DNA from: Bacillota bacterium
GTDB taxonomy: Bacteria; Bacillota; Desulfitobacteriia; Desulfitobacteriales; JAJXUE01
Direction: 5' to 3'
Length of the DNA: 49,484 nucleotides
NCBI GenBank assembly: GCA_021783135.1
Contig: JAJXUE010000018.1
Span: 1-49,484, forward strand
The notes beneath the pieces are model-generated. The model had not been told where the DNA came from, ran no database searches, and saw only the letters and a list, made by a program, of their open reading frames with translations. The position numbers were made by a program, and so were the translations under genes. Below, piece after piece: positions 1 to 49,484 of this stretch (positions within the stretch are counted from its first letter, which is position 1; each line of letters starts with the position of its first letter).

Positions 1-2
1 CC

Positions 3-656
3 GATCTTTCAGTCCACACAGGCGACCACCTGTTTGCCAAGTCGCTCCTCTTAATCGCTGAAATAGATAACCCGGAGATTAGTCGGATCTTAGCCGAAGT
101 AAGTATCCAGATGAGCGAGGGTGAAATTCAGCAAATTAAATCAACTTTTGACGTACAACAATTGCCCAAAGATTATTACTACCGGATAAAACGCAAAACG
201 GCACTACTCATTTCAGCAAGTTGCAAGCTTTCTGCGATTGCGTGTAACGGCGAGCGTCGCCAGATTTGGGCGCTGGGAGCATATGGACACGCGTTGGGTA
301 TGGCTTTTCAGATAGTAGACGATATTTTGGACTTGACAGCAGATCAGACGCAACTGGGCAAACCTATCGGGGGGGATCTGCGCCAAGGAATTATCACCCT
401 GCCGATGATTTATGCCTTGCAACAAAGCTCTCAGGCGTCCAGATTAAGTGAGTTAATTGCCTTGCACACAAAATCGGAGCAACAAATCCAAGAAGCGATT
501 GCCATCATCACAGCGTCCGGTGCCATAGCGGAGTCTTTGCGCTTGGTGCAACAATATGTTGATAAATCCAAGCAATATTTACAGGAAGTACCGGCAGGTT
601 CTGCCCGTAAGGCCTTGGAGCAGCTGGCGGATTTTATTATGATTCGTAAATATTAG
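3..656 (+). CDS. Polyprenyl diphosphate synthase, 3' part (partial)
   Basis: Trans-isoprenyl diphosphate synthase that condenses isopentenyl diphosphate into the long prenyl tail used for menaquinone; HepT/IspB-like. The frame is open from the first bases of the window (D-L-S-V-H-T-G-D-H-L-F-A-K), so the gene begins upstream and I do not take the internal ATG at 111 as the start. The GD-LFAK segment and the second aspartate-rich motif (VDDILDLTAD, then GKPIGGDLRQG) are present; the first DDxxD motif is outside the window. A prenyl synthase next to ResB/ResC-type cytochrome c maturation and haem genes fits a respiratory-cofactor neighbourhood. Heptaprenyl versus other chain length cannot be decided from this fragment. 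Confidence 0.85.
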   Translation, partial: DLSVHTGDHLFAKSLLLIAEIDNPEISRILAEVSIQMSEGEIQQIKSTFDVQQLPKDYYYRIKRKTALLISASCKLSAIACNGERRQIWALGAYGHALGMAFQIVDDILDLTADQTQLGKPIGGDLRQGIITLPMIYALQQSSQASRLSELIALHTKSEQQIQEAIAIITASGAIAESLRLVQQYVDKSKQYLQEVPAGSARKALEQLADFIMIRKY

Positions 657-682
657 TGTAGCCTACACTCCATGTTTTCAGT

Positions 683-711
683 TTGTCAGAGCAAGAGTAA
701 AATGGTATGAT
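683..711 (+). promoter_or_regulatory. Sigma-A-type promoter for the resB-hem operon
   Basis: TTGTCA at 683-688 and TATGAT at 706-711 are separated by exactly 17 bases, close to the -35/-10 consensus. The site is in the only long gap upstream of resB, 37 bases before its start codon. Genes from resB to hemL all follow on the same strand with short gaps, so this is the best candidate promoter for the operon. Inferred from sequence only. Confidence 0.6.
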
Positions 712-747
712 TAATGTGAAAAATAATACTTAGGAGGCTCTGAGCGT

Positions 748-2046
748 ATGGGCGATCAGCTGTATAACAAAAACATGCTGCGTTTCTGGCGTTTTTTCGC
801 GTCTATGCGCTTCGGATTAATTCTAATGTTTCTCTTGGCGGGCGCGGCCACCCTAGGCATCTTGCTCCCGCAAGAAATTACCACTCAAAACACACTCCTT
901 GGTCAAATAAGCTCATTTTTGGGCCTTAATAATGTCTTTGCGACCTGGTGGTTTCACACCTTGGCTTATCTGCTTGTACTAAATGCTTCCGTATGTACCT
1001 TGCATCGGGTCAGTGCGGTAATCTCAGTGTTACGCTCGCCACGCATGACCGTGAACGCGTACGATCGGTTGCAAGCGTATCAAACGTTTACCACCAAGGA
1101 ACGACAGCAAGAGGTCATCGATAGTTTTATTCAAGTATTGAAGTCCAATCGCTATCGCGTGCTGCAGAGCGAGGATGAAGAACAACCGCAATTGTATGCC
1201 GATAAACAACGACTTGAAGTCTTGGGTCCTGTCGTGTTGCACAGCGGTATCTTCATCTTGGCCTTAGGCCTGACTGGACTGAGTTTATCCGGTTTTGCCG
1301 GCACCCTGACCATACCTGTAGGCAGTTCAGCACCGCTTTCCGCCATGCAGCAAACAACAGGCACTGTCAACCGCAATTTTGCCATCCGAGTTGATAGCGC
1401 TGAACAGCTTATTACCCGCACTGGCCTCTTGAATACCGCACCTAATGTGTCGATTCTTGCCAATGACGCGGTGGTGAAGACCGGCCAAGTCGAGTTTAAT
1501 GCTCCCTTTACTTATCAGGGCGTGAATATCCATTTGGTGCAGTTTATCCATGGCGAATTAGTCGCGGTCAATGGCAAACCGCAGATTATCAGGCCGAATC
1601 AGCCTAACTACTTTCCGCTTACCCCAACGAACGACTTATATGTCGCATTTACCAATATGCATCCTGACCCCAACCGGCCAACTGTGGATTATATGATCGT
1701 GCAACCCAGTAGTCCACAACCCTTAGCGCAAGGTTCATTGCGGGCAGGCGAGGGTGAAAATTATCAAAATCAGTTTTCCTTTTCGCTGATCGGGTACCAA
1801 GGTTCAGCGGTATTGCATGCCACAAGTCAACCGGGCTTAAATTTCGTGTTGACGGGTGCATTAGTACTACTTGGCGGCATGTTCCTTACCCTATATTTAC
1901 GCTATCGTAAAATTTGGCTAAGTTTTATTGCTGATGGAGATCAGCTACAAGTCATGGCTGGCGGCTATAGCGCTAAAGAACGATTGAGGTTTGCCATAGA
2001 GTTCAAAGCTTTAATTGATGAAGCGCGCAGCCTGGTAGGGGGATAA
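748..2046 (+). CDS. resB: ResB-family cytochrome c biogenesis protein
   Basis: ResB/Ccs1 is the membrane partner of ResC/CcsA in system II cytochrome c maturation; it helps hold apocytochrome and haem on the outer face of the membrane. The 432-residue protein has three N-proximal membrane segments (about residues 22-42, 72-90 and 157-180), a large extracytoplasmic domain and a last membrane segment near 365-388, the family layout. The ATG has a clear AGGAGG site (732-737). The stop codon abuts the start of resC, so the two are translationally coupled. It would serve the heptahaem cytochrome c encoded at 30604. Confidence 0.93.
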   Translation: MGDQLYNKNMLRFWRFFASMRFGLILMFLLAGAATLGILLPQEITTQNTLLGQISSFLGLNNVFATWWFHTLAYLLVLNASVCTLHRVSAVISVLRSPRMTVNAYDRLQAYQTFTTKERQQEVIDSFIQVLKSNRYRVLQSEDEEQPQLYADKQRLEVLGPVVLHSGIFILALGLTGLSLSGFAGTLTIPVGSSAPLSAMQQTTGTVNRNFAIRVDSAEQLITRTGLLNTAPNVSILANDAVVKTGQVEFNAPFTYQGVNIHLVQFIHGELVAVNGKPQIIRPNQPNYFPLTPTNDLYVAFTNMHPDPNRPTVDYMIVQPSSPQPLAQGSLRAGEGENYQNQFSFSLIGYQGSAVLHATSQPGLNFVLTGALVLLGGMFLTLYLRYRKIWLSFIADGDQLQVMAGGYSAKERLRFAIEFKALIDEARSLVGG

Positions 2047-2916
2047 ATGGATGTAATATTTAACCCTAAATTTGAAAATGCTATGTTTTATGCTACCTTA
2101 GCAGCTTATCTTATGGCGATTGTGCTTAACTGGGCCTGTATTGTCTTTCGCTCCAGTCTAGTGGAGAAATACCGCAACGGCGTGCTGATTGCAGCCTTTG
2201 CCGGGAATGTCGCGACCATACTCCTCAGCCTGGTTAGAGCTAACGCTTTAAGTATCCAACTCGACCCTTTCAGGTTGGTCAATCCATATCAATTTGTGTT
2301 GGTGTTTGTGGCCTGCATTGTGCTGGTAAATTTCGGTTTGTTGCGCCGCGAATATGCCCATATGAGTGCCACAATTTCTCTGCCTATCATTGGGGCGTTG
2401 TTACTGTACGTAGTGGTGATAATTCAACAGCCGTTGCTCGATTTGAGTGCGTCAATGATTTATCGCAGCTGGTGGTTGACCGGGTATATGCTCACCACAG
2501 CTGTTGCCGATAGTGCGTTTGCAGTGGCCTTTGGTATCGGCATCGCTTATTTGATCAAGGAATATTTGAGCAAAACCAAAAAGCGCGGAGTGCTCGGTCA
2601 GTACCTGCCAAGTATGGAGATTCTCGATGAGCTTGGGTACCGCTTAGTGGCCTTTGGTTTTCCGTTTTTCTCTTTATCCATTATCTTGGGGGCAATCTGG
2701 GCGAACATTGCACTAGGGCAGTTTTGGTCCTGGCAGCCTAAAGAGACTTGGTCCATTATTTTCTGGCTGGCGTATTTAGCCTATTTCCATGTGCGGATGT
2801 TACACGATTGGCGGGGCAGCCGTTCAGCCTGGATGCTGGTCATGGGTTTTACGGCAATTTTGTTTACCTTTATCGGCATTAGCTACTTTTTGCCAGGACC
2901 GGCAATTAACTTTTAA
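2047..2916 (+). CDS. resC: ResC/CcsA-type haem-handling cytochrome c biogenesis protein
   Basis: Polytopic membrane protein (289 aa, about eight hydrophobic segments) that brings haem to the outside of the membrane and, with ResB, attaches it to CxxCH motifs. The tryptophan-rich signature is present near residues 221-235 as GQFWSWQPKETW, and a conserved-type histidine follows (YFHVRM). Most relatives have WDPKE where this has WQPKE, so the usual Asp of the WWD domain is Gln here. The ATG directly follows the resB stop, with the ribosome site (tagggggata) inside resB. Also annotated CcsA or CcsB in other organisms. Confidence 0.92.
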   Translation: MDVIFNPKFENAMFYATLAAYLMAIVLNWACIVFRSSLVEKYRNGVLIAAFAGNVATILLSLVRANALSIQLDPFRLVNPYQFVLVFVACIVLVNFGLLRREYAHMSATISLPIIGALLLYVVVIIQQPLLDLSASMIYRSWWLTGYMLTTAVADSAFAVAFGIGIAYLIKEYLSKTKKRGVLGQYLPSMEILDELGYRLVAFGFPFFSLSIILGAIWANIALGQFWSWQPKETWSIIFWLAYLAYFHVRMLHDWRGSRSAWMLVMGFTAILFTFIGISYFLPGPAINF

Positions 2917-3001
2917 CTAAAATGCTTCCCGGCTGTAGGATTCGGACATAAAACGGCGAATAGTTAAAATAAGTACTTTTCCCTAGGAAGAAGGGATACG
3001 C

Positions 3002-3628
3002 ATGCCCTATTATCCGGTAATGTTAGATTTAAAGGGTTTGCCCTGTTTGGTGGTCGGCGGCGGACAAGTAGCGGAACGCAAGGTTTTGGCTTTAATCGAA
3101 TGCCAGGCAGTGGTGACGGTAATAAGCCCTGAAATATCGCCAATACTGCGGGATTTGTGGGAGCGTGACGTTATTTGTTGGCTGGAACGAAGCTTTTGTG
3201 CCGGTGATGTTGGACTGTACCACTTGGTGGTCAGTGCGGTCAATCGGCCTGAAATAAATAGCGTGGTAGCCGAAGAATGCAGGCAGGCCAAGATTCCAGT
3301 AAATGTGGTGGACGATCCACCCAACTGTACCTTTTTGCTACCGGCGGTGCTGCGGCGGGGAGAGTTAGTGATAGCTGTATCCACCGGCGGAGCTAGTCCC
3401 TTGGTGGCCAGACATATACGGGATGAATTGGCGCAAAAGTACAGTTCAGCGTACGGGGAATACTTGACCCTGCTGGCGGAGGCACGCGACAGAGTCAAGC
3501 AAGCTTGCGTCGATCCCAGGCGACGACGAGAAATATTTACAGAATTAACCAATGGCGATTTATTAAACTTGGTCCAAGCAGGACGGCTGGATAATGCAAA
3601 GGAGTGGGTTAAGCGGTGTTTATCGTAA
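3002..3628 (+). CDS. Precorrin-2 dehydrogenase / sirohydrochlorin ferrochelatase-like (CysG N-domain/Met8 type)
   Basis: Bifunctional-type enzyme that oxidises precorrin-2 to sirohydrochlorin with NAD+ and, in some members, inserts iron to give sirohaem. The 208-residue protein begins with YYPVMLDLKGLPCLVVGGGQVAERKV broken here as PVMLDLKG then VVGGGQVAERK, the NAD-binding Rossmann motif of CysG N-domains, followed by the NVVDDPPNCTFLLPAV-type segment. It works between CobA-HemD's methyltransferase half (precorrin-2 supply) and sirohaem or cobalamin synthesis. It overlaps hemA by 13 bases. The family often lies directly before hemA in Clostridia. Confidence 0.9.
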   Translation: MPYYPVMLDLKGLPCLVVGGGQVAERKVLALIECQAVVTVISPEISPILRDLWERDVICWLERSFCAGDVGLYHLVVSAVNRPEINSVVAEECRQAKIPVNVVDDPPNCTFLLPAVLRRGELVIAVSTGGASPLVARHIRDELAQKYSSAYGEYLTLLAEARDRVKQACVDPRRRREIFTELTNGDLLNLVQAGRLDNAKEWVKRCLS

Positions 3629-4947
3629 CAGTGGGCTTGAACCATAAGTCTGCCCCGGTGGAAATTAGGGAAAGATTGAGTTTCCCCGAGCAAGCGCAAC
3701 CGGAGGCTTTAAGCAGGCTTAACGGTTATCCTACAGTAAAAGGATGCACAATTTTAAGTACCTGCAACAGAACGGAAGTATATGCAGTCGCGACCGATGT
3801 CGAAGCAGGCATTGCGGCCGTTAAAGATTTTCTTTGTCGTTATGGTGGTCTGTCTGAAGGACAAGTATATGAATATCTTTATGTTAAGACTTTATATGAA
3901 TCGGTGCGACACTTGTTTCGGGTTGCCTCCGGATTGGACTCTATGGTGTTAGGTGAAACGCAAATTTTGGGCCAAGTTGCAGATTGCTATCGGATGGCTT
4001 GCGACAGTGGTGCCACCAACAAAGTGATTAACGCCCTGTTTCAGAACGCGATTAGCGTTGGCAAACGCGTACGGACGGAGACAGGTATCGATAGACAGGC
4101 CGTATCGATTAGCTATGCGGCAGTGGAACTTGCCAAGCAAATCTTCGGTAGCTTAACCAATCGCTCTATTTTAGTGCTTGGCGCCGGAGAAATGAGTGAA
4201 CTTACCGCTAAACACATGGTATCAAACGGGGTCAATCGCGTTGTAGTGGCCAATCGTTCCTATGATCGGGCCGTAACTTTGGCCAATCAGTTTAATGGCA
4301 GAGCTATTCCTTTTGACGAAATTTTTGCAGCTATGTGTGAGGTAGATATTGTCGTAGCTGCTACCGGAGCGCGTAATTTTATTATTAATCCCGAACAAAT
4401 GGAGCAAGTTATGGCTGCTTGTCCAGGCAGACCCGTATTCTTAATCGATATATCGGTACCCAGAAATATTAACCCGGAGATCAAACAAATTCCAGGCGTT
4501 ACTCTGTATGATATCGATGACCTGCAAGGGGTTGTTGATCGCAATTTAGCCGATCGGCAACTGGCAGCTGTGGAATGCGAAAAAATTATCGGTGAAGAGA
4601 TGAAAGCATTTTCCAAGTGGCACAACTCCCTGTTTGTAGTTCCGACTGTAGTGGCTTTGAAAGAAAAAGGTAACGACATCAAAGAAGCGGAACTCGAGCG
4701 TGCCTTAAGCCGTTTAGGTGCGCTTACCGACAAACAAAAGAAAATCGTCAGCTCCATGGCCAGTTCAATTGTCAATCAATTACTGCACGACCCGATTACT
4801 AATTTAAAAGAATATGCCGCTACCCAGCAAGGACACTTATATACCGAAATATTGCAGAATTTATTTGACTTGGAAGTAGAAGGTGAAGCGATGCGCCACA
4901 CAGCACCTCAAGGCGTATTGGTTGCAGAACATGATAGAACACACTAA
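3616..4947 (+). CDS. hemA: Glutamyl-tRNA reductase
   Basis: First committed step of C5 tetrapyrrole synthesis: NADPH-dependent reduction of glutamyl-tRNA to glutamate-1-semialdehyde. The start is GTG, inside the end of the preceding gene, with AAAGGAG at 3598-3604. The catalytic cysteine is Cys50 in STCNRTEVYA, the family position. LDSMVLGETQILGQV and the NADP-binding GAGEMSELTAKHM are both seen, followed by the C-terminal dimerisation helix region. At 443 aa the length is normal. HemL, which uses its product, is encoded six genes on. Confidence 0.97.
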   Translation: MFIVTVGLNHKSAPVEIRERLSFPEQAQPEALSRLNGYPTVKGCTILSTCNRTEVYAVATDVEAGIAAVKDFLCRYGGLSEGQVYEYLYVKTLYESVRHLFRVASGLDSMVLGETQILGQVADCYRMACDSGATNKVINALFQNAISVGKRVRTETGIDRQAVSISYAAVELAKQIFGSLTNRSILVLGAGEMSELTAKHMVSNGVNRVVVANRSYDRAVTLANQFNGRAIPFDEIFAAMCEVDIVVAATGARNFIINPEQMEQVMAACPGRPVFLIDISVPRNINPEIKQIPGVTLYDIDDLQGVVDRNLADRQLAAVECEKIIGEEMKAFSKWHNSLFVVPTVVALKEKGNDIKEAELERALSRLGALTDKQKKIVSSMASSIVNQLLHDPITNLKEYAATQQGHLYTEILQNLFDLEVEGEAMRHTAPQGVLVAEHDRTH

Positions 4948-4961
4948 TAGGAGGCAGCTGC

Positions 4962-5882
4962 ATGGTTCAAGAAGTTAAAATTGGCACAAGGGATAGCGCA
5001 TTAGCTTTATGGCAAGCTGATTGGGTCAAAGCCAGATTAACGGAATTATTCCCCACCATCAAGTTTTCACTCGTAAGCATGAAAACACAAGGGGATAAAA
5101 TTCTCGATGTAGCCTTGGCCAAAATCGGGGATAAGGGTCTGTTTACCAAGGAATTAGAAGTGGCTCTGCTGGACCACAGGGCAGACATGGCAGTTCATAG
5201 CATGAAGGATGTCCCGACAGCCTTGCCGGAGGGATTAATTTTAGGCGCGATAGCGGAAAGGCATGACCCTAGGGATGTGCTTATTTGTCCGCAAGGGTAC
5301 ACGTTGCTCACTTTACCAAAGGGTGCCAAGATTGGCACAAGCAGCTTGCGCCGTAGGGCTCAGTTGGCAAAACTGCGTCCTGATCTGGAAATTGCCGATT
5401 TACGCGGTAACCTTAATACTCGTTTCGCTAAATTAGACCGGGGTGATTACACAGCCATGTTACTGGCTGCGGCCGGAGTAGAACGCATGGGCTGGTCGGA
5501 GCGTATTACAGAGCGCATTGATTTCAACCACTTCCTGCCTGCAGTCGGGCAAGGCGCGGTTGGTGTAGAAATAAGGGAAAATGATGCCGAGATTGCCGCA
5601 CTAGTAGCCAAGCTGGATCACTTCCCTACCTCAACCGCGATCCGCGCGGAGCGAGCCATGCTTAAGCGCCTTGAGGGAGGGTGTCAGATTCCCATTGGTG
5701 CACTGGGCCAAGTAAAAGGCGAGCAGTTGGAGCTAGAGGGTTTGGTGGCCAGCATTGATGGCAGCCGCATCCTACGTACTCAGGTCTCAGGCAGGGTGCA
5801 AGCCCCTGAGGCCTTAGGCAATATGTTGGCCGATAAATTACTGACCATGGGGGCTGGCGAGATTTTAGCAGAATTACGTTAG
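4962..5882 (+). CDS. hemC: Porphobilinogen deaminase (hydroxymethylbilane synthase)
   Basis: Polymerises four porphobilinogens into hydroxymethylbilane. N-terminal GTRDSALALWQADWV and the central GTSSLRRRAQL arginine motif are present. EGGCQIPIGA contains the cysteine (about residue 241) that carries the dipyrromethane primer. Length 306 aa is standard. It starts with ATG behind aataggaggc, 14 bases after hemA, and ends 11 bases before cobA-hemD. Its product is used by the HemD half of the next protein. Confidence 0.97.
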   Translation: MVQEVKIGTRDSALALWQADWVKARLTELFPTIKFSLVSMKTQGDKILDVALAKIGDKGLFTKELEVALLDHRADMAVHSMKDVPTALPEGLILGAIAERHDPRDVLICPQGYTLLTLPKGAKIGTSSLRRRAQLAKLRPDLEIADLRGNLNTRFAKLDRGDYTAMLLAAAGVERMGWSERITERIDFNHFLPAVGQGAVGVEIRENDAEIAALVAKLDHFPTSTAIRAERAMLKRLEGGCQIPIGALGQVKGEQLELEGLVASIDGSRILRTQVSGRVQAPEALGNMLADKLLTMGAGEILAELR

Positions 5883-5893
5883 GAGCAGAAGTA

Positions 5894-7438
5894 ATGCAAA
5901 AAGGCATAGTTTATTTGGTTGGAGCAGGACCGGGTGATCGCAAATTGATTACCCTGCGGGGTATAGAATGTATTCAGAAGGCAGATGTGCTCGTATACGA
6001 TCGTTTGGTTTCGCGCCGCCTGTTGAGTTATGCTAGACCGGATTGCGAATTGATATATGGCGGAAAATACCCGGATCATCATATTTTGCGTCAAGGGGAG
6101 ATCAATCAGGTACTGGTAGATAAAGCATTAGCCGGTAAGGTTGTTACAAGATTAAAGGGCGGCGATCCCTTTGTTTTTGGTCGGGGCGGGGAAGAGGCAG
6201 AAGCTTTGGTTGCGCATGGCATAACCTTTGAGGTTGTGCCCGGTATATCTTCGTCCGTAGCTGTACCTGCCTATGCCGGCATCCCTGTAACCCATCGTGA
6301 TTTTACCACCTCATTTGCCGTTATAACCGGACATTTAAACCAGGCCAAAGGTGATGCGGCAGTTCGTTGGGATTTAATCTCCCAAGCCCATGGTACCTTG
6401 ATTTTCCTGATGGGCATGGAGAAACTACCAGTAATCATGCTCAAACTGCAGGAAAATGGCCGTTCGCCGGCAACGCCGGTTGCCTTGATCCGTTGGGGAA
6501 CAACTGCCGACCAACAGACTATCACGGGGACAATTGCCGATATTGTGGACATAGCTAAAGCACGCAACTTCGGTTCGCCGGCAGTTGTTGTAGTTGGCGA
6601 GGTCGTAAATTTACGCCAGCAGTTACAATGGTTTGAACGCAAACCATTGTTTGGCCGGCGGGTTGTCGTAACGCGCACGCGGGAACAAGCCGGTAAACTT
6701 TCGGAACAGCTTGAAGAGTTGGGCGGCGAGGCGTGGGAGTTTCCGGTTATTGCGACCGTGCCGCCGACCGACTATGCCCCTTTGGACGACGCCATTGCCA
6801 ATATCAAGCAGTTTAGTTGGCTGATTTTCACCAGTGTTAACGGGGTTAATTTCTTTTTCCGCCGTTGCAAGGATCTGGGTAAAGATATTCGGGAATTAGC
6901 GGGCGTTAAGCTTTGTGCCATCGGCCCTGCCACGCGGCAGGCGTTGGAGGATTATCACCTGAAGGTGGACTTGGTACCGGAAGAATATCGGGCCGAAGCA
7001 TTAGTAGATGTACTGCGGCAACAACTTTGCGCCCAGGATAGGGTACTGTTGCCCCGCGCTGAAGTGGCACGCGACATTATTCCTCATGCCTTAGCAGACA
7101 TGGGTATTCCCTTTCAGGTTGTAGCAGTCTATCGTACAATACTCGGCGGGGGTGAAACAGAGCAACTACGGGAAATGCTCACCAAGGGTATGATTGATGT
7201 GGTAACCTTTACAAGTTCCTCCACGGTGCAAAATTTTGTTCAATTACTAGGTAAGGACCAAGTAAGTGAATTAGTTAACAATGTAACTATTGCCTCCATT
7301 GGACCGATTACCTCCGCAACCGCGCGTAAATTAGGTCTTAAGGTTGATGTAGAGGCCTTGGAATATACTATCCCCGGCTTAGTACAAGCTATCGTAGAAC
7401 ACTGCGGCAATAATCTGCCGTCTGCTGAAAACAGATAA
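5894..7438 (+). CDS. cobA-hemD: Fused uroporphyrinogen-III C-methyltransferase / uroporphyrinogen-III synthase
   Basis: Two enzymes in one chain of 514 aa. Residues about 1-250 are a SUMT/CobA methyltransferase (VYLVGAGPGD at the start, then RLKGGDPFVFGRGGEE and the VVPGISS motif) making precorrin-2. Residues about 255-505 are a HemD domain that closes hydroxymethylbilane to uroporphyrinogen III (RRVVVTRTREQAGKL, then FTSVNGV and TFTSSSTVQNF). This fusion is common in Clostridia and places the branch point between haem and sirohaem/cobalamin in one protein. ATG with taggagcag site; hemB follows after a short gap. Confidence 0.96.
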   Translation: MQKGIVYLVGAGPGDRKLITLRGIECIQKADVLVYDRLVSRRLLSYARPDCELIYGGKYPDHHILRQGEINQVLVDKALAGKVVTRLKGGDPFVFGRGGEEAEALVAHGITFEVVPGISSSVAVPAYAGIPVTHRDFTTSFAVITGHLNQAKGDAAVRWDLISQAHGTLIFLMGMEKLPVIMLKLQENGRSPATPVALIRWGTTADQQTITGTIADIVDIAKARNFGSPAVVVVGEVVNLRQQLQWFERKPLFGRRVVVTRTREQAGKLSEQLEELGGEAWEFPVIATVPPTDYAPLDDAIANIKQFSWLIFTSVNGVNFFFRRCKDLGKDIRELAGVKLCAIGPATRQALEDYHLKVDLVPEEYRAEALVDVLRQQLCAQDRVLLPRAEVARDIIPHALADMGIPFQVVAVYRTILGGGETEQLREMLTKGMIDVVTFTSSSTVQNFVQLLGKDQVSELVNNVTIASIGPITSATARKLGLKVDVEALEYTIPGLVQAIVEHCGNNLPSAENR

Positions 7439-7456
7439 GAGAAAGAGGTGTTTGCT

Positions 7457-8437
7457 TTGGCCTTTCCGATTCGGCGTCCCAGACGCTTACGCTCCGGTGT
7501 GGCAATTCGCAATATGGTGCGGGAAAATCAGGTAAATGTGGCAGATTTGATTTATCCTCTCTTTGTATGTGAAGGACAAGGCATCAAAACTGAAGTGGTT
7601 TCGATGCCGGGTGTGTATAATTTGTCTTTGGACATGTTTCTGCTCGAATTGGAACAAGTGGTTGCGTGGCAAATTCCGGCGGTCCTGTTGTTTGGCATCC
7701 CGGCAACCAAAGATTGTGTTGGCTCGGGCGCCTATGCAGCCGACGGCATAGTGCAAAAGGCGGTACGAGCCGCCAAGGATGCTTATCCGGAACTTTATGT
7801 AATCACAGATGTTTGCCTGTGTGAGTATACGGATCACGGCCATTGCGGCATTGTCCAAGAAGGGGATGTACTTAATGACCCTAGCTTGGCACTGTTGGTT
7901 AAAACTGCGGTATCGCATGCGCAGGCGGGTGCTGACATGGTGGCACCATCGGACATGATGGACGGGCGTGTCGCTGCCATTCGCGAAGGACTAGACGAAG
8001 CTGGCTTAACTAACGTTCCTATTATGGCCTATTCCGCCAAGTATGCCTCGGCGTTCTACGGGCCCTTTCGTGATGCAGCCGACTCAACACCCAAATTTGG
8101 CGATCGGCGCAGTTATCAGATGGACCCGGCCAACGGCAACGAAGCCTTACTGGAAACAGCACTCGACATTGGCGAGGGAGCCGATATCGTTATGGTAAAA
8201 CCCGGGTTGGCCTTTATGGACTTGGTGCGCAAAATTAAAGATGAGTTTCGTTTGCCTACAGCCGTGTACAATGTGAGCGGCGAATATGCAATGGTTAAGG
8301 CCGCCGCAGCCAACGGCTGGATTGATGAAAAACGCATCGTCATGGAAATCATGACCGGCTTCAAACGGGCCGGTGCCGACCTGATACTGACCTATCATGC
8401 TCTTGATGTAGCTAAATGGCTTAAGGACGAAAAATAA
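7457..8437 (+). CDS. hemB: Delta-aminolevulinic acid dehydratase (porphobilinogen synthase)
   Basis: Condenses two 5-aminolevulinates to porphobilinogen. The zinc-type cysteine motif [13 protein letters not shown] (about residues 117-129) and the two active-site lysine segments, [13 protein letters not shown] (about residue 194) and [10 protein letters not shown] (about 247), are present, so this is a zinc-dependent HemB. I chose the TTG at 7457 because AAAGAGGTG (7442-7450) is well spaced for it; the GTG at 7448 is part of that ribosome site and would add only three residues. The 326-residue length is standard. Confidence 0.95.
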
Positions 8438-8542
8438 TGTGTACTGTGATCATTGTTACCGTGACGCATCCATAGTGCTTATACCATGGCCGTAAAGGCG
8501 AAGTGAATGAACAAACCGGCAAATAGTTGGGAGGTTTCCATA

Positions 8543-9844
8543 GTGCCAAAAGCCCACGACAAGAGTATTGCCTTATATCAAGAGGCGCAAACCTACATTC
8601 CCGGCGGGGTTAACAGTCCGGTACGTGCGTTTAAGTCGGTCGGCATGAATCCGGTATTTATTGAACGTGGTCAAGGCTCCAAAATGTATGATGTCGACGG
8701 CAACGAGTATATAGATTATGTCGGATCTTGGGGCCCATTGATTCTCGGACACCGTCATCCCGAAGTTATCGCTGCCCTACAGGAGTACTTGGAGAATGGA
8801 ACCAGTTACGGGGCACCGACTGAGTTAGAGACCACTATGGCGAAAATGGTCATTGATGCCGTCCCTTCGCTGGAAATGGTCCGGATGGTAAATTCAGGCA
8901 CGGAAGCTACCATGAGTGCACTGCGCTTAGCGCGCGGTTATACCAAGCGTAATAAGATTGTGAAATTTGAAGGCTGTTACCACGGTCACGCCGATTCCTT
9001 GCTCATCAAAGCCGGTTCCGGTGCGCTGACTCTTGGCGTACCTACCAGCCCTGGAGTACCGGCTAATATTGCCGGCAACACCTTGACAGCCCCGTATAAT
9101 GATTTAGCAACCTTACGTCAAATTTTTGAGTTAGAAGGGGAAGATATTGCCGCAGTCATCATTGAGCCTGTCGTCGGAAACATGGGTTGTGTTCCGCCAG
9201 AACCAGGTTTTCACCAGGGCCTAAGAGAACTTACGCGTGAATACGGCGCACTGCTCATCTTTGATGAGGTCATGACCGGCTTTCGCGTGGCCTATGGCGG
9301 GGCTCAAAGCCTATATGATATTGATCCGGATTTAACCTGCTTAGGTAAAGTTATTGGCGGCGGTTTACCGGTCGGAGCATACGGCGGTAAGCGTGCGATT
9401 ATGGAAATGATTGCACCTGCCGGACCGATTTACCAGGCGGGAACCTTATCCGGCAATCCTCTGGCCATGTCCGCCGGCATCGCTAACCTTCGCGTCCTGC
9501 AGCGGCCCGGCACTTATGAAGCACTGGAAGCAAAATCGGCCCAACTGGCAGCAGGTATTAGCCAAGCCGCAGCTGAGGCTGGGGTAGCGGTACACAGCAA
9601 CCGCGTGGGAGCGATGTTTACGACCTTCTTTACACCCCAACGGGTGTACGATTACGCCACCGCCACGTCCTCTGACACGGAAAAATATGCCGTGTATTTC
9701 CGTGCTATGTTGGAGCAAGGTATCTATTTGGCGCCTTCCCAGTTCGAAGCAGCGTTTATGTCTGTAGCCCACAGCGACACCGATATCGCCCAAACGATAG
9801 CAGCAGCGCAAGTAGCCTTTAAGGCTGTTGCGGCAATGCAATAA
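8543..9844 (+). CDS. hemL: Glutamate-1-semialdehyde 2,1-aminomutase
   Basis: PLP enzyme converting glutamate-1-semialdehyde to 5-aminolevulinate. The N-terminus [15 protein letters not shown], the YHGHADSLL segment, the DEVMTGFR motif and the PLP-lysine motif [17 protein letters not shown] (lysine near residue 269) are all seen. I prefer the GTG at 8543, which has TTGGGAGG at 8528-8535 and gives 433 aa in line with the family; the ATG at 8507 would add 12 unusual residues without a ribosome site. A terminator follows directly. The last 28 bases are the left edge of the large duplicated block and recur at the end of dltA (41164-41191). Confidence 0.96.
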
Positions 9845-9854
9845 CTTAAATTTT

Positions 9855-9896
9855 AAATGAGCCGACGCAGATTGCTTGCGCTGGCTCATTTTTTTC
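9855..9896 (+). terminator. Rho-independent terminator after hemL
   Basis: AAATGAGCC (9855-9863) pairs with GGCTCATTT (9883-9891), with a further GCGCAAGC-like inner pairing, and runs into a T tract. It ends the haem operon 11 bases after the hemL stop. Confidence 0.8.
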
Positions 9897-9913
9897 ACTA
9901 TGAGAAAGGATAA

Positions 9914-10035
9914 CCTCGCCAACTAGGCGAGGACCGCGGAAGATAGTACGAGGAAAAACGCGCGCAGTGGAAACCGATGCGCGCTTTTCTTGGCCCCTTA
10001 ACATACAATGAACGAGAAACCATTGGTATTGTATG
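9914..10035 (+). other. Cluster of three hairpins between hemL and the SDH gene
   Basis: Three successive inverted repeats: CCTCGCC/GGCGAGG (9914-9920 and 9926-9932), GCGCGCA/TGCGCGC (9960-9966 and 9978-9984, flanked by AAAA and TTTT so able to act as a terminator in either direction), and CATACAAT/ATTGTATG (10002-10009 and 10028-10035). I do not recognise a known riboswitch or small RNA here. It may be the 5' leader of the SDH operon or a small RNA; a mobile-element scar is less likely. Confidence 0.45.
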
Positions 10036-10057
10036 GGGAGGGAAGGGGTGAAGCTCT

Positions 10058-10225
10058 GTGCTGGTTATTCGCAAGTCCAGCGTGCAACGCGGCATGACAG
10101 TAAGACTGATTCCGTTGACGCGCCAAATCAAAGGCTTTCCGGTAATGCAGGAACCCCGCACCCTTTATCCCTCAGACCCTAAGCTATTGCTCAGAGGGAG
10201 GGGTTTTTTCGGTGGCTATCGATAA
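10058..10225 (+). CDS. Possible small protein, 55 aa, overlapping the SDH gene start
   Basis: An open frame starts at GTG 10058 behind GGGAGGGAAGGGG (10036-10048) and ends at 10225, overlapping the next gene by 14 bases. The predicted protein is basic (starts MLVIRKSSVQRGMTVRLIPL) with no motif I recognise. The good ribosome site and overlap support a real coupled gene. Against it, the last third is built from a GC-rich hairpin (CCCTC/GAGGG) next to the ribosome site of the SDH gene, so the stretch could simply be a structured leader. Confidence 0.35.
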   Translation: MLVIRKSSVQRGMTVRLIPLTRQIKGFPVMQEPRTLYPSDPKLLLRGRGFFGGYR

Positions 10226-11015
10226 AAATGAGCGCATCAAATTGCTGCGCCAACTCGAATCGCAACGTAATTCTAAGGTATTAGTGTATTTTTCTTATAC
10301 CCCCCTGGATGACAACATTTTAATGCCTTTATATTCGCAACTCGTAACAATTGGGAAAACAGAAAAAATAGACTTATTCTTGCACTCGTATGGCGGCGCA
10401 GTGGATACCCCATTCAAAGTAGTTACCTTAATTCGTGAGTTTTGTGACAAGTTTGGCGTAATCGTACCATTTGTGGCCAAAAGTGCCGCATCGATGATTG
10501 CGATTGGTGCGGATGAAATTGTGATGGGTCCGGTTTCGGAGCTCGGTCCCATCGACCCGTTAGTAAAACATCCCTTGTATAAAGAACTGTGGATACCGGT
10601 GCAGGCCATTCGCTATTGTCTTGACTACATTCAGCGTACCATTCAAGAAAACCCTGAACCAGATACAGCAGCCTTGGCCTTATCCCCAATTATGAACAAG
10701 CTGGATCCATGGATTATCGGCGACTATGAAAAAGCCATTAAAGCCTCGAAACAGTACGCGCAGCAGTTGCTCGCCAGTTACATGTTTAAGAACCAGCCGG
10801 AAAAAATTGAGGGTGCCACCAAGGCCCTTGTCGAAGGTTACTTTTCCCACGGTTATCCCATTGGACGTAAGGAAGCGAAAGAGGAGTTAGGCCTAAACAT
10901 CGTTGAAGCCACTGGGGAGCTTTGGCAAACAATCTGGGAACTATACACCTCGTATGACGAAATAATGGTTGAAAGGGACTATGTCAGTATCATTGATTAC
11001 AGTAAAGTGGAATAG
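10212..11015 (+). CDS. SDH-family ClpP-fold serine protease-like protein
   Basis: Member of the serine dehydrogenase proteinase (SDH_sah) family with a ClpP/crotonase fold. Seen: the oxyanion-type segment FLHSYGGAVDTP, the nucleophile region AKSAASMIAIGAD (serines at residues 91 and 94) and GPVSELGPIDP, as in the family. There is no signal peptide or membrane segment, so it is probably cytoplasmic or membrane-associated. Start GTG at 10212 behind GGGAGGGG; length 267 aa. Substrate unknown. It lies upstream of tatA, but the 290-base gap and an inverted repeat argue against one operon. Confidence 0.8.
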   Translation: MAIDKNERIKLLRQLESQRNSKVLVYFSYTPLDDNILMPLYSQLVTIGKTEKIDLFLHSYGGAVDTPFKVVTLIREFCDKFGVIVPFVAKSAASMIAIGADEIVMGPVSELGPIDPLVKHPLYKELWIPVQAIRYCLDYIQRTIQENPEPDTAALALSPIMNKLDPWIIGDYEKAIKASKQYAQQLLASYMFKNQPEKIEGATKALVEGYFSHGYPIGRKEAKEELGLNIVEATGELWQTIWELYTSYDEIMVERDYVSIIDYSKVE

Positions 11016-11070
11016 CAAAATCGCAATTGCATATGTACAATATCAGGTCAGCAAGTTCGAATCGGGAGCA

Positions 11071-11112
11071 CTGTAATTAGGCAAGTTTGCGGGACAGCTT
11101 GCCTAATTACAG
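11071..11112. repeat. Perfect 15-bp inverted repeat
   Basis: CTGTAATTAGGCAAG (11071-11085) and CTTGCCTAATTACAG (11098-11112) pair perfectly around a 12-base loop. There is no T tract on either side, so it is a weak terminator candidate; it could be an mRNA-stabilising end of the SDH transcript or an operator for a dimeric regulator. Confidence 0.6.
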
Positions 11113-11248
11113 GAATGGACAAATATGGTAGGGTTATTTTCTTTACCAAAAGGAATCCTAGGGTGTACTATTAACTCACATTATTTTTTTAGCTATTGCT
11201 ATTAGGCGAAGTATTTAGTTTTAAATTGTAGAAGATATGCAAAATAGT

Positions 11249-11278
11249 TTGAGATTTCTTTTAATACTGTTTTATGAT
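11249..11278 (+). promoter_or_regulatory. Candidate promoter of tatA
   Basis: TTGAGA (11249-11254) and TATGAT (11273-11278) are 18 bases apart, 27 bases before the tatA start codon, in an AT-rich stretch. Confidence 0.5.
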
Positions 11279-11305
11279 ATAGTTATATGTAGGAGGTGAA
11301 TACCC

Positions 11306-11497
11306 ATGTTAACTTTTGGATGGTTTAATACTACTACTGCTCTAGTCGTATTGGGGATTGCTTTGGTCATCTTTGGACCGGGTAAACTACCTGAACTAGG
11401 TGGCGCCTTGGGCAAAGGTATTAAGGAATTTAAATCTGCTTCAGATGGTGAAAAAAAACAAGCTGAGAATGAAGAGGTAAAATCCGAGTCCAAGTAG
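11306..11497 (+). CDS. tatA: TatA/E-family twin-arginine translocase protein
   Basis: Small pore-forming component of the Tat system, which exports folded proteins across the membrane. The 63-residue protein has one N-terminal membrane helix (about residues 9-24), the FGPGKLPELG hinge typical of TatA, an amphipathic helix and a charged, Lys/Glu-rich tail. A strong AGGAGGTGA site (11291-11299) precedes the ATG. No tatC is in the window, so the partner is encoded elsewhere. A TatA-only locus is common in Clostridia. Confidence 0.9.
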   Translation: MLTFGWFNTTTALVVLGIALVIFGPGKLPELGGALGKGIKEFKSASDGEKKQAENEEVKSESK

Positions 11498-11566
11498 ATT
11501 AGATATTATCTTGGATTACGATTACACATTACGATGTAGTTTGTTTAATTTACCTATAATTAAGCC

Positions 11567-11595
11567 TTGATTTGTTTGACTCAACATGCTATATT
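11567..11595 (+). promoter_or_regulatory. Candidate promoter of tRNA-Leu
   Basis: TTGATT (11567-11572) and TATATT (11590-11595) are 17 bases apart, ending 21 bases before the mature tRNA. Confidence 0.5.
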
Positions 11596-11616
11596 ATGTT
11601 TTGTCACTAATGAGTT

Positions 11617-11703
11617 GCGGTCGTGGCGGAACTGGCAGACGCGCTAGATTCAGGTTCTAGTGCTCGCAAGGGCATGGAGGTTCAAGTCCTCTCGACCGCA
11701 CCA
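11617..11703 (+). tRNA. tRNA-Leu (anticodon CAG)
   Basis: 87 bases including encoded CCA. The acceptor stem GCGGTCG/CGACCGC, the anticodon stem CTAGA/TCTAG with loop TTCAGGT (anticodon CAG at 11651-11653), a long class-II variable arm (TGCTCGCAAGGGCA) and the TTCAAGT T-loop are visible. It reads CUG codons. Its last bases are repeated 772 bp downstream (12462-12478), suggesting use as an integration site. Confidence 0.95.
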
Positions 11704-11706
11704 AAT
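11690..11706. repeat. att-like direct repeat, tRNA 3'-end copy
   Basis: The 17 bases TCTCGACCGCACCAAAT cover the 3' end of tRNA-Leu and recur exactly at 12462-12478. This is the pattern left by tyrosine-recombinase elements that integrate into tRNA 3' ends. No integrase gene lies between the two copies. Confidence 0.6.
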
Positions 11707-11715
11707 CGACGTTTT

Positions 11716-11755
11716 AGAGCGTTTTATCGTAGGAATACGGTAGAACGTTCTTTTT
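11716..11755 (+). terminator. Terminator after tRNA-Leu
   Basis: AGAGCGTTTTATCGT (11716-11730) pairs with ACGGTAGAACGTTCT (11737-11751), with two G-T wobbles, and is followed by five or more T. It ends the tRNA transcript. Confidence 0.75.
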
Positions 11756-11927
11756 GCGTGTATTGAGCTTTCTTTTGGGTACAGCATTTCTTACAAGACG
11801 GTGGCTTAGGTAGGGCTTATTAATGAACGGTACTAATTATGTGCCAGTTGTTCCATACATCTGCATTATTTTACCGATTGACAAGCATCTTCCCACAAGC
11901 GTAGCCTACGTATAGAGGCAAACTTAA

Positions 11928-12320
11928 GGAGAGCAAAAGTATGACGTTGGTGGATATGCCTGGACAAACCCAAATGACCCGACTCAAGCAATTCAAGCTA
12001 TTGAATCTGGTAATGTAGGCGCACTTATGGACGAATCAACAGGGAAATGGAATATCACAGGAATTTTTGGGCAACCAGACAAACAATGGTCAAATATTAG
12101 TTCGAATGGAGAAACTGGCAGTTTTATAGATACTTCAAAAATAATACCATTTACTATGTCTGGTTCATATAGTAAAACCCAATATATAGGATATGGGAAG
12201 GCGTTTATCATTAAAAGACCGGAACCGTATTCATTTTATATAGAGGTTTGGGGCTCTCAGACTCTTGCTAATGCAGTATTATCAACAGTACAGATAGAAG
12301 AAGATAGTGCACATTCATGA
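11928..12320 (+). pseudogene. Fragment of an unrecognised gene in an AT-rich insert
   Basis: The frame is open from 11928 (after a stop at 11925) to 12320 and reads as protein-like from YDVGGYAWTNPNDPTQA onwards, but has no start codon before ATG 12027, which lacks a ribosome site. A good site, AAGGAG at 11926-11931, serves an ATG at 11941 in a different frame that ends after 25 residues. This looks like a gene whose 5' end was lost or frameshifted. The product (97 aa from ATG 12027) has no family I recognise. Base composition is more AT-rich than the neighbours, in keeping with acquired DNA. Confidence 0.45.
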
Positions 12321-12461
12321 CTATTACTAAAGGCGGTAATAACTTAAATTTGATTTTTCAATTAAAGCCTGGCATAAAGCATTATAATATAGGGCTTGGC
12401 CATGACATGATTGGAATTTCATTTCAATAGATATATGTTTATTTAATTGTCTAAAGCCGCA

Positions 12462-12478
12462 TCTCGACCGCACCAAAT
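12462..12478. repeat. att-like direct repeat, distal copy
   Basis: Exact 17-base repeat of the tRNA-Leu 3' end at 11690-11706. The segment between the copies (11707-12461, 755 bp) would be the remnant of an integrated element, now lacking any recombinase. Confidence 0.6.
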
Positions 12479-12485
12479 ACGCTGA

Positions 12486-12522
12486 TCGACGGCTTTTCCT
12501 GTAAGGGAGAGTCGTTTTTTTA
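12486..12522 (+). terminator. Terminator downstream of the att-like repeat
   Basis: CGAC (12487-12490) with a following pyrimidine-rich arm pairs imperfectly with GGGAGAGTCG (12506-12515), then a run of seven T. It may be the original tRNA-Leu terminator, displaced by the insert. Confidence 0.5.
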
Positions 12523-12764
12523 TTTCCCGCATGAGGTTATCTATACGTCATTTTAAAGGTTTGCCAGCAACGTCCGTGCATTAGAGGGCGACCGAGAAAA
12601 ATGTTGCTTAATGGCACTTATACCTGTAACATGTGTAAATAGGCAATATTCGTTTATATGACGAACATATGACCAACTTTTGACCTATTAAGGAACCTAT
12701 CGTCGCATAGAGCTGGTTTTCCGCTTGTGCACGAAGAGGGTGTAGCAAAAAGGAGTGTGTAGGT
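12523..12764. other. Leader region of the first chemoreceptor gene, nothing recognised
   Basis: I see no open frame with a ribosome site, no clear promoter at good spacing and no riboswitch in this stretch. The only functional site is AAAAAGGAG (12747-12755) for the gene that follows. Confidence 0.4.
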
Positions 12765-14483
12765 GTGCAGTGGTTTATAAATTTTAAAACTGCCCAAAAA
12801 ATCATGAGCGTTGTGGTTCTCCTGATTCTCTTTATGATTGGGATTTGGACGGTAGTATTTTACTACAGCAGCAGGGCCAACAGCAATCTGACTGAAATGT
12901 ATCAAGGGAACCTGGTTCCGATTAAAGACCTAAACGATGCCAGAGTCAAAATGCGTCATTACGAAGGGACGGTTTTTGAGTCGGTAATTACTGCAGCTGA
13001 CAAAAATCGTATCAAAGATTTAAGCCAAGAATCAAAAGCTGCGGTAGAAGCGCTCAATCAAGATTTGGCAGACTATCAAAAGCAAAGTTTGGACTCCTTC
13101 GAAGCGTCTAAACTTGCCGCACTACTGCCAACTGTTAGTACGTACGAAACCGGAGTGCAAAAGGTGTTAGCGCTAGTTCAGGCTGGCAACCCCACCGCTG
13201 CTTTCCAGTATTATAAGACCAACCTGGACACTACTGCCGATAACATAGCCCAGGCTTTATCTGATCTTGCCACGCACAATGACAACTTGGCAAACGCCAT
13301 GAACCTGCAAACTAAGTCTGAAGCGATTATCTCAACTGAAATATCCATAGGTATTATGTTATTGGCCATTATTTTAGCTTTGGCACTAGGCCTTTTTGTG
13401 GCCAAGATCATTGCCAATCCACTTAAATTGATGACGCAGAGCGCCCAGGAGATTGCCACAGGTAATCTGGCTGTTGACATTATTAAAGTTGCCTCGCATG
13501 ACGAAGTTGGGTTATTGAGCACATCGCTAATAACAATGACAACCAATTTACGCGGGTTGATTCGAACAGTTGCCGAATCGTCAGAGCAGGTCGCGGCTTC
13601 TGCCGAGGAACTAACCGCTAGTGCCGAACAGAATGCCCAAGCTTCTGATCAAGTAGCCGGATCGATTAATGCAGTAGCAGCCGGGGCTGAACACCAAGTT
13701 GATGCCGTAAATGAAACTTCTGCTGCCATTGAACAAATATCTACCAGTATCCAACAAGTGGCAGTAAGCAGCAACAATGTTGCGAACCAAACGCAAAACA
13801 CCACGAGTGTAACCAAAGAAGGTCAAGGTGCCATCGCAAGAGCTATTAGTCAGATGGGAAAAGTTGATCAAGGGACTGTCAAAGTACAGGCGGCTATTAA
13901 CAAACTAGCCGGTAGTTCGGAGGAAATTGGCAATATTATTGGGATGATTACCGACATAGCCAATCAAACCAATCTGCTTGCACTTAATGCGGCCATTGAA
14001 GCGGCCCGAGCCGGTGAACAAGGGCGAGGCTTTGCGGTAGTGGCGGAAGAGGTACGTAAACTGGCTGAACAAGCAGCAGGTGCGGCGCAACAAATTGGTC
14101 AATTAATTCAAGAAAACCAAATTGACCTTAATACTGCAGTGGAGTCGATGCAGCAGGGTTCCCAAGATGTAATGCTGGGAAAATCCGTTGTAGGTGAAGC
14201 CGGTGATGCTTTCGGAGCCATAGCTGAAGCAATCGAGCTTGTTTCCGGTCAAGTGCAGGAAATTTCCGCCACAATTCAACAGATGGCCGGGAGTAGTCAG
14301 CAGGTAGTTGCTTCTATTCGTAAAATCGAACTCATCAGTAAGGAGAGTTCAGATCAAGCTCAAACCGTAGCGGCAGCAACCGAGGAGCAGTCGGCGTCTG
14401 TGGAGCAAATTGCCAATGCGAGCCAAAGCTTGGCTCTAATGGCCCAACAACTGCAGAACAGTGTGAGTAATTTCCGCATCTAA
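12765..14483 (+). CDS. Methyl-accepting chemotaxis protein with 4-helix-bundle sensor
   Basis: Transmembrane chemoreceptor that signals through CheA/CheW to the flagellar motor. The 572-residue protein has a membrane helix at about 14-34, an extracytoplasmic helical domain of about 150 residues (4HB_MCP-like), a second membrane helix at about 190-213, HAMP at about 214-266 and a long cytoplasmic coiled coil with the hairpin tip [18 protein letters not shown]. Start GTG at 12765 with AAAAAGGAG. The ligand cannot be told from sequence. It is the first of three receptor genes in this block. Confidence 0.93.
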
Positions 14484-14599
14484 TCAAACACGCAATGTTA
14501 TTAAAAAAATGGTAGACATAGGCAAATTAAGTGAAATATTAGCAGGAATCCGGACATTTTTGGCGAAGATTATAAAAAAGTTAATTATAATTGCTGTAT

Positions 14600-14690
14600 C
14601 TGTCGACAATGGCAAACCTGCTTAAAGGTGGGGACGCAAAGCTACGAGTCTAAGGTGGACAAAAACACTATGATGGTCGGGCTATCGAAA
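14600..14690 (+). ncRNA. Cyclic di-GMP-I (GEMM-I) riboswitch aptamer
   Basis: The characteristic GEMM-I segments occur in order: GGCAAACC (14611-14618), then AAAGGTGGGGACGCAAAGC (14624-14642), then GTCTAAGG (14648-14655) and ATGGTCGGGCTATCG (14672-14686) closing the P1 helix with CGACAAT-side sequence. A terminator hairpin follows 15 bases later and the next gene is an HD-GYP c-di-GMP phosphodiesterase. Outer boundaries are approximate. The neighbouring gene supports a feedback role. Confidence 0.9.
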
Positions 14691-14704
14691 ATTTACACCA
14701 CATT

Positions 14705-14740
14705 GTCGCCACGTAAGCATTGTTTCGTGGCGACTTTTTT
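14705..14740 (+). terminator. Riboswitch expression-platform terminator
   Basis: GTCGCCACG (14705-14713) pairs perfectly with CGTGGCGAC (14726-14734), followed by six T. It lies between the c-di-GMP aptamer and the HD-GYP start codon, so it is the likely transcriptional switch. Whether ligand promotes or prevents termination cannot be read directly. Confidence 0.85.
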
Positions 14741-14767
14741 GTGCGGGAGAAAACGGGGTGTGGACAC

Positions 14768-15889
14768 GTGGATATTAGCTTAATACCAGTGCAAGTTGAT
14801 GCCTTGGACGTTGGAGTTCTGACAAGCTATGACCTTTTTGATGAGGTCGGTAAACTGTTATTGGCCAAAGACGAGTTAGTAACAGAGAGCGTATATGAAC
14901 TGCTGCAAAGGCGCCAGGTGTACAGAATCGCGCAGGGACACGTTGAAGCAGTGCCAGTTAAACGGTTCTCGGCTCATGTTTATCGTGAGGTTTTGACTAA
15001 GGTTCAGCACCTATACTATGAAGCGGCACTGGTAGATTCGGAGCAATTGAGCCAAACAATTGAATTGGTGGAAGTAATGGTCAAGGAGCTGGAAACCTGC
15101 CCCAAACAGTTTGTCGATCTTAACGCCTTGCGTACCTATGATAATGATCTCTATGTGCATTCAGTTAACGTTGCGATCTTGTCCGGCATGATCGGAGCGG
15201 AACATGGCTACTCGGGCAGGGAACTGCGCGGGCTCGTGTTGGGTGCTTTGCTGCATGACATAGGTAAACTTGGTATACCAAAAGAAATTTTAAATAAACC
15301 TTCCGGTTTGACGAACGACGAATTTGCTTTGATGAAGGAGCATCCGGAAAAAGGCGTTGCATTGTTGGCTAATGTTACGGTATCCGCGAGTGTGCTCAAT
15401 ATCATCCGACATCATCATGAGCGTTGGGATGGCTCTGGCTATCCCTATGGGCTAATTGGCCCTAAAAATTCACTTAATTCGCAAATCGTGGCTGTTGCCG
15501 ACGTGTTCGATGCTATAACAGCTGATCGCCCCTATCGCAGCGGTTTACCGTTTTATCACTCCTACGAATTAGTGGTTACTAATCAGGGACTTAATCCTGA
15601 TGTGCTCCAGGTCTTTAAACGTTGCATTGTGTTTTACCCGGAAAATTCCTTTGTGACCTTAAATACGGGAGAGGTTGGGCAAGTTATTGAGGTGCCCTTG
15701 CACTATCCTACGCGTCCCACAGTGCGTGTTTTGTTCGATTCTGCCGGAAATCCGGTATTTCAGCAAACAATTAGTTTATTGGATGATTTGACCCGATTCA
15801 TCAGTAAGGTATCTTTTGATGGCGGGGATGAAAAATATCACACTTCTCCCGTGATTTGGCACATTGACTCTAAGGCTGGTCTGAGTTAA
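14768..15889 (+). CDS. HD-GYP domain c-di-GMP phosphodiesterase
   Basis: Predicted to hydrolyse cyclic di-GMP. The 373-residue protein has an N-terminal domain of about 100 residues without a known motif, then an HD-GYP domain: HSVNVAILS, LHDIGKLGIP (metal-binding His-Asp near residue 162), HHHERWDGSGYP (containing the GYP signature) and VADVFDAITADRPYR. No membrane helix, so cytosolic. I chose GTG 14768 (ACGGGGTG site); an upstream TTG at 14720 lies inside the terminator hairpin and cannot be the start. The c-di-GMP-I riboswitch upstream implies the gene responds to its own substrate. Confidence 0.92.
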   Translation: MDISLIPVQVDALDVGVLTSYDLFDEVGKLLLAKDELVTESVYELLQRRQVYRIAQGHVEAVPVKRFSAHVYREVLTKVQHLYYEAALVDSEQLSQTIELVEVMVKELETCPKQFVDLNALRTYDNDLYVHSVNVAILSGMIGAEHGYSGRELRGLVLGALLHDIGKLGIPKEILNKPSGLTNDEFALMKEHPEKGVALLANVTVSASVLNIIRHHHERWDGSGYPYGLIGPKNSLNSQIVAVADVFDAITADRPYRSGLPFYHSYELVVTNQGLNPDVLQVFKRCIVFYPENSFVTLNTGEVGQVIEVPLHYPTRPTVRVLFDSAGNPVFQQTISLLDDLTRFISKVSFDGGDEKYHTSPVIWHIDSKAGLS

Positions 15890-15984
15890 GCCAGCTTTAC
15901 CCACTCTTGCACGAATAGGTAAAACCAAAATAAGCTCTGTATTTCTGTAAAATGATGTACCATAAAGGCAATAATGACTTAATT

Positions 15985-16010
15985 AACGGTTGTCGGCAAG
16001 AGCAACCGTT
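15985..16010 (+). terminator. Hairpin downstream of the HD-GYP gene
   Basis: AACGGTTG (15985-15992) pairs perfectly with CAACCGTT (16003-16010), followed by TTGTTGT; a moderate terminator about 95 bases after the stop codon. Confidence 0.55.
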
Positions 16011-16071
16011 TTGTTGTGCAAAGTATTGGGTGAAAAAATGACTGTTAAATTGCAGGCAAAAAGGAGGATTG

Positions 16072-16143
16072 ATGAAAAGATTGTCGAATAAAACTCAAAA
16101 TATCTTGCAAAAAAATTGTCGCCATGTGCTTTACTTATGGTGA
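16072..16143 (+). CDS. Possible 23-residue leader peptide before the second chemoreceptor
   Basis: ATG 16072 has AAGGAGG four bases upstream and reads 23 codons (starts MKRLSNKTQNILQK) to a TGA at 16141-16143. That stop is within the descending arm of a terminator hairpin (16118-16149). A translated short frame running into a terminator resembles a leader-peptide attenuator, but I see no run of regulatory codons. It could instead be the remnant of a gene start. Confidence 0.35.
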   Translation: MKRLSNKTQNILQKNCRHVLYLW

Positions 16144-16149
16144 CTTTTT
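16118..16149 (+). terminator. Terminator hairpin in the leader of the second chemoreceptor
   Basis: GTCGCCAT (16118-16125) pairs with ATGGTGAC (16137-16144), one wobble, followed by five T. The start, ATTGTCGCCA, matches that of the riboswitch terminator at 14703, but no c-di-GMP aptamer is visible upstream. Confidence 0.65.
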
Positions 16150-16202
16150 CATTGCCTTAGTGGAGAGCCGAACCGAGCCTAGTATACAAATGGAGGGTAA
16201 AT

Positions 16203-17891
16203 ATGAAAATTAGAGCTAAATTGGTCACAGCCTTTGGCATAGTTTTATTGATTTCCGCTTTACAAGGGGCGGTAGAGATCGTAGTTTCGAATAATATCAA
16301 TAATTCTGTCAAAAGCATCAGCAACAAGTGGCTGCCGTCGCTTGGGTATATAAGTGAACTGGATACCCAAACCTCAGAGCTGCGCTTAAATGAGCTTCAA
16401 CTCATAACCATGCCGGACATGCGACAACAAACGACCCAAAGTATTGCTACATTGTCTAATGAAATTAATGCGGACATGGCTAAATATGCGGCCACAATGA
16501 CCACACCGGAGGAAAAAACCAACTGGGCTACGTTTACGCGCGGCTATCAAGCGTATGTGCAAAATGATGAGACCATCTCTGAGTTAGTTGACGGAGGTAG
16601 TACTGACGCAGCCCTAATTCAATACGACTCCAGTGTGACTGCGTACAACCAATTTAAAGCTCCACTCAAGAACCTGGTTGCTTTAAATATCAACAACGGC
16701 GCTAAAGAAGCAACAATTTCGCAAACAGCCTTTGACTCTGGCCGCATAATTTCCTTCATTGCACTGGGGCTAAATATCCTGTTAGGTATGTTGCTGGCTT
16801 GGTATATAGCGGTATCACTGACCAAAACCGTCCAGCAGTTGGGTGATGCCATTGACGAAGTTGCCGAGGGTAACCTTGCTATCGACAAAGTGAAAATTAA
16901 TACTCAAGATGAAATCAGTCAAATGGCAGGTTCCTTTAATACCATGGTAGCGAATCTGCGTGCGCTAATTAAGAATGTGGCTGAAGCGGCGGAGCAAGTA
17001 GCTGCTTCCTCTCAGGAATTAACCGCAAGCTCGGAACAGCATGCCCAAGCAACTACCCAGGTCGCAACGGCGATCGAAGGTGTTGCCAGCGGGACACAAA
17101 AGCAGGCTGATGCGGTCAATGAAACTTCTGCGGCCATCGAACAAGTGTCAATCAGCATTCAACAAGTTGCGGAAAACGCCAATAGCGTAGCCGGTTTAAC
17201 CGACATCACCACCCAGGCGACACAAGTTGGCTACTCGGCAGTTAACAAGGCTGTCAGCCAGATGGACAATGTGGGCAAGAGCACGGCGCAGGTTCAAGCG
17301 GCCATTGAACAGTTGGAAACAGGCTCCAACAAAATCGGTGAAATTTCTAGCGTAATCGCCGATATTGCCAGCCAGACCAACCTTTTAGCGTTAAATGCTG
17401 CAATTGAGGCGGCAAGGGCAGGGGAACAAGGACGCGGTTTTGCGGTAGTCGCAGAAGAAGTGCGTAAATTGGCCGAGCAGTCGCAAAATGCTGCCCAGGA
17501 GATTACTCAGCTGATTGATGAAAACAAGATTGGTATTGATAACGCAGTAGCTACGATGAATACGGGTGCCAACGAAGTTAAAGTTGGCATGGAGGTGGTT
17601 AATACTGCCGGTGATTCTTTTAAAGATATCGCAGCTTCCGTAGAGCAGGTGGCGGAGCGCATCAAGGAAATTTCTGTGACTATTCAGCAGATGGCAAACG
17701 GTAGTCAACAGATTGTGGACTCGATTCATTCAATTGACATGGTGAGCAAGGAAAACTCCAGCCAATCCCAAACAGTTTCGGCTGCAACGGAAGAACAGGC
17801 AGCGTCAGTTGAAGAAATTGCCTCCGCCAGTCAGAATCTAGCTGTTTTAGCCCAAACCTTGCAGAACGCTACGGCAAAATTCCGCGTTTAA
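16203..17891 (+). CDS. Methyl-accepting chemotaxis protein
   Basis: 562-residue chemoreceptor with a membrane helix at about 7-27, a helical extracytoplasmic region to about 180, a second membrane helix at about 181-203, HAMP to about 257, and a signalling hairpin with [18 protein letters not shown]. Close relative of the receptor at 12765 in the cytoplasmic part but different in the sensor part, so it probably reads a different cue. ATG with AATGGAGGG site. A terminator-bearing leader precedes it. Confidence 0.93.
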
Positions 17892-17922
17892 CGCGTTTAA
17901 ATACGAGAGGAAAAGACAATCT

Positions 17923-19209
17923 ATGTTGACAAAAAAGCTGTTTCAGTCTAAATATCTTACGTCCTTGCACCTTAAGATCTTCCTTTTTACGATGATGCTC
18001 ATATTTTTAATGACAGCCGCTTTTCTAGTAGTTATTTTTGCTTCAGGAGTTAATGCTATCACGCGAAATTTGATCATAGAGGTTAATGTTGTGGCGGCTG
18101 TCTTGATTGCCGGTGCCGGGCGCATGTGGGCCATGGGTCTGATTCATTCGTTGACACACATAACCACAGCTTTGACGCAGATATCCAAAGGGGATTTAAG
18201 TGTAGAAGTAAAGGTGGAAAATTATGACGAATTTGGACTGCTGGAAGTTGCTGCCAGGGATATGGTGGCCGATTTAAGAAACATTACCACAGCTATCAAT
18301 CAAACCTCATCCTTTGTTGCAACCTCTGCCCGACAATTGACGTCACATGCCGCTGAAATAGCGGCTGCTTCAGAGCAAATAGCGTATACGGTACAAGATA
18401 TCAATCTTAAATCCCAGGAGCAAACGGAGCAAACCAACACTGTGACCACCGCAGTCAGAGAATTAAGCGTCGCCATCCAGCACAGTAATGAGAACGTTCA
18501 GGAAGTAAGTGAAAAAAGCAACGGTGCATTTCAATTGGCCCAAGACGGGCAAAGCTCGATGGAAAATGTAGTTACTAAGATGGATTCCATAGACCGACTC
18601 GTGTCGAACAGTGTCAACACTTTTCATGATTTAACCCAGTTAAGTCAACAAATCAGCTCGATTGTCACAGTTATTAGCCAAATAACCAGCCAAACCCATC
18701 TCTTGTCGCTGAATGCCTCGATTGAAGCGGCACGAGTGGGCGAACAGGGACGTGGCTTTGCGGTTGTTGCCAACGAGATTAAAAAGCTTTCCGAAGAAAC
18801 GTCCCGTTCCGCGAATGAAATAACACATGTCATTTTGACCATGCAAAGCTTAGTTCAACAAGTTGCTATCGCGATGGATCAAGGAGCCCAAGAAGTAAAA
18901 GAGGGCGCCAAGGTAACGGGTGAAGCGGGCGAATCATTTAAGCAGATTCTTGCAGCAATTGAAGGTGTCAATAATCGCGTGGTGGAGATCAGCTCGGTTA
19001 ACGAGCAAATAGCCGCGACCTCGGAGTCCATAATCCCAATCATGCATGCTTTAGTTGACCGCTCTAATGCCATGGGTGATGCAACTTCCACTGTTGTGGC
19101 TACTACGGAGGAACAAACCGCGGCCATGTCCGAGATTTCTGCTAATGCGGAGGAATTAGTCGGGGCGACGACCGAGTTACAACATCACGTCACTAAATTT
19201 AAACTATAG
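17923..19209 (+). CDS. Chemoreceptor without a sensor domain (two membrane helices, HAMP, MCP)
   Basis: 428 residues. Two hydrophobic helices (about 16-38 and 46-68) are separated by only a few residues, so there is almost no extracytoplasmic domain; a HAMP-like segment follows and then the methyl-accepting signalling region with [18 protein letters not shown], a less typical tip than the two upstream receptors. It may sense the membrane or internal state, or act with the preceding receptors. ATG with acgagagga site, 31 bases after the previous gene, so probably co-transcribed. The duplicated block ends inside codon 67, and the copy at 49270 is truncated. Confidence 0.9.
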
Positions 19210-19382
19210 TAAGAGGCACATAATTTACCGTATAATTACAGTCAACTTTGACTTAGTACGGAATATGATGAATCAGGAAGTGAGTTTTTTTTACAGCACG
19301 CATGTGTACGTTCTCACAATCACAATATACTGTGTTTTGTTGTTTGGGTCTATTCCGAAGCGGGAAGGGGATGATGCCCGGT

Positions 19383-19574
19383 ATGAAAAAGGACCTGAGG
19401 TGCTCGTGCAAAAAGTTGGTGTGTCAGATTGACGGCGATGATATAGTCCTAAAATGTCGTCACTGCAAAAAAATCATCTATATTCACACCAGAGGCTTAA
19501 TCAGCATGGAATATCGGGTCGAAGAGCCGCTCATAAAACTTAATAGCATCCCCAATGCATACCAAAGCCGTTAA
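19383..19574 (+). CDS. Com-like zinc-finger protein (first of three)
   Basis: Small Cys-rich protein of 63 aa beginning MKKDLRCSCKKLVCQI. Cysteines at residues 7, 9, 14, 25 and 28 (C-x-C-x4-C then CRHC) match the Com family of zinc-binding regulators, whose phage Mu member binds mRNA to activate mom translation. Two close paralogues are at 29665 and 29936. I chose ATG 19383 by alignment with them; ATG 19371 or 19374 is possible, since GGAAGGGG (19363-19370) lies closer to those. A two-hairpin element begins directly at the stop codon. Target unknown. Confidence 0.75.
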   Translation: MKKDLRCSCKKLVCQIDGDDIVLKCRHCKKIIYIHTRGLISMEYRVEEPLIKLNSIPNAYQSR

Positions 19575-19617
19575 GACTTAGAGTCCAAGGCCAGCGTTAA
19601 CTGTGACGTTGGCTTTT
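19575..19617 (+). other. Two-hairpin RNA element E1 (mini-hairpin plus terminator)
   Basis: GACTTAGAGTC (19575-19585) followed by a 12-bp wobble-containing stem AGGCCAGCGTTA/TGACGTTGGCTT with T tract. The same arrangement recurs at 29570 and 29857, each time beside a Com-like gene. The second hairpin can terminate transcription. Confidence 0.6.
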
Positions 19618-19646
19618 TGCATTTGTGAAGGGAGCTGACAGCTATA

Positions 19647-19847
19647 ATGTTAGCAATCGGTAAAATAATGGATACTAGCGTTGCACCGATACTGGCAAGT
19701 CAAACTATCGGAGAAATTACGCCGATTATGCAGCGCAACGCTCTGCCCGGGCTGCCTGTTGTGGACAAAAACCGCAAATTGCTCGGGGTGGTGTTTAGTT
19801 ATAGTCAAGGAGCTGAGTTAGCACCAGAAACGCCTGTGGTAAAGTAA
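19647..19847 (+). pseudogene. N-terminal CBS half of a sigma-54 activator, split by a frameshift
   Basis: 66 residues starting MLAIGKIMDTSV, a CBS-type small-molecule-binding half-domain (PGLPVVDKNRKLLGVV) ending ETPVVK-stop. The next frame resumes exactly where the sequence should continue (MSRQVPAV). The join AAAGTAATGAG would read V-K-V-M-S-R with one extra G after AAAG, so a one-base deletion or sequencing error is likely. Alternatively the TAATG overlap (stop 19845-19847, start 19847) couples two separate polypeptides. The ribosome site GGGAG lies at 19629-19633. Confidence 0.65.
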
Positions 19848-21031
19848 TGAGTAGGCAGGTGCCGGCGGTAGATAAAAACTTTCCTGCTGCCAAGGCCTTA
19901 GCCTTAGATTTTGCCCTCTTGCCGGTAGTAAACGCTAAGAAGCAGGTTTTAGGCATTGTGTTGCGTTCAGAATTGATAAAATTGCTGGGTGGGCCCTTAC
20001 CCAGCACCGAAAAAAATATGGAAGTGCTGCCAAGCCAAACTGACTCTTCCGACATACCTGAGCTGCGCCTGGCCCAAGAACGTGCGATACTGCTGCGCAA
20101 GGCAGGGCTGATAGCCTATGCTCCTAAGATGCTGCGGCTGGTTGATTTATGTTTGCGCGTTGCACCGGCAGATTCGACTGTGCTGATTACAGGAGAATCC
20201 GGTGTAGGTAAGGAGCTTTTTGCGAACTTAATCCATGCCCAAAGCAACCGAGCCTTAGGGCCGTTGGTTAAAATTAATTGCGGTGCCATTCCGGAAAACT
20301 TGCTGGAATCGGAACTGTTTGGGTATGAAGCAGGAGCCTTTACCGGGGCCAATCGTCAGGGTAAGCTGGGTATGTTTGAATTGGCACATGGCGGGACTTT
20401 GTTGCTCGATGAAGTGGGTGAACTGCCGCTTCATTTGCAGGTGAAACTTTTACGGGCCATCCAGACGCAAGAGATTGTCAGGGTAGGCGGAGTCAAAACA
20501 AAAAAAGTCGATATTCGGGTAGTGGCAGCTACCAATCGTGACTTAGCCCAAATGGTGTCAACAGGAGCGTTTCGCCAGGACTTGTATTTTCGGTTAAACG
20601 TTGTACCGCTTGAGGTACCGCCGCTGCGCGAACGCCGAGAGGATATTTTGCCGTTACTGCACCATATGCAAATCAAGTTTACGCATAAATTAAAAATGGA
20701 AAAGCGTTTTGCCCCGGAGGTCTTAAAAGCCTTGCATAACTACACCTGGCCTGGAAACGTACGCGAATTGGAAAATATCGTTGAACAGCTGTTTGTGCTG
20801 ACTCCCGGTTATGAGGTTACTGCAGCAGACTTACCGCCCAAGCTGTGCCGTGAACGAGGTGGCAGTGTCAAAGTAAGTGGCATAATGCCCTTACGCCAAG
20901 CAGTGCAAGCGGTGGAAGAACAGCTCTTGACGGAAGCTCTGAGTGTATGTGGCGGAACCTACCAGGCCGCAGCAGCTTTGGGCATTGACCAGTCAACCTT
21001 TGTGCGTAAGTTAACAAAATTTAAGCGATAG
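19847..21031 (+). CDS. Sigma-54-dependent transcriptional activator (CBS half, AAA+, HTH)
   Basis: 394 residues. The first 50 or so form the second CBS half (PVVNAKKQVLGIVLRSEL). An AAA+ sigma-54 interaction domain follows: Walker A GESGVGKE (about residue 116), the sigma-54 contact loop GAFTGA (about 162), Walker B LLLDEVGE and arginine-finger region FRQDLYFRLNV. A Fis-like helix-turn-helix ends the chain (TYQAAAALGIDQSTFVRKL). It would activate sigma-54 promoters, most obviously the one at 21244 in front of hdrC. CBS domains often bind adenine nucleotides, so an energy-state signal is plausible. Confidence 0.9.
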   Translation: MSRQVPAVDKNFPAAKALALDFALLPVVNAKKQVLGIVLRSELIKLLGGPLPSTEKNMEVLPSQTDSSDIPELRLAQERAILLRKAGLIAYAPKMLRLVDLCLRVAPADSTVLITGESGVGKELFANLIHAQSNRALGPLVKINCGAIPENLLESELFGYEAGAFTGANRQGKLGMFELAHGGTLLLDEVGELPLHLQVKLLRAIQTQEIVRVGGVKTKKVDIRVVAATNRDLAQMVSTGAFRQDLYFRLNVVPLEVPPLRERREDILPLLHHMQIKFTHKLKMEKRFAPEVLKALHNYTWPGNVRELENIVEQLFVLTPGYEVTAADLPPKLCRERGGSVKVSGIMPLRQAVQAVEEQLLTEALSVCGGTYQAAAALGIDQSTFVRKLTKFKR

Positions 21032-21084
21032 GCATAATTTAAGCGGCAGGCATAATTTGTAGTTTGAGTAAGGTAGCATGCCCA

Positions 21085-21122
21085 AAAGCCCTGAGATCCC
21101 ATATGGATATCAGGGCTTTTTT
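21085..21122 (+). terminator. Terminator after the sigma-54 activator gene
   Basis: AAAGCCCTGA (21085-21094) pairs with TCAGGGCTTT (21110-21119) and is followed by a T run. It separates the regulator from the Hdr operon. Confidence 0.85.
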
Positions 21123-21243
21123 AATGCGCTACTTAGGCCTTAGTGATTTATAGCACAACTGCAATCATGCCGGTGACCACCTACCCATGGTTAAAGTGAT
21201 TTAATTCACATGCCAAAAGTCCGCTGTTTTAGCTCTTCGCCGG

Positions 21244-21260
21244 TTGGCATGAAGCTTGCT
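21244..21260 (+). promoter_or_regulatory. Sigma-54 (-24/-12) promoter of the hdr-met operon
   Basis: TTGGCATGAAGCTTGCT matches the TTGGCA-N6-TTGCT pattern; the GG (21246-21247) and GC (21258-21259) are 12 bases apart as required. It lies 50 bases before hdrC, directly downstream of a sigma-54 activator gene. The activator's upstream binding site is not obvious. Confidence 0.75.
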
Positions 21261-21309
21261 ATAGGTTAGGGCAACGGAATCTTTTATCGCGGATGGGAGG
21301 GTAAGTAAT

Positions 21310-21843
21310 GTGAATGATGTGTTGGGATACCTGGAGCGGGAAAGCAAACAGCCGCTAAGTCTTTGCTATCAGTGTCAAAAATGCTCCGGGGGCTGCCCTG
21401 TTAGCAAATTGACTACTGTCATGGCCCATCAAGTCGTGCGTTTGGCGCAACAAGACCAGGTAGAAGCTTTAATCGCCGCGCCACTTGTATGGTACTGCAC
21501 CGGGTGTAAAACGTGTCAAGCTCGTTGCCCGAACGGTATCGACATCTCGGCTGTGCTTGACGTGCTCAAGGCCAAAGTCTTAAGTGAGGCCAACAAGGTC
21601 ACGGACTTAGCTTCTTTTCATACCAGCTTTCTGAATTCTGTGCAACGCCACGGCCGAGTTTACGAATTAGGTATGGTAGTTGGGTACAAATGGCGTGTTA
21701 AGCGATGGCTGGAAGACAAGGAACTTGGCAGCCGCATGTTCCTGAAAGGAAAACTTGCCTTGCTGCCACACCGGATTGCCTATAGACGGCAAGTCAAGGA
21801 CCTATTCCGACTTCAAGCGCGAGGAGGTAGGGAAGATGACTGA
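21310..21843 (+). CDS. hdrC: HdrC-like iron-sulfur subunit
   Basis: 177-residue protein with two [4Fe-4S] motifs, CYQCQKCSGGCP (about residues 18-29) and CTGCKTCQARCP (about 62-73), as in the HdrC subunit that wires HdrA to HdrB. Start GTG behind GGGAGGG. It overlaps hdrB by 8 bases. In acetogens such as Moorella, HdrABC with MvhD and MetFV forms one methylene-tetrahydrofolate reductase complex, and all these genes are present here in order. Confidence 0.9.
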   Translation: MNDVLGYLERESKQPLSLCYQCQKCSGGCPVSKLTTVMAHQVVRLAQQDQVEALIAAPLVWYCTGCKTCQARCPNGIDISAVLDVLKAKVLSEANKVTDLASFHTSFLNSVQRHGRVYELGMVVGYKWRVKRWLEDKELGSRMFLKGKLALLPHRIAYRRQVKDLFRLQARGGREDD

Positions 21844-22708
21844 ACGAGTGAGCTATTATCCCGGTTGTTCCTTGCACACCGGCGCACGCGAATATGATTT
21901 GTCTTGTCGTCGGGTGCTGCAGGCACTAGGTGTATATTGCGCGGAAGTTAACGACTGGAATTGCTGCGGCGCAAGCTCTGCTCACAGTGCAGGTCATGCT
22001 TTAAGCCTAAGCTTGCCGTTGCGCAATTTGCTGTTGTGCCAGGGGGAGAGTGAGCGGTTAGTGGTGCCGTGTGCTGCTTGCTATAACCTGTTACGTACCA
22101 CGACGGAAATTTTGGCGGTTGGAACGCCGGAAGCCAGAAGCGTGCAGGAACAAGTCGAGCAAATTATGGGCAAAGCATACAGCCGAAAAGTCAAGGTAGA
22201 ACATCCTTTGGACTTATTGACACAGCCAGCGCTACTGGCACGCCTCAAAGCACAACTTTGCCAATCACTGCAGGGGTTAAAGCTGGCGCCGTATTATGGT
22301 TGTCTCTTGGTTCGTCCGGAAAATATTGCCTTTGACAACCCGGAACAGCCCCAAAAAATGGATCTGTTGTTGCAGGAATTAGGCGCAGATGTGGTGCGTT
22401 GGTCCTACAAAACTGAATGTTGCGGCGGTGGGCTGGGTATAACTCAGGGCAAGGCCACAACACCTCTAGTGGATAGACTGGTGTATGAGGCCAAACGCGC
22501 CGGCGCAGAAGCTTTAGTAACTGCCTGCCCGCTTTGCCAAGCTAATTTGGAAGGACGGCAAAGTGAGAGTATGCCGGTATTCTACTTCACAGAATTAGTC
22601 GGTTTGGCCTTGGGGCTAGCGGATACCGAAGCCTGGTTTCAAGCACACTTAATTGATGTTTTTCCCCTCTTAAACCAAGTGAAAGGAGGGAGTTTACGTG
22701 TCAGATAA
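21836..22708 (+). CDS. hdrB: HdrB-like CCG-domain subunit
   Basis: 290 residues with two cysteine-rich CCG domains: YYPGCSLH, WNCCGA and PCAACYNLL in the first, YYGCLLVRP, ECCGGGLG and TACPLCQAN in the second, the ligands of the noncubane [4Fe-4S] clusters in HdrB. In methanogens HdrB reduces CoM-S-S-CoB; here, without that substrate, it would relay electrons toward MetVF. ATG 21836 has GAGGTAGGGA upstream; it overlaps hdrC and hdrA. Confidence 0.9.
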   Translation: MTERVSYYPGCSLHTGAREYDLSCRRVLQALGVYCAEVNDWNCCGASSAHSAGHALSLSLPLRNLLLCQGESERLVVPCAACYNLLRTTTEILAVGTPEARSVQEQVEQIMGKAYSRKVKVEHPLDLLTQPALLARLKAQLCQSLQGLKLAPYYGCLLVRPENIAFDNPEQPQKMDLLLQELGADVVRWSYKTECCGGGLGITQGKATTPLVDRLVYEAKRAGAEALVTACPLCQANLEGRQSESMPVFYFTELVGLALGLADTEAWFQAHLIDVFPLLNQVKGGSLRVR

Positions 22709-25700
22709 ACCTGTCGGAGCTGTTTTAGTACTGGGTGGCGGAATTGCCGGTATGCAGTCGGCCCTGGACTTGGCAGAAGGCGGATTTCTCGTACACTTAG
22801 TGACAGATGAGCCTTCTATAGGTGGCAAAATGGCCAAACTGGATAAAACTTTCCCGACTAATGAATGTGCAATGTGTCTGCTCGGGCCTAAAATGTCGGA
22901 CACCGCGAGTCATCCGAATATCAGACTGCACACCTTGAGCAAATTAGCTCAGGTGCAAGGTGAGGCCGGAAACTTTAGCGTCACCGTCCGACATGCGGCC
23001 CGCTTTGTCAACATGGAGGAGTGTACGGCGTGTGGTGAGTGTGAGGCTGTGTGCCCGGTAACGGTAGCGGATGAATTCAACCAAGCCATGAGTGAGCGTA
23101 AGGCGATTTATAAATTGTTTCCGCAGGCCGTGCCCAATAAATACTTGATTGACAAGCGCGGTGAGCCACCTTGCCGTGGTACGTGTCCGGCAGGCTGCAA
23201 TGTGCAAGGGTATGTAGCCTTACTGGCCGAGGGACGTTTCCCTGAAGCCTTAGAAGTTACCCGGCGCAAAATGCCGTTTGCGGGTATCTGCGGTCGTATT
23301 TGTCATCACCCCTGCGAAACAGCTTGTAATCGCAAAGATTTAGACCAGCCCATCGCTATTGCTCAGCTTAAAAGGGCAGCGGCAGACTTTGGCTGGGCTG
23401 AGGCCGAGCAAAAGCAGCTTCTAACCCAAGTACCAAGCGCACCGCAGCTGGACGCCAACGGGCAAGTGCGCAAAGTCGGTATTATTGGCGCCGGGCCGGG
23501 TGGACTGGCTGCAGCGAAAGACTTGGCTGAGCTCGGTTACCAAGTTACCGTGATCGATGCTTTAGCGCAAGCGGGCGGTATGCTTAGTGCCTGCATCCCG
23601 CACTATCGTTTACCTCAGCCTGTAGTGCAACGCGAAATCGCTGCGATATTGGCTTTGGGCATTGAGTTTCGCCCCAATACCACAGTGGGAGTCGATGTTA
23701 GCCTCGCAGAGCTGCAGCAAGAGTTTCCAGCGTTGCTCCTGGCGTTAGGCTGTCAAAAGGGACGCTCTTTGGCGCTTGAGGGTAATGATTTGACTGGAGT
23801 ATTTTCCGGCATAGAGTTCCTGCGTGCCGTAGCCCTGGGGCAATACGTGGCTGTCGGACGGAAAGTTGTCATAGTCGGCGGTGGGAATGTTGCGATTGAC
23901 ACAGCCCGAACCGCCTTGCGCCTAGGCGCAAACGAAGTGCACATCTACTACCGCCGGGACAGAGCCGCAATGCCGGCGCATGCCTGGGAAGTGGCGGAGG
24001 CTGAAGCGGAAGGTGTTGTGCTGCACACCGGTTGGGCGCCTTGCAAACTGGTCGGACAACAGGGTAACTTAAACGGCATCCATTTCCAACGCAGCTCGGC
24101 GGAGGGCCGCGGGAGCTTAAACCTTGATACCACGCAGAATTTGACAGTAGCAGCAGACAGCGTAATTCTGGCCATAGGGCAGGATTCAGACTTAAGCTGC
24201 TTAAACGGCAGCGGCATTGCCACCCAACACGGCAAAATTACGGTTGATGCCCTAACTTATGCCACTGCGGTTGCAGGCATCTTCGCCTGTGGTGATGTGG
24301 TGAGTGGCCCAGCCTCAGTAGTCGAGGCAGTGGGTGCGGCCCATGCCGCAGCAGAATCAATCCATCGTTATCTGCACGGACTAGATTTGGCAGCGGGCAG
24401 GGATACCGCCAAATCACCCTTGGTGGATGCACCGCCTAAAAGTACGCGAATTAAGGTACCGCGTCAAGTGCAGAAGTTAATGGAACCTTCAGTGCGGGCG
24501 CAAAGTTTTGCTGAAGTGTACTCCGGTTATAGCCGGGAAGAGGCTATAGCTGAGGCCCGGCGTTGCTTTAACTGCGGTACCTGTTCTGAGTGTTTGCAGT
24601 GTGTAACCGCGTGCAAAAAAGGAGCCATCAACCATGCTGCATTGCCTACCGAGGAACAACTGCAAGTAGGCGCCATCATTTTAGCACCTGGGTATGAAGT
24701 GCAAGCAGGTGAACTGCGCGGTGAGTATGGCTATGGCATTTATCCAAATGTAATGACCTCGCTGGAGTTTGAGCGTTTACTCAGTTCGACCGGACCTACA
24801 GCAAGTCATGTGCTGCGGCCATCGGATGGCAAAGTACCGCGCAAGATAGCCTTTATCCAGTGCGTTGGTTCGCGGACGTGCAGCAAAGGGAATGCATACT
24901 GCTCCTCAATCTGCTGTATGTACGCCACGAAGGAAGCCCTGATTGCCCGGGAACACGATGCGCAAATTGAACCGACAATCTTTTACCTGGACTTACGCTC
25001 CTATGGCAAGAACTTTGATAAGTATGTTAAAGCGGCACGGGAAGGCGGGGTGCGTTATATCCGGACCATGATTTCCAGTGTGCGGGAAGACCCGGTCAGC
25101 GGTAATCTGCGACTCAAATATGCGCAAGGGGAGGCTTTGCGGGAAGAGGAATTCGACCTGGTCGTGCTGGCAGTGGGGGTTAAACCACCACGAGATGCAG
25201 CGGACTTGGCCAAAATTACCAATATTGAACTGAACGAATACGGTTTTGCCGCTACCAATCCTTTAAACCCGGTTCTCACCTCACAACCAGGCATCTTTGC
25301 GGCCGGAGCTTTTCAAGGACCACGTGATATTCCGGAAACTGTGATTAACGCCAGTGCTGCGGCGGCCGCAGCGGCGACTCAGCTGGCAGCGGGGCGAAAT
25401 CAGCTTATTACTCCGAAAATTTATCCGCCGGAACGCGATGTCCGGGGCGAACCGGCACGAGTAGGTGTGTTTATCTGCCGCTGCGGCATAAATATTGCTT
25501 CCATTGTCGATGTACCCGAAACCCTGGCTTACGTACAAACTTTGCCTGGGGTGGTGCATGCGGAAGAATTTCTCTATACCTGCTCCCAGGATACAATCAA
25601 GCACATCCAGGGGGTAATTGAGGCTTCCCGGCTGAACCGAGTAGTGGTTGCTTCCTGTACCATCCGCACGCATCAGCCTTTATTCCGAGCAGCATTGCGG

Positions 25701-27248
25701 GAAGCCGGGTTAAATCAATTCCTGTTTGAAATGGCCAATATCCGTGACCAGTGTTCCTGGGTGCATCGTTCCGAACCGGCACTTGCCACCCAAAAGGCCC
25801 AAGATTTAATCCGTATGGCTGTAGCCAAGGTCAAGCTCCATGTGCCCTTGCAACTCACACCAATTCCGGTGCGGCCTGCTGCACTCGTGTTGGGCGGCGG
25901 CATTGCCGGCCTGACGGCCAGCCTGCAGTTGGCGCAGCAAGGCTTTAAGGCCTACTTGGTGGAACGGGAACCGGTTTTAGGCGGCGGCATGCGCACGCTT
26001 TCCTGCACTGAAGACGGCCGGGACGCCCAGGCTTACCTGGATAACGTGCTTAATACAGTTCACGCGCACCCACTGATTGAAGTGTTTACTGCCGGTGAAC
26101 TAGTGGACTTTACCGGTCACCAGGGGCATTTCACGAGCACCGTCAAGACTCCCAACGGTGTGCGCAAGTTAGAGCACGGTGTAGTGCTTGTAGCCACAGG
26201 TGGCCAGCCGACAGAAGCTAACCCGCGCTATGGCCGGGGCCGAGACAGGCGGATTATCAGCCTGACTGAATTGGAAGCTAAGCTGGCTGCGGTAGCGCGA
26301 GAGCAGCAAGGTGAGCAGCACACCATTGCAGGTGAGCAGCACGCCATTGCAGGTGAGCAGCACGTCACGGCAGGTGAGCAGCTCGTCACGGCAGGTGAGC
26401 AGCACGCCACTGCAGGCGAGGTTCTAGGGCCCTGGCAGGAGGCAGTGATCGTACTGTGCGCGAGTGCGGGTTCAGATTTGCCTTATTGTAGCAGAACTTG
26501 CTGTACCCAGGCGATCAGCAATGCCATACGGCTCAAACAGCATAATCCCGCCGGTAGGGTGTTTGTACTCTATCGCGACATTCGCACCTATGCCTTTTGG
26601 GAACGTTACTATCGTTTAGCACGGGAAATGGGAATAATCTTCCTCCGTTACGACGGGGAAAACTTACCGCAACCTCAAGTGGGCAGGAACTTGTCCCTTA
26701 CCGTGCCTGATTTAGATGCCGGAATAGAGTGGAAGCTTAAGCCGGATATCATAGCCTTAGCCCAAGGTTTTGGCCCAGCCACAGGCGCGCAGGAGCTAGG
26801 GATGATGTTGAAAGTACCGCTCAACGAAGATGGATTTTTTATGGAGACGCACGCTAAATTGGGACCCATGGATTTTCCGAGCTCCGGGCTGTTTCTCTGT
26901 GGCGGTGCACACGCCCCCAAATTTGTCAGTGAAGCAATCTCTCAGGCGCAAGGCGCGGTAGCCAGGGCGGCAACCATTCTGGCCAAATCACACTTGATGG
27001 TAGGAGGAGTAGTCGCTGCAGTAACCCCGGAAAAATGTGCGGCCTGTTTAACCTGTGTGCGAGTTTGCCCGTACAGTGTGCCAAAGATAGGCCCGGATAT
27101 GGTGGCGACCATAGACGCAGTGCAGTGCCATGGCTGCGGTACGTGTGTGGGTGAATGCCCGGCAAAGGCGATTGAACTGCAACATTATACCGATGCCCAA
27201 ATGCTTGCCAAAATCAGCGCTGTCAAGGAGGTGGACCAGGATGTCTAA
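22698..27248 (+). CDS. hdrA: Giant double HdrA with inserted GltD-like NAD(P)H/FAD module
   Basis: 1516 residues. Order: HdrA FAD start (GGGIAGMQSALDLAEGG, with CAMCLLGPKM), ferredoxin motif CTACGECEAVCP (about 108), a GltD-like unit (CRGTCPAGC near 159, FAD GAGPGG near 260, NAD(P)H GGGNVAIDTA near 390), ferredoxin-like CFNCGTCSECLQC (622), the rest of HdrA (CRCGIN near 927), a second HdrA FAD domain (GGGIAGLTAS near 1063), five 7-residue GEQHxxA repeats (1205-1239) and two [4Fe-4S] motifs (1447-1485). HdrA is the flavin subunit of bifurcating Hdr complexes; the GltD unit would take NAD(P)H electrons. It overlaps its neighbours by 8-11 bases. Confidence 0.9.
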   Translation: MSDKPVGAVLVLGGGIAGMQSALDLAEGGFLVHLVTDEPSIGGKMAKLDKTFPTNECAMCLLGPKMSDTASHPNIRLHTLSKLAQVQGEAGNFSVTVRHAARFVNMEECTACGECEAVCPVTVADEFNQAMSERKAIYKLFPQAVPNKYLIDKRGEPPCRGTCPAGCNVQGYVALLAEGRFPEALEVTRRKMPFAGICGRICHHPCETACNRKDLDQPIAIAQLKRAAADFGWAEAEQKQLLTQVPSAPQLDANGQVRKVGIIGAGPGGLAAAKDLAELGYQVTVIDALAQAGGMLSACIPHYRLPQPVVQREIAAILALGIEFRPNTTVGVDVSLAELQQEFPALLLALGCQKGRSLALEGNDLTGVFSGIEFLRAVALGQYVAVGRKVVIVGGGNVAIDTARTALRLGANEVHIYYRRDRAAMPAHAWEVAEAEAEGVVLHTGWAPCKLVGQQGNLNGIHFQRSSAEGRGSLNLDTTQNLTVAADSVILAIGQDSDLSCLNGSGIATQHGKITVDALTYATAVAGIFACGDVVSGPASVVEAVGAAHAAAESIHRYLHGLDLAAGRDTAKSPLVDAPPKSTRIKVPRQVQKLMEPSVRAQSFAEVYSGYSREEAIAEARRCFNCGTCSECLQCVTACKKGAINHAALPTEEQLQVGAIILAPGYEVQAGELRGEYGYGIYPNVMTSLEFERLLSSTGPTASHVLRPSDGKVPRKIAFIQCVGSRTCSKGNAYCSSICCMYATKEALIAREHDAQIEPTIFYLDLRSYGKNFDKYVKAAREGGVRYIRTMISSVREDPVSGNLRLKYAQGEALREEEFDLVVLAVGVKPPRDAADLAKITNIELNEYGFAATNPLNPVLTSQPGIFAAGAFQGPRDIPETVINASAAAAAAATQLAAGRNQLITPKIYPPERDVRGEPARVGVFICRCGINIASIVDVPETLAYVQTLPGVVHAEEFLYTCSQDTIKHIQGVIEASRLNRVVVASCTIRTHQPLFRAALREAGLNQFLFEMANIRDQCSWVHRSEPALATQKAQDLIRMAVAKVKLHVPLQLTPIPVRPAALVLGGGIAGLTASLQLAQQGFKAYLVEREPVLGGGMRTLSCTEDGRDAQAYLDNVLNTVHAHPLIEVFTAGELVDFTGHQGHFTSTVKTPNGVRKLEHGVVLVATGGQPTEANPRYGRGRDRRIISLTELEAKLAAVAREQQGEQHTIAGEQHAIAGEQHVTAGEQLVTAGEQHATAGEVLGPWQEAVIVLCASAGSDLPYCSRTCCTQAISNAIRLKQHNPAGRVFVLYRDIRTYAFWERYYRLAREMGIIFLRYDGENLPQPQVGRNLSLTVPDLDAGIEWKLKPDIIALAQGFGPATGAQELGMMLKVPLNEDGFFMETHAKLGPMDFPSSGLFLCGGAHAPKFVSEAISQAQGAVARAATILAKSHLMVGGVVAAVTPEKCAACLTCVRVCPYSVPKIGPDMVATIDAVQCHGCGTCVGECPAKAIELQHYTDAQMLAKISAVKEVDQDV
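26310..26414 (+). repeat. Five tandem 21-bp repeats inside hdrA
   Basis: Five in-frame copies of GGTGAGCAGCAC plus nine variable bases encode GEQHTIA, GEQHAIA, GEQHVTA, GEQLVTA and GEQHATA; a sixth begins as GGCGAG. The repeat sits between beta-strands of the second FAD domain, in a probable surface loop. Each unit is seven codons, so copy-number change keeps the frame. Confidence 0.95.
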
Positions 27249-27687
27249 TCGTGATTTTGCACCCAAAATAGTTGCCTTTTGCTGCTACTACTGTGCCTAC
27301 TCTGCAGCTGATTTAGCCGGCTCCCTGCGCTTACAGTATCCGCCCACAGTGCGGTTGATTGAACAGCCGTGTTCAGGCAAAATCGACATAAGGCTGTTGT
27401 TACAGGCCTTTGAAGCCGGAGCGGACGGGGTGTATGTGGCTGGATGCCTGGAAGGAGACTGTCATTTTCTCCAAGGCAATATCCGGGCTAAGAAGCGGGT
27501 TAATGCCGCCAAAAAAATCCTCGACAAGATTGGGGTCGGCGGGGAACGTTTAGAGATGTTTAATTTGTCCGGCTCTATGGGACCTCGCTTTGCCGCAATT
27601 GCCACCGAAATGACTGAGCGCATTTTGCGGCTTGGCCCGAGCCCACTCAGTACGGCCGATAAGGGAGAGGAGGGGAAGGCAGAATGA
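27241..27687 (+). CDS. mvhD: MvhD-like [2Fe-2S] electron-transfer subunit
   Basis: 148 residues. The MvhD/FlpD signature cysteines are seen in VAFCCYYCAYSAAD, EQPCSGKIDI and VAGCLEGDCHF. In methanogens MvhD links hydrogenase to HdrA; in acetogens it is part of the MetFV-HdrABC complex without a hydrogenase, which matches the absence of mvhA/mvhG here. ATG at 27241 overlaps hdrA by 8 bases and the stop overlaps metV (ATGA). Confidence 0.92.
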   Translation: MSNRDFAPKIVAFCCYYCAYSAADLAGSLRLQYPPTVRLIEQPCSGKIDIRLLLQAFEAGADGVYVAGCLEGDCHFLQGNIRAKKRVNAAKKILDKIGVGGERLEMFNLSGSMGPRFAAIATEMTERILRLGPSPLSTADKGEEGKAE

Positions 27688-28355
27688 TCGTCGCAGCAGC
27701 AAAACCCTGGGAAGAGATTATGGCTTCGTTACACGGGATGCATAAAGTACTGGTCGTAGGGTGTGGGGGCTGTGTCGCGGTTTGTCTGGCAGGTGGCGAA
27801 AAAGAAGCCGGCATTATGGCTAGTACGCTGCGCATGCAACGCAAGCTCCAAGGCGAACCCGTCGAAACCGAAGAGATAACCCTAACCCGGCAGTGTGACC
27901 CAGAATATGTACGGGAACTGGGCAAGAAGCTGGAAGGGGTCGATGGTATTCTTTCTCTCGCCTGTGGCGTTGGGGTCCAGGTTATTGCCGAACATTACCC
28001 CAATATCTGGGTTGCTCCGGCTTTAAACACCAAGTTTGCCGGTGCCACCTTAGAGCATGGCAGCTGGGAAGAACGCTGTGGCTTATGTGGTGACTGCGTG
28101 CTGGGCCAAACCGGCGGTATTTGCCCGATTATCCGCTGTGCCAAAAGCCTGCTCAACGGACCATGCGGCGGCTCACAAGACGGTAAATGTGAGGTCAAGC
28201 CTAACGAGTGCGCGTGGAACCTGATATACGAACGGATGGGCCGGTTAGGCAGGCTAAACCAGTTATTGGAAGTAGCGGAAGCCAAGGATTGGTCGCAGGG
28301 CCGAGACGGCGGGCCGCGCCGGGTAGTCAGAGAGGATGTGAAGCTGGATGACTGA
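27684..28355 (+). CDS. metV: MetV, zinc/iron-sulfur partner of methylene-THF reductase
   Basis: 223 residues of the methylenetetrahydrofolate reductase C-terminal (MetV) family. Cysteines occur in VVGCGGCVAVC, LACGVGVQ and the C-terminal cluster region CGLCGDCVLGQTGGICP with PCGGS. MetV partners MetF in acetogens and carries an iron-sulfur cluster that feeds the flavin of MetF. The start overlaps mvhD (ATGA) and the end overlaps metF by 8 bases, so stoichiometric coupled translation is likely. Confidence 0.92.
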   Translation: MIVAAAKPWEEIMASLHGMHKVLVVGCGGCVAVCLAGGEKEAGIMASTLRMQRKLQGEPVETEEITLTRQCDPEYVRELGKKLEGVDGILSLACGVGVQVIAEHYPNIWVAPALNTKFAGATLEHGSWEERCGLCGDCVLGQTGGICPIIRCAKSLLNGPCGGSQDGKCEVKPNECAWNLIYERMGRLGRLNQLLEVAEAKDWSQGRDGGPRRVVREDVKLDD

Positions 28356-29265
28356 GCCAAGCAGCAAACTACAAAGCTTGTTAGACTCGGGGCAGTTCGT
28401 GGTTACGTGCGAGATTGGACCGCCGAAAAACGCATCAGGTACAGGGATTACCCAGCATGCCGCTCAGCTTAAGGCTTATGCCGCTGCGATGAATTTAACT
28501 GACAACCAGACTGCAATCGTGCGACTTTCCAGCATCGCTGCAGGCGTACACGTCTTGGCCGGCGGAGGAGAACCAATCATCCAGATGACCTGCCGTGATC
28601 GTAATCGGATAGCGCTGCAAAGTGACTTGCTGGGCGCGTACAGTCTGGGTCTGCGCAATCTGCTCTGTCTGTCCGGCGACCATCAGGCTTTCGGCAATCA
28701 TCCGGCTGCCAAAAACGTCTTTGACCTGGATTCCATCCAGCTAATCAAAACAGTTAAAGATATGCGCGACAGCAAGGTGTTTCATTGCGGGGAAAAAATT
28801 AAACAGGATGAGCCTCAGTTCTATATCGGGGCAGTAGCTAATCCTTTTGCTGACCCGTTCGAATATCGGGTGCATCGGTTGGAGAAAAAAATTCGGGCGG
28901 GAGCACAGTTCATTCAAACCCAATGTATTTTTGACATGCAGCGCTTTGAAACCTTCATGGACTTAGCACGTAAGCGCGGTCTGCCTGAGCGCACTCACAT
29001 TCTGGCCGGCGTAATGCCGATTAAGTCAGCCAAGGTCGCTAAGTATATGCAAAAAAACGTTTCCGGCATGTTGGTGCCGCAGGCAGTTATCGAACGCCTG
29101 GAGCAGGCGGAAGATCAGGCTCAGGAAGGCGTGAAAATCTGTATCGAACAAATCCGGCACCTCAAGACTATACCGGGAATCCATGGCGTGCATATTATGG
29201 CAGTGGCTTGGGAAGAAATTGTGCCGAGTATCGTTACAGGGGCCGGGCTTATGCCCAGGCTTTAA
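28348..29265 (+). CDS. metF: 5,10-methylenetetrahydrofolate reductase
   Basis: 305 residues of the MTHFR TIM-barrel family: reduces methylene-THF to methyl-THF with a bound flavin. Seen: FVVTCEIGPPKNASG at the start, the NLLCLSGDHQAFG segment and AQFIQTQCIFD. Together with MetV and the Hdr/MvhD genes upstream it completes the methyl branch step of the Wood-Ljungdahl pathway, as in Moorella. It could also run oxidatively. ATG overlaps metV by 8 bases; last gene of the sigma-54 operon, with a small Cys-rich gene 16 bases later. Confidence 0.94.
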   Translation: MTEPSSKLQSLLDSGQFVVTCEIGPPKNASGTGITQHAAQLKAYAAAMNLTDNQTAIVRLSSIAAGVHVLAGGGEPIIQMTCRDRNRIALQSDLLGAYSLGLRNLLCLSGDHQAFGNHPAAKNVFDLDSIQLIKTVKDMRDSKVFHCGEKIKQDEPQFYIGAVANPFADPFEYRVHRLEKKIRAGAQFIQTQCIFDMQRFETFMDLARKRGLPERTHILAGVMPIKSAKVAKYMQKNVSGMLVPQAVIERLEQAEDQAQEGVKICIEQIRHLKTIPGIHGVHIMAVAWEEIVPSIVTGAGLMPRL

Positions 29266-29281
29266 AGAGGAGGGCGTTAAC

Positions 29282-29440
29282 ATGACGTATCTCGATTATT
29301 GCAAGGCTTGCCAAAAATATTATGACAACACCTATCTTCTCCACTGTGAATGCGGACTAAGTATGTGCCAAGGGTGCTGGCTAGAATACGACTTTATCTG
29401 CCCAATGTGCGAAGCCGACCATAGCGCCGACCAGTGCTAA
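29282..29440 (+). CDS. Small Cys-rich zinc-binding protein, 52 aa
   Basis: Begins MTYLDYCKACQKYYDN and contains CxxC (7, 10), CxC (22, 24), CxxC (29, 32) and CPMC (40, 43), a pattern able to bind two zinc ions, RING or treble-clef like. ATG 29282 follows AAGAGGAGGG (29266-29275), 16 bases after metF, so it is probably the end of that operon. No family name is certain. It may be an assembly or regulatory factor for the complex. Confidence 0.7.
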   Translation: MTYLDYCKACQKYYDNTYLLHCECGLSMCQGCWLEYDFICPMCEADHSADQC

Positions 29441-29664
29441 AGGCAAAAACTTCCTGAACTATTCGGTAATCGGGCGCATAAGCTATACCAAACAGAGCAA
29501 GAAACAGTAAAACGCAAGTGCAGAAAAGCACAAGCGTGCACTGTAAGCCCCAATAAACTGTGCCAGAAAGACTTAGAGTCGTAAGGCCAGCGGTGAATGT
29601 CACTGCTGGCCTTTTATCTTTCCCGCTGTTCCTAAAAACCAAGGTTGGAGAGGAGTGGAGCCTT
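29441..29664. other. Gap holding RNA element E2 before the second Com-like gene
   Basis: GACTTAGAGTC (29570-29580) and the hairpin AAGGCCAGCGGTG/CACTGCTGGCCTT (29583-29595 and 29600-29612) with T tract lie in the second half; the hairpin is a strong terminator. The first half has only a GTGCA-containing small inverted repeat near 29519-29541. The ribosome site AGGAG of the next gene is at 29651-29655. Confidence 0.6.
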
Positions 29665-29844
29665 ATGAGGCAAGACCTAAGGTGCAGCTGCAAAAAACTG
29701 GTGTGTCAAATCGAAGGAGAGGACATCATCATCAAGTGCCGCCATTGTAAAAAAATGATATACATTCACACCCGCGGACTCATCAGCATGGAGTTTAGAA
29801 CGATGGAACCCCTGCAGCAATTGAATCAGTCTAGTAATTTATAG
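29665..29844 (+). CDS. Com-like zinc-finger protein (second)
   Basis: 59 residues, MRQDLRCSCKKLVCQI at the start, nearly the same as the protein at 19383: cysteines C-x-C-x4-C and CRHC, then YIHTRGLISMEF. ATG 29665 has AGAGGAGTGGAG upstream. It is bracketed by RNA elements E2 (upstream) and E3 (13 bases after the stop). The Com family includes an RNA-binding translational activator in phage Mu, so a role acting on these hairpins is possible but unproven. Confidence 0.75.
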   Translation: MRQDLRCSCKKLVCQIEGEDIIIKCRHCKKMIYIHTRGLISMEFRTMEPLQQLNQSSNL

Positions 29845-29856
29845 CATAGCCGATAA

Positions 29857-29897
29857 GACTTTTAAGTCGTCAGGCCAGCGCATTTACGCTGGCCTTT
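29857..29897 (+). other. Two-hairpin RNA element E3
   Basis: GACTTTTAAGTC (29857-29868) followed by AGGCCAGCG/CGCTGGCCT (29872-29880 and 29887-29895) and T-rich sequence. Same layout as E1 and E2, between the second and third Com-like genes. Confidence 0.6.
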
Positions 29898-29935
29898 ATT
29901 TATTACCAATTATTACTAATGTGGAGGTGGAGAGA

Positions 29936-30124
29936 GTGCAAGACTTCCGCTGCGGTTGCAAAAAGATAGTGTGCCAAATTGAGGGTGATGCCATCTTGAT
30001 CAAGTGCCGTCACTGCAAACGCTATATCCAGATTAACACCAAGGGAATAACCAATTTTCAATACAAGTTAGGTCCTGAGGAAAGTGAAAAGCCTTTTATC
30101 CTAAAACCACCAGAGGCACCTTAA
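29936..30124 (+). CDS. Com-like zinc-finger protein (third)
   Basis: 62 residues, start MQDFRCGCKKIVCQIEGD, again with C-x-C-x4-C and CRHC, and a longer Pro-rich tail (KPFILKPPEAP). It is more divergent than the other two. GTG 29936 is chosen because GGAGG (29923-29927) is eight bases upstream and the N-terminus then matches its paralogues. The stop codon lies in the first unit of a 10-bp tandem repeat. Confidence 0.75.
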   Translation: MQDFRCGCKKIVCQIEGDAILIKCRHCKRYIQINTKGITNFQYKLGPEESEKPFILKPPEAP

Positions 30125-30160
30125 CCAAGCTTAACCAAGTTTAACCAAGCTTAACCAAAC
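30121..30160 (+). repeat. Four tandem 10-bp repeats (TTAACCAAGC)
   Basis: Four consecutive units: TTAACCAAGC, TTAACCAAGT, TTAACCAAGC, TTAACCAAAC. The first overlaps the stop codon of the third Com-like gene. One turn of helix per unit suggests a protein-binding array or slippage-prone spacer ahead of the two membrane-peptide genes. Confidence 0.9.
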
Positions 30161-30196
30161 TAAGCACAAACTCAAAACCAAAAGGAGTGAAGAGTG

Positions 30197-30325
30197 ATGC
30201 TAAAAAGTATTTTGAGCAAAGGTTTTATCCAGGTCTACCGTGCCCTGTTTGTTGCCGCATTTGTCGCGCTTAATCTTGTCGGGCTGGTGTTCTTAGGGGC
30301 AATTGCCTTCTACCTGATCTTCTAA
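30197..30325 (+). CDS. Small membrane peptide, 42 aa (first)
   Basis: ATG 30197 with AAAGGAGTGA (30181-30190) upstream. The peptide starts MLKSILSKGFIQVYRALFV and is one long hydrophobic helix with a basic N-terminus. The stretch FVALNLVG recurs as FVALNLAG in the signal segment of the heptahaem cytochrome at 30604, so the two are related. Too short for most gene finders. Likely a small subunit of the cytochrome complex; function unknown. Confidence 0.65.
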   Translation: MLKSILSKGFIQVYRALFVAAFVALNLVGLVFLGAIAFYLIF

Positions 30326-30376
30326 GGCCGGTAGTGCCCGGTGCAAGAACAAATAATTAGGAGAGGGTGAGGACAG

Positions 30377-30505
30377 ATGCTTAAGCAAGGGATCCGTACA
30401 GGTTTGCTGCAAGTATGCCGTGGCGTAATGGCAGGAGTGTTGGTCTTTGAAATCGGTTCCTTCTTGGCTGTTTTGGGTCTGATCGGCTACAAAGTAATGT
30501 TTTAA
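30377..30505 (+). CDS. Small membrane peptide, 42 aa (second)
   Basis: ATG 30377 with GGAGAGGGTGAGG (30360-30372) upstream; the peptide starts MLKQGIRTGLLQVCRGVMAG, a basic start then one hydrophobic helix. Same length and layout as the peptide at 30197 and similar to the cytochrome's N-terminus. The stop overlaps a TAATG that opens the cytochrome frame. Function unknown. Confidence 0.6.
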   Translation: MLKQGIRTGLLQVCRGVMAGVLVFEIGSFLAVLGLIGYKVMF

Positions 30506-30603
30506 TGAAATTGTACCATTCGGGTCTGGAGGCTCCGAGTCCAAAGACCGGTTTCCCCATCTGGGAAAAAATCCGGTTAGGGAGAAAGGAGTGGACCCTG
30601 AGG

Positions 30604-31533
30604 ATGGAACACAAACGAGTGAGGCAAGGTTTTGTGTACGGCCTGGCAGGGTTATTTACCGCAACCTTTGTCGCATTGAATTTGGCCGGCATTATTACCT
30701 TGTTGGTTTTCTTTTTTTCCCCGTTCGCCTTTGCCGGTGGTGGCATAGCGCAAAACGAGCAAGCCAACGCCAAGTGCCTTAGTTGTCACAGCCAACCGGG
30801 CTTCAACGTGGTCAAAGGAAGTGCCACCATTGACCTCTACGTAGATAAAACGCAGTATCAAGCATCAATCCACGGTACGCGTGCCTGCACCAGTTGTCAT
30901 AGCGATTTGGGCGGAGTCCCTCATACCAACCCAGTGTATGGTCAAGAACTGGCCCAACAAGTAAATCAACAATGTGTAGCTTGCCACACGGACGAGGGTA
31001 AAGCATATTTAAGCAGCATCCACGGTGAACAGCTTATAGCCGGCAAAGAGGGGGCCGCGTGCAGTGACTGTCACGGTAAACACAATATTCAGAAGAGCAG
31101 CGACCCTGCAGCAACTACCTACCGGCTAACTATCTCTAATATCTGTATGAATTGCCACCAAGGCAAGGTAGCCCAAAGTTACAACTACAGCTTCCACGGC
31201 ACAGCAATCAAGCTGGGTTATACCAAGTCAGCTACTTGCGCCGACTGTCACGGCACTCACGCCATTTTACCCCCAGAAAACCCCAATTCGAGTGTCAGTA
31301 AACAAAACGAACCACAAACCTGTGCCCAGTGCCATCTGCAGGCACAGCCCAATTTCGCACAAGGCAACGAGCACGCAGTGCCTCAGGATCAACAAAATGA
31401 CTTTCCGCTGTGGATTGTTTGGAAGATATTTTTAGGTTTAATTGTTTTCGACATCCTCAAGGATGGCAGTATCGCTGTCTTCGAACTTATCCGCAGGTTA
31501 ATCAATACCAGACGCAACACCCCTAAGTCCTAA
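30604..31533 (+). CDS. Heptahaem c-type cytochrome, membrane-anchored
   Basis: 309 residues from ATG 30604. A basic N-terminus and hydrophobic segment (FVALNLAGIITLLVFFF) form a signal anchor ending SPFAFAGGG. Seven CxxCH haem sites follow: CLSCH, CTSCH, CVACH, CSDCH, CMNCH, CADCH, CAQCH. A C-terminal membrane helix (about 268-284) precedes a basic tail. Similar to NapC/NrfH-linked or multihaem quinol-coupled electron carriers. AGAAAGGAG (30582-30590) is 13 bases upstream; an alternative ATG at 30505 would add 33 residues. Needs ResB/ResC for haem attachment. The cytochrome b next door is its likely partner. Confidence 0.88.
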   Translation: MEHKRVRQGFVYGLAGLFTATFVALNLAGIITLLVFFFSPFAFAGGGIAQNEQANAKCLSCHSQPGFNVVKGSATIDLYVDKTQYQASIHGTRACTSCHSDLGGVPHTNPVYGQELAQQVNQQCVACHTDEGKAYLSSIHGEQLIAGKEGAACSDCHGKHNIQKSSDPAATTYRLTISNICMNCHQGKVAQSYNYSFHGTAIKLGYTKSATCADCHGTHAILPPENPNSSVSKQNEPQTCAQCHLQAQPNFAQGNEHAVPQDQQNDFPLWIVWKIFLGLIVFDILKDGSIAVFELIRRLINTRRNTPKS

Positions 31534-31590
31534 AAATGCCTTTACAGGCGAGAACAAGAGGTGCTTAACCAGAGAGGGGGATTAAACCTT

Positions 31591-32439
31591 ATGGCACAGC
31601 AAACAACAACAAAGACCGCTCCTATGCCGAATTTCATTGAGCGCTTCGATAAACACCAGCGCTACCAGCACATATTGTTAATCGTGAGCATATTTTTCCT
31701 CTGCTTGACCGGTTTTCCGATTAAGTACGCAGATGCGGCTTGGGCTAGAGCTATAGTAGCCATGTTTCAGGGCTTTGACCATATGTTTACAGTACACCTG
31801 GTGTCGGCTGTGTGTATGATCTTAAGTGGTATCTACCACATTGTCTGGATTGTGCTGCACTTTAAAAATCACGGACCTAAATGGGCAATGCTCCCCTCTT
31901 TTAAGGATTTTAAAGATGCCTGGCACCACGGTTTATACCTTATCGGTGTCCGCAAGGCAAGACCACAGTATGACCGCTACACTTATCTGGAAAAATTCGA
32001 ATACTTTGCCGTGATTTACGGGATTCTGCTGATGGGTCTGAGTGGTTTTGTCCTCTGGTTCCCGGACGTAGCAGCCTGGATCATGCCGCGTTGGGTTATC
32101 GATATGTTTCGTATCGCACATAGCAACGAAGCACTGGTTTGTCTGTTTGCCTTAATCATTGGCCATTTTTTCTGGGTACACTTTAACCCTGATGCCTTTC
32201 CAACTAGTTCGGTTTGGTACAACGGCAAGATTTCCAAACAACATCTGCAAGAGGAGCATCCCTTAGAGTATGCTAGATTGGCCGAATTGTATGGTGAAAC
32301 AGGGGATAATGGGGATAATCTACACGCCGAGCAGGTTAAGCCACCTAAAGGACGCTTGTTTATGCTTGTAGAGTTACTCATCTATGTTGCCTTTGTGATA
32401 GTCCTTTTGGCCACATTTATTCCCGCGTTGTTAGCTTAG
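31591..32439 (+). CDS. Cytochrome b-type membrane subunit
   Basis: 282 residues with about four to five membrane helices and paired histidines: RYQHILLIVSI, MFTVHLVSAV, GIYHIVWIVLHF, RIAHSNEALVC and IIGHFFWVHFNPDAFP. This resembles the di-haem cytochrome b of formate dehydrogenase/hydrogenase type, which passes electrons between a periplasmic-side partner and menaquinone. ATG 31591 with GAGAGGGGG site is preferred to GTG 31561. It follows the heptahaem cytochrome by 57 bases, so the pair probably forms a quinone-linked electron module. Confidence 0.85.
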   Translation: MAQQTTTKTAPMPNFIERFDKHQRYQHILLIVSIFFLCLTGFPIKYADAAWARAIVAMFQGFDHMFTVHLVSAVCMILSGIYHIVWIVLHFKNHGPKWAMLPSFKDFKDAWHHGLYLIGVRKARPQYDRYTYLEKFEYFAVIYGILLMGLSGFVLWFPDVAAWIMPRWVIDMFRIAHSNEALVCLFALIIGHFFWVHFNPDAFPTSSVWYNGKISKQHLQEEHPLEYARLAELYGETGDNGDNLHAEQVKPPKGRLFMLVELLIYVAFVIVLLATFIPALLA

Positions 32440-32501
32440 GTGGGGGATGTGGGCGCTGTGAGTAATTTAAGTAGAGCAGGTACAAGGAAATAATTAAGAC
32501 C

Positions 32502-32548
32502 AAGCCTAACCCGTCAGGTATGGATTTCCGTCCGGGTTAGGCTTTAAA
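32502..32548 (+). terminator. Terminator after the cytochrome genes
   Basis: AAGCCTAACCCG (32502-32513) pairs perfectly with CGGGTTAGGCTT (32533-32544); the T tract is short. The rest of the gap to 32725 shows only an AT-rich leader and the ribosome site AAGGAGAA (32711-32718). Confidence 0.75.
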
Positions 32549-32725
32549 AATAGGCGTAATTTGTTTACCTTTTTGTTCACAAGAAAAATGTCGTTTTGCG
32601 TCTAAAATAATGATAAAATCAAATTGATAAAGAACCTTATGCAGGGAAAATCACATTTCGCAATTCTTGCAATATAGTGCTGTTCTTTGCACCTGAGCGT
32701 GCAACAAGGTAAGGAGAAATGCGTC

Positions 32726-34051
32726 ATGAAAAACAGCAATCCAGCGGCAGAACTAGCCAAAGAGCAAATAGAATTATTAATTAATAATAACCAGTTTGAC
32801 GCCGCAAACCTGCTAATTGCCGAATTTGAGGCTGATTTCACCAACGATGTTGATGTCATGTCGATGCGTGCGGTGATGCTAATCGTAGCAAAGCGTTGGG
32901 ACGAAGCGGAAATGTTATTGCTGGAAGGTTTGATTCTGCAAGCCGACAGCTTTGACCTTCTGTATAATCTGGCTTATCTACACCAGGCCAAGGGCGACTA
33001 CCGTGCCGCTTGGGAAACCTACCAGTTGGCTTTAGCCAAAGCTCCCCAGGAAAATATTGCTGCTGTAGAAAATGCTATGGCTTTAATTGCAGCGCGGTAT
33101 CCCGCCGTACTTATTCCTAAACGTAAATTGGCGTTTTTTGTGCGGCAAGGAATGGACAGTTTTTTAGGCGATATTATTGCCGGCTTGTCCGACGCTTATG
33201 AAACGAAAAAAATAATTGTGACCCAGCTGTCGCAAATTAACGTCGGTATGGAGTGGGCAGACATTTGCTGGTTTGAGTGGTGTGATGAGCTAATTATTTA
33301 TGGCAGCAAATTGCCGTTGGCGGCTACCAAAAAACTGATCTGTCGCTGCCATAGTTTCGAAGCGTTTACCCCAGCACCCACGCAAGTTAATTGGCAGGCA
33401 GTTGATGCACTTATTTTTGTTGCCGAGAGTATCAAAAATGTGGTTCTGAATAAGGTCAGTATCGATCCGGCGCGAATTAGTATAATACCCAGTGGTATCC
33501 CTTCAGACATGTATACTTATCGACCGCGCCAAGCTGGCTACAATTTGGCCTATGTTGGGTATATCAATTATAAGAAAGGACCCATGCTGTTACTGCATAC
33601 ATTCAAAGCTATAGTTGACAGAGACAACCGGTATAAGCTCTATATAGCAGGAACTTTTCAGGATGAACGTGATGTATTGTATTTTAACCAAATGACACAG
33701 GAGCTTAAGCTGGAAAACAACCTCATATTTCAAGGGTGGCAGAACAATCTGGACGAATGGCTGGAGGATAAAAACTACATTCTGTGTACCAGTATCCTAG
33801 AGTCACAGAATTTAAGCGTGATGCAGGCGATGAGCAAGGGCATCAAACCAATTATCCATAATTTTGTCGGTGCTAAAGCCATCTATCCCACTCAATTAAT
33901 CTGGAATACCATCGAAGAAGCTGTGGCAATGGTTACGTCTGCTGACTACCACACCCAAGCGTACCGTGATTTCATCGTCAATAATTATGAGTTAAGTCGT
34001 CAGCTCCTCAAACTGGAGGCGTTGGTAGATCAGCTTGCTGCTCAGTCTTAA
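32726..34051 (+). CDS. Glycosyltransferase (GT4-like) with helical N-terminal repeats
   Basis: 441 residues. Residues about 5-130 are helical and TPR-like (LLYNLAYLHQAKGDYRAAWE). The C-terminal half looks like a GT-B glycosyltransferase: IIPSGIPSDMY, LAYVGYINYKKGPMLLL, IAGTFQDERD, LIFQGW and SILESQNLSVMQAMSKG, the family's nucleotide-sugar segments. I prefer ATG 32726 (AAGGAGAA) to the upstream in-frame GTG. It stands alone between terminators. It may act on cell-wall glycans, flagellin or surface protein; the substrate is unknown. Confidence 0.8.
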   Translation: MKNSNPAAELAKEQIELLINNNQFDAANLLIAEFEADFTNDVDVMSMRAVMLIVAKRWDEAEMLLLEGLILQADSFDLLYNLAYLHQAKGDYRAAWETYQLALAKAPQENIAAVENAMALIAARYPAVLIPKRKLAFFVRQGMDSFLGDIIAGLSDAYETKKIIVTQLSQINVGMEWADICWFEWCDELIIYGSKLPLAATKKLICRCHSFEAFTPAPTQVNWQAVDALIFVAESIKNVVLNKVSIDPARISIIPSGIPSDMYTYRPRQAGYNLAYVGYINYKKGPMLLLHTFKAIVDRDNRYKLYIAGTFQDERDVLYFNQMTQELKLENNLIFQGWQNNLDEWLEDKNYILCTSILESQNLSVMQAMSKGIKPIIHNFVGAKAIYPTQLIWNTIEEAVAMVTSADYHTQAYRDFIVNNYELSRQLLKLEALVDQLAAQS

Positions 34052-34151
34052 AGCGCGAAAATATTAATGACGTGCTTGGCCTGTTATGGTACAATTTATT
34101 CTGATTATCACGTGTTTTGTTTTAACTAAGTCAGCGCAGGAGGAGCAAAAG

Positions 34152-35957
34152 ATGGAGCAAAAAATGCTGCTGATGGGTAATGAAGCGATTGCCCGTGGCG
34201 CCGTAGAGGCTGGAATTAAATTCGCCGCAGCATATCCGGGTACCCCTTCGTCCGAGGTATTCTCGACCTTGGCCCACTTCGCACCGGAATGCGATTTTTA
34301 TGCTGAATGGTCCGTTAATGAAAAAGTAGCCTTGGAGGTCGCTTCCGGGGCGGCATATGCGGGGGCTAGAGCTATCGTTTCGATGAAACAAGTTGGGCTC
34401 AATGTAGCTTCCGATCCCTTAATGAGTTTGGCCTATATCGGTGTCAAAGGCGGATTGGTTATAGTGGTTGCCGATGACCCTGGACCGCATAGCTCTCAGA
34501 CCGAGCAAGACACACGTAAATTTGCCACGTTCGCCAAGCTTCCCGTGTTCGACCCTGCCACACCGCAGGAAGCTAAGGATATGGTCAAGGCCGCTTTTGA
34601 GTTGTCAGAGCAATTTTCCCTGCCGGTGTTTCTGCGTCCTACGACTCGTACCTGTCACGCCTGTCAGGACGTAACGCTGGACGAAATAAAGCCGATGCAG
34701 CGGGAATACCGCTTTGACAAAGACCCAAAATGGGTAATTTTCCCGAGCCTATCTTATAAGAAGCATATTTGGTTAAATGAACAGCAGCTAAATATCGCCG
34801 CGGCTTTTAATCGTTCCCCGTTTAATAAGCTATCACTTAAGGGCAAAGTAGGGATTGTAGCCTGCGGCGTGGCTTATAACTATGTGGTTGAAGCTTGTGA
34901 AACCTTAGGTTTGGACCCCTCTATGCTTAAAATCGGTACGCCATATCCGCTGCCACCCGAACCGGCTGTGGCTTTACTGGAACATTGTGAGCGCATACTG
35001 GTAGTAGAAGAACAAGAACCGGTTGTCGAAGACCAAATGATCAAGCTGGCCTGGCAGCGCAAGCTGCCGACGGATATCCAGGGTAAAGGTTTAATTCCGC
35101 GCGAGGGAGAGCTCAATGTTGACAAGGTTAAAGCGGTCTTAGCCAAGTTTTTCGCCGTGCCTGACTCCACTGTGCTCGACTCCACCGTCTCCTCCGTCGC
35201 CATACCGCCACTTCCCCTACGCACCCCTGTGCTTTGCGCCGGTTGTCCGCACCGAGCCAGCTTTTTGGCGTTCAAAGAAGTGGGGCGCAAGCAAGATGCC
35301 GTGTTTACCGGCGATATCGGTTGCTATACCTTGGGTAATATGCCACCGCTGGATATGCTCGATACCTGTTTATGCATGGGCGCCGGAATTACCCAAGCTG
35401 CCGGCATGAGCAAGGTTGAACCGGGACGCAAACATGTTGCGTTTATCGGGGACTCCACGTTTTTCCATAGCGGCATATCAGGGATGATTAATGCTGTTTA
35501 CAATAATGCCGATATTGTCATTGTAGTTTTGGACAATCGTACTACGGCAATGACAGGGCATCAACCTCATCCCGGCATTGACCGGACCGCAACCGGGGTC
35601 AATCCCAAAGTTTTAGATATTGCAGCGATTGCTAGGGCCAGCGGCGTGGAGCTGGTGTTAGAGGTGGATCCTTATGACCTTGCGGCCACCAAAGCGGCAG
35701 CGCAGCAAGCCCTGGAATTTACCGGCCCAGCAGTGGTGGTGGCTAGACGCGAATGTATCGCCATCGTTAAACCCCAGCCGCAATATAACGTTGATCGTGA
35801 GCTTTGTATCGATTGTGAAATTTGCTTGAAAAAGCTGGGGTGTCCGGCTATGTTCAAGCAAGACGATAAGGTGATTATCGCCAACTCCTGTAACGGCTGC
35901 AGTTTATGCGCTCAAGTATGCCCCCAACACGCCATTCGGGGAGGGGAAGTAAGATGA
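34152..35957 (+). CDS. iorA: Indolepyruvate:ferredoxin oxidoreductase, alpha subunit
   Basis: TPP-dependent enzyme that decarboxylates aryl pyruvates to aryl-acetyl-CoA and reduces ferredoxin. The 601-residue chain has the pyrimidine-binding domain (AAYPGTPSSEVFSTL), the TPP domain (GDIGCYTLG, FIGDSTFFHSG, VIVVLDNRTTAMTG) and two C-terminal [4Fe-4S] motifs (CIDCEICLKKLGCP and CNGCSLCAQVCP). ATG 34152 behind AGGAGGAGC is preferred over the ATG at 34086. It overlaps iorB by 4 bases. In fermenters of Phe, Tyr or Trp it provides reduced ferredoxin. Confidence 0.94.
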   Translation: MEQKMLLMGNEAIARGAVEAGIKFAAAYPGTPSSEVFSTLAHFAPECDFYAEWSVNEKVALEVASGAAYAGARAIVSMKQVGLNVASDPLMSLAYIGVKGGLVIVVADDPGPHSSQTEQDTRKFATFAKLPVFDPATPQEAKDMVKAAFELSEQFSLPVFLRPTTRTCHACQDVTLDEIKPMQREYRFDKDPKWVIFPSLSYKKHIWLNEQQLNIAAAFNRSPFNKLSLKGKVGIVACGVAYNYVVEACETLGLDPSMLKIGTPYPLPPEPAVALLEHCERILVVEEQEPVVEDQMIKLAWQRKLPTDIQGKGLIPREGELNVDKVKAVLAKFFAVPDSTVLDSTVSSVAIPPLPLRTPVLCAGCPHRASFLAFKEVGRKQDAVFTGDIGCYTLGNMPPLDMLDTCLCMGAGITQAAGMSKVEPGRKHVAFIGDSTFFHSGISGMINAVYNNADIVIVVLDNRTTAMTGHQPHPGIDRTATGVNPKVLDIAAIARASGVELVLEVDPYDLAATKAAAQQALEFTGPAVVVARRECIAIVKPQPQYNVDRELCIDCEICLKKLGCPAMFKQDDKVIIANSCNGCSLCAQVCPQHAIRGGEVR

Positions 35958-36544
35958 AGCTGGACATCGTTATCACCGGAGTGGGCGGTCAAGGGGCAGT
36001 CCTGGCCTCTAGGGTCATAGCCCAGACTGCCATGGCCAAGGGTTACCAAGTGCGCACCTCAGAAACTATCGGCATGGCCCAACGCGAGGGCCCGGTTATT
36101 AGTCACGTAAGAATTGGGGACGACCTCACAGGCGCGTTGATACCGGATAGGGGTGCGGATATTCTCCTCAGTTTTGAATTAGCGGAAACCGCGCGGGGTC
36201 TAAGTAAGCTTAAACCGGAAGGTACCATCATTGCCAATACGGCGCAAATATTTCCGGTATCCGTACCGTTAGGTATTTCAAGCTATCAAACTGAAACAAT
36301 TTTAGCTGCCTTGCAGCGGCCCCAGGGTAAAACTATCTTGCTCGACGCCAGTCGCGCAGCCTTAGAGGCCGGCAATGCTAAGACGGTCAATGTGGTTTTG
36401 CTCGGTGTTTTAGCCGGCATGTCCGGTTTACCATTCACAGCGGAGGATTTATTAGCGTCTATTCTCAAGCAGGTCCCTGAAAAAGTGCGGGAAGTAAACC
36501 GTAAAGCGTTTGAGATTGGACAAAGATTAGCGGAGGTGAGTTAA
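35954..36544 (+). CDS. iorB: Indolepyruvate:ferredoxin oxidoreductase, beta subunit
   Basis: 196 residues of the gamma-type 2-oxoacid:ferredoxin oxidoreductase domain: IVITGVGGQGAVLASRVIAQ and SETIGMAQREGPVISHVRIG. It completes IorA. Start ATGA overlap with iorA; its stop abuts the paaK start, so the three genes are one coupled unit. Confidence 0.94.
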   Translation: MKLDIVITGVGGQGAVLASRVIAQTAMAKGYQVRTSETIGMAQREGPVISHVRIGDDLTGALIPDRGADILLSFELAETARGLSKLKPEGTIIANTAQIFPVSVPLGISSYQTETILAALQRPQGKTILLDASRAALEAGNAKTVNVVLLGVLAGMSGLPFTAEDLLASILKQVPEKVREVNRKAFEIGQRLAEVS

Positions 36545-37828
36545 ATGGCTTTGCCTAAGGAGCCCGAAGCCCAGTTGAGTGAAGGAACCTTTCCAGCCCA
36601 GGAAGTACTGCTGCAAAGGCTAATGCAGCGCGTATACAAAAATTCTCCGTTTTATCAATATAAACTGGCAAAAGCCGGTATTAGCCCGGATGACATTCAG
36701 TGTGTAGCTGACTTGGCCCAGGTACCGTTTACGGACAAAGCAGAGCTACGCGAAGGTTATCCCCTCGGTCAGCTGGCTGTACCGGAGGAAGAGGTCGTGC
36801 GAATTCATTCTTCTTCCGGCACTACCGGTAAACCGATCATTGTGCCTTATACCAAGCGCGATGTGGAAGTATGGGCTGAGATGATGGCACGTAGTCTGGC
36901 CATGGCCGGGGTCACCCCGCTCGATCGGGTTCAGGTGACACCGGGGTATGGTTTGTGGACAGCGGGTACCGGTTTTCAAGCCGGAGTAGAGCGCCTTGGC
37001 GCTATGGCTGTTCCGACAGGTCCGGGCAATACCGACAAACAACTCGAAATGATGTTAGATTTAGGTACAACAGTGCTCATCGGCACATCATCCTATGGTC
37101 TGTTGCTGGCGGAAGAAATTAACAAGCGCCAGTTGCAGCAACAGCTAAAACTAAGGATTGGGGTTTTCGGTTCGGAGCGCTGGGGCGAAAAAATGCGCTT
37201 GCGGATTGAAGAAATTTTGGGCATTGAGAGCTTTGATATTTATGGTTTAACGGAAATTTACGGTCCGGGCATTGCGATCGACTGCCAGGAGCATGACGGT
37301 TTACATTTTTGGTCGGATCACTTGATTTTTGAAATCATTGATCCGGTGACGGGACAACAGCTGCCGGTCGGGGAACAAGGTGAGCTGGTAATCACCACGC
37401 TAACCAAAGAGGGTATGCCCTTGCTGCGCTATCGTACCCACGACATCACCCGCGTGCGCGCCGCGCAGTGTCCGTGCGGCAGCCCGTATCCCTTGATGGA
37501 TCGTGTGCTGGGACGCACGGATGACATGATTAAAATTAAGGGCGTTAACATCTATCCCGGCCAGCTGGATTACGTCCTGCAAGTTACACCCGGTGCGGGT
37601 AGTGAATACCAAATTATCCTCACACGGCAAGAAGGCAAAGACTCCATGCTCGTCCGAGTAGAAGGAGAAACCGGAGTCGCGCCTGAACAATTGGCTCATG
37701 AGTGCCATAAAAACATCAAAACCCGAATCGGCGTCTTAGCCGAGGTAGAAATAGTCCCGCAGGGCACCTTGCCCCGCAGTGAAAAGAAAAGCAAGCGCGT
37801 GCTTGACCAGCGTGACGCGGAGATGTAA
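36545..37828 (+). CDS. paaK: Phenylacetate-CoA ligase family protein
   Basis: 427-residue AMP-forming ligase. HSSSGTTGKPIIVPYT is the phosphate-binding loop; YGLTEIYGPG and RYRTHDITR are further family motifs, with the C-terminal LGRTDDMIKIKGVNIYPGQ hinge. Beside iorAB it could run in the ATP-forming direction from aryl-acetyl-CoA, or activate arylacetates. The start follows directly on the iorB stop. Confidence 0.92.
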   Translation: MALPKEPEAQLSEGTFPAQEVLLQRLMQRVYKNSPFYQYKLAKAGISPDDIQCVADLAQVPFTDKAELREGYPLGQLAVPEEEVVRIHSSSGTTGKPIIVPYTKRDVEVWAEMMARSLAMAGVTPLDRVQVTPGYGLWTAGTGFQAGVERLGAMAVPTGPGNTDKQLEMMLDLGTTVLIGTSSYGLLLAEEINKRQLQQQLKLRIGVFGSERWGEKMRLRIEEILGIESFDIYGLTEIYGPGIAIDCQEHDGLHFWSDHLIFEIIDPVTGQQLPVGEQGELVITTLTKEGMPLLRYRTHDITRVRAAQCPCGSPYPLMDRVLGRTDDMIKIKGVNIYPGQLDYVLQVTPGAGSEYQIILTRQEGKDSMLVRVEGETGVAPEQLAHECHKNIKTRIGVLAEVEIVPQGTLPRSEKKSKRVLDQRDAEM

Positions 37829-37837
37829 ACTTTTGCC

Positions 37838-37872
37838 ATAAAGCAGCCTGAACAGGCTACTTTATTTTTTCT
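37838..37872 (+). terminator. Terminator after paaK
   Basis: AAAGCAGCCTG (37840-37850) pairs with CAGGCTACTTT (37853-37863) around a two-base loop, with one C/A mismatch, then TATTTTTTC. A perfect TATAAT at 37942-37947 further on may belong to the dltC promoter, though no good -35 box is seen. Confidence 0.7.
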
Positions 37873-37999
37873 TGCAGTTTTAGTTGTCTTTGTTTACAAA
37901 TCGTTTAAAAACTCAATTCATTTTAGTCCTGTTTTTAAGACTATAATTATTTAGCCGCAGATGTAGTGTAATGTCATCAACGCGAAGGAGCGATAATCA

Positions 38000-38266
38000 A
38001 TGCTAGAGGATAATAAAATCAGCCGGGTTATTTTTGAGGTGCTGACTGATGTCTGTGGTACAGACGAAGTTGTGCGTAACCCCCAGTTGCAGCTTTTTGC
38101 CAATGGCTTGTTGGATTCTTTCGGCACCGTCGAACTAATTTTAACGATTTATGAAGAATTGGGAATTGATATCTCGCCCAGCGAATTGGACCGTGAAATG
38201 TGGGCAACTCCGGAAAAAATCATCAACTATATTGAGGCTAAAGACGCCGAGGCCAAAGTAAAATGA
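38000..38266 (+). CDS. dltC: D-alanyl carrier protein
   Basis: 88-residue acyl-carrier-like protein. FANGLLDSFGTVELILT holds the serine that receives 4'-phosphopantetheine (DSF). It carries D-alanine activated by DltA for export to teichoic acids. Start ATG with GAAGGAGCG site; overlaps dltD by 4 bases. In most Gram-positives dltC follows dltB; here it opens the operon. Confidence 0.92.
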   Translation: MLEDNKISRVIFEVLTDVCGTDEVVRNPQLQLFANGLLDSFGTVELILTIYEELGIDISPSELDREMWATPEKIINYIEAKDAEAKVK

Positions 38267-39471
38267 TTCGCAAACGCATCGCACCGCTGGTACTGGCGGT
38301 TATTCTCTGCTTTGGCACTGTCCTTGCAGCCGGTCAGTATGCGCGGGAATGGACCAGCACCTATATTAAACCAGGCGTTATCGCCACGGCAACGGAACGC
38401 TTACTGCCCACGCTTTTCCAAGGTACTATACTGCAAAGTATTGCCCTGCAATATCCTAACGTCGTTCCTATGTATGGTTCATCGGAATTTGACCACGGCG
38501 GCAAGTATAATCCGATGCGTTTGTTTGCCGACAGACCTACGGGTTGGACACCATATTTAGTGGGGCAACCCGGATGTACCGATATTATTCAAGCGCTATT
38601 TGCCGGAGCGCAAAATTTACGGGGTAAGCACGTTATTATTTCAGTGTCGGACCAGTGGTTCCACCCTGGTGGAGTCGCCCAGAAGACCTTCGCTGCCAAT
38701 TTTTCGGCGTTACAAGCATATGAGATGTTGCTTAATCCGGATCTAACTACAGCAACCAAACGAGCCTTAGCCCAACGTCTCAGCCAATTTACTGTCATCC
38801 AGAACGACTATCCGGTGCTCGAACGCATCTTAATGCATTATGGCCAAAATGATCCCTGGTCTCGCTTGAAGGAAGCATTGTTATGGCCCGCCGGCAGGGT
38901 AGAGCTGGCTTCCTTGCAAATTCAGGATGCTTTAAACACAGTTAATGTTGTGCAGCATTTACCGGCCAAGGAAATCGCCCGCAATGCCGCCGGCAAGACT
39001 CACCGAGTCTTGCACGCATGGCCCATCATGCTGCGTCAAGCCACAGCCGCGGTGGCCAAAAATGAAACCAATAACCCTTTTGGGATCAACAATCAATTTT
39101 TTACCCAGCAAATTAAGCCGTCGCTCAAAAAGTTCCGTAATTCCGCGTTAAATGCTAGGCTTTACCCATCACCCGAATATGCGGATCTCGATCTTTTGCT
39201 GCAAGTACTGCATGATGAAGGTGCGCATACCATTTTACTCATTCAACCGATCAACGGCCGCTGGTATGACTATACCGGCTTTCCCAAGCAACAACTGCGG
39301 CATTACGTTAAACTGGTGCATGCCGCAGCCGGGCGGTATGGGGTCACGGTCGCTGACTTTTCCGGTCATGCCTACGATAAGTACTTTATGGATGACCCTT
39401 CACATCCGAGTGAGAAAGGATGGCTCGAGTTCGATGAAACTTTGGATAGGTTCGTTCATCAAACATCCTAA
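38263..39471 (+). CDS. dltD: D-alanylation protein DltD
   Basis: 402 residues with one N-terminal membrane helix (about 7-25) and a SGNH-hydrolase-like domain outside: YGSSEFDHGG gives the catalytic serine region and DDPSHPSEKGW the Asp-His pair. DltD moves D-alanine to teichoic acid. It overlaps dltC and, at its 3' end, dltX by 38 bases. Confidence 0.92.
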   Translation: MIRKRIAPLVLAVILCFGTVLAAGQYAREWTSTYIKPGVIATATERLLPTLFQGTILQSIALQYPNVVPMYGSSEFDHGGKYNPMRLFADRPTGWTPYLVGQPGCTDIIQALFAGAQNLRGKHVIISVSDQWFHPGGVAQKTFAANFSALQAYEMLLNPDLTTATKRALAQRLSQFTVIQNDYPVLERILMHYGQNDPWSRLKEALLWPAGRVELASLQIQDALNTVNVVQHLPAKEIARNAAGKTHRVLHAWPIMLRQATAAVAKNETNNPFGINNQFFTQQIKPSLKKFRNSALNARLYPSPEYADLDLLLQVLHDEGAHTILLIQPINGRWYDYTGFPKQQLRHYVKLVHAAAGRYGVTVADFSGHAYDKYFMDDPSHPSEKGWLEFDETLDRFVHQTS

Positions 39472-39586
39472 GACTGTGTGGCTTGCTCGTGTGGGGTATT
39501 ATTATTTGATTCTGCTGGGTTTGTTTGTCCTTTATTTAGTCCAAAAACAACATACCCCCCCACCGTTTATCTATAACGGTTTTTAG
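39434..39586 (+). CDS. dltX: Small teichoic-acid D-alanylation membrane protein DltX
   Basis: 50 residues, start MKLWIGSFIKHPKTVWLARV, one membrane helix and the hallmark C-terminus PFIYNGF (FIYNEF in most relatives). DltX carries D-alanyl groups in the outer leaflet for DltD. Its start is inside dltD. Usually dltX is the first gene, directly before dltA; here it is also directly before dltA but after dltD. Confidence 0.85.
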   Translation: MKLWIGSFIKHPKTVWLARVGYYYLILLGLFVLYLVQKQHTPPPFIYNGF

Positions 39587-39607
39587 TATCTAGGAGAAGG
39601 TGGCAAC

Positions 39608-41191
39608 ATGCTGTTACAGCAAATCGACCGGTGGGCGACTTTGTGCCCACAACGAATAGTGCATCAAAGTCGCGATGAGTCTTTGACCTATGCTGAACTT
39701 AAAACTTATTCCGACGCGCTAGCTCACTGGATTTTGCGCCATGTGGTCAGTAACCGGCAACCTCAAGTCCCCATCATCGTGTATGGACACAAAGAAGCTG
39801 CCATGCTGGTGTTGTTTTTAGCGTGCATCAAGTCCGGTCATCCCTATATCCCCATTGATATATCTGTCCCACCGGAACGGTTGCAGCAAATTGTCGTACG
39901 CTCCGGTGCAGCAGCTATTCTTTCACCCCGCGACATACCGGATCTGGTAGTAGCTAGTGGTATAGTGTGTCAGGCTCAAATCCATTTGCCGGAGTGGCTG
40001 AGCGGCGCGTATCCTCCGCAGGGCAGTGTTTTGAATGAGGATGAAGCGGAATTGCCCGAACTAATTGGTTATGACGATGTGTGGTATATCATTTTCACCT
40101 CCGGCAGCACCGGCGAACCTAAAGGCGTGCAGATCACCCAACGCGCGTTAGCAACATTTCTCGACTGGGTCAACCGAGAATATACACCGCGACCGCAACA
40201 GGAGGTTTTCCTGAATCAAGCACCATTTTCCTTTGATTTGTCGGTCATGGATGTGTATATGGCGTTAACCAATGGTGGTACTTTGTGGAGTGTGGATCAA
40301 ACCCACATCGCGAACCCACGTGAGTTGTTTCAGTCTCTCGCAGCATCAGACGTTAGTTACTGGGTATCGACACCCTCATTTGCCGAAATGTGCCTGTTGG
40401 ATCGGGGCTTTACAGCGGAACTCATGCCTCAATTGAGCCATTTTCTATTTTGTGGGGAGGTTCTGCCCAACGCGGTAGCTGCAGGACTCCTGCAGCGCTT
40501 TGCTCAGGCTGACGTGATTAATATGTATGGCCCCACCGAATGCACAGTCGCAGTATCAGGCGTCAATATCACCCCGGACATGGCAGCGAGTAATCTACCG
40601 CTTCCTGTGGGGCAAAGTATTGCCGCGTGTCAAATCTATATTTGTGAGCCGGAAGGACGTACTGTTCTGCCGTCCGGAGTGCACGGTGAGATCGTCATTG
40701 TCGGCCCGAATGTGAGTATAGGATATCTTCACCAGCCGGAATTGACCGAACGCGTCTTTTTACAATGGCAGGAGGGAGAACTAAGCCGGCAAGCGTATCG
40801 TACCGGGGACATCGGGTATTGGCAAGATGGACTTTTGTACTACCAGGGGCGCCGTGATTTCCAAGTAAAATTGCATGGCTACCGTATAGAATTGGGTGAA
40901 ATCGAAGCACAACTGCGCCAATTACCGGAAGTGGAGAATGCGGTCGTCATTCCTATCGTACGCCGCGGCAAAAATGCCGCGTTAGAGGCTTATATTGCGC
41001 TGCGGTCAGACCCAGTAATGGCTACTGCTGTAAGCGATATGGGGAATTTGCTACGGCAAAAACTAAGCCAGGTATTACCGGCCTATATGCTGCCGCAGCG
41101 GTATACCTTTATTTCAAGCATCCCGCTCACCGCCAACGGCAAGGCCGATCGTAACGCACTACGCTTTAAGGCTGTTGCGGCAATGCAATAA
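39608..41191 (+). CDS. dltA: D-alanine--D-alanyl carrier protein ligase; C-terminus replaced by HemL residues
   Basis: 527-residue adenylation enzyme that activates D-alanine and loads DltC. FTSGSTGEPKGV (P-loop), YGPTECTVAVSG, YRTGDIGYW and the C-terminal NGKADRNALR (catalytic lysine region) are intact, so function is probably kept. The last 8 residues FKAVAAMQ and stop are those of HemL: from 41164 the sequence is the duplicated block. ATG with TAGGAGAAGG site. dltB would be expected next but is not in the window. Confidence 0.92.
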   Translation: MLLQQIDRWATLCPQRIVHQSRDESLTYAELKTYSDALAHWILRHVVSNRQPQVPIIVYGHKEAAMLVLFLACIKSGHPYIPIDISVPPERLQQIVVRSGAAAILSPRDIPDLVVASGIVCQAQIHLPEWLSGAYPPQGSVLNEDEAELPELIGYDDVWYIIFTSGSTGEPKGVQITQRALATFLDWVNREYTPRPQQEVFLNQAPFSFDLSVMDVYMALTNGGTLWSVDQTHIANPRELFQSLAASDVSYWVSTPSFAEMCLLDRGFTAELMPQLSHFLFCGEVLPNAVAAGLLQRFAQADVINMYGPTECTVAVSGVNITPDMAASNLPLPVGQSIAACQIYICEPEGRTVLPSGVHGEIVIVGPNVSIGYLHQPELTERVFLQWQEGELSRQAYRTGDIGYWQDGLLYYQGRRDFQVKLHGYRIELGEIEAQLRQLPEVENAVVIPIVRRGKNAALEAYIALRSDPVMATAVSDMGNLLRQKLSQVLPAYMLPQRYTFISSIPLTANGKADRNALRFKAVAAMQ

Positions 41192-41201
41192 CTTAAATTT
41201 T

Positions 41202-41243
41202 AAATGAGCCGACGCAGATTGCTTGCGCTGGCTCATTTTTTTC
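41202..41243 (+). terminator. Terminator, duplicate of the one after hemL
   Basis: Same hairpin as 9855-9896. Here it would end the dlt transcript just after the hybrid dltA. Confidence 0.8.
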
Positions 41244-41260
41244 ACTATGAGAAAGGATAA

Positions 41261-41382
41261 CCTCGCCAACTAGGCGAGGACCGCGGAAGATAGTACGAGG
41301 AAAAACGCGCGCAGTGGAAACCGATGCGCGCTTTTCTTGGCCCCTTAACATACAATGAACGAGAAACCATTGGTATTGTATG
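41261..41382 (+). other. Hairpin cluster, copy 2
   Basis: Same three hairpins as 9914-10035, identity unknown. Confidence 0.4.
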
Positions 41383-41404
41383 GGGAGGGAAGGGGTGAAG
41401 CTCT

Positions 41405-41572
41405 GTGCTGGTTATTCGCAAGTCCAGCGTGCAACGCGGCATGACAGTAAGACTGATTCCGTTGACGCGCCAAATCAAAGGCTTTCCGGTAATGCAGGAA
41501 CCCCGCACCCTTTATCCCTCAGACCCTAAGCTATTGCTCAGAGGGAGGGGTTTTTTCGGTGGCTATCGATAA
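41405..41572 (+). CDS. Possible small protein, 55 aa (copy 2)
   Basis: Identical to 10058-10225; GTG start with the same ribosome site and the same 14-base overlap with the SDH gene. Uncertain for the same reasons. Confidence 0.3.
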   Translation: MLVIRKSSVQRGMTVRLIPLTRQIKGFPVMQEPRTLYPSDPKLLLRGRGFFGGYR

Positions 41573-42362
41573 AAATGAGCGCATCAAATTGCTGCGCCAA
41601 CTCGAATCGCAACGTAATTCTAAGGTATTAGTGTATTTTTCTTATACCCCCCTGGATGACAACATTTTAATGCCTTTATATTCGCAACTCGTAACAATTG
41701 GGAAAACAGAAAAAATAGACTTATTCTTGCACTCGTATGGCGGCGCAGTGGATACCCCATTCAAAGTAGTTACCTTAATTCGTGAGTTTTGTGACAAGTT
41801 TGGCGTAATCGTACCATTTGTGGCCAAAAGTGCCGCATCGATGATTGCGATTGGTGCGGATGAAATTGTGATGGGTCCGGTTTCGGAGCTCGGTCCCATC
41901 GACCCGTTAGTAAAACATCCCTTGTATAAAGAACTGTGGATACCGGTGCAGGCCATTCGCTATTGTCTTGACTACATTCAGCGTACCATTCAAGAAAACC
42001 CTGAACCAGATACAGCAGCCTTGGCCTTATCCCCAATTATGAACAAGCTGGATCCATGGATTATCGGCGACTATGAAAAAGCCATTAAAGCCTCGAAACA
42101 GTACGCGCAGCAGTTGCTCGCCAGTTACATGTTTAAGAACCAGCCGGAAAAAATTGAGGGTGCCACCAAGGCCCTTGTCGAAGGTTACTTTTCCCACGGT
42201 TATCCCATTGGACGTAAGGAAGCGAAAGAGGAGTTAGGCCTAAACATCGTTGAAGCCACTGGGGAGCTTTGGCAAACAATCTGGGAACTATACACCTCGT
42301 ATGACGAAATAATGGTTGAAAGGGACTATGTCAGTATCATTGATTACAGTAAAGTGGAATAG
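41559..42362 (+). CDS. SDH-family ClpP-fold serine protease-like protein (copy 2)
   Basis: Identical 267-residue product to 10212-11015, with the same GTG start, SYGGAVDTP and SAASM motifs. In this copy it lies downstream of dltA rather than hemL. If the duplication is real its dosage is doubled. Confidence 0.8.
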   Translation: MAIDKNERIKLLRQLESQRNSKVLVYFSYTPLDDNILMPLYSQLVTIGKTEKIDLFLHSYGGAVDTPFKVVTLIREFCDKFGVIVPFVAKSAASMIAIGADEIVMGPVSELGPIDPLVKHPLYKELWIPVQAIRYCLDYIQRTIQENPEPDTAALALSPIMNKLDPWIIGDYEKAIKASKQYAQQLLASYMFKNQPEKIEGATKALVEGYFSHGYPIGRKEAKEELGLNIVEATGELWQTIWELYTSYDEIMVERDYVSIIDYSKVE

Positions 42363-42417
42363 CAAAATCGCAATTGCATATGTACAATATCAGGTCAGCA
42401 AGTTCGAATCGGGAGCA

Positions 42418-42459
42418 CTGTAATTAGGCAAGTTTGCGGGACAGCTTGCCTAATTACAG
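42418..42459. repeat. Perfect 15-bp inverted repeat (copy 2)
   Basis: Same as 11071-11112. Confidence 0.6.
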
Positions 42460-42595
42460 GAATGGACAAATATGGTAGGGTTATTTTCTTTACCAAAAGG
42501 AATCCTAGGGTGTACTATTAACTCACATTATTTTTTTAGCTATTGCTATTAGGCGAAGTATTTAGTTTTAAATTGTAGAAGATATGCAAAATAGT

Positions 42596-42625
42596 TTGAG
42601 ATTTCTTTTAATACTGTTTTATGAT
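42596..42625 (+). promoter_or_regulatory. Candidate promoter of tatA (copy 2)
   Basis: Same TTGAGA-18-TATGAT as at 11249. Confidence 0.45.
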
Positions 42626-42652
42626 ATAGTTATATGTAGGAGGTGAATACCC

Positions 42653-42844
42653 ATGTTAACTTTTGGATGGTTTAATACTACTACTGCTCTAGTCGTATTG
42701 GGGATTGCTTTGGTCATCTTTGGACCGGGTAAACTACCTGAACTAGGTGGCGCCTTGGGCAAAGGTATTAAGGAATTTAAATCTGCTTCAGATGGTGAAA
42801 AAAAACAAGCTGAGAATGAAGAGGTAAAATCCGAGTCCAAGTAG
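42653..42844 (+). CDS. tatA: TatA/E-family protein (copy 2)
   Basis: Identical 63-residue TatA to that at 11306, with its own ribosome site and candidate promoter, so it should be expressed independently of the junction. Confidence 0.88.
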   Translation: MLTFGWFNTTTALVVLGIALVIFGPGKLPELGGALGKGIKEFKSASDGEKKQAENEEVKSESK

Positions 42845-42913
42845 ATTAGATATTATCTTGGATTACGATTACACATTACGATGTAGTTTGTTTAATTTAC
42901 CTATAATTAAGCC

Positions 42914-42942
42914 TTGATTTGTTTGACTCAACATGCTATATT
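42914..42942 (+). promoter_or_regulatory. Candidate promoter of tRNA-Leu (copy 2)
   Basis: Same TTGATT-17-TATATT as at 11567. Confidence 0.45.
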
Positions 42943-42963
42943 ATGTTTTGTCACTAATGAGTT

Positions 42964-43050
42964 GCGGTCGTGGCGGAACTGGCAGACGCGCTAGATTCAG
43001 GTTCTAGTGCTCGCAAGGGCATGGAGGTTCAAGTCCTCTCGACCGCACCA
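42964..43050 (+). tRNA. tRNA-Leu (anticodon CAG), copy 2
   Basis: Identical to 11617-11703, anticodon CAG at 42998-43000. Confidence 0.93.
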
Positions 43051-43053
43051 AAT
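43037..43053. repeat. att-like repeat at tRNA 3' end (copy 2)
   Basis: Same 17 bases as 11690-11706; partner at 43809-43825. Confidence 0.55.
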
Positions 43054-43062
43054 CGACGTTTT

Positions 43063-43102
43063 AGAGCGTTTTATCGTAGGAATACGGTAGAACGTTCTTT
43101 TT
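43063..43102 (+). terminator. Terminator after tRNA-Leu (copy 2)
   Basis: Same hairpin and T tract as 11716-11755. Confidence 0.7.
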
Positions 43103-43274
43103 GCGTGTATTGAGCTTTCTTTTGGGTACAGCATTTCTTACAAGACGGTGGCTTAGGTAGGGCTTATTAATGAACGGTACTAATTATGTGCCAGTTGTTC
43201 CATACATCTGCATTATTTTACCGATTGACAAGCATCTTCCCACAAGCGTAGCCTACGTATAGAGGCAAACTTAA

Positions 43275-43667
43275 GGAGAGCAAAAGTATGACGTTGGTGG
43301 ATATGCCTGGACAAACCCAAATGACCCGACTCAAGCAATTCAAGCTATTGAATCTGGTAATGTAGGCGCACTTATGGACGAATCAACAGGGAAATGGAAT
43401 ATCACAGGAATTTTTGGGCAACCAGACAAACAATGGTCAAATATTAGTTCGAATGGAGAAACTGGCAGTTTTATAGATACTTCAAAAATAATACCATTTA
43501 CTATGTCTGGTTCATATAGTAAAACCCAATATATAGGATATGGGAAGGCGTTTATCATTAAAAGACCGGAACCGTATTCATTTTATATAGAGGTTTGGGG
43601 CTCTCAGACTCTTGCTAATGCAGTATTATCAACAGTACAGATAGAAGAAGATAGTGCACATTCATGA
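43275..43667 (+). pseudogene. Fragment of an unrecognised gene (copy 2)
   Basis: Identical to 11928-12320, with the same missing start. Confidence 0.4.
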
Positions 43668-43808
43668 CTATTACTAAAGGCGGTAATAACTTAAATTTGA
43701 TTTTTCAATTAAAGCCTGGCATAAAGCATTATAATATAGGGCTTGGCCATGACATGATTGGAATTTCATTTCAATAGATATATGTTTATTTAATTGTCTA
43801 AAGCCGCA

Positions 43809-43825
43809 TCTCGACCGCACCAAAT
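43809..43825. repeat. att-like repeat, distal (copy 2)
   Basis: Same 17 bases as 12462-12478. Confidence 0.55.
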
Positions 43826-43832
43826 ACGCTGA

Positions 43833-43869
43833 TCGACGGCTTTTCCTGTAAGGGAGAGTCGTTTTTTTA
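43833..43869 (+). terminator. Terminator after the att-like repeat (copy 2)
   Basis: Same as 12486-12522. Between here and 44111 I see no feature apart from the ribosome site of the next gene. Confidence 0.45.
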
Positions 43870-44111
43870 TTTCCCGCATGAGGTTATCTATACGTCATTT
43901 TAAAGGTTTGCCAGCAACGTCCGTGCATTAGAGGGCGACCGAGAAAAATGTTGCTTAATGGCACTTATACCTGTAACATGTGTAAATAGGCAATATTCGT
44001 TTATATGACGAACATATGACCAACTTTTGACCTATTAAGGAACCTATCGTCGCATAGAGCTGGTTTTCCGCTTGTGCACGAAGAGGGTGTAGCAAAAAGG
44101 AGTGTGTAGGT

Positions 44112-45830
44112 GTGCAGTGGTTTATAAATTTTAAAACTGCCCAAAAAATCATGAGCGTTGTGGTTCTCCTGATTCTCTTTATGATTGGGATTTGGACGGT
44201 AGTATTTTACTACAGCAGCAGGGCCAACAGCAATCTGACTGAAATGTATCAAGGGAACCTGGTTCCGATTAAAGACCTAAACGATGCCAGAGTCAAAATG
44301 CGTCATTACGAAGGGACGGTTTTTGAGTCGGTAATTACTGCAGCTGACAAAAATCGTATCAAAGATTTAAGCCAAGAATCAAAAGCTGCGGTAGAAGCGC
44401 TCAATCAAGATTTGGCAGACTATCAAAAGCAAAGTTTGGACTCCTTCGAAGCGTCTAAACTTGCCGCACTACTGCCAACTGTTAGTACGTACGAAACCGG
44501 AGTGCAAAAGGTGTTAGCGCTAGTTCAGGCTGGCAACCCCACCGCTGCTTTCCAGTATTATAAGACCAACCTGGACACTACTGCCGATAACATAGCCCAG
44601 GCTTTATCTGATCTTGCCACGCACAATGACAACTTGGCAAACGCCATGAACCTGCAAACTAAGTCTGAAGCGATTATCTCAACTGAAATATCCATAGGTA
44701 TTATGTTATTGGCCATTATTTTAGCTTTGGCACTAGGCCTTTTTGTGGCCAAGATCATTGCCAATCCACTTAAATTGATGACGCAGAGCGCCCAGGAGAT
44801 TGCCACAGGTAATCTGGCTGTTGACATTATTAAAGTTGCCTCGCATGACGAAGTTGGGTTATTGAGCACATCGCTAATAACAATGACAACCAATTTACGC
44901 GGGTTGATTCGAACAGTTGCCGAATCGTCAGAGCAGGTCGCGGCTTCTGCCGAGGAACTAACCGCTAGTGCCGAACAGAATGCCCAAGCTTCTGATCAAG
45001 TAGCCGGATCGATTAATGCAGTAGCAGCCGGGGCTGAACACCAAGTTGATGCCGTAAATGAAACTTCTGCTGCCATTGAACAAATATCTACCAGTATCCA
45101 ACAAGTGGCAGTAAGCAGCAACAATGTTGCGAACCAAACGCAAAACACCACGAGTGTAACCAAAGAAGGTCAAGGTGCCATCGCAAGAGCTATTAGTCAG
45201 ATGGGAAAAGTTGATCAAGGGACTGTCAAAGTACAGGCGGCTATTAACAAACTAGCCGGTAGTTCGGAGGAAATTGGCAATATTATTGGGATGATTACCG
45301 ACATAGCCAATCAAACCAATCTGCTTGCACTTAATGCGGCCATTGAAGCGGCCCGAGCCGGTGAACAAGGGCGAGGCTTTGCGGTAGTGGCGGAAGAGGT
45401 ACGTAAACTGGCTGAACAAGCAGCAGGTGCGGCGCAACAAATTGGTCAATTAATTCAAGAAAACCAAATTGACCTTAATACTGCAGTGGAGTCGATGCAG
45501 CAGGGTTCCCAAGATGTAATGCTGGGAAAATCCGTTGTAGGTGAAGCCGGTGATGCTTTCGGAGCCATAGCTGAAGCAATCGAGCTTGTTTCCGGTCAAG
45601 TGCAGGAAATTTCCGCCACAATTCAACAGATGGCCGGGAGTAGTCAGCAGGTAGTTGCTTCTATTCGTAAAATCGAACTCATCAGTAAGGAGAGTTCAGA
45701 TCAAGCTCAAACCGTAGCGGCAGCAACCGAGGAGCAGTCGGCGTCTGTGGAGCAAATTGCCAATGCGAGCCAAAGCTTGGCTCTAATGGCCCAACAACTG
45801 CAGAACAGTGTGAGTAATTTCCGCATCTAA
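44112..45830 (+). CDS. Methyl-accepting chemotaxis protein (copy 2 of the 572-aa receptor)
   Basis: Identical product to 12765-14483: two membrane helices, helical sensor, HAMP and MCP signalling tip. GTG start. Confidence 0.92.
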
Positions 45831-45946
45831 TCAAACACGCAATGTTATTAAAAAAATGGTAGACATAGGCAAATTAAGTGAAATATTAGCAGGAATCCGG
45901 ACATTTTTGGCGAAGATTATAAAAAAGTTAATTATAATTGCTGTAT

Positions 45947-46037
45947 CTGTCGACAATGGCAAACCTGCTTAAAGGTGGGGACGCAAAGCTACGAGTCTAA
46001 GGTGGACAAAAACACTATGATGGTCGGGCTATCGAAA
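45947..46037 (+). ncRNA. Cyclic di-GMP-I riboswitch aptamer (copy 2)
   Basis: Same aptamer as 14600-14690 with the same downstream terminator and HD-GYP gene. Confidence 0.88.
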
Positions 46038-46051
46038 ATTTACACCACATT

Positions 46052-46087
46052 GTCGCCACGTAAGCATTGTTTCGTGGCGACTTTTTT
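46052..46087 (+). terminator. Riboswitch terminator (copy 2)
   Basis: Same GTCGCCACG/CGTGGCGAC hairpin and T tract as 14705-14740. Confidence 0.8.
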
Positions 46088-46114
46088 GTGCGGGAGAAAA
46101 CGGGGTGTGGACAC

Positions 46115-47236
46115 GTGGATATTAGCTTAATACCAGTGCAAGTTGATGCCTTGGACGTTGGAGTTCTGACAAGCTATGACCTTTTTGATGAGGTCGGTAA
46201 ACTGTTATTGGCCAAAGACGAGTTAGTAACAGAGAGCGTATATGAACTGCTGCAAAGGCGCCAGGTGTACAGAATCGCGCAGGGACACGTTGAAGCAGTG
46301 CCAGTTAAACGGTTCTCGGCTCATGTTTATCGTGAGGTTTTGACTAAGGTTCAGCACCTATACTATGAAGCGGCACTGGTAGATTCGGAGCAATTGAGCC
46401 AAACAATTGAATTGGTGGAAGTAATGGTCAAGGAGCTGGAAACCTGCCCCAAACAGTTTGTCGATCTTAACGCCTTGCGTACCTATGATAATGATCTCTA
46501 TGTGCATTCAGTTAACGTTGCGATCTTGTCCGGCATGATCGGAGCGGAACATGGCTACTCGGGCAGGGAACTGCGCGGGCTCGTGTTGGGTGCTTTGCTG
46601 CATGACATAGGTAAACTTGGTATACCAAAAGAAATTTTAAATAAACCTTCCGGTTTGACGAACGACGAATTTGCTTTGATGAAGGAGCATCCGGAAAAAG
46701 GCGTTGCATTGTTGGCTAATGTTACGGTATCCGCGAGTGTGCTCAATATCATCCGACATCATCATGAGCGTTGGGATGGCTCTGGCTATCCCTATGGGCT
46801 AATTGGCCCTAAAAATTCACTTAATTCGCAAATCGTGGCTGTTGCCGACGTGTTCGATGCTATAACAGCTGATCGCCCCTATCGCAGCGGTTTACCGTTT
46901 TATCACTCCTACGAATTAGTGGTTACTAATCAGGGACTTAATCCTGATGTGCTCCAGGTCTTTAAACGTTGCATTGTGTTTTACCCGGAAAATTCCTTTG
47001 TGACCTTAAATACGGGAGAGGTTGGGCAAGTTATTGAGGTGCCCTTGCACTATCCTACGCGTCCCACAGTGCGTGTTTTGTTCGATTCTGCCGGAAATCC
47101 GGTATTTCAGCAAACAATTAGTTTATTGGATGATTTGACCCGATTCATCAGTAAGGTATCTTTTGATGGCGGGGATGAAAAATATCACACTTCTCCCGTG
47201 ATTTGGCACATTGACTCTAAGGCTGGTCTGAGTTAA
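46115..47236 (+). CDS. HD-GYP c-di-GMP phosphodiesterase (copy 2)
   Basis: Identical 373-residue product to 14768-15889, from the same GTG start, under its own riboswitch copy. Confidence 0.9.
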   Translation: MDISLIPVQVDALDVGVLTSYDLFDEVGKLLLAKDELVTESVYELLQRRQVYRIAQGHVEAVPVKRFSAHVYREVLTKVQHLYYEAALVDSEQLSQTIELVEVMVKELETCPKQFVDLNALRTYDNDLYVHSVNVAILSGMIGAEHGYSGRELRGLVLGALLHDIGKLGIPKEILNKPSGLTNDEFALMKEHPEKGVALLANVTVSASVLNIIRHHHERWDGSGYPYGLIGPKNSLNSQIVAVADVFDAITADRPYRSGLPFYHSYELVVTNQGLNPDVLQVFKRCIVFYPENSFVTLNTGEVGQVIEVPLHYPTRPTVRVLFDSAGNPVFQQTISLLDDLTRFISKVSFDGGDEKYHTSPVIWHIDSKAGLS

Positions 47237-47331
47237 GCCAGCTTTACCCACTCTTGCACGAATAGGTAAAACCAAAATAAGCTCTGTATTTCTGTAAAAT
47301 GATGTACCATAAAGGCAATAATGACTTAATT

Positions 47332-47357
47332 AACGGTTGTCGGCAAGAGCAACCGTT
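47332..47357 (+). terminator. Hairpin after HD-GYP gene (copy 2)
   Basis: Same as 15985-16010. Confidence 0.5.
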
Positions 47358-47418
47358 TTGTTGTGCAAAGTATTGGGTGAAAAAATGACTGTTAAATTGC
47401 AGGCAAAAAGGAGGATTG

Positions 47419-47490
47419 ATGAAAAGATTGTCGAATAAAACTCAAAATATCTTGCAAAAAAATTGTCGCCATGTGCTTTACTTATGGTGA
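47419..47490 (+). CDS. Possible 23-residue leader peptide (copy 2)
   Basis: Identical to 16072-16143. Confidence 0.3.
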   Translation: MKRLSNKTQNILQKNCRHVLYLW

Positions 47491-47496
47491 CTTTTT
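47465..47496 (+). terminator. Terminator in chemoreceptor leader (copy 2)
   Basis: Same as 16118-16149. Confidence 0.6.
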
Positions 47497-47549
47497 CATT
47501 GCCTTAGTGGAGAGCCGAACCGAGCCTAGTATACAAATGGAGGGTAAAT

Positions 47550-49238
47550 ATGAAAATTAGAGCTAAATTGGTCACAGCCTTTGGCATAGTTTTATTGATT
47601 TCCGCTTTACAAGGGGCGGTAGAGATCGTAGTTTCGAATAATATCAATAATTCTGTCAAAAGCATCAGCAACAAGTGGCTGCCGTCGCTTGGGTATATAA
47701 GTGAACTGGATACCCAAACCTCAGAGCTGCGCTTAAATGAGCTTCAACTCATAACCATGCCGGACATGCGACAACAAACGACCCAAAGTATTGCTACATT
47801 GTCTAATGAAATTAATGCGGACATGGCTAAATATGCGGCCACAATGACCACACCGGAGGAAAAAACCAACTGGGCTACGTTTACGCGCGGCTATCAAGCG
47901 TATGTGCAAAATGATGAGACCATCTCTGAGTTAGTTGACGGAGGTAGTACTGACGCAGCCCTAATTCAATACGACTCCAGTGTGACTGCGTACAACCAAT
48001 TTAAAGCTCCACTCAAGAACCTGGTTGCTTTAAATATCAACAACGGCGCTAAAGAAGCAACAATTTCGCAAACAGCCTTTGACTCTGGCCGCATAATTTC
48101 CTTCATTGCACTGGGGCTAAATATCCTGTTAGGTATGTTGCTGGCTTGGTATATAGCGGTATCACTGACCAAAACCGTCCAGCAGTTGGGTGATGCCATT
48201 GACGAAGTTGCCGAGGGTAACCTTGCTATCGACAAAGTGAAAATTAATACTCAAGATGAAATCAGTCAAATGGCAGGTTCCTTTAATACCATGGTAGCGA
48301 ATCTGCGTGCGCTAATTAAGAATGTGGCTGAAGCGGCGGAGCAAGTAGCTGCTTCCTCTCAGGAATTAACCGCAAGCTCGGAACAGCATGCCCAAGCAAC
48401 TACCCAGGTCGCAACGGCGATCGAAGGTGTTGCCAGCGGGACACAAAAGCAGGCTGATGCGGTCAATGAAACTTCTGCGGCCATCGAACAAGTGTCAATC
48501 AGCATTCAACAAGTTGCGGAAAACGCCAATAGCGTAGCCGGTTTAACCGACATCACCACCCAGGCGACACAAGTTGGCTACTCGGCAGTTAACAAGGCTG
48601 TCAGCCAGATGGACAATGTGGGCAAGAGCACGGCGCAGGTTCAAGCGGCCATTGAACAGTTGGAAACAGGCTCCAACAAAATCGGTGAAATTTCTAGCGT
48701 AATCGCCGATATTGCCAGCCAGACCAACCTTTTAGCGTTAAATGCTGCAATTGAGGCGGCAAGGGCAGGGGAACAAGGACGCGGTTTTGCGGTAGTCGCA
48801 GAAGAAGTGCGTAAATTGGCCGAGCAGTCGCAAAATGCTGCCCAGGAGATTACTCAGCTGATTGATGAAAACAAGATTGGTATTGATAACGCAGTAGCTA
48901 CGATGAATACGGGTGCCAACGAAGTTAAAGTTGGCATGGAGGTGGTTAATACTGCCGGTGATTCTTTTAAAGATATCGCAGCTTCCGTAGAGCAGGTGGC
49001 GGAGCGCATCAAGGAAATTTCTGTGACTATTCAGCAGATGGCAAACGGTAGTCAACAGATTGTGGACTCGATTCATTCAATTGACATGGTGAGCAAGGAA
49101 AACTCCAGCCAATCCCAAACAGTTTCGGCTGCAACGGAAGAACAGGCAGCGTCAGTTGAAGAAATTGCCTCCGCCAGTCAGAATCTAGCTGTTTTAGCCC
49201 AAACCTTGCAGAACGCTACGGCAAAATTCCGCGTTTAA
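47550..49238 (+). CDS. Methyl-accepting chemotaxis protein (copy 2 of the 562-aa receptor)
   Basis: Identical product to 16203-17891, complete within the duplicated block. Confidence 0.92.
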
Positions 49239-49269
49239 CGCGTTTAAATACGAGAGGAAAAGACAATCT

Positions 49270-49479
49270 ATGTTGACAAAAAAGCTGTTTCAGTCTAAAT
49301 ATCTTACGTCCTTGCACCTTAAGATCTTCCTTTTTACGATGATGCTCATATTTTTAATGACAGCCGCTTTTCTAGTAGTTATTTTTGCTTCAGGAGTTAA
49401 TGCTATCACGCGAAATTTGATCATAGAGGTTAATGTTGTGGCGGCTGTCTTGATTGCCGGTGCCGGGCGTATAAAATAG
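49270..49479 (+). pseudogene. Truncated copy of the sensorless chemoreceptor
   Basis: Matches the gene at 17923 for its first 66 codons and the first two bases of codon 67, then reads R-I-K-stop in 15 bases not found at copy 1. Only the two membrane helices remain; HAMP and the signalling domain are lost. Either a real breakpoint or an artefact of the end of the assembled sequence. Confidence 0.8.
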
Positions 49480-49484
49480 ATTTT

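Follow-up and report, generated by a model that had tools for sequence, protein, structure and literature searches.

A Moorella-type HdrA with an internal GltD-like unit and a predicted NADPH-type pocket in a Bacillota bacterium

The HdrA encoded in the 49,484-nucleotide stretch of Bacillota DNA analysed here (the window) probably belongs, as a subunit, to HdrCBA-MvhD-MetVF, a methylene-THF reductase of the Moorella type (type IV) that serves CO2 fixation in bacteria; for it we propose an electron route from NAD(P)H. The protein has the architecture, the operon and the conserved cofactor motifs of this type, and it has lost the lysine of its second HdrA module. The layout itself is already known. 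What is new is small: a predicted NADPH pocket in the GltD-like insert, a reading with one coupling flavin that follows from the change of lysine to serine, and evidence that GltD cassettes are exchanged among HdrAs.

Results

The original prediction described a 1516-residue reading frame at 22698-27248 with two HdrA modules, three FAD/Rossmann-type modules and a GltD-like unit inserted in the first HdrA rather than appended to it. The frame is confirmed, and its domains are recovered by Pfam, NCBIfam, alignment to a known structure and structure models (Table 1). In the product, Pfam and NCBIfam recognise three units of the FAD/Rossmann kind, along with several iron-sulfur domains. The GltD-type match spans residues 153-560, and the HdrA matches are split on either side, around residues about 153-562. 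PDB 5odc_A aligns in four pieces (query 9-154, 629-843, 919-1092 and 1360-1507). The first two are consecutive in 5odc_A (146-291 and 293-510), which means that the GltD unit interrupts module 1 within its inserted ferredoxin.

AlphaFold2 models were built from the window HdrA and its relatives, with a mean pLDDT of 89.3 for residues 1-905 and 84.4 for residues 906-1516. They match the HdrA structures 8rwn_A (TMt 0.95, 901 alignment columns) and 5odc_A (TMq 0.80), and the GltD part matches the structures of NfnABC, StnC and NfnL. The three-module layout is far beyond chance.

Table 1. Features of the hdrA operon, with positions in the window.
Feature	Position	Strand	Remarks
hdrC	21310..21843	+	Pfam, NCBIfam
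hdrB	21836..22708	+	listed ORF 21755-22708; internal ATG at 21836 overlaps hdrC stop
hdrA	22698..27248	+	1516 aa, from GTG start codon to TAA stop codon; overlaps upstream hdrB and downstream mvhD
HdrA module 1, N half, residues 1-152	22698..23153	+	FAD (GGGIAG) and first [4Fe-4S] motif of inserted ferredoxin
GltD-like insert, residues about 153-562	23154..24383	+	Fer4_20 two-cluster domain, FAD Rossmann (GAGPGG), NAD(P) Rossmann (GGGNVA)
NAD(P) pocket triplet YRR, residues 418-420	23949..23957	+	NADPH type; CLE in closest relatives
HdrA module 1, C half, residues 619-905	24552..25412	+	split ferredoxin second half, E692, K745, CX12CX3CC motif
HdrA N-terminal (MvhD-like) domain of module 2, residues 917-1058	25446..25871	+	
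HdrA module 2 TrxR-like FAD domain, residues 1059-1430	25872..26987	+	without inserted ferredoxin; E1193 retained, S1274 instead of lysine
Tandem repeat, 21-bp, in-frame, 5.3 copies (GEQHxxA)	26309..26420	+	module 2 loop, predicted largely disordered
C-terminal ferredoxin domain, residues 1437-1495	27006..27182	+	two [4Fe-4S] motifs
mvhD	27241..27687	+	listed ORF 27130-27687; internal ATG at 27241 overlaps hdrA stop
metV	27684..28355	+	PF12225
metF	28348..29265	+	PF02219
Terminator-like hairpin 3' of metF	29583..29613	+	14-pair stem, T-rich tail; consensus match only
Second terminator-like hairpin after metF	29872-29895		consensus match only

At least four iron-sulfur motifs had been expected, which is true but low, as eight [4Fe-4S] sets can be counted by motif. 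The split inserted ferredoxin holds C109/112/115/119 and C623-C639, the GltD N-domain C159/163/167 plus C198/202/206/210, and the C-terminal ferredoxin C1447-1457 plus C1477-1487, a pair of sets each. Module 1 contributes one CX12CX3CC set (C722/735/739/740) and module 2 one CX9CX3CC set (C1254/1264/1268/1269), so that both modules carry the HdrA-family CX(n)CX3CC motif together with the TrxR-like FAD fold. A further four-cysteine set, C927/929/962/987 in the HdrA N-domain, comes on top of these eight.

The genes hdrC-hdrB-hdrA-mvhD-metV-metF form one operon, in which starts and stops of neighbours overlap. HdrB, HdrC, MvhD and MetVF, named as partners from the outset, are thus encoded together with HdrA. 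A sigma-54 activator gene lies upstream of the operon (19847-21031). For the multihaem cytochrome c and cytochrome b genes found downstream in the window, tblastn returned no match for either near the related loci compared; because of this, and of the hairpins between the cytochromes and metF, we keep the cytochromes out of the system. Elsewhere, the same genome holds a canonical HdrA with HdrB, HdrC and MvhD (contig C35), Nfn-type subunits (C56) and, on C51, an HdrA-like gene that adjoins the gene of a CODH/ACS methyltransferase.

The inserted module had been thought unusual, a view to be given up if a survey of HdrA domain architectures found the layout to be standard. This is the outcome: the layout is standard for the Moorella type. 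Section 5 of PMC9430772 (Kremp et al. 2022) reports it for the acetogen Moorella thermoacetica, and an archaeal type III HdrA with such an insert has been named as well. At least 579 stretches in genome_contigs encode a relative of hdrA, and the complete layout is present in one reading frame in 80 of the 80 best of them, a count biased by the choice of the best loci (one, L056, ends at the contig end). Of 298 genomes sampled across the phylum, 43 give a match at E <= 1e-250; in 38 of the 298, counted by hand, the match runs from residue 57 or earlier to residue 1181 or later in a frame of at least 1,366 codons. Within the window's own order, 8 of 73 genomes encode the long form. A metF at E <= 1e-90 is found in six of these eight, which are also those with an HdrA 68-100% identical to that of the window. 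GltD-less two-module HdrAs of the same order (about 955-1043 codons) were considered as methylene-THF reductase HdrAs and do not resemble them, as MvhD is nearby, with no metVF within the fetched flanks.

The same hdrC-B-A-mvhD-metV-metF order is found in genome G091, with 58% identity in HdrA. Its HdrA has E696/K750/E1204/K1246, as published for M. thermoacetica. Five aligned relatives (L152, L153, L154, L156 and L157) fit these four positions exactly when counted from a start methionine at position 3, and from the residue numbers L152 is probably the Moorella-type HdrA.

The NAD(P) pocket was compared in 114 distinct relatives, window included. Duplicate rows were removed (L009, equal to L090, and L127-L130, L149 and L150, equal to other rows), and L089 and L091-L094 were omitted as the same genes as L109-L113. 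Residues 418-420 read YRR in 65 rows, CLE in 44, CPE in 2, and CIE, YSR and LDR in one each. CLE is the triplet of the six nearest relatives (L090, L108, L109, L110, L111 and L133) and of the probable Moorella rows. The pocket codons are TAC TGC CTG GAA GAC TAT in a sister versus TAC TAC CGC CGG GAC AGA in the window. The R/E label of the triplet does not follow the metVF neighbourhood neatly, a point against our reading: metV or metF lies within 3 kb of 21 of 54 R-type versus 15 of 27 E-type ORFs. The GxGxxG/GxGxxA rule was dismissed as a discriminator for NADP(H), as 113 of the 114 relatives have GxGxxA, R-type and E-type alike.

The history of the insert was followed in quick trees, whose numbers are rough, of the 60 rows left when the 114 were thinned with an 80% core-identity cut-off, R-type and E-type separately. 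On the tree of the HdrA core, GltD excluded, the R/E label needs 15 changes, of which starred branches force 12; shuffled labels need 19.9 on average. On the GltD tree, motif excluded, it needs 4 changes versus 20 when shuffled. From this difference, the GltD insert has a history of its own and seems to have been swapped between HdrA backbones. A careful GltD tree of 31 of the 60 rows, hand-picked and with motif columns removed, groups the window GltD with its CLE sisters (100/99) in a 15-row clade of 14 E-types and the window. Placement in an all-R clade is rejected (p-AU 7.4e-6). The window is also alone among 67 R rows in having the H-x-W context, which is found in 38 of 47 E rows.

All 114 aligned relatives keep E692 and K745, the bifurcation-type residues of module 1. 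At the module-2 lysine position, 98 have lysine, 7 serine and 9 another residue; the seven serines belong to the window and its six same-order sisters. The stretch from E1193 to position 1274 is 28 residues longer in the window than in the sisters and contains the 21-bp repeat. Part of this repeat loop has a pLDDT below 50, and the loop is probably inert.

Discussion

The best known relative of the window protein is M. thermoacetica HdrA, which has the same domain order, a GltD interrupting the additional ferredoxin/TrxR module, the same gene order, and eight predicted [4Fe-4S] clusters and three FAD that match our counts (PMC9430772). The Moorella-type HdrA, represented by the inferred L152, differs from the window in reading CLE with K1246, whereas the window has YRR, S1274 and a longer, repeat-bearing loop, at 58% identity. 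The HdrA of Sporomusa ovata belongs to the same operon type; unlike the window protein, it has 101 kDa and carries neither GltD nor the additional ferredoxin (PMC9430772). In archaeal type III HdrA of methane-metabolising organisms, GltD likewise sits within the inserted ferredoxin domain; the nine sequences considered in PMC12054007 are described as closest to a type I HdrA and have GxGxxG, in contrast to GxGxxA in the window. Two GltD insertion events within archaea are inferred there. NfnB, StnC and DsrL share the GltD fold with two clusters and FAD, with YRR in NfnB, StnC and DsrL-2. These subunits are separate or otherwise fused, outside HdrA (PMC7596348, PMC10482914), whereas the window GltD lies within HdrA.

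Entry of NAD(P)H through the GltD unit, as originally proposed, is supported. For the choice between the two nucleotides, the GltD-like DsrL proteins give the closest measured cases. According to PMC7596348, the assayed YRR enzyme, DsrL-2, was active with NADP(H) only, two non-YRR enzymes preferred or required NAD(H), the NAD-specific triplets varied among DsrL, and Y310/R311/R312 of NfnB hold the 2'-phosphate. StnC, whose GltD reads YRR in our alignment, is reported to bind NADPH (PMC10482914). Based on YRR in the window and on these measured and structural cases, the window GltD is likely to prefer NADPH over NADH. In the titles and abstract openings of the literature searched, no NADPH-type HdrA-GltD is described.

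We read the window pocket as an NADH-type pocket that was converted in place, because the window GltD is nested inside the CLE clade. A gain of YRR by swapping in an R-type GltD was rejected, as the window GltD stays with its CLE sisters. The nesting also lends some weight to an alternative, in which YRR arose by neutral drift and the pocket has kept its use of NADH or accepts both nucleotides: the residues surrounding YRR belong to the NADH-type clade, and the window branch is long, so that many residues are altered. A further point against an NADPH switch is that the assay link between CLE and NADH runs, by inference, through Moorella HdrA alone. Drift would, however, have had to turn three adjacent residues (TGC CTG GAA in the sisters, TAC CGC CGG in the window) into the canonical triplet, a rare event, and we consider this alternative rather improbable.

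Only part of the claim of a self-contained bifurcating core can be kept. Module 1 has a bifurcation-type flavin site, but the claim is too strong for a protein that has lost the module-2 lysine. The published Moorella trait, E and K in both TrxR-like modules, is absent from the window (E692/K745, E1193, S1274), which by this pairing leaves module 1 alone as the candidate for a bifurcation-type flavin. S. ovata HdrA similarly has E and K in only one of its two TrxR-like modules (PMC9430772); as it is a type IV HdrA, pairs in both modules do not define the type.

On the NADPH reading, NAD(P)H, predicted to be NADPH, would reduce the GltD FAD by hydride transfer. From there, single electrons would pass over the two GltD clusters and the split ferredoxin clusters to the module-1 FAD at E692/K745, in an order that we infer. 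There they may join electrons of a second partner, donor or acceptor, that lies on the side of MvhD and is probably a quinone, in a putative confurcation. They would leave through module 2 and the C-terminal ferredoxin to HdrC/HdrB and on to MetV-MetF and methylene-THF. Moorella HdrA is reported to oxidise NADH (PMC8760232), interactions of HdrA, MvhD and MetVF have been shown in S. ovata, and confurcation of NADH and menaquinol has been proposed (PMC13040438). Against coupling count the reports of no methylene-THF-dependent NADH oxidation in the enriched M. thermoacetica complex (PMC8760232), and of no methylene-THF-dependent oxidation of NADH or NADPH in S. ovata crude extract.

A simpler, non-bifurcating relay, with HdrA feeding NAD(P)H electrons directly to HdrBC-MetVF and the module flavins acting as plain wires, would agree with the missing lysine of module 2 and with the downhill reduction of methylene-THF by NAD(P)H (-320 to -200 mV, PMC8760232). 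Yet E and K of module 1 are kept in every one of the 114 relatives, and in the enriched Moorella complex NADH alone gave no methylene-THF reduction, as for a strictly coupled enzyme (PMC8760232). A plain relay is therefore unlikely.

NADPH would take the place of ferredoxin as low-potential partner, since GltD occupies the site whose counterpart in methanogen HdrA serves soluble ferredoxin (PMC9430772, PMC12054007). NADPH is reported to be the stronger reductant in cells (PMC7596348), for which reason it would suit this role better than NADH. That soluble ferredoxin is still the partner at the split domain, with GltD as an accessory, is very unlikely: the split ferredoxin retains every cluster cysteine, but the GltD insert lies within this very domain, the same archaeal insertion was modelled as possibly blocking ferredoxin access (PMC12054007), and a role of ferredoxin in the Moorella complex could not be confirmed (PMC8760232). 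A chimera of three fused genes or a mis-assembled pocket, conceivable on a contig with an exact 8,306-bp direct repeat, can practically be dismissed, as hdrA lies outside both copies and the same colinear fusion recurs in 80/80 best genome_contigs loci as well as across relatives from separate genomes.

Taken further, the GltD insert may be an exchangeable cofactor cassette that sets NADH versus NADPH use. The window cassette would then have been converted in place alongside the loss of the module-2 lysine, giving an NADPH-driven confurcating enzyme with a single coupling flavin. We propose this tentatively, the odds being slightly against it.

The question bears on how type IV methylene-THF reductases save energy, as their HdrA oxidises NADH, yet methylene-THF is not reduced with NADH. 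Should some members run on NADPH, their activity would escape assays and energy balances restricted to NADH, and a switch from NADH to NADPH, if true, would alter the driving force. The window enzyme and its CLE sisters form a natural pair for testing such a switch, and one K/S difference, in module 2, likewise sets apart what each of the two TrxR-like flavins does.

Variant HdrA loci among relatives

Three of the relatives' loci carry GltD-inserted HdrA genes with features of their own. In L068, a YRR (R-type) NAD(P)-binding triplet lies near the equivalent of residues 418-420, yet the whole-GltD tree places this GltD among the E-types. On the tree of the NAD subdomain it seemingly falls outside the E-type group, and a subdomain exchange in this GltD is possible. 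L117 is a natural split of the HdrA fusion: its GltD-inserted HdrA is 906 codons long and stops at the end of module 1, while module 2 occupies its own 624-codon frame. On a single contig, L081 holds two closely spaced GltD-inserted HdrA genes, one with an E-type pocket and the other with LDR at that site. The module-2 loop that holds the tandem repeat in the window's HdrA is the longest among its closest same-order relatives, with a spacing of 81 versus 53 between the module-2 flavin-site positions E2 and K2.

Genomic surroundings of the operon

Further features of the window.
Feature	Position	Remarks
ResB and CcsA-like cytochrome c assembly genes, then tetrapyrrole biosynthesis cluster	748-9844	
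Direct repeat	9817-18122 and 41164-49469	8,306 bp, exact
Two small CxxC-CxxC proteins	19302-19574 and 29560-29844	zinc-ribbon-like
Tandem repeat	26309-26420	21-bp, in-frame, within hdrA
Multihaem c-type cytochrome	30505-31533	seven CxxCH counted by eye; hydrophobic ends
Cytochrome b561-like gene	31561-32439	

The copies of the direct repeat show 0 mismatches at an offset of 31,347 bp, and the second stops 15 bases short of the end of the contig; they reflect a recent duplication or else an artefact of assembly. The methylene-THF reductase operon is bracketed by the two small CxxC-CxxC proteins, which resemble each other and are both without Pfam or NCBIfam match.

The c-type cytochrome and b561-like gene pair begins 1.2 kb downstream of metF. 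Neither gene was matched by tblastn in the related loci that were searched. Although putative terminators separate the pair from metF, the two cytochromes are, speculatively, a candidate membrane partner of the methylene-THF reductase.

Follow-up and report, generated by a model that had tools for sequence, protein, structure and literature searches.

The window, the whole stretch of DNA analysed, comprises all of contig C48 (49,484 bp), one of the 67 contigs of a 2,710,149-bp genome assembly that is 96.7% complete. Base-by-base comparison revealed that positions 41164-49469 are an exact copy of positions 9817-18122, 8,306 bp long, with no mismatches and in the same (+) orientation; the direct repeat of 8.3 kb proposed in an earlier sequence-only reading is thus borne out. 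The copies lie 31,347 bp apart and form the single direct-repeat family found in C48 by a repeat search, and from this offset the repeat unit would span 9817-41163 (+), or 31,347 bp. An all-versus-all comparison of both ends of all 67 contigs, which covers 53% of the genome bases, found no other near-identical repeats longer than ~230 bp. Since these stretches contain nothing comparable, the 8,306-bp repeat is far beyond chance.

No further copies of the unit were found outside C48: the only matches were a 90-bp end of contig C51, a dispersed 105-bp element, and diverged paralogues with at most 68% identity over long stretches. The C51 end is the only other trace in the assembly of the right-hand part of the unit. 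After its 8,306 bp, copy 2 gives way to 15 divergent bases, TATAAAATAGATTTT (49470-49484, +), at which C48 ends. This tail has no match anywhere else in the assembly and is probably an assembly tip; on the right, the repeat is cut short by the end of a contig and not by a biological boundary.

Gene content of the repeated segment

Copy 1 contains the 3' end of hemL, the dispersed element, a gene for a ClpP/SDH-type protease, tRNA-Leu(CAG), a gene for a methyl-accepting chemotaxis protein (MCP), a c-di-GMP-I riboswitch with an HD protein gene, a further MCP gene, and the start of a third. The entire unit carries, along with the protease and MCP genes, a sigma-54 activator gene, Hdr-like/FlpD/MetV-MetF genes, cytochrome genes, iorAB-paaK, and dltD-dltX-dltA. 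No integrase, relaxase, replication, or phage genes were present among the main open reading frames identified in the unit, and the surroundings of each repeat border yielded no mobile-element genes. A mobile element or prophage was considered and rejected, as no such genes were found among these frames and the borders cut two genes of conserved neighbourhoods.

Several features of the unit merit description in their own right. The dispersed intergenic element (~105 bp; 9887-9993 and 41234-41340) occurs at ~30 places in the genome with 79-97% identity. It has two hairpins, with T-rich sequence after the second one, and folds well below shuffled sequences (z -4.0); both stems are kept in most of 10 aligned copies, including the two in C48, and its position gave no Rfam match at the gathering score. 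The c-di-GMP-I riboswitch (14601-14689, copied at 45948-46036; 72 bits) lies directly upstream of the HD-domain gene at 14720-15889, and this pair sits between two chemoreceptor genes. It is possible that the riboswitch exerts feedback control over a putative c-di-GMP phosphodiesterase. The cluster at 21310-29265 encodes Fe-S and CCG-domain proteins, a 1,516-amino-acid flavin/Fe-S fusion, and FlpD/MvhD-like and MetV/MetF-like proteins. It resembles an electron-bifurcating methylene-tetrahydrofolate reductase complex whose HdrA-like fusion protein is unusually long.

The dltA-hemL join and the native dltA exit

At the left border of the unit, hemL (glutamate-1-semialdehyde aminotransferase; 8507-9844, +) is intact, matches Pfam Aminotran_3, and is 82% identical to the hemL genes of two genomes from the same family; the border falls within its last 28 bases. 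At the other end, dltA (39608-41191, +; 527 codons) stays open across the join and terminates with hemL's own C-terminus, its last 8 codons being the last 8 of hemL, so that GGKYDPIR is replaced by FKAVAAMQ. Translation thus confirmed the earlier description of an in-frame fusion of dltA to the last 28 bases of hemL. Native and fused DltA are both 527 amino acids long, and the fused protein retains its core, including PLTANGKADRNAL. Of these 527 residues, the DltA family models NF003417 and TIGR01734 reach no further than 518-519, and the change is confined to the final 8, so the fused protein is predicted to be probably functional.

Contig C51 (138,223 bp) surfaced when the genome was searched with the join sequence. 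Positions 41075-41164 (+) of C48 are identical over 90 bp to its reverse strand, an overlap that reaches the very end of C51 (base 138,223) and stops at the join. From there, the reverse strand of C51 continues dltA as NALRGGKYDPIR followed by the stop codon, with the ATG start of dltB inside the dltA end; the encoded DltB matches TIGR04091. In the assembly, dltA therefore has two exits, into dltB on C51 and into the 3' end of hemL on C48. On C51 (minus strand of locus L009, 6916-8124), the reading frame that comes after dltB on the same strand is helicase-like, and immediately behind dltB there is no evident dltC carrier-protein gene.

We compared both borders with those of relatives rather than with a second genome of the species, a scan of GTDB contigs for DltA having returned distant homologues only. 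All six relatives in which the dlt region was read have dltA directly followed by dltB, and in four of the six in which the hemL region was read, the protease gene comes next after hemL. As relatives keep both arrangements, copy 1 and C51 represent the ancestral context, whereas the dltA-hemL join, and with it the context of copy 2, is derived. Both ancestral junctions are present in the assembly, with hemL intact across 9817 and dltA-dltB intact in C51, and they match the gene order of the relatives. The sequence-only reading had counted a related complete genome with dltA directly before dltB and one hemL at single depth as evidence against the join; the dltA-dltB part of this was indeed seen, but it tells us that the join is derived, not whether it is real or an artefact.

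The native sequence on C51 also allows the crossover to be placed at position 41164, a single C common to native dltA and to hemL (at 9817). With a slash marking the breakpoint, native dltA reads CTACGC/GGAGG, hemL reads AGTAGCC/TTTAAGG, and the join reads CTACGC/TTTAAGG. The motif CTTTAAG, taken earlier for a microhomology at the crossover, is not one, since TTTAAG derives from hemL alone; one base is shared. We found no homology at the breakpoints beyond chance: apart from that base, the two loci match each other around the breakpoints no better than randomly paired 120-base segments do, 24% of such pairs scoring as high. A one-base homology is what chance predicts for random joining and for ligation chimeras. 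The same join had no exact match in IMG/VR.

Contig ends and the assembly graph

Comparison of both ends of all 67 contigs identified 13 pairs overlapping by exactly 126 bp and 4 by 127 bp; in all 17 cases, one contig of the pair extends 0 to 24 divergent bases further. The left end of C48 bears this usual signature: positions 7-132 (+) overlap the end of its left neighbour, C52, by 126 bp and are preceded by 6 divergent bases. The 15-bp tail on the right falls within the same 0- to 24-bp range. metaSPAdes is reported to leave perfect overlaps of n-1, where n is the largest k, and a single confusing read can block a join (PMC7111523). Most simply, then, the sequence was assembled in a de Bruijn graph with k=127 from reads of roughly 150 bases, the assembler and k being deduced from the contigs; the read length is suggested by the longest tail, as 150 - 126 = 24. 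From the overlaps of C48 with C52 (126 bp) and with C51 (90 bp), the order C52-C48-C51 can be assigned, and the assembly could be joined further, as exact 126-bp ends recur in several other pairs of contigs.

Such a graph would account for the extent of the repeat. If A denotes 9817-18122 and B denotes 18123-41163, then given a loop edge from B to A and a tip that dead-ends behind A, the sole walk that uses all edges is hemL-A-B-A-tip, which would be C48 exactly. The 8.3-kb length would then mark merely where the tip happened to sit, and the implied unit would be 31,347 bp. At k=127, the join would need ~126 consecutive spanning k-mers, of which one 150-base read would supply 24, so that a single chimeric read should not suffice. 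At the fork, the native side lost its continuity, the overlap with C51 being 90 bp instead of 126, which suggests that the join is not a trace sequence.

Proposed tandem duplication and its alternatives

The segments are identical and in direct orientation, and a novel end-to-start join links them at 41164, as in a tandem duplication. We favor, at about even confidence, the reading that at least part of the sampled DNA carries a recent head-to-tail duplication or amplification of 9817-41163, made by illegitimate recombination or template switching. It is supported by 8,306 bp repeated exactly at an offset that stays at 31,347 bp, and by the presence of both dltA exits in an assembly in which C51 ends at the fork. 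The one-base homology counts against it, as random ligation gives the same, and so does the end of C48 only 15 divergent bases beyond the equivalent of 18122. A tandem-repeat join with a unit of 31,347 bp, first suggested from the window itself, stands as the best reading, backed by the native exit on C51 and the gene order of the relatives, while the microhomology argument made for it has fallen away. The contig alone does not decide between duplication and assembly error; the continuation of copy 2 beyond 49469, the read support for the join, the copy number, and any effect are points that we infer.

Under the duplication reading, the dltA and hemL 3' ends would have been linked through one shared base, without extended homology, either by an illegitimate join between sister chromatids or by template switching, and a second unit would thereby have been placed head to tail. 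The ancestral order C52 - hemL - unit - dltA - dltB (C51) would then have become hemL - unit - [dltA::hemL 3' end] - unit ... dltA - dltB, in which dltA would be open in every copy and dltB would stand behind the last copy only. RecA-dependent recombination between the 31-kb copies could then expand or remove the duplication (PMC11721125). The likely effect would be extra dosage of the unit genes, and transcription from dltDXA could run into the protease region of the next copy. A stronger version, in which a multi-copy, naturally selected amplification of the Hdr-like/FlpD/MetV-MetF, cytochrome, and indolepyruvate oxidoreductase genes arose without homology in an uncultured or little-studied anaerobe and out-competed the native join in the assembly, seems to us unlikely.

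The chief rival, which we hold to be a substantial possibility though short of even, is a chimeric join made during library preparation, amplification, or assembly, with a dltA piece fused to a hemL 3' piece and the edge taken up by the assembler; the real order would then be C52-C48-C51, and the loop would have made the assembler repeat part of the segment. A single shared base is what chance would give, the same assembly holds a native dltA-dltB that links C51 to C48 perfectly, unplaced bases lie at the C48 end, and rare artificial concatenation and chimeric joins have been described in metagenome assemblies (Chen et al., PMC7111523). Against this, k=127 would require several staggered spanning reads, although the spanning k-mers could also stem from a chimeric fragment multiplied by PCR or whole-genome amplification. 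Nor does an artefact readily explain why the native contig is broken exactly at the fork, with the join competing on equal terms, why the two sides share a genome and an orientation, which a duplication would demand, or why no second case of this size occurs among the contig ends.

Two other origins appear less plausible. An excised circular molecule of 31,347 bp closed at dltA/hemL would have the same join sequence as a tandem array, and such a circle, or a mixed population with some rearranged cells, would fit the presence of both native flanks. We regard this as improbable: no integrase, relaxase, or replication gene is among the unit genes identified, the borders cut conserved gene neighbourhoods, and the matching hemL-dltB deletion join, the scar that excision would leave, is absent from the assembly. 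Least probable is an insertional duplication, in which 9817-18122 alone was copied into dltA, as the sequence-only reading had allowed. On the face of it, the identity does stop after 8,306 bp and other bases follow. However, the right end shows no return to dltA or dltB, the bases after 49469 matching neither dltB nor any other sequence in the assembly; the tail has a length usual for contig ends here; and no mobile-element genes turned up near the borders. This alternative is therefore unsupported.

If the duplication is real, C48 has caught, at one junction, a natural change in gene dosage by tandem duplication over energy-metabolism genes. If it is an artefact, C48 double-counts 8.3 kb, including the tRNA-Leu, the riboswitch, the protease gene, and MCP genes, and masks the true dltA-dltB join. 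Either way, C52, C48, and C51 can be joined in that order, and the C-terminus of the dltA product annotated on C48 is non-native.

Both readings have counterparts among known systems. In metagenome assemblies (PMC7111523), as in C48, identical sequence can be repeated within one contig, contig ends overlap by a k-dependent length, and confusion from as little as one read leaves contigs unjoined. The concatenations described there sometimes involve hundreds of base pairs repeated several times, whereas C48 repeats 8.3 kb once more, at a 31-kb offset and with a competing native exit. In Salmonella chemostats, duplication-type junctions were likewise recognized as split sequences, but candidates with less than ~11 bp of junction microhomology failed duplication verification and the verified ones had at least 11 bp (PMC3411829), compared with 1 bp at the C48 join. 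Non-homologous and microhomology amplification junctions are nevertheless documented, as in the 7- to 13-kb sdrM amplifications of Staphylococcus aureus (PMC11721125). With spontaneous bacterial tandem duplications and amplifications of this kind, C48 shares a head-to-tail direct repeat of kilobases to tens of kilobases, a novel join of two normal loci, retained native flanks, and identical copies. It differs in its one-base homology, in not being mediated by an insertion sequence, rrn, or other repeat, and in having no known selection. If real, the feature in C48 is of the ordinary bacterial tandem duplication type, and nothing about it departs from that class.
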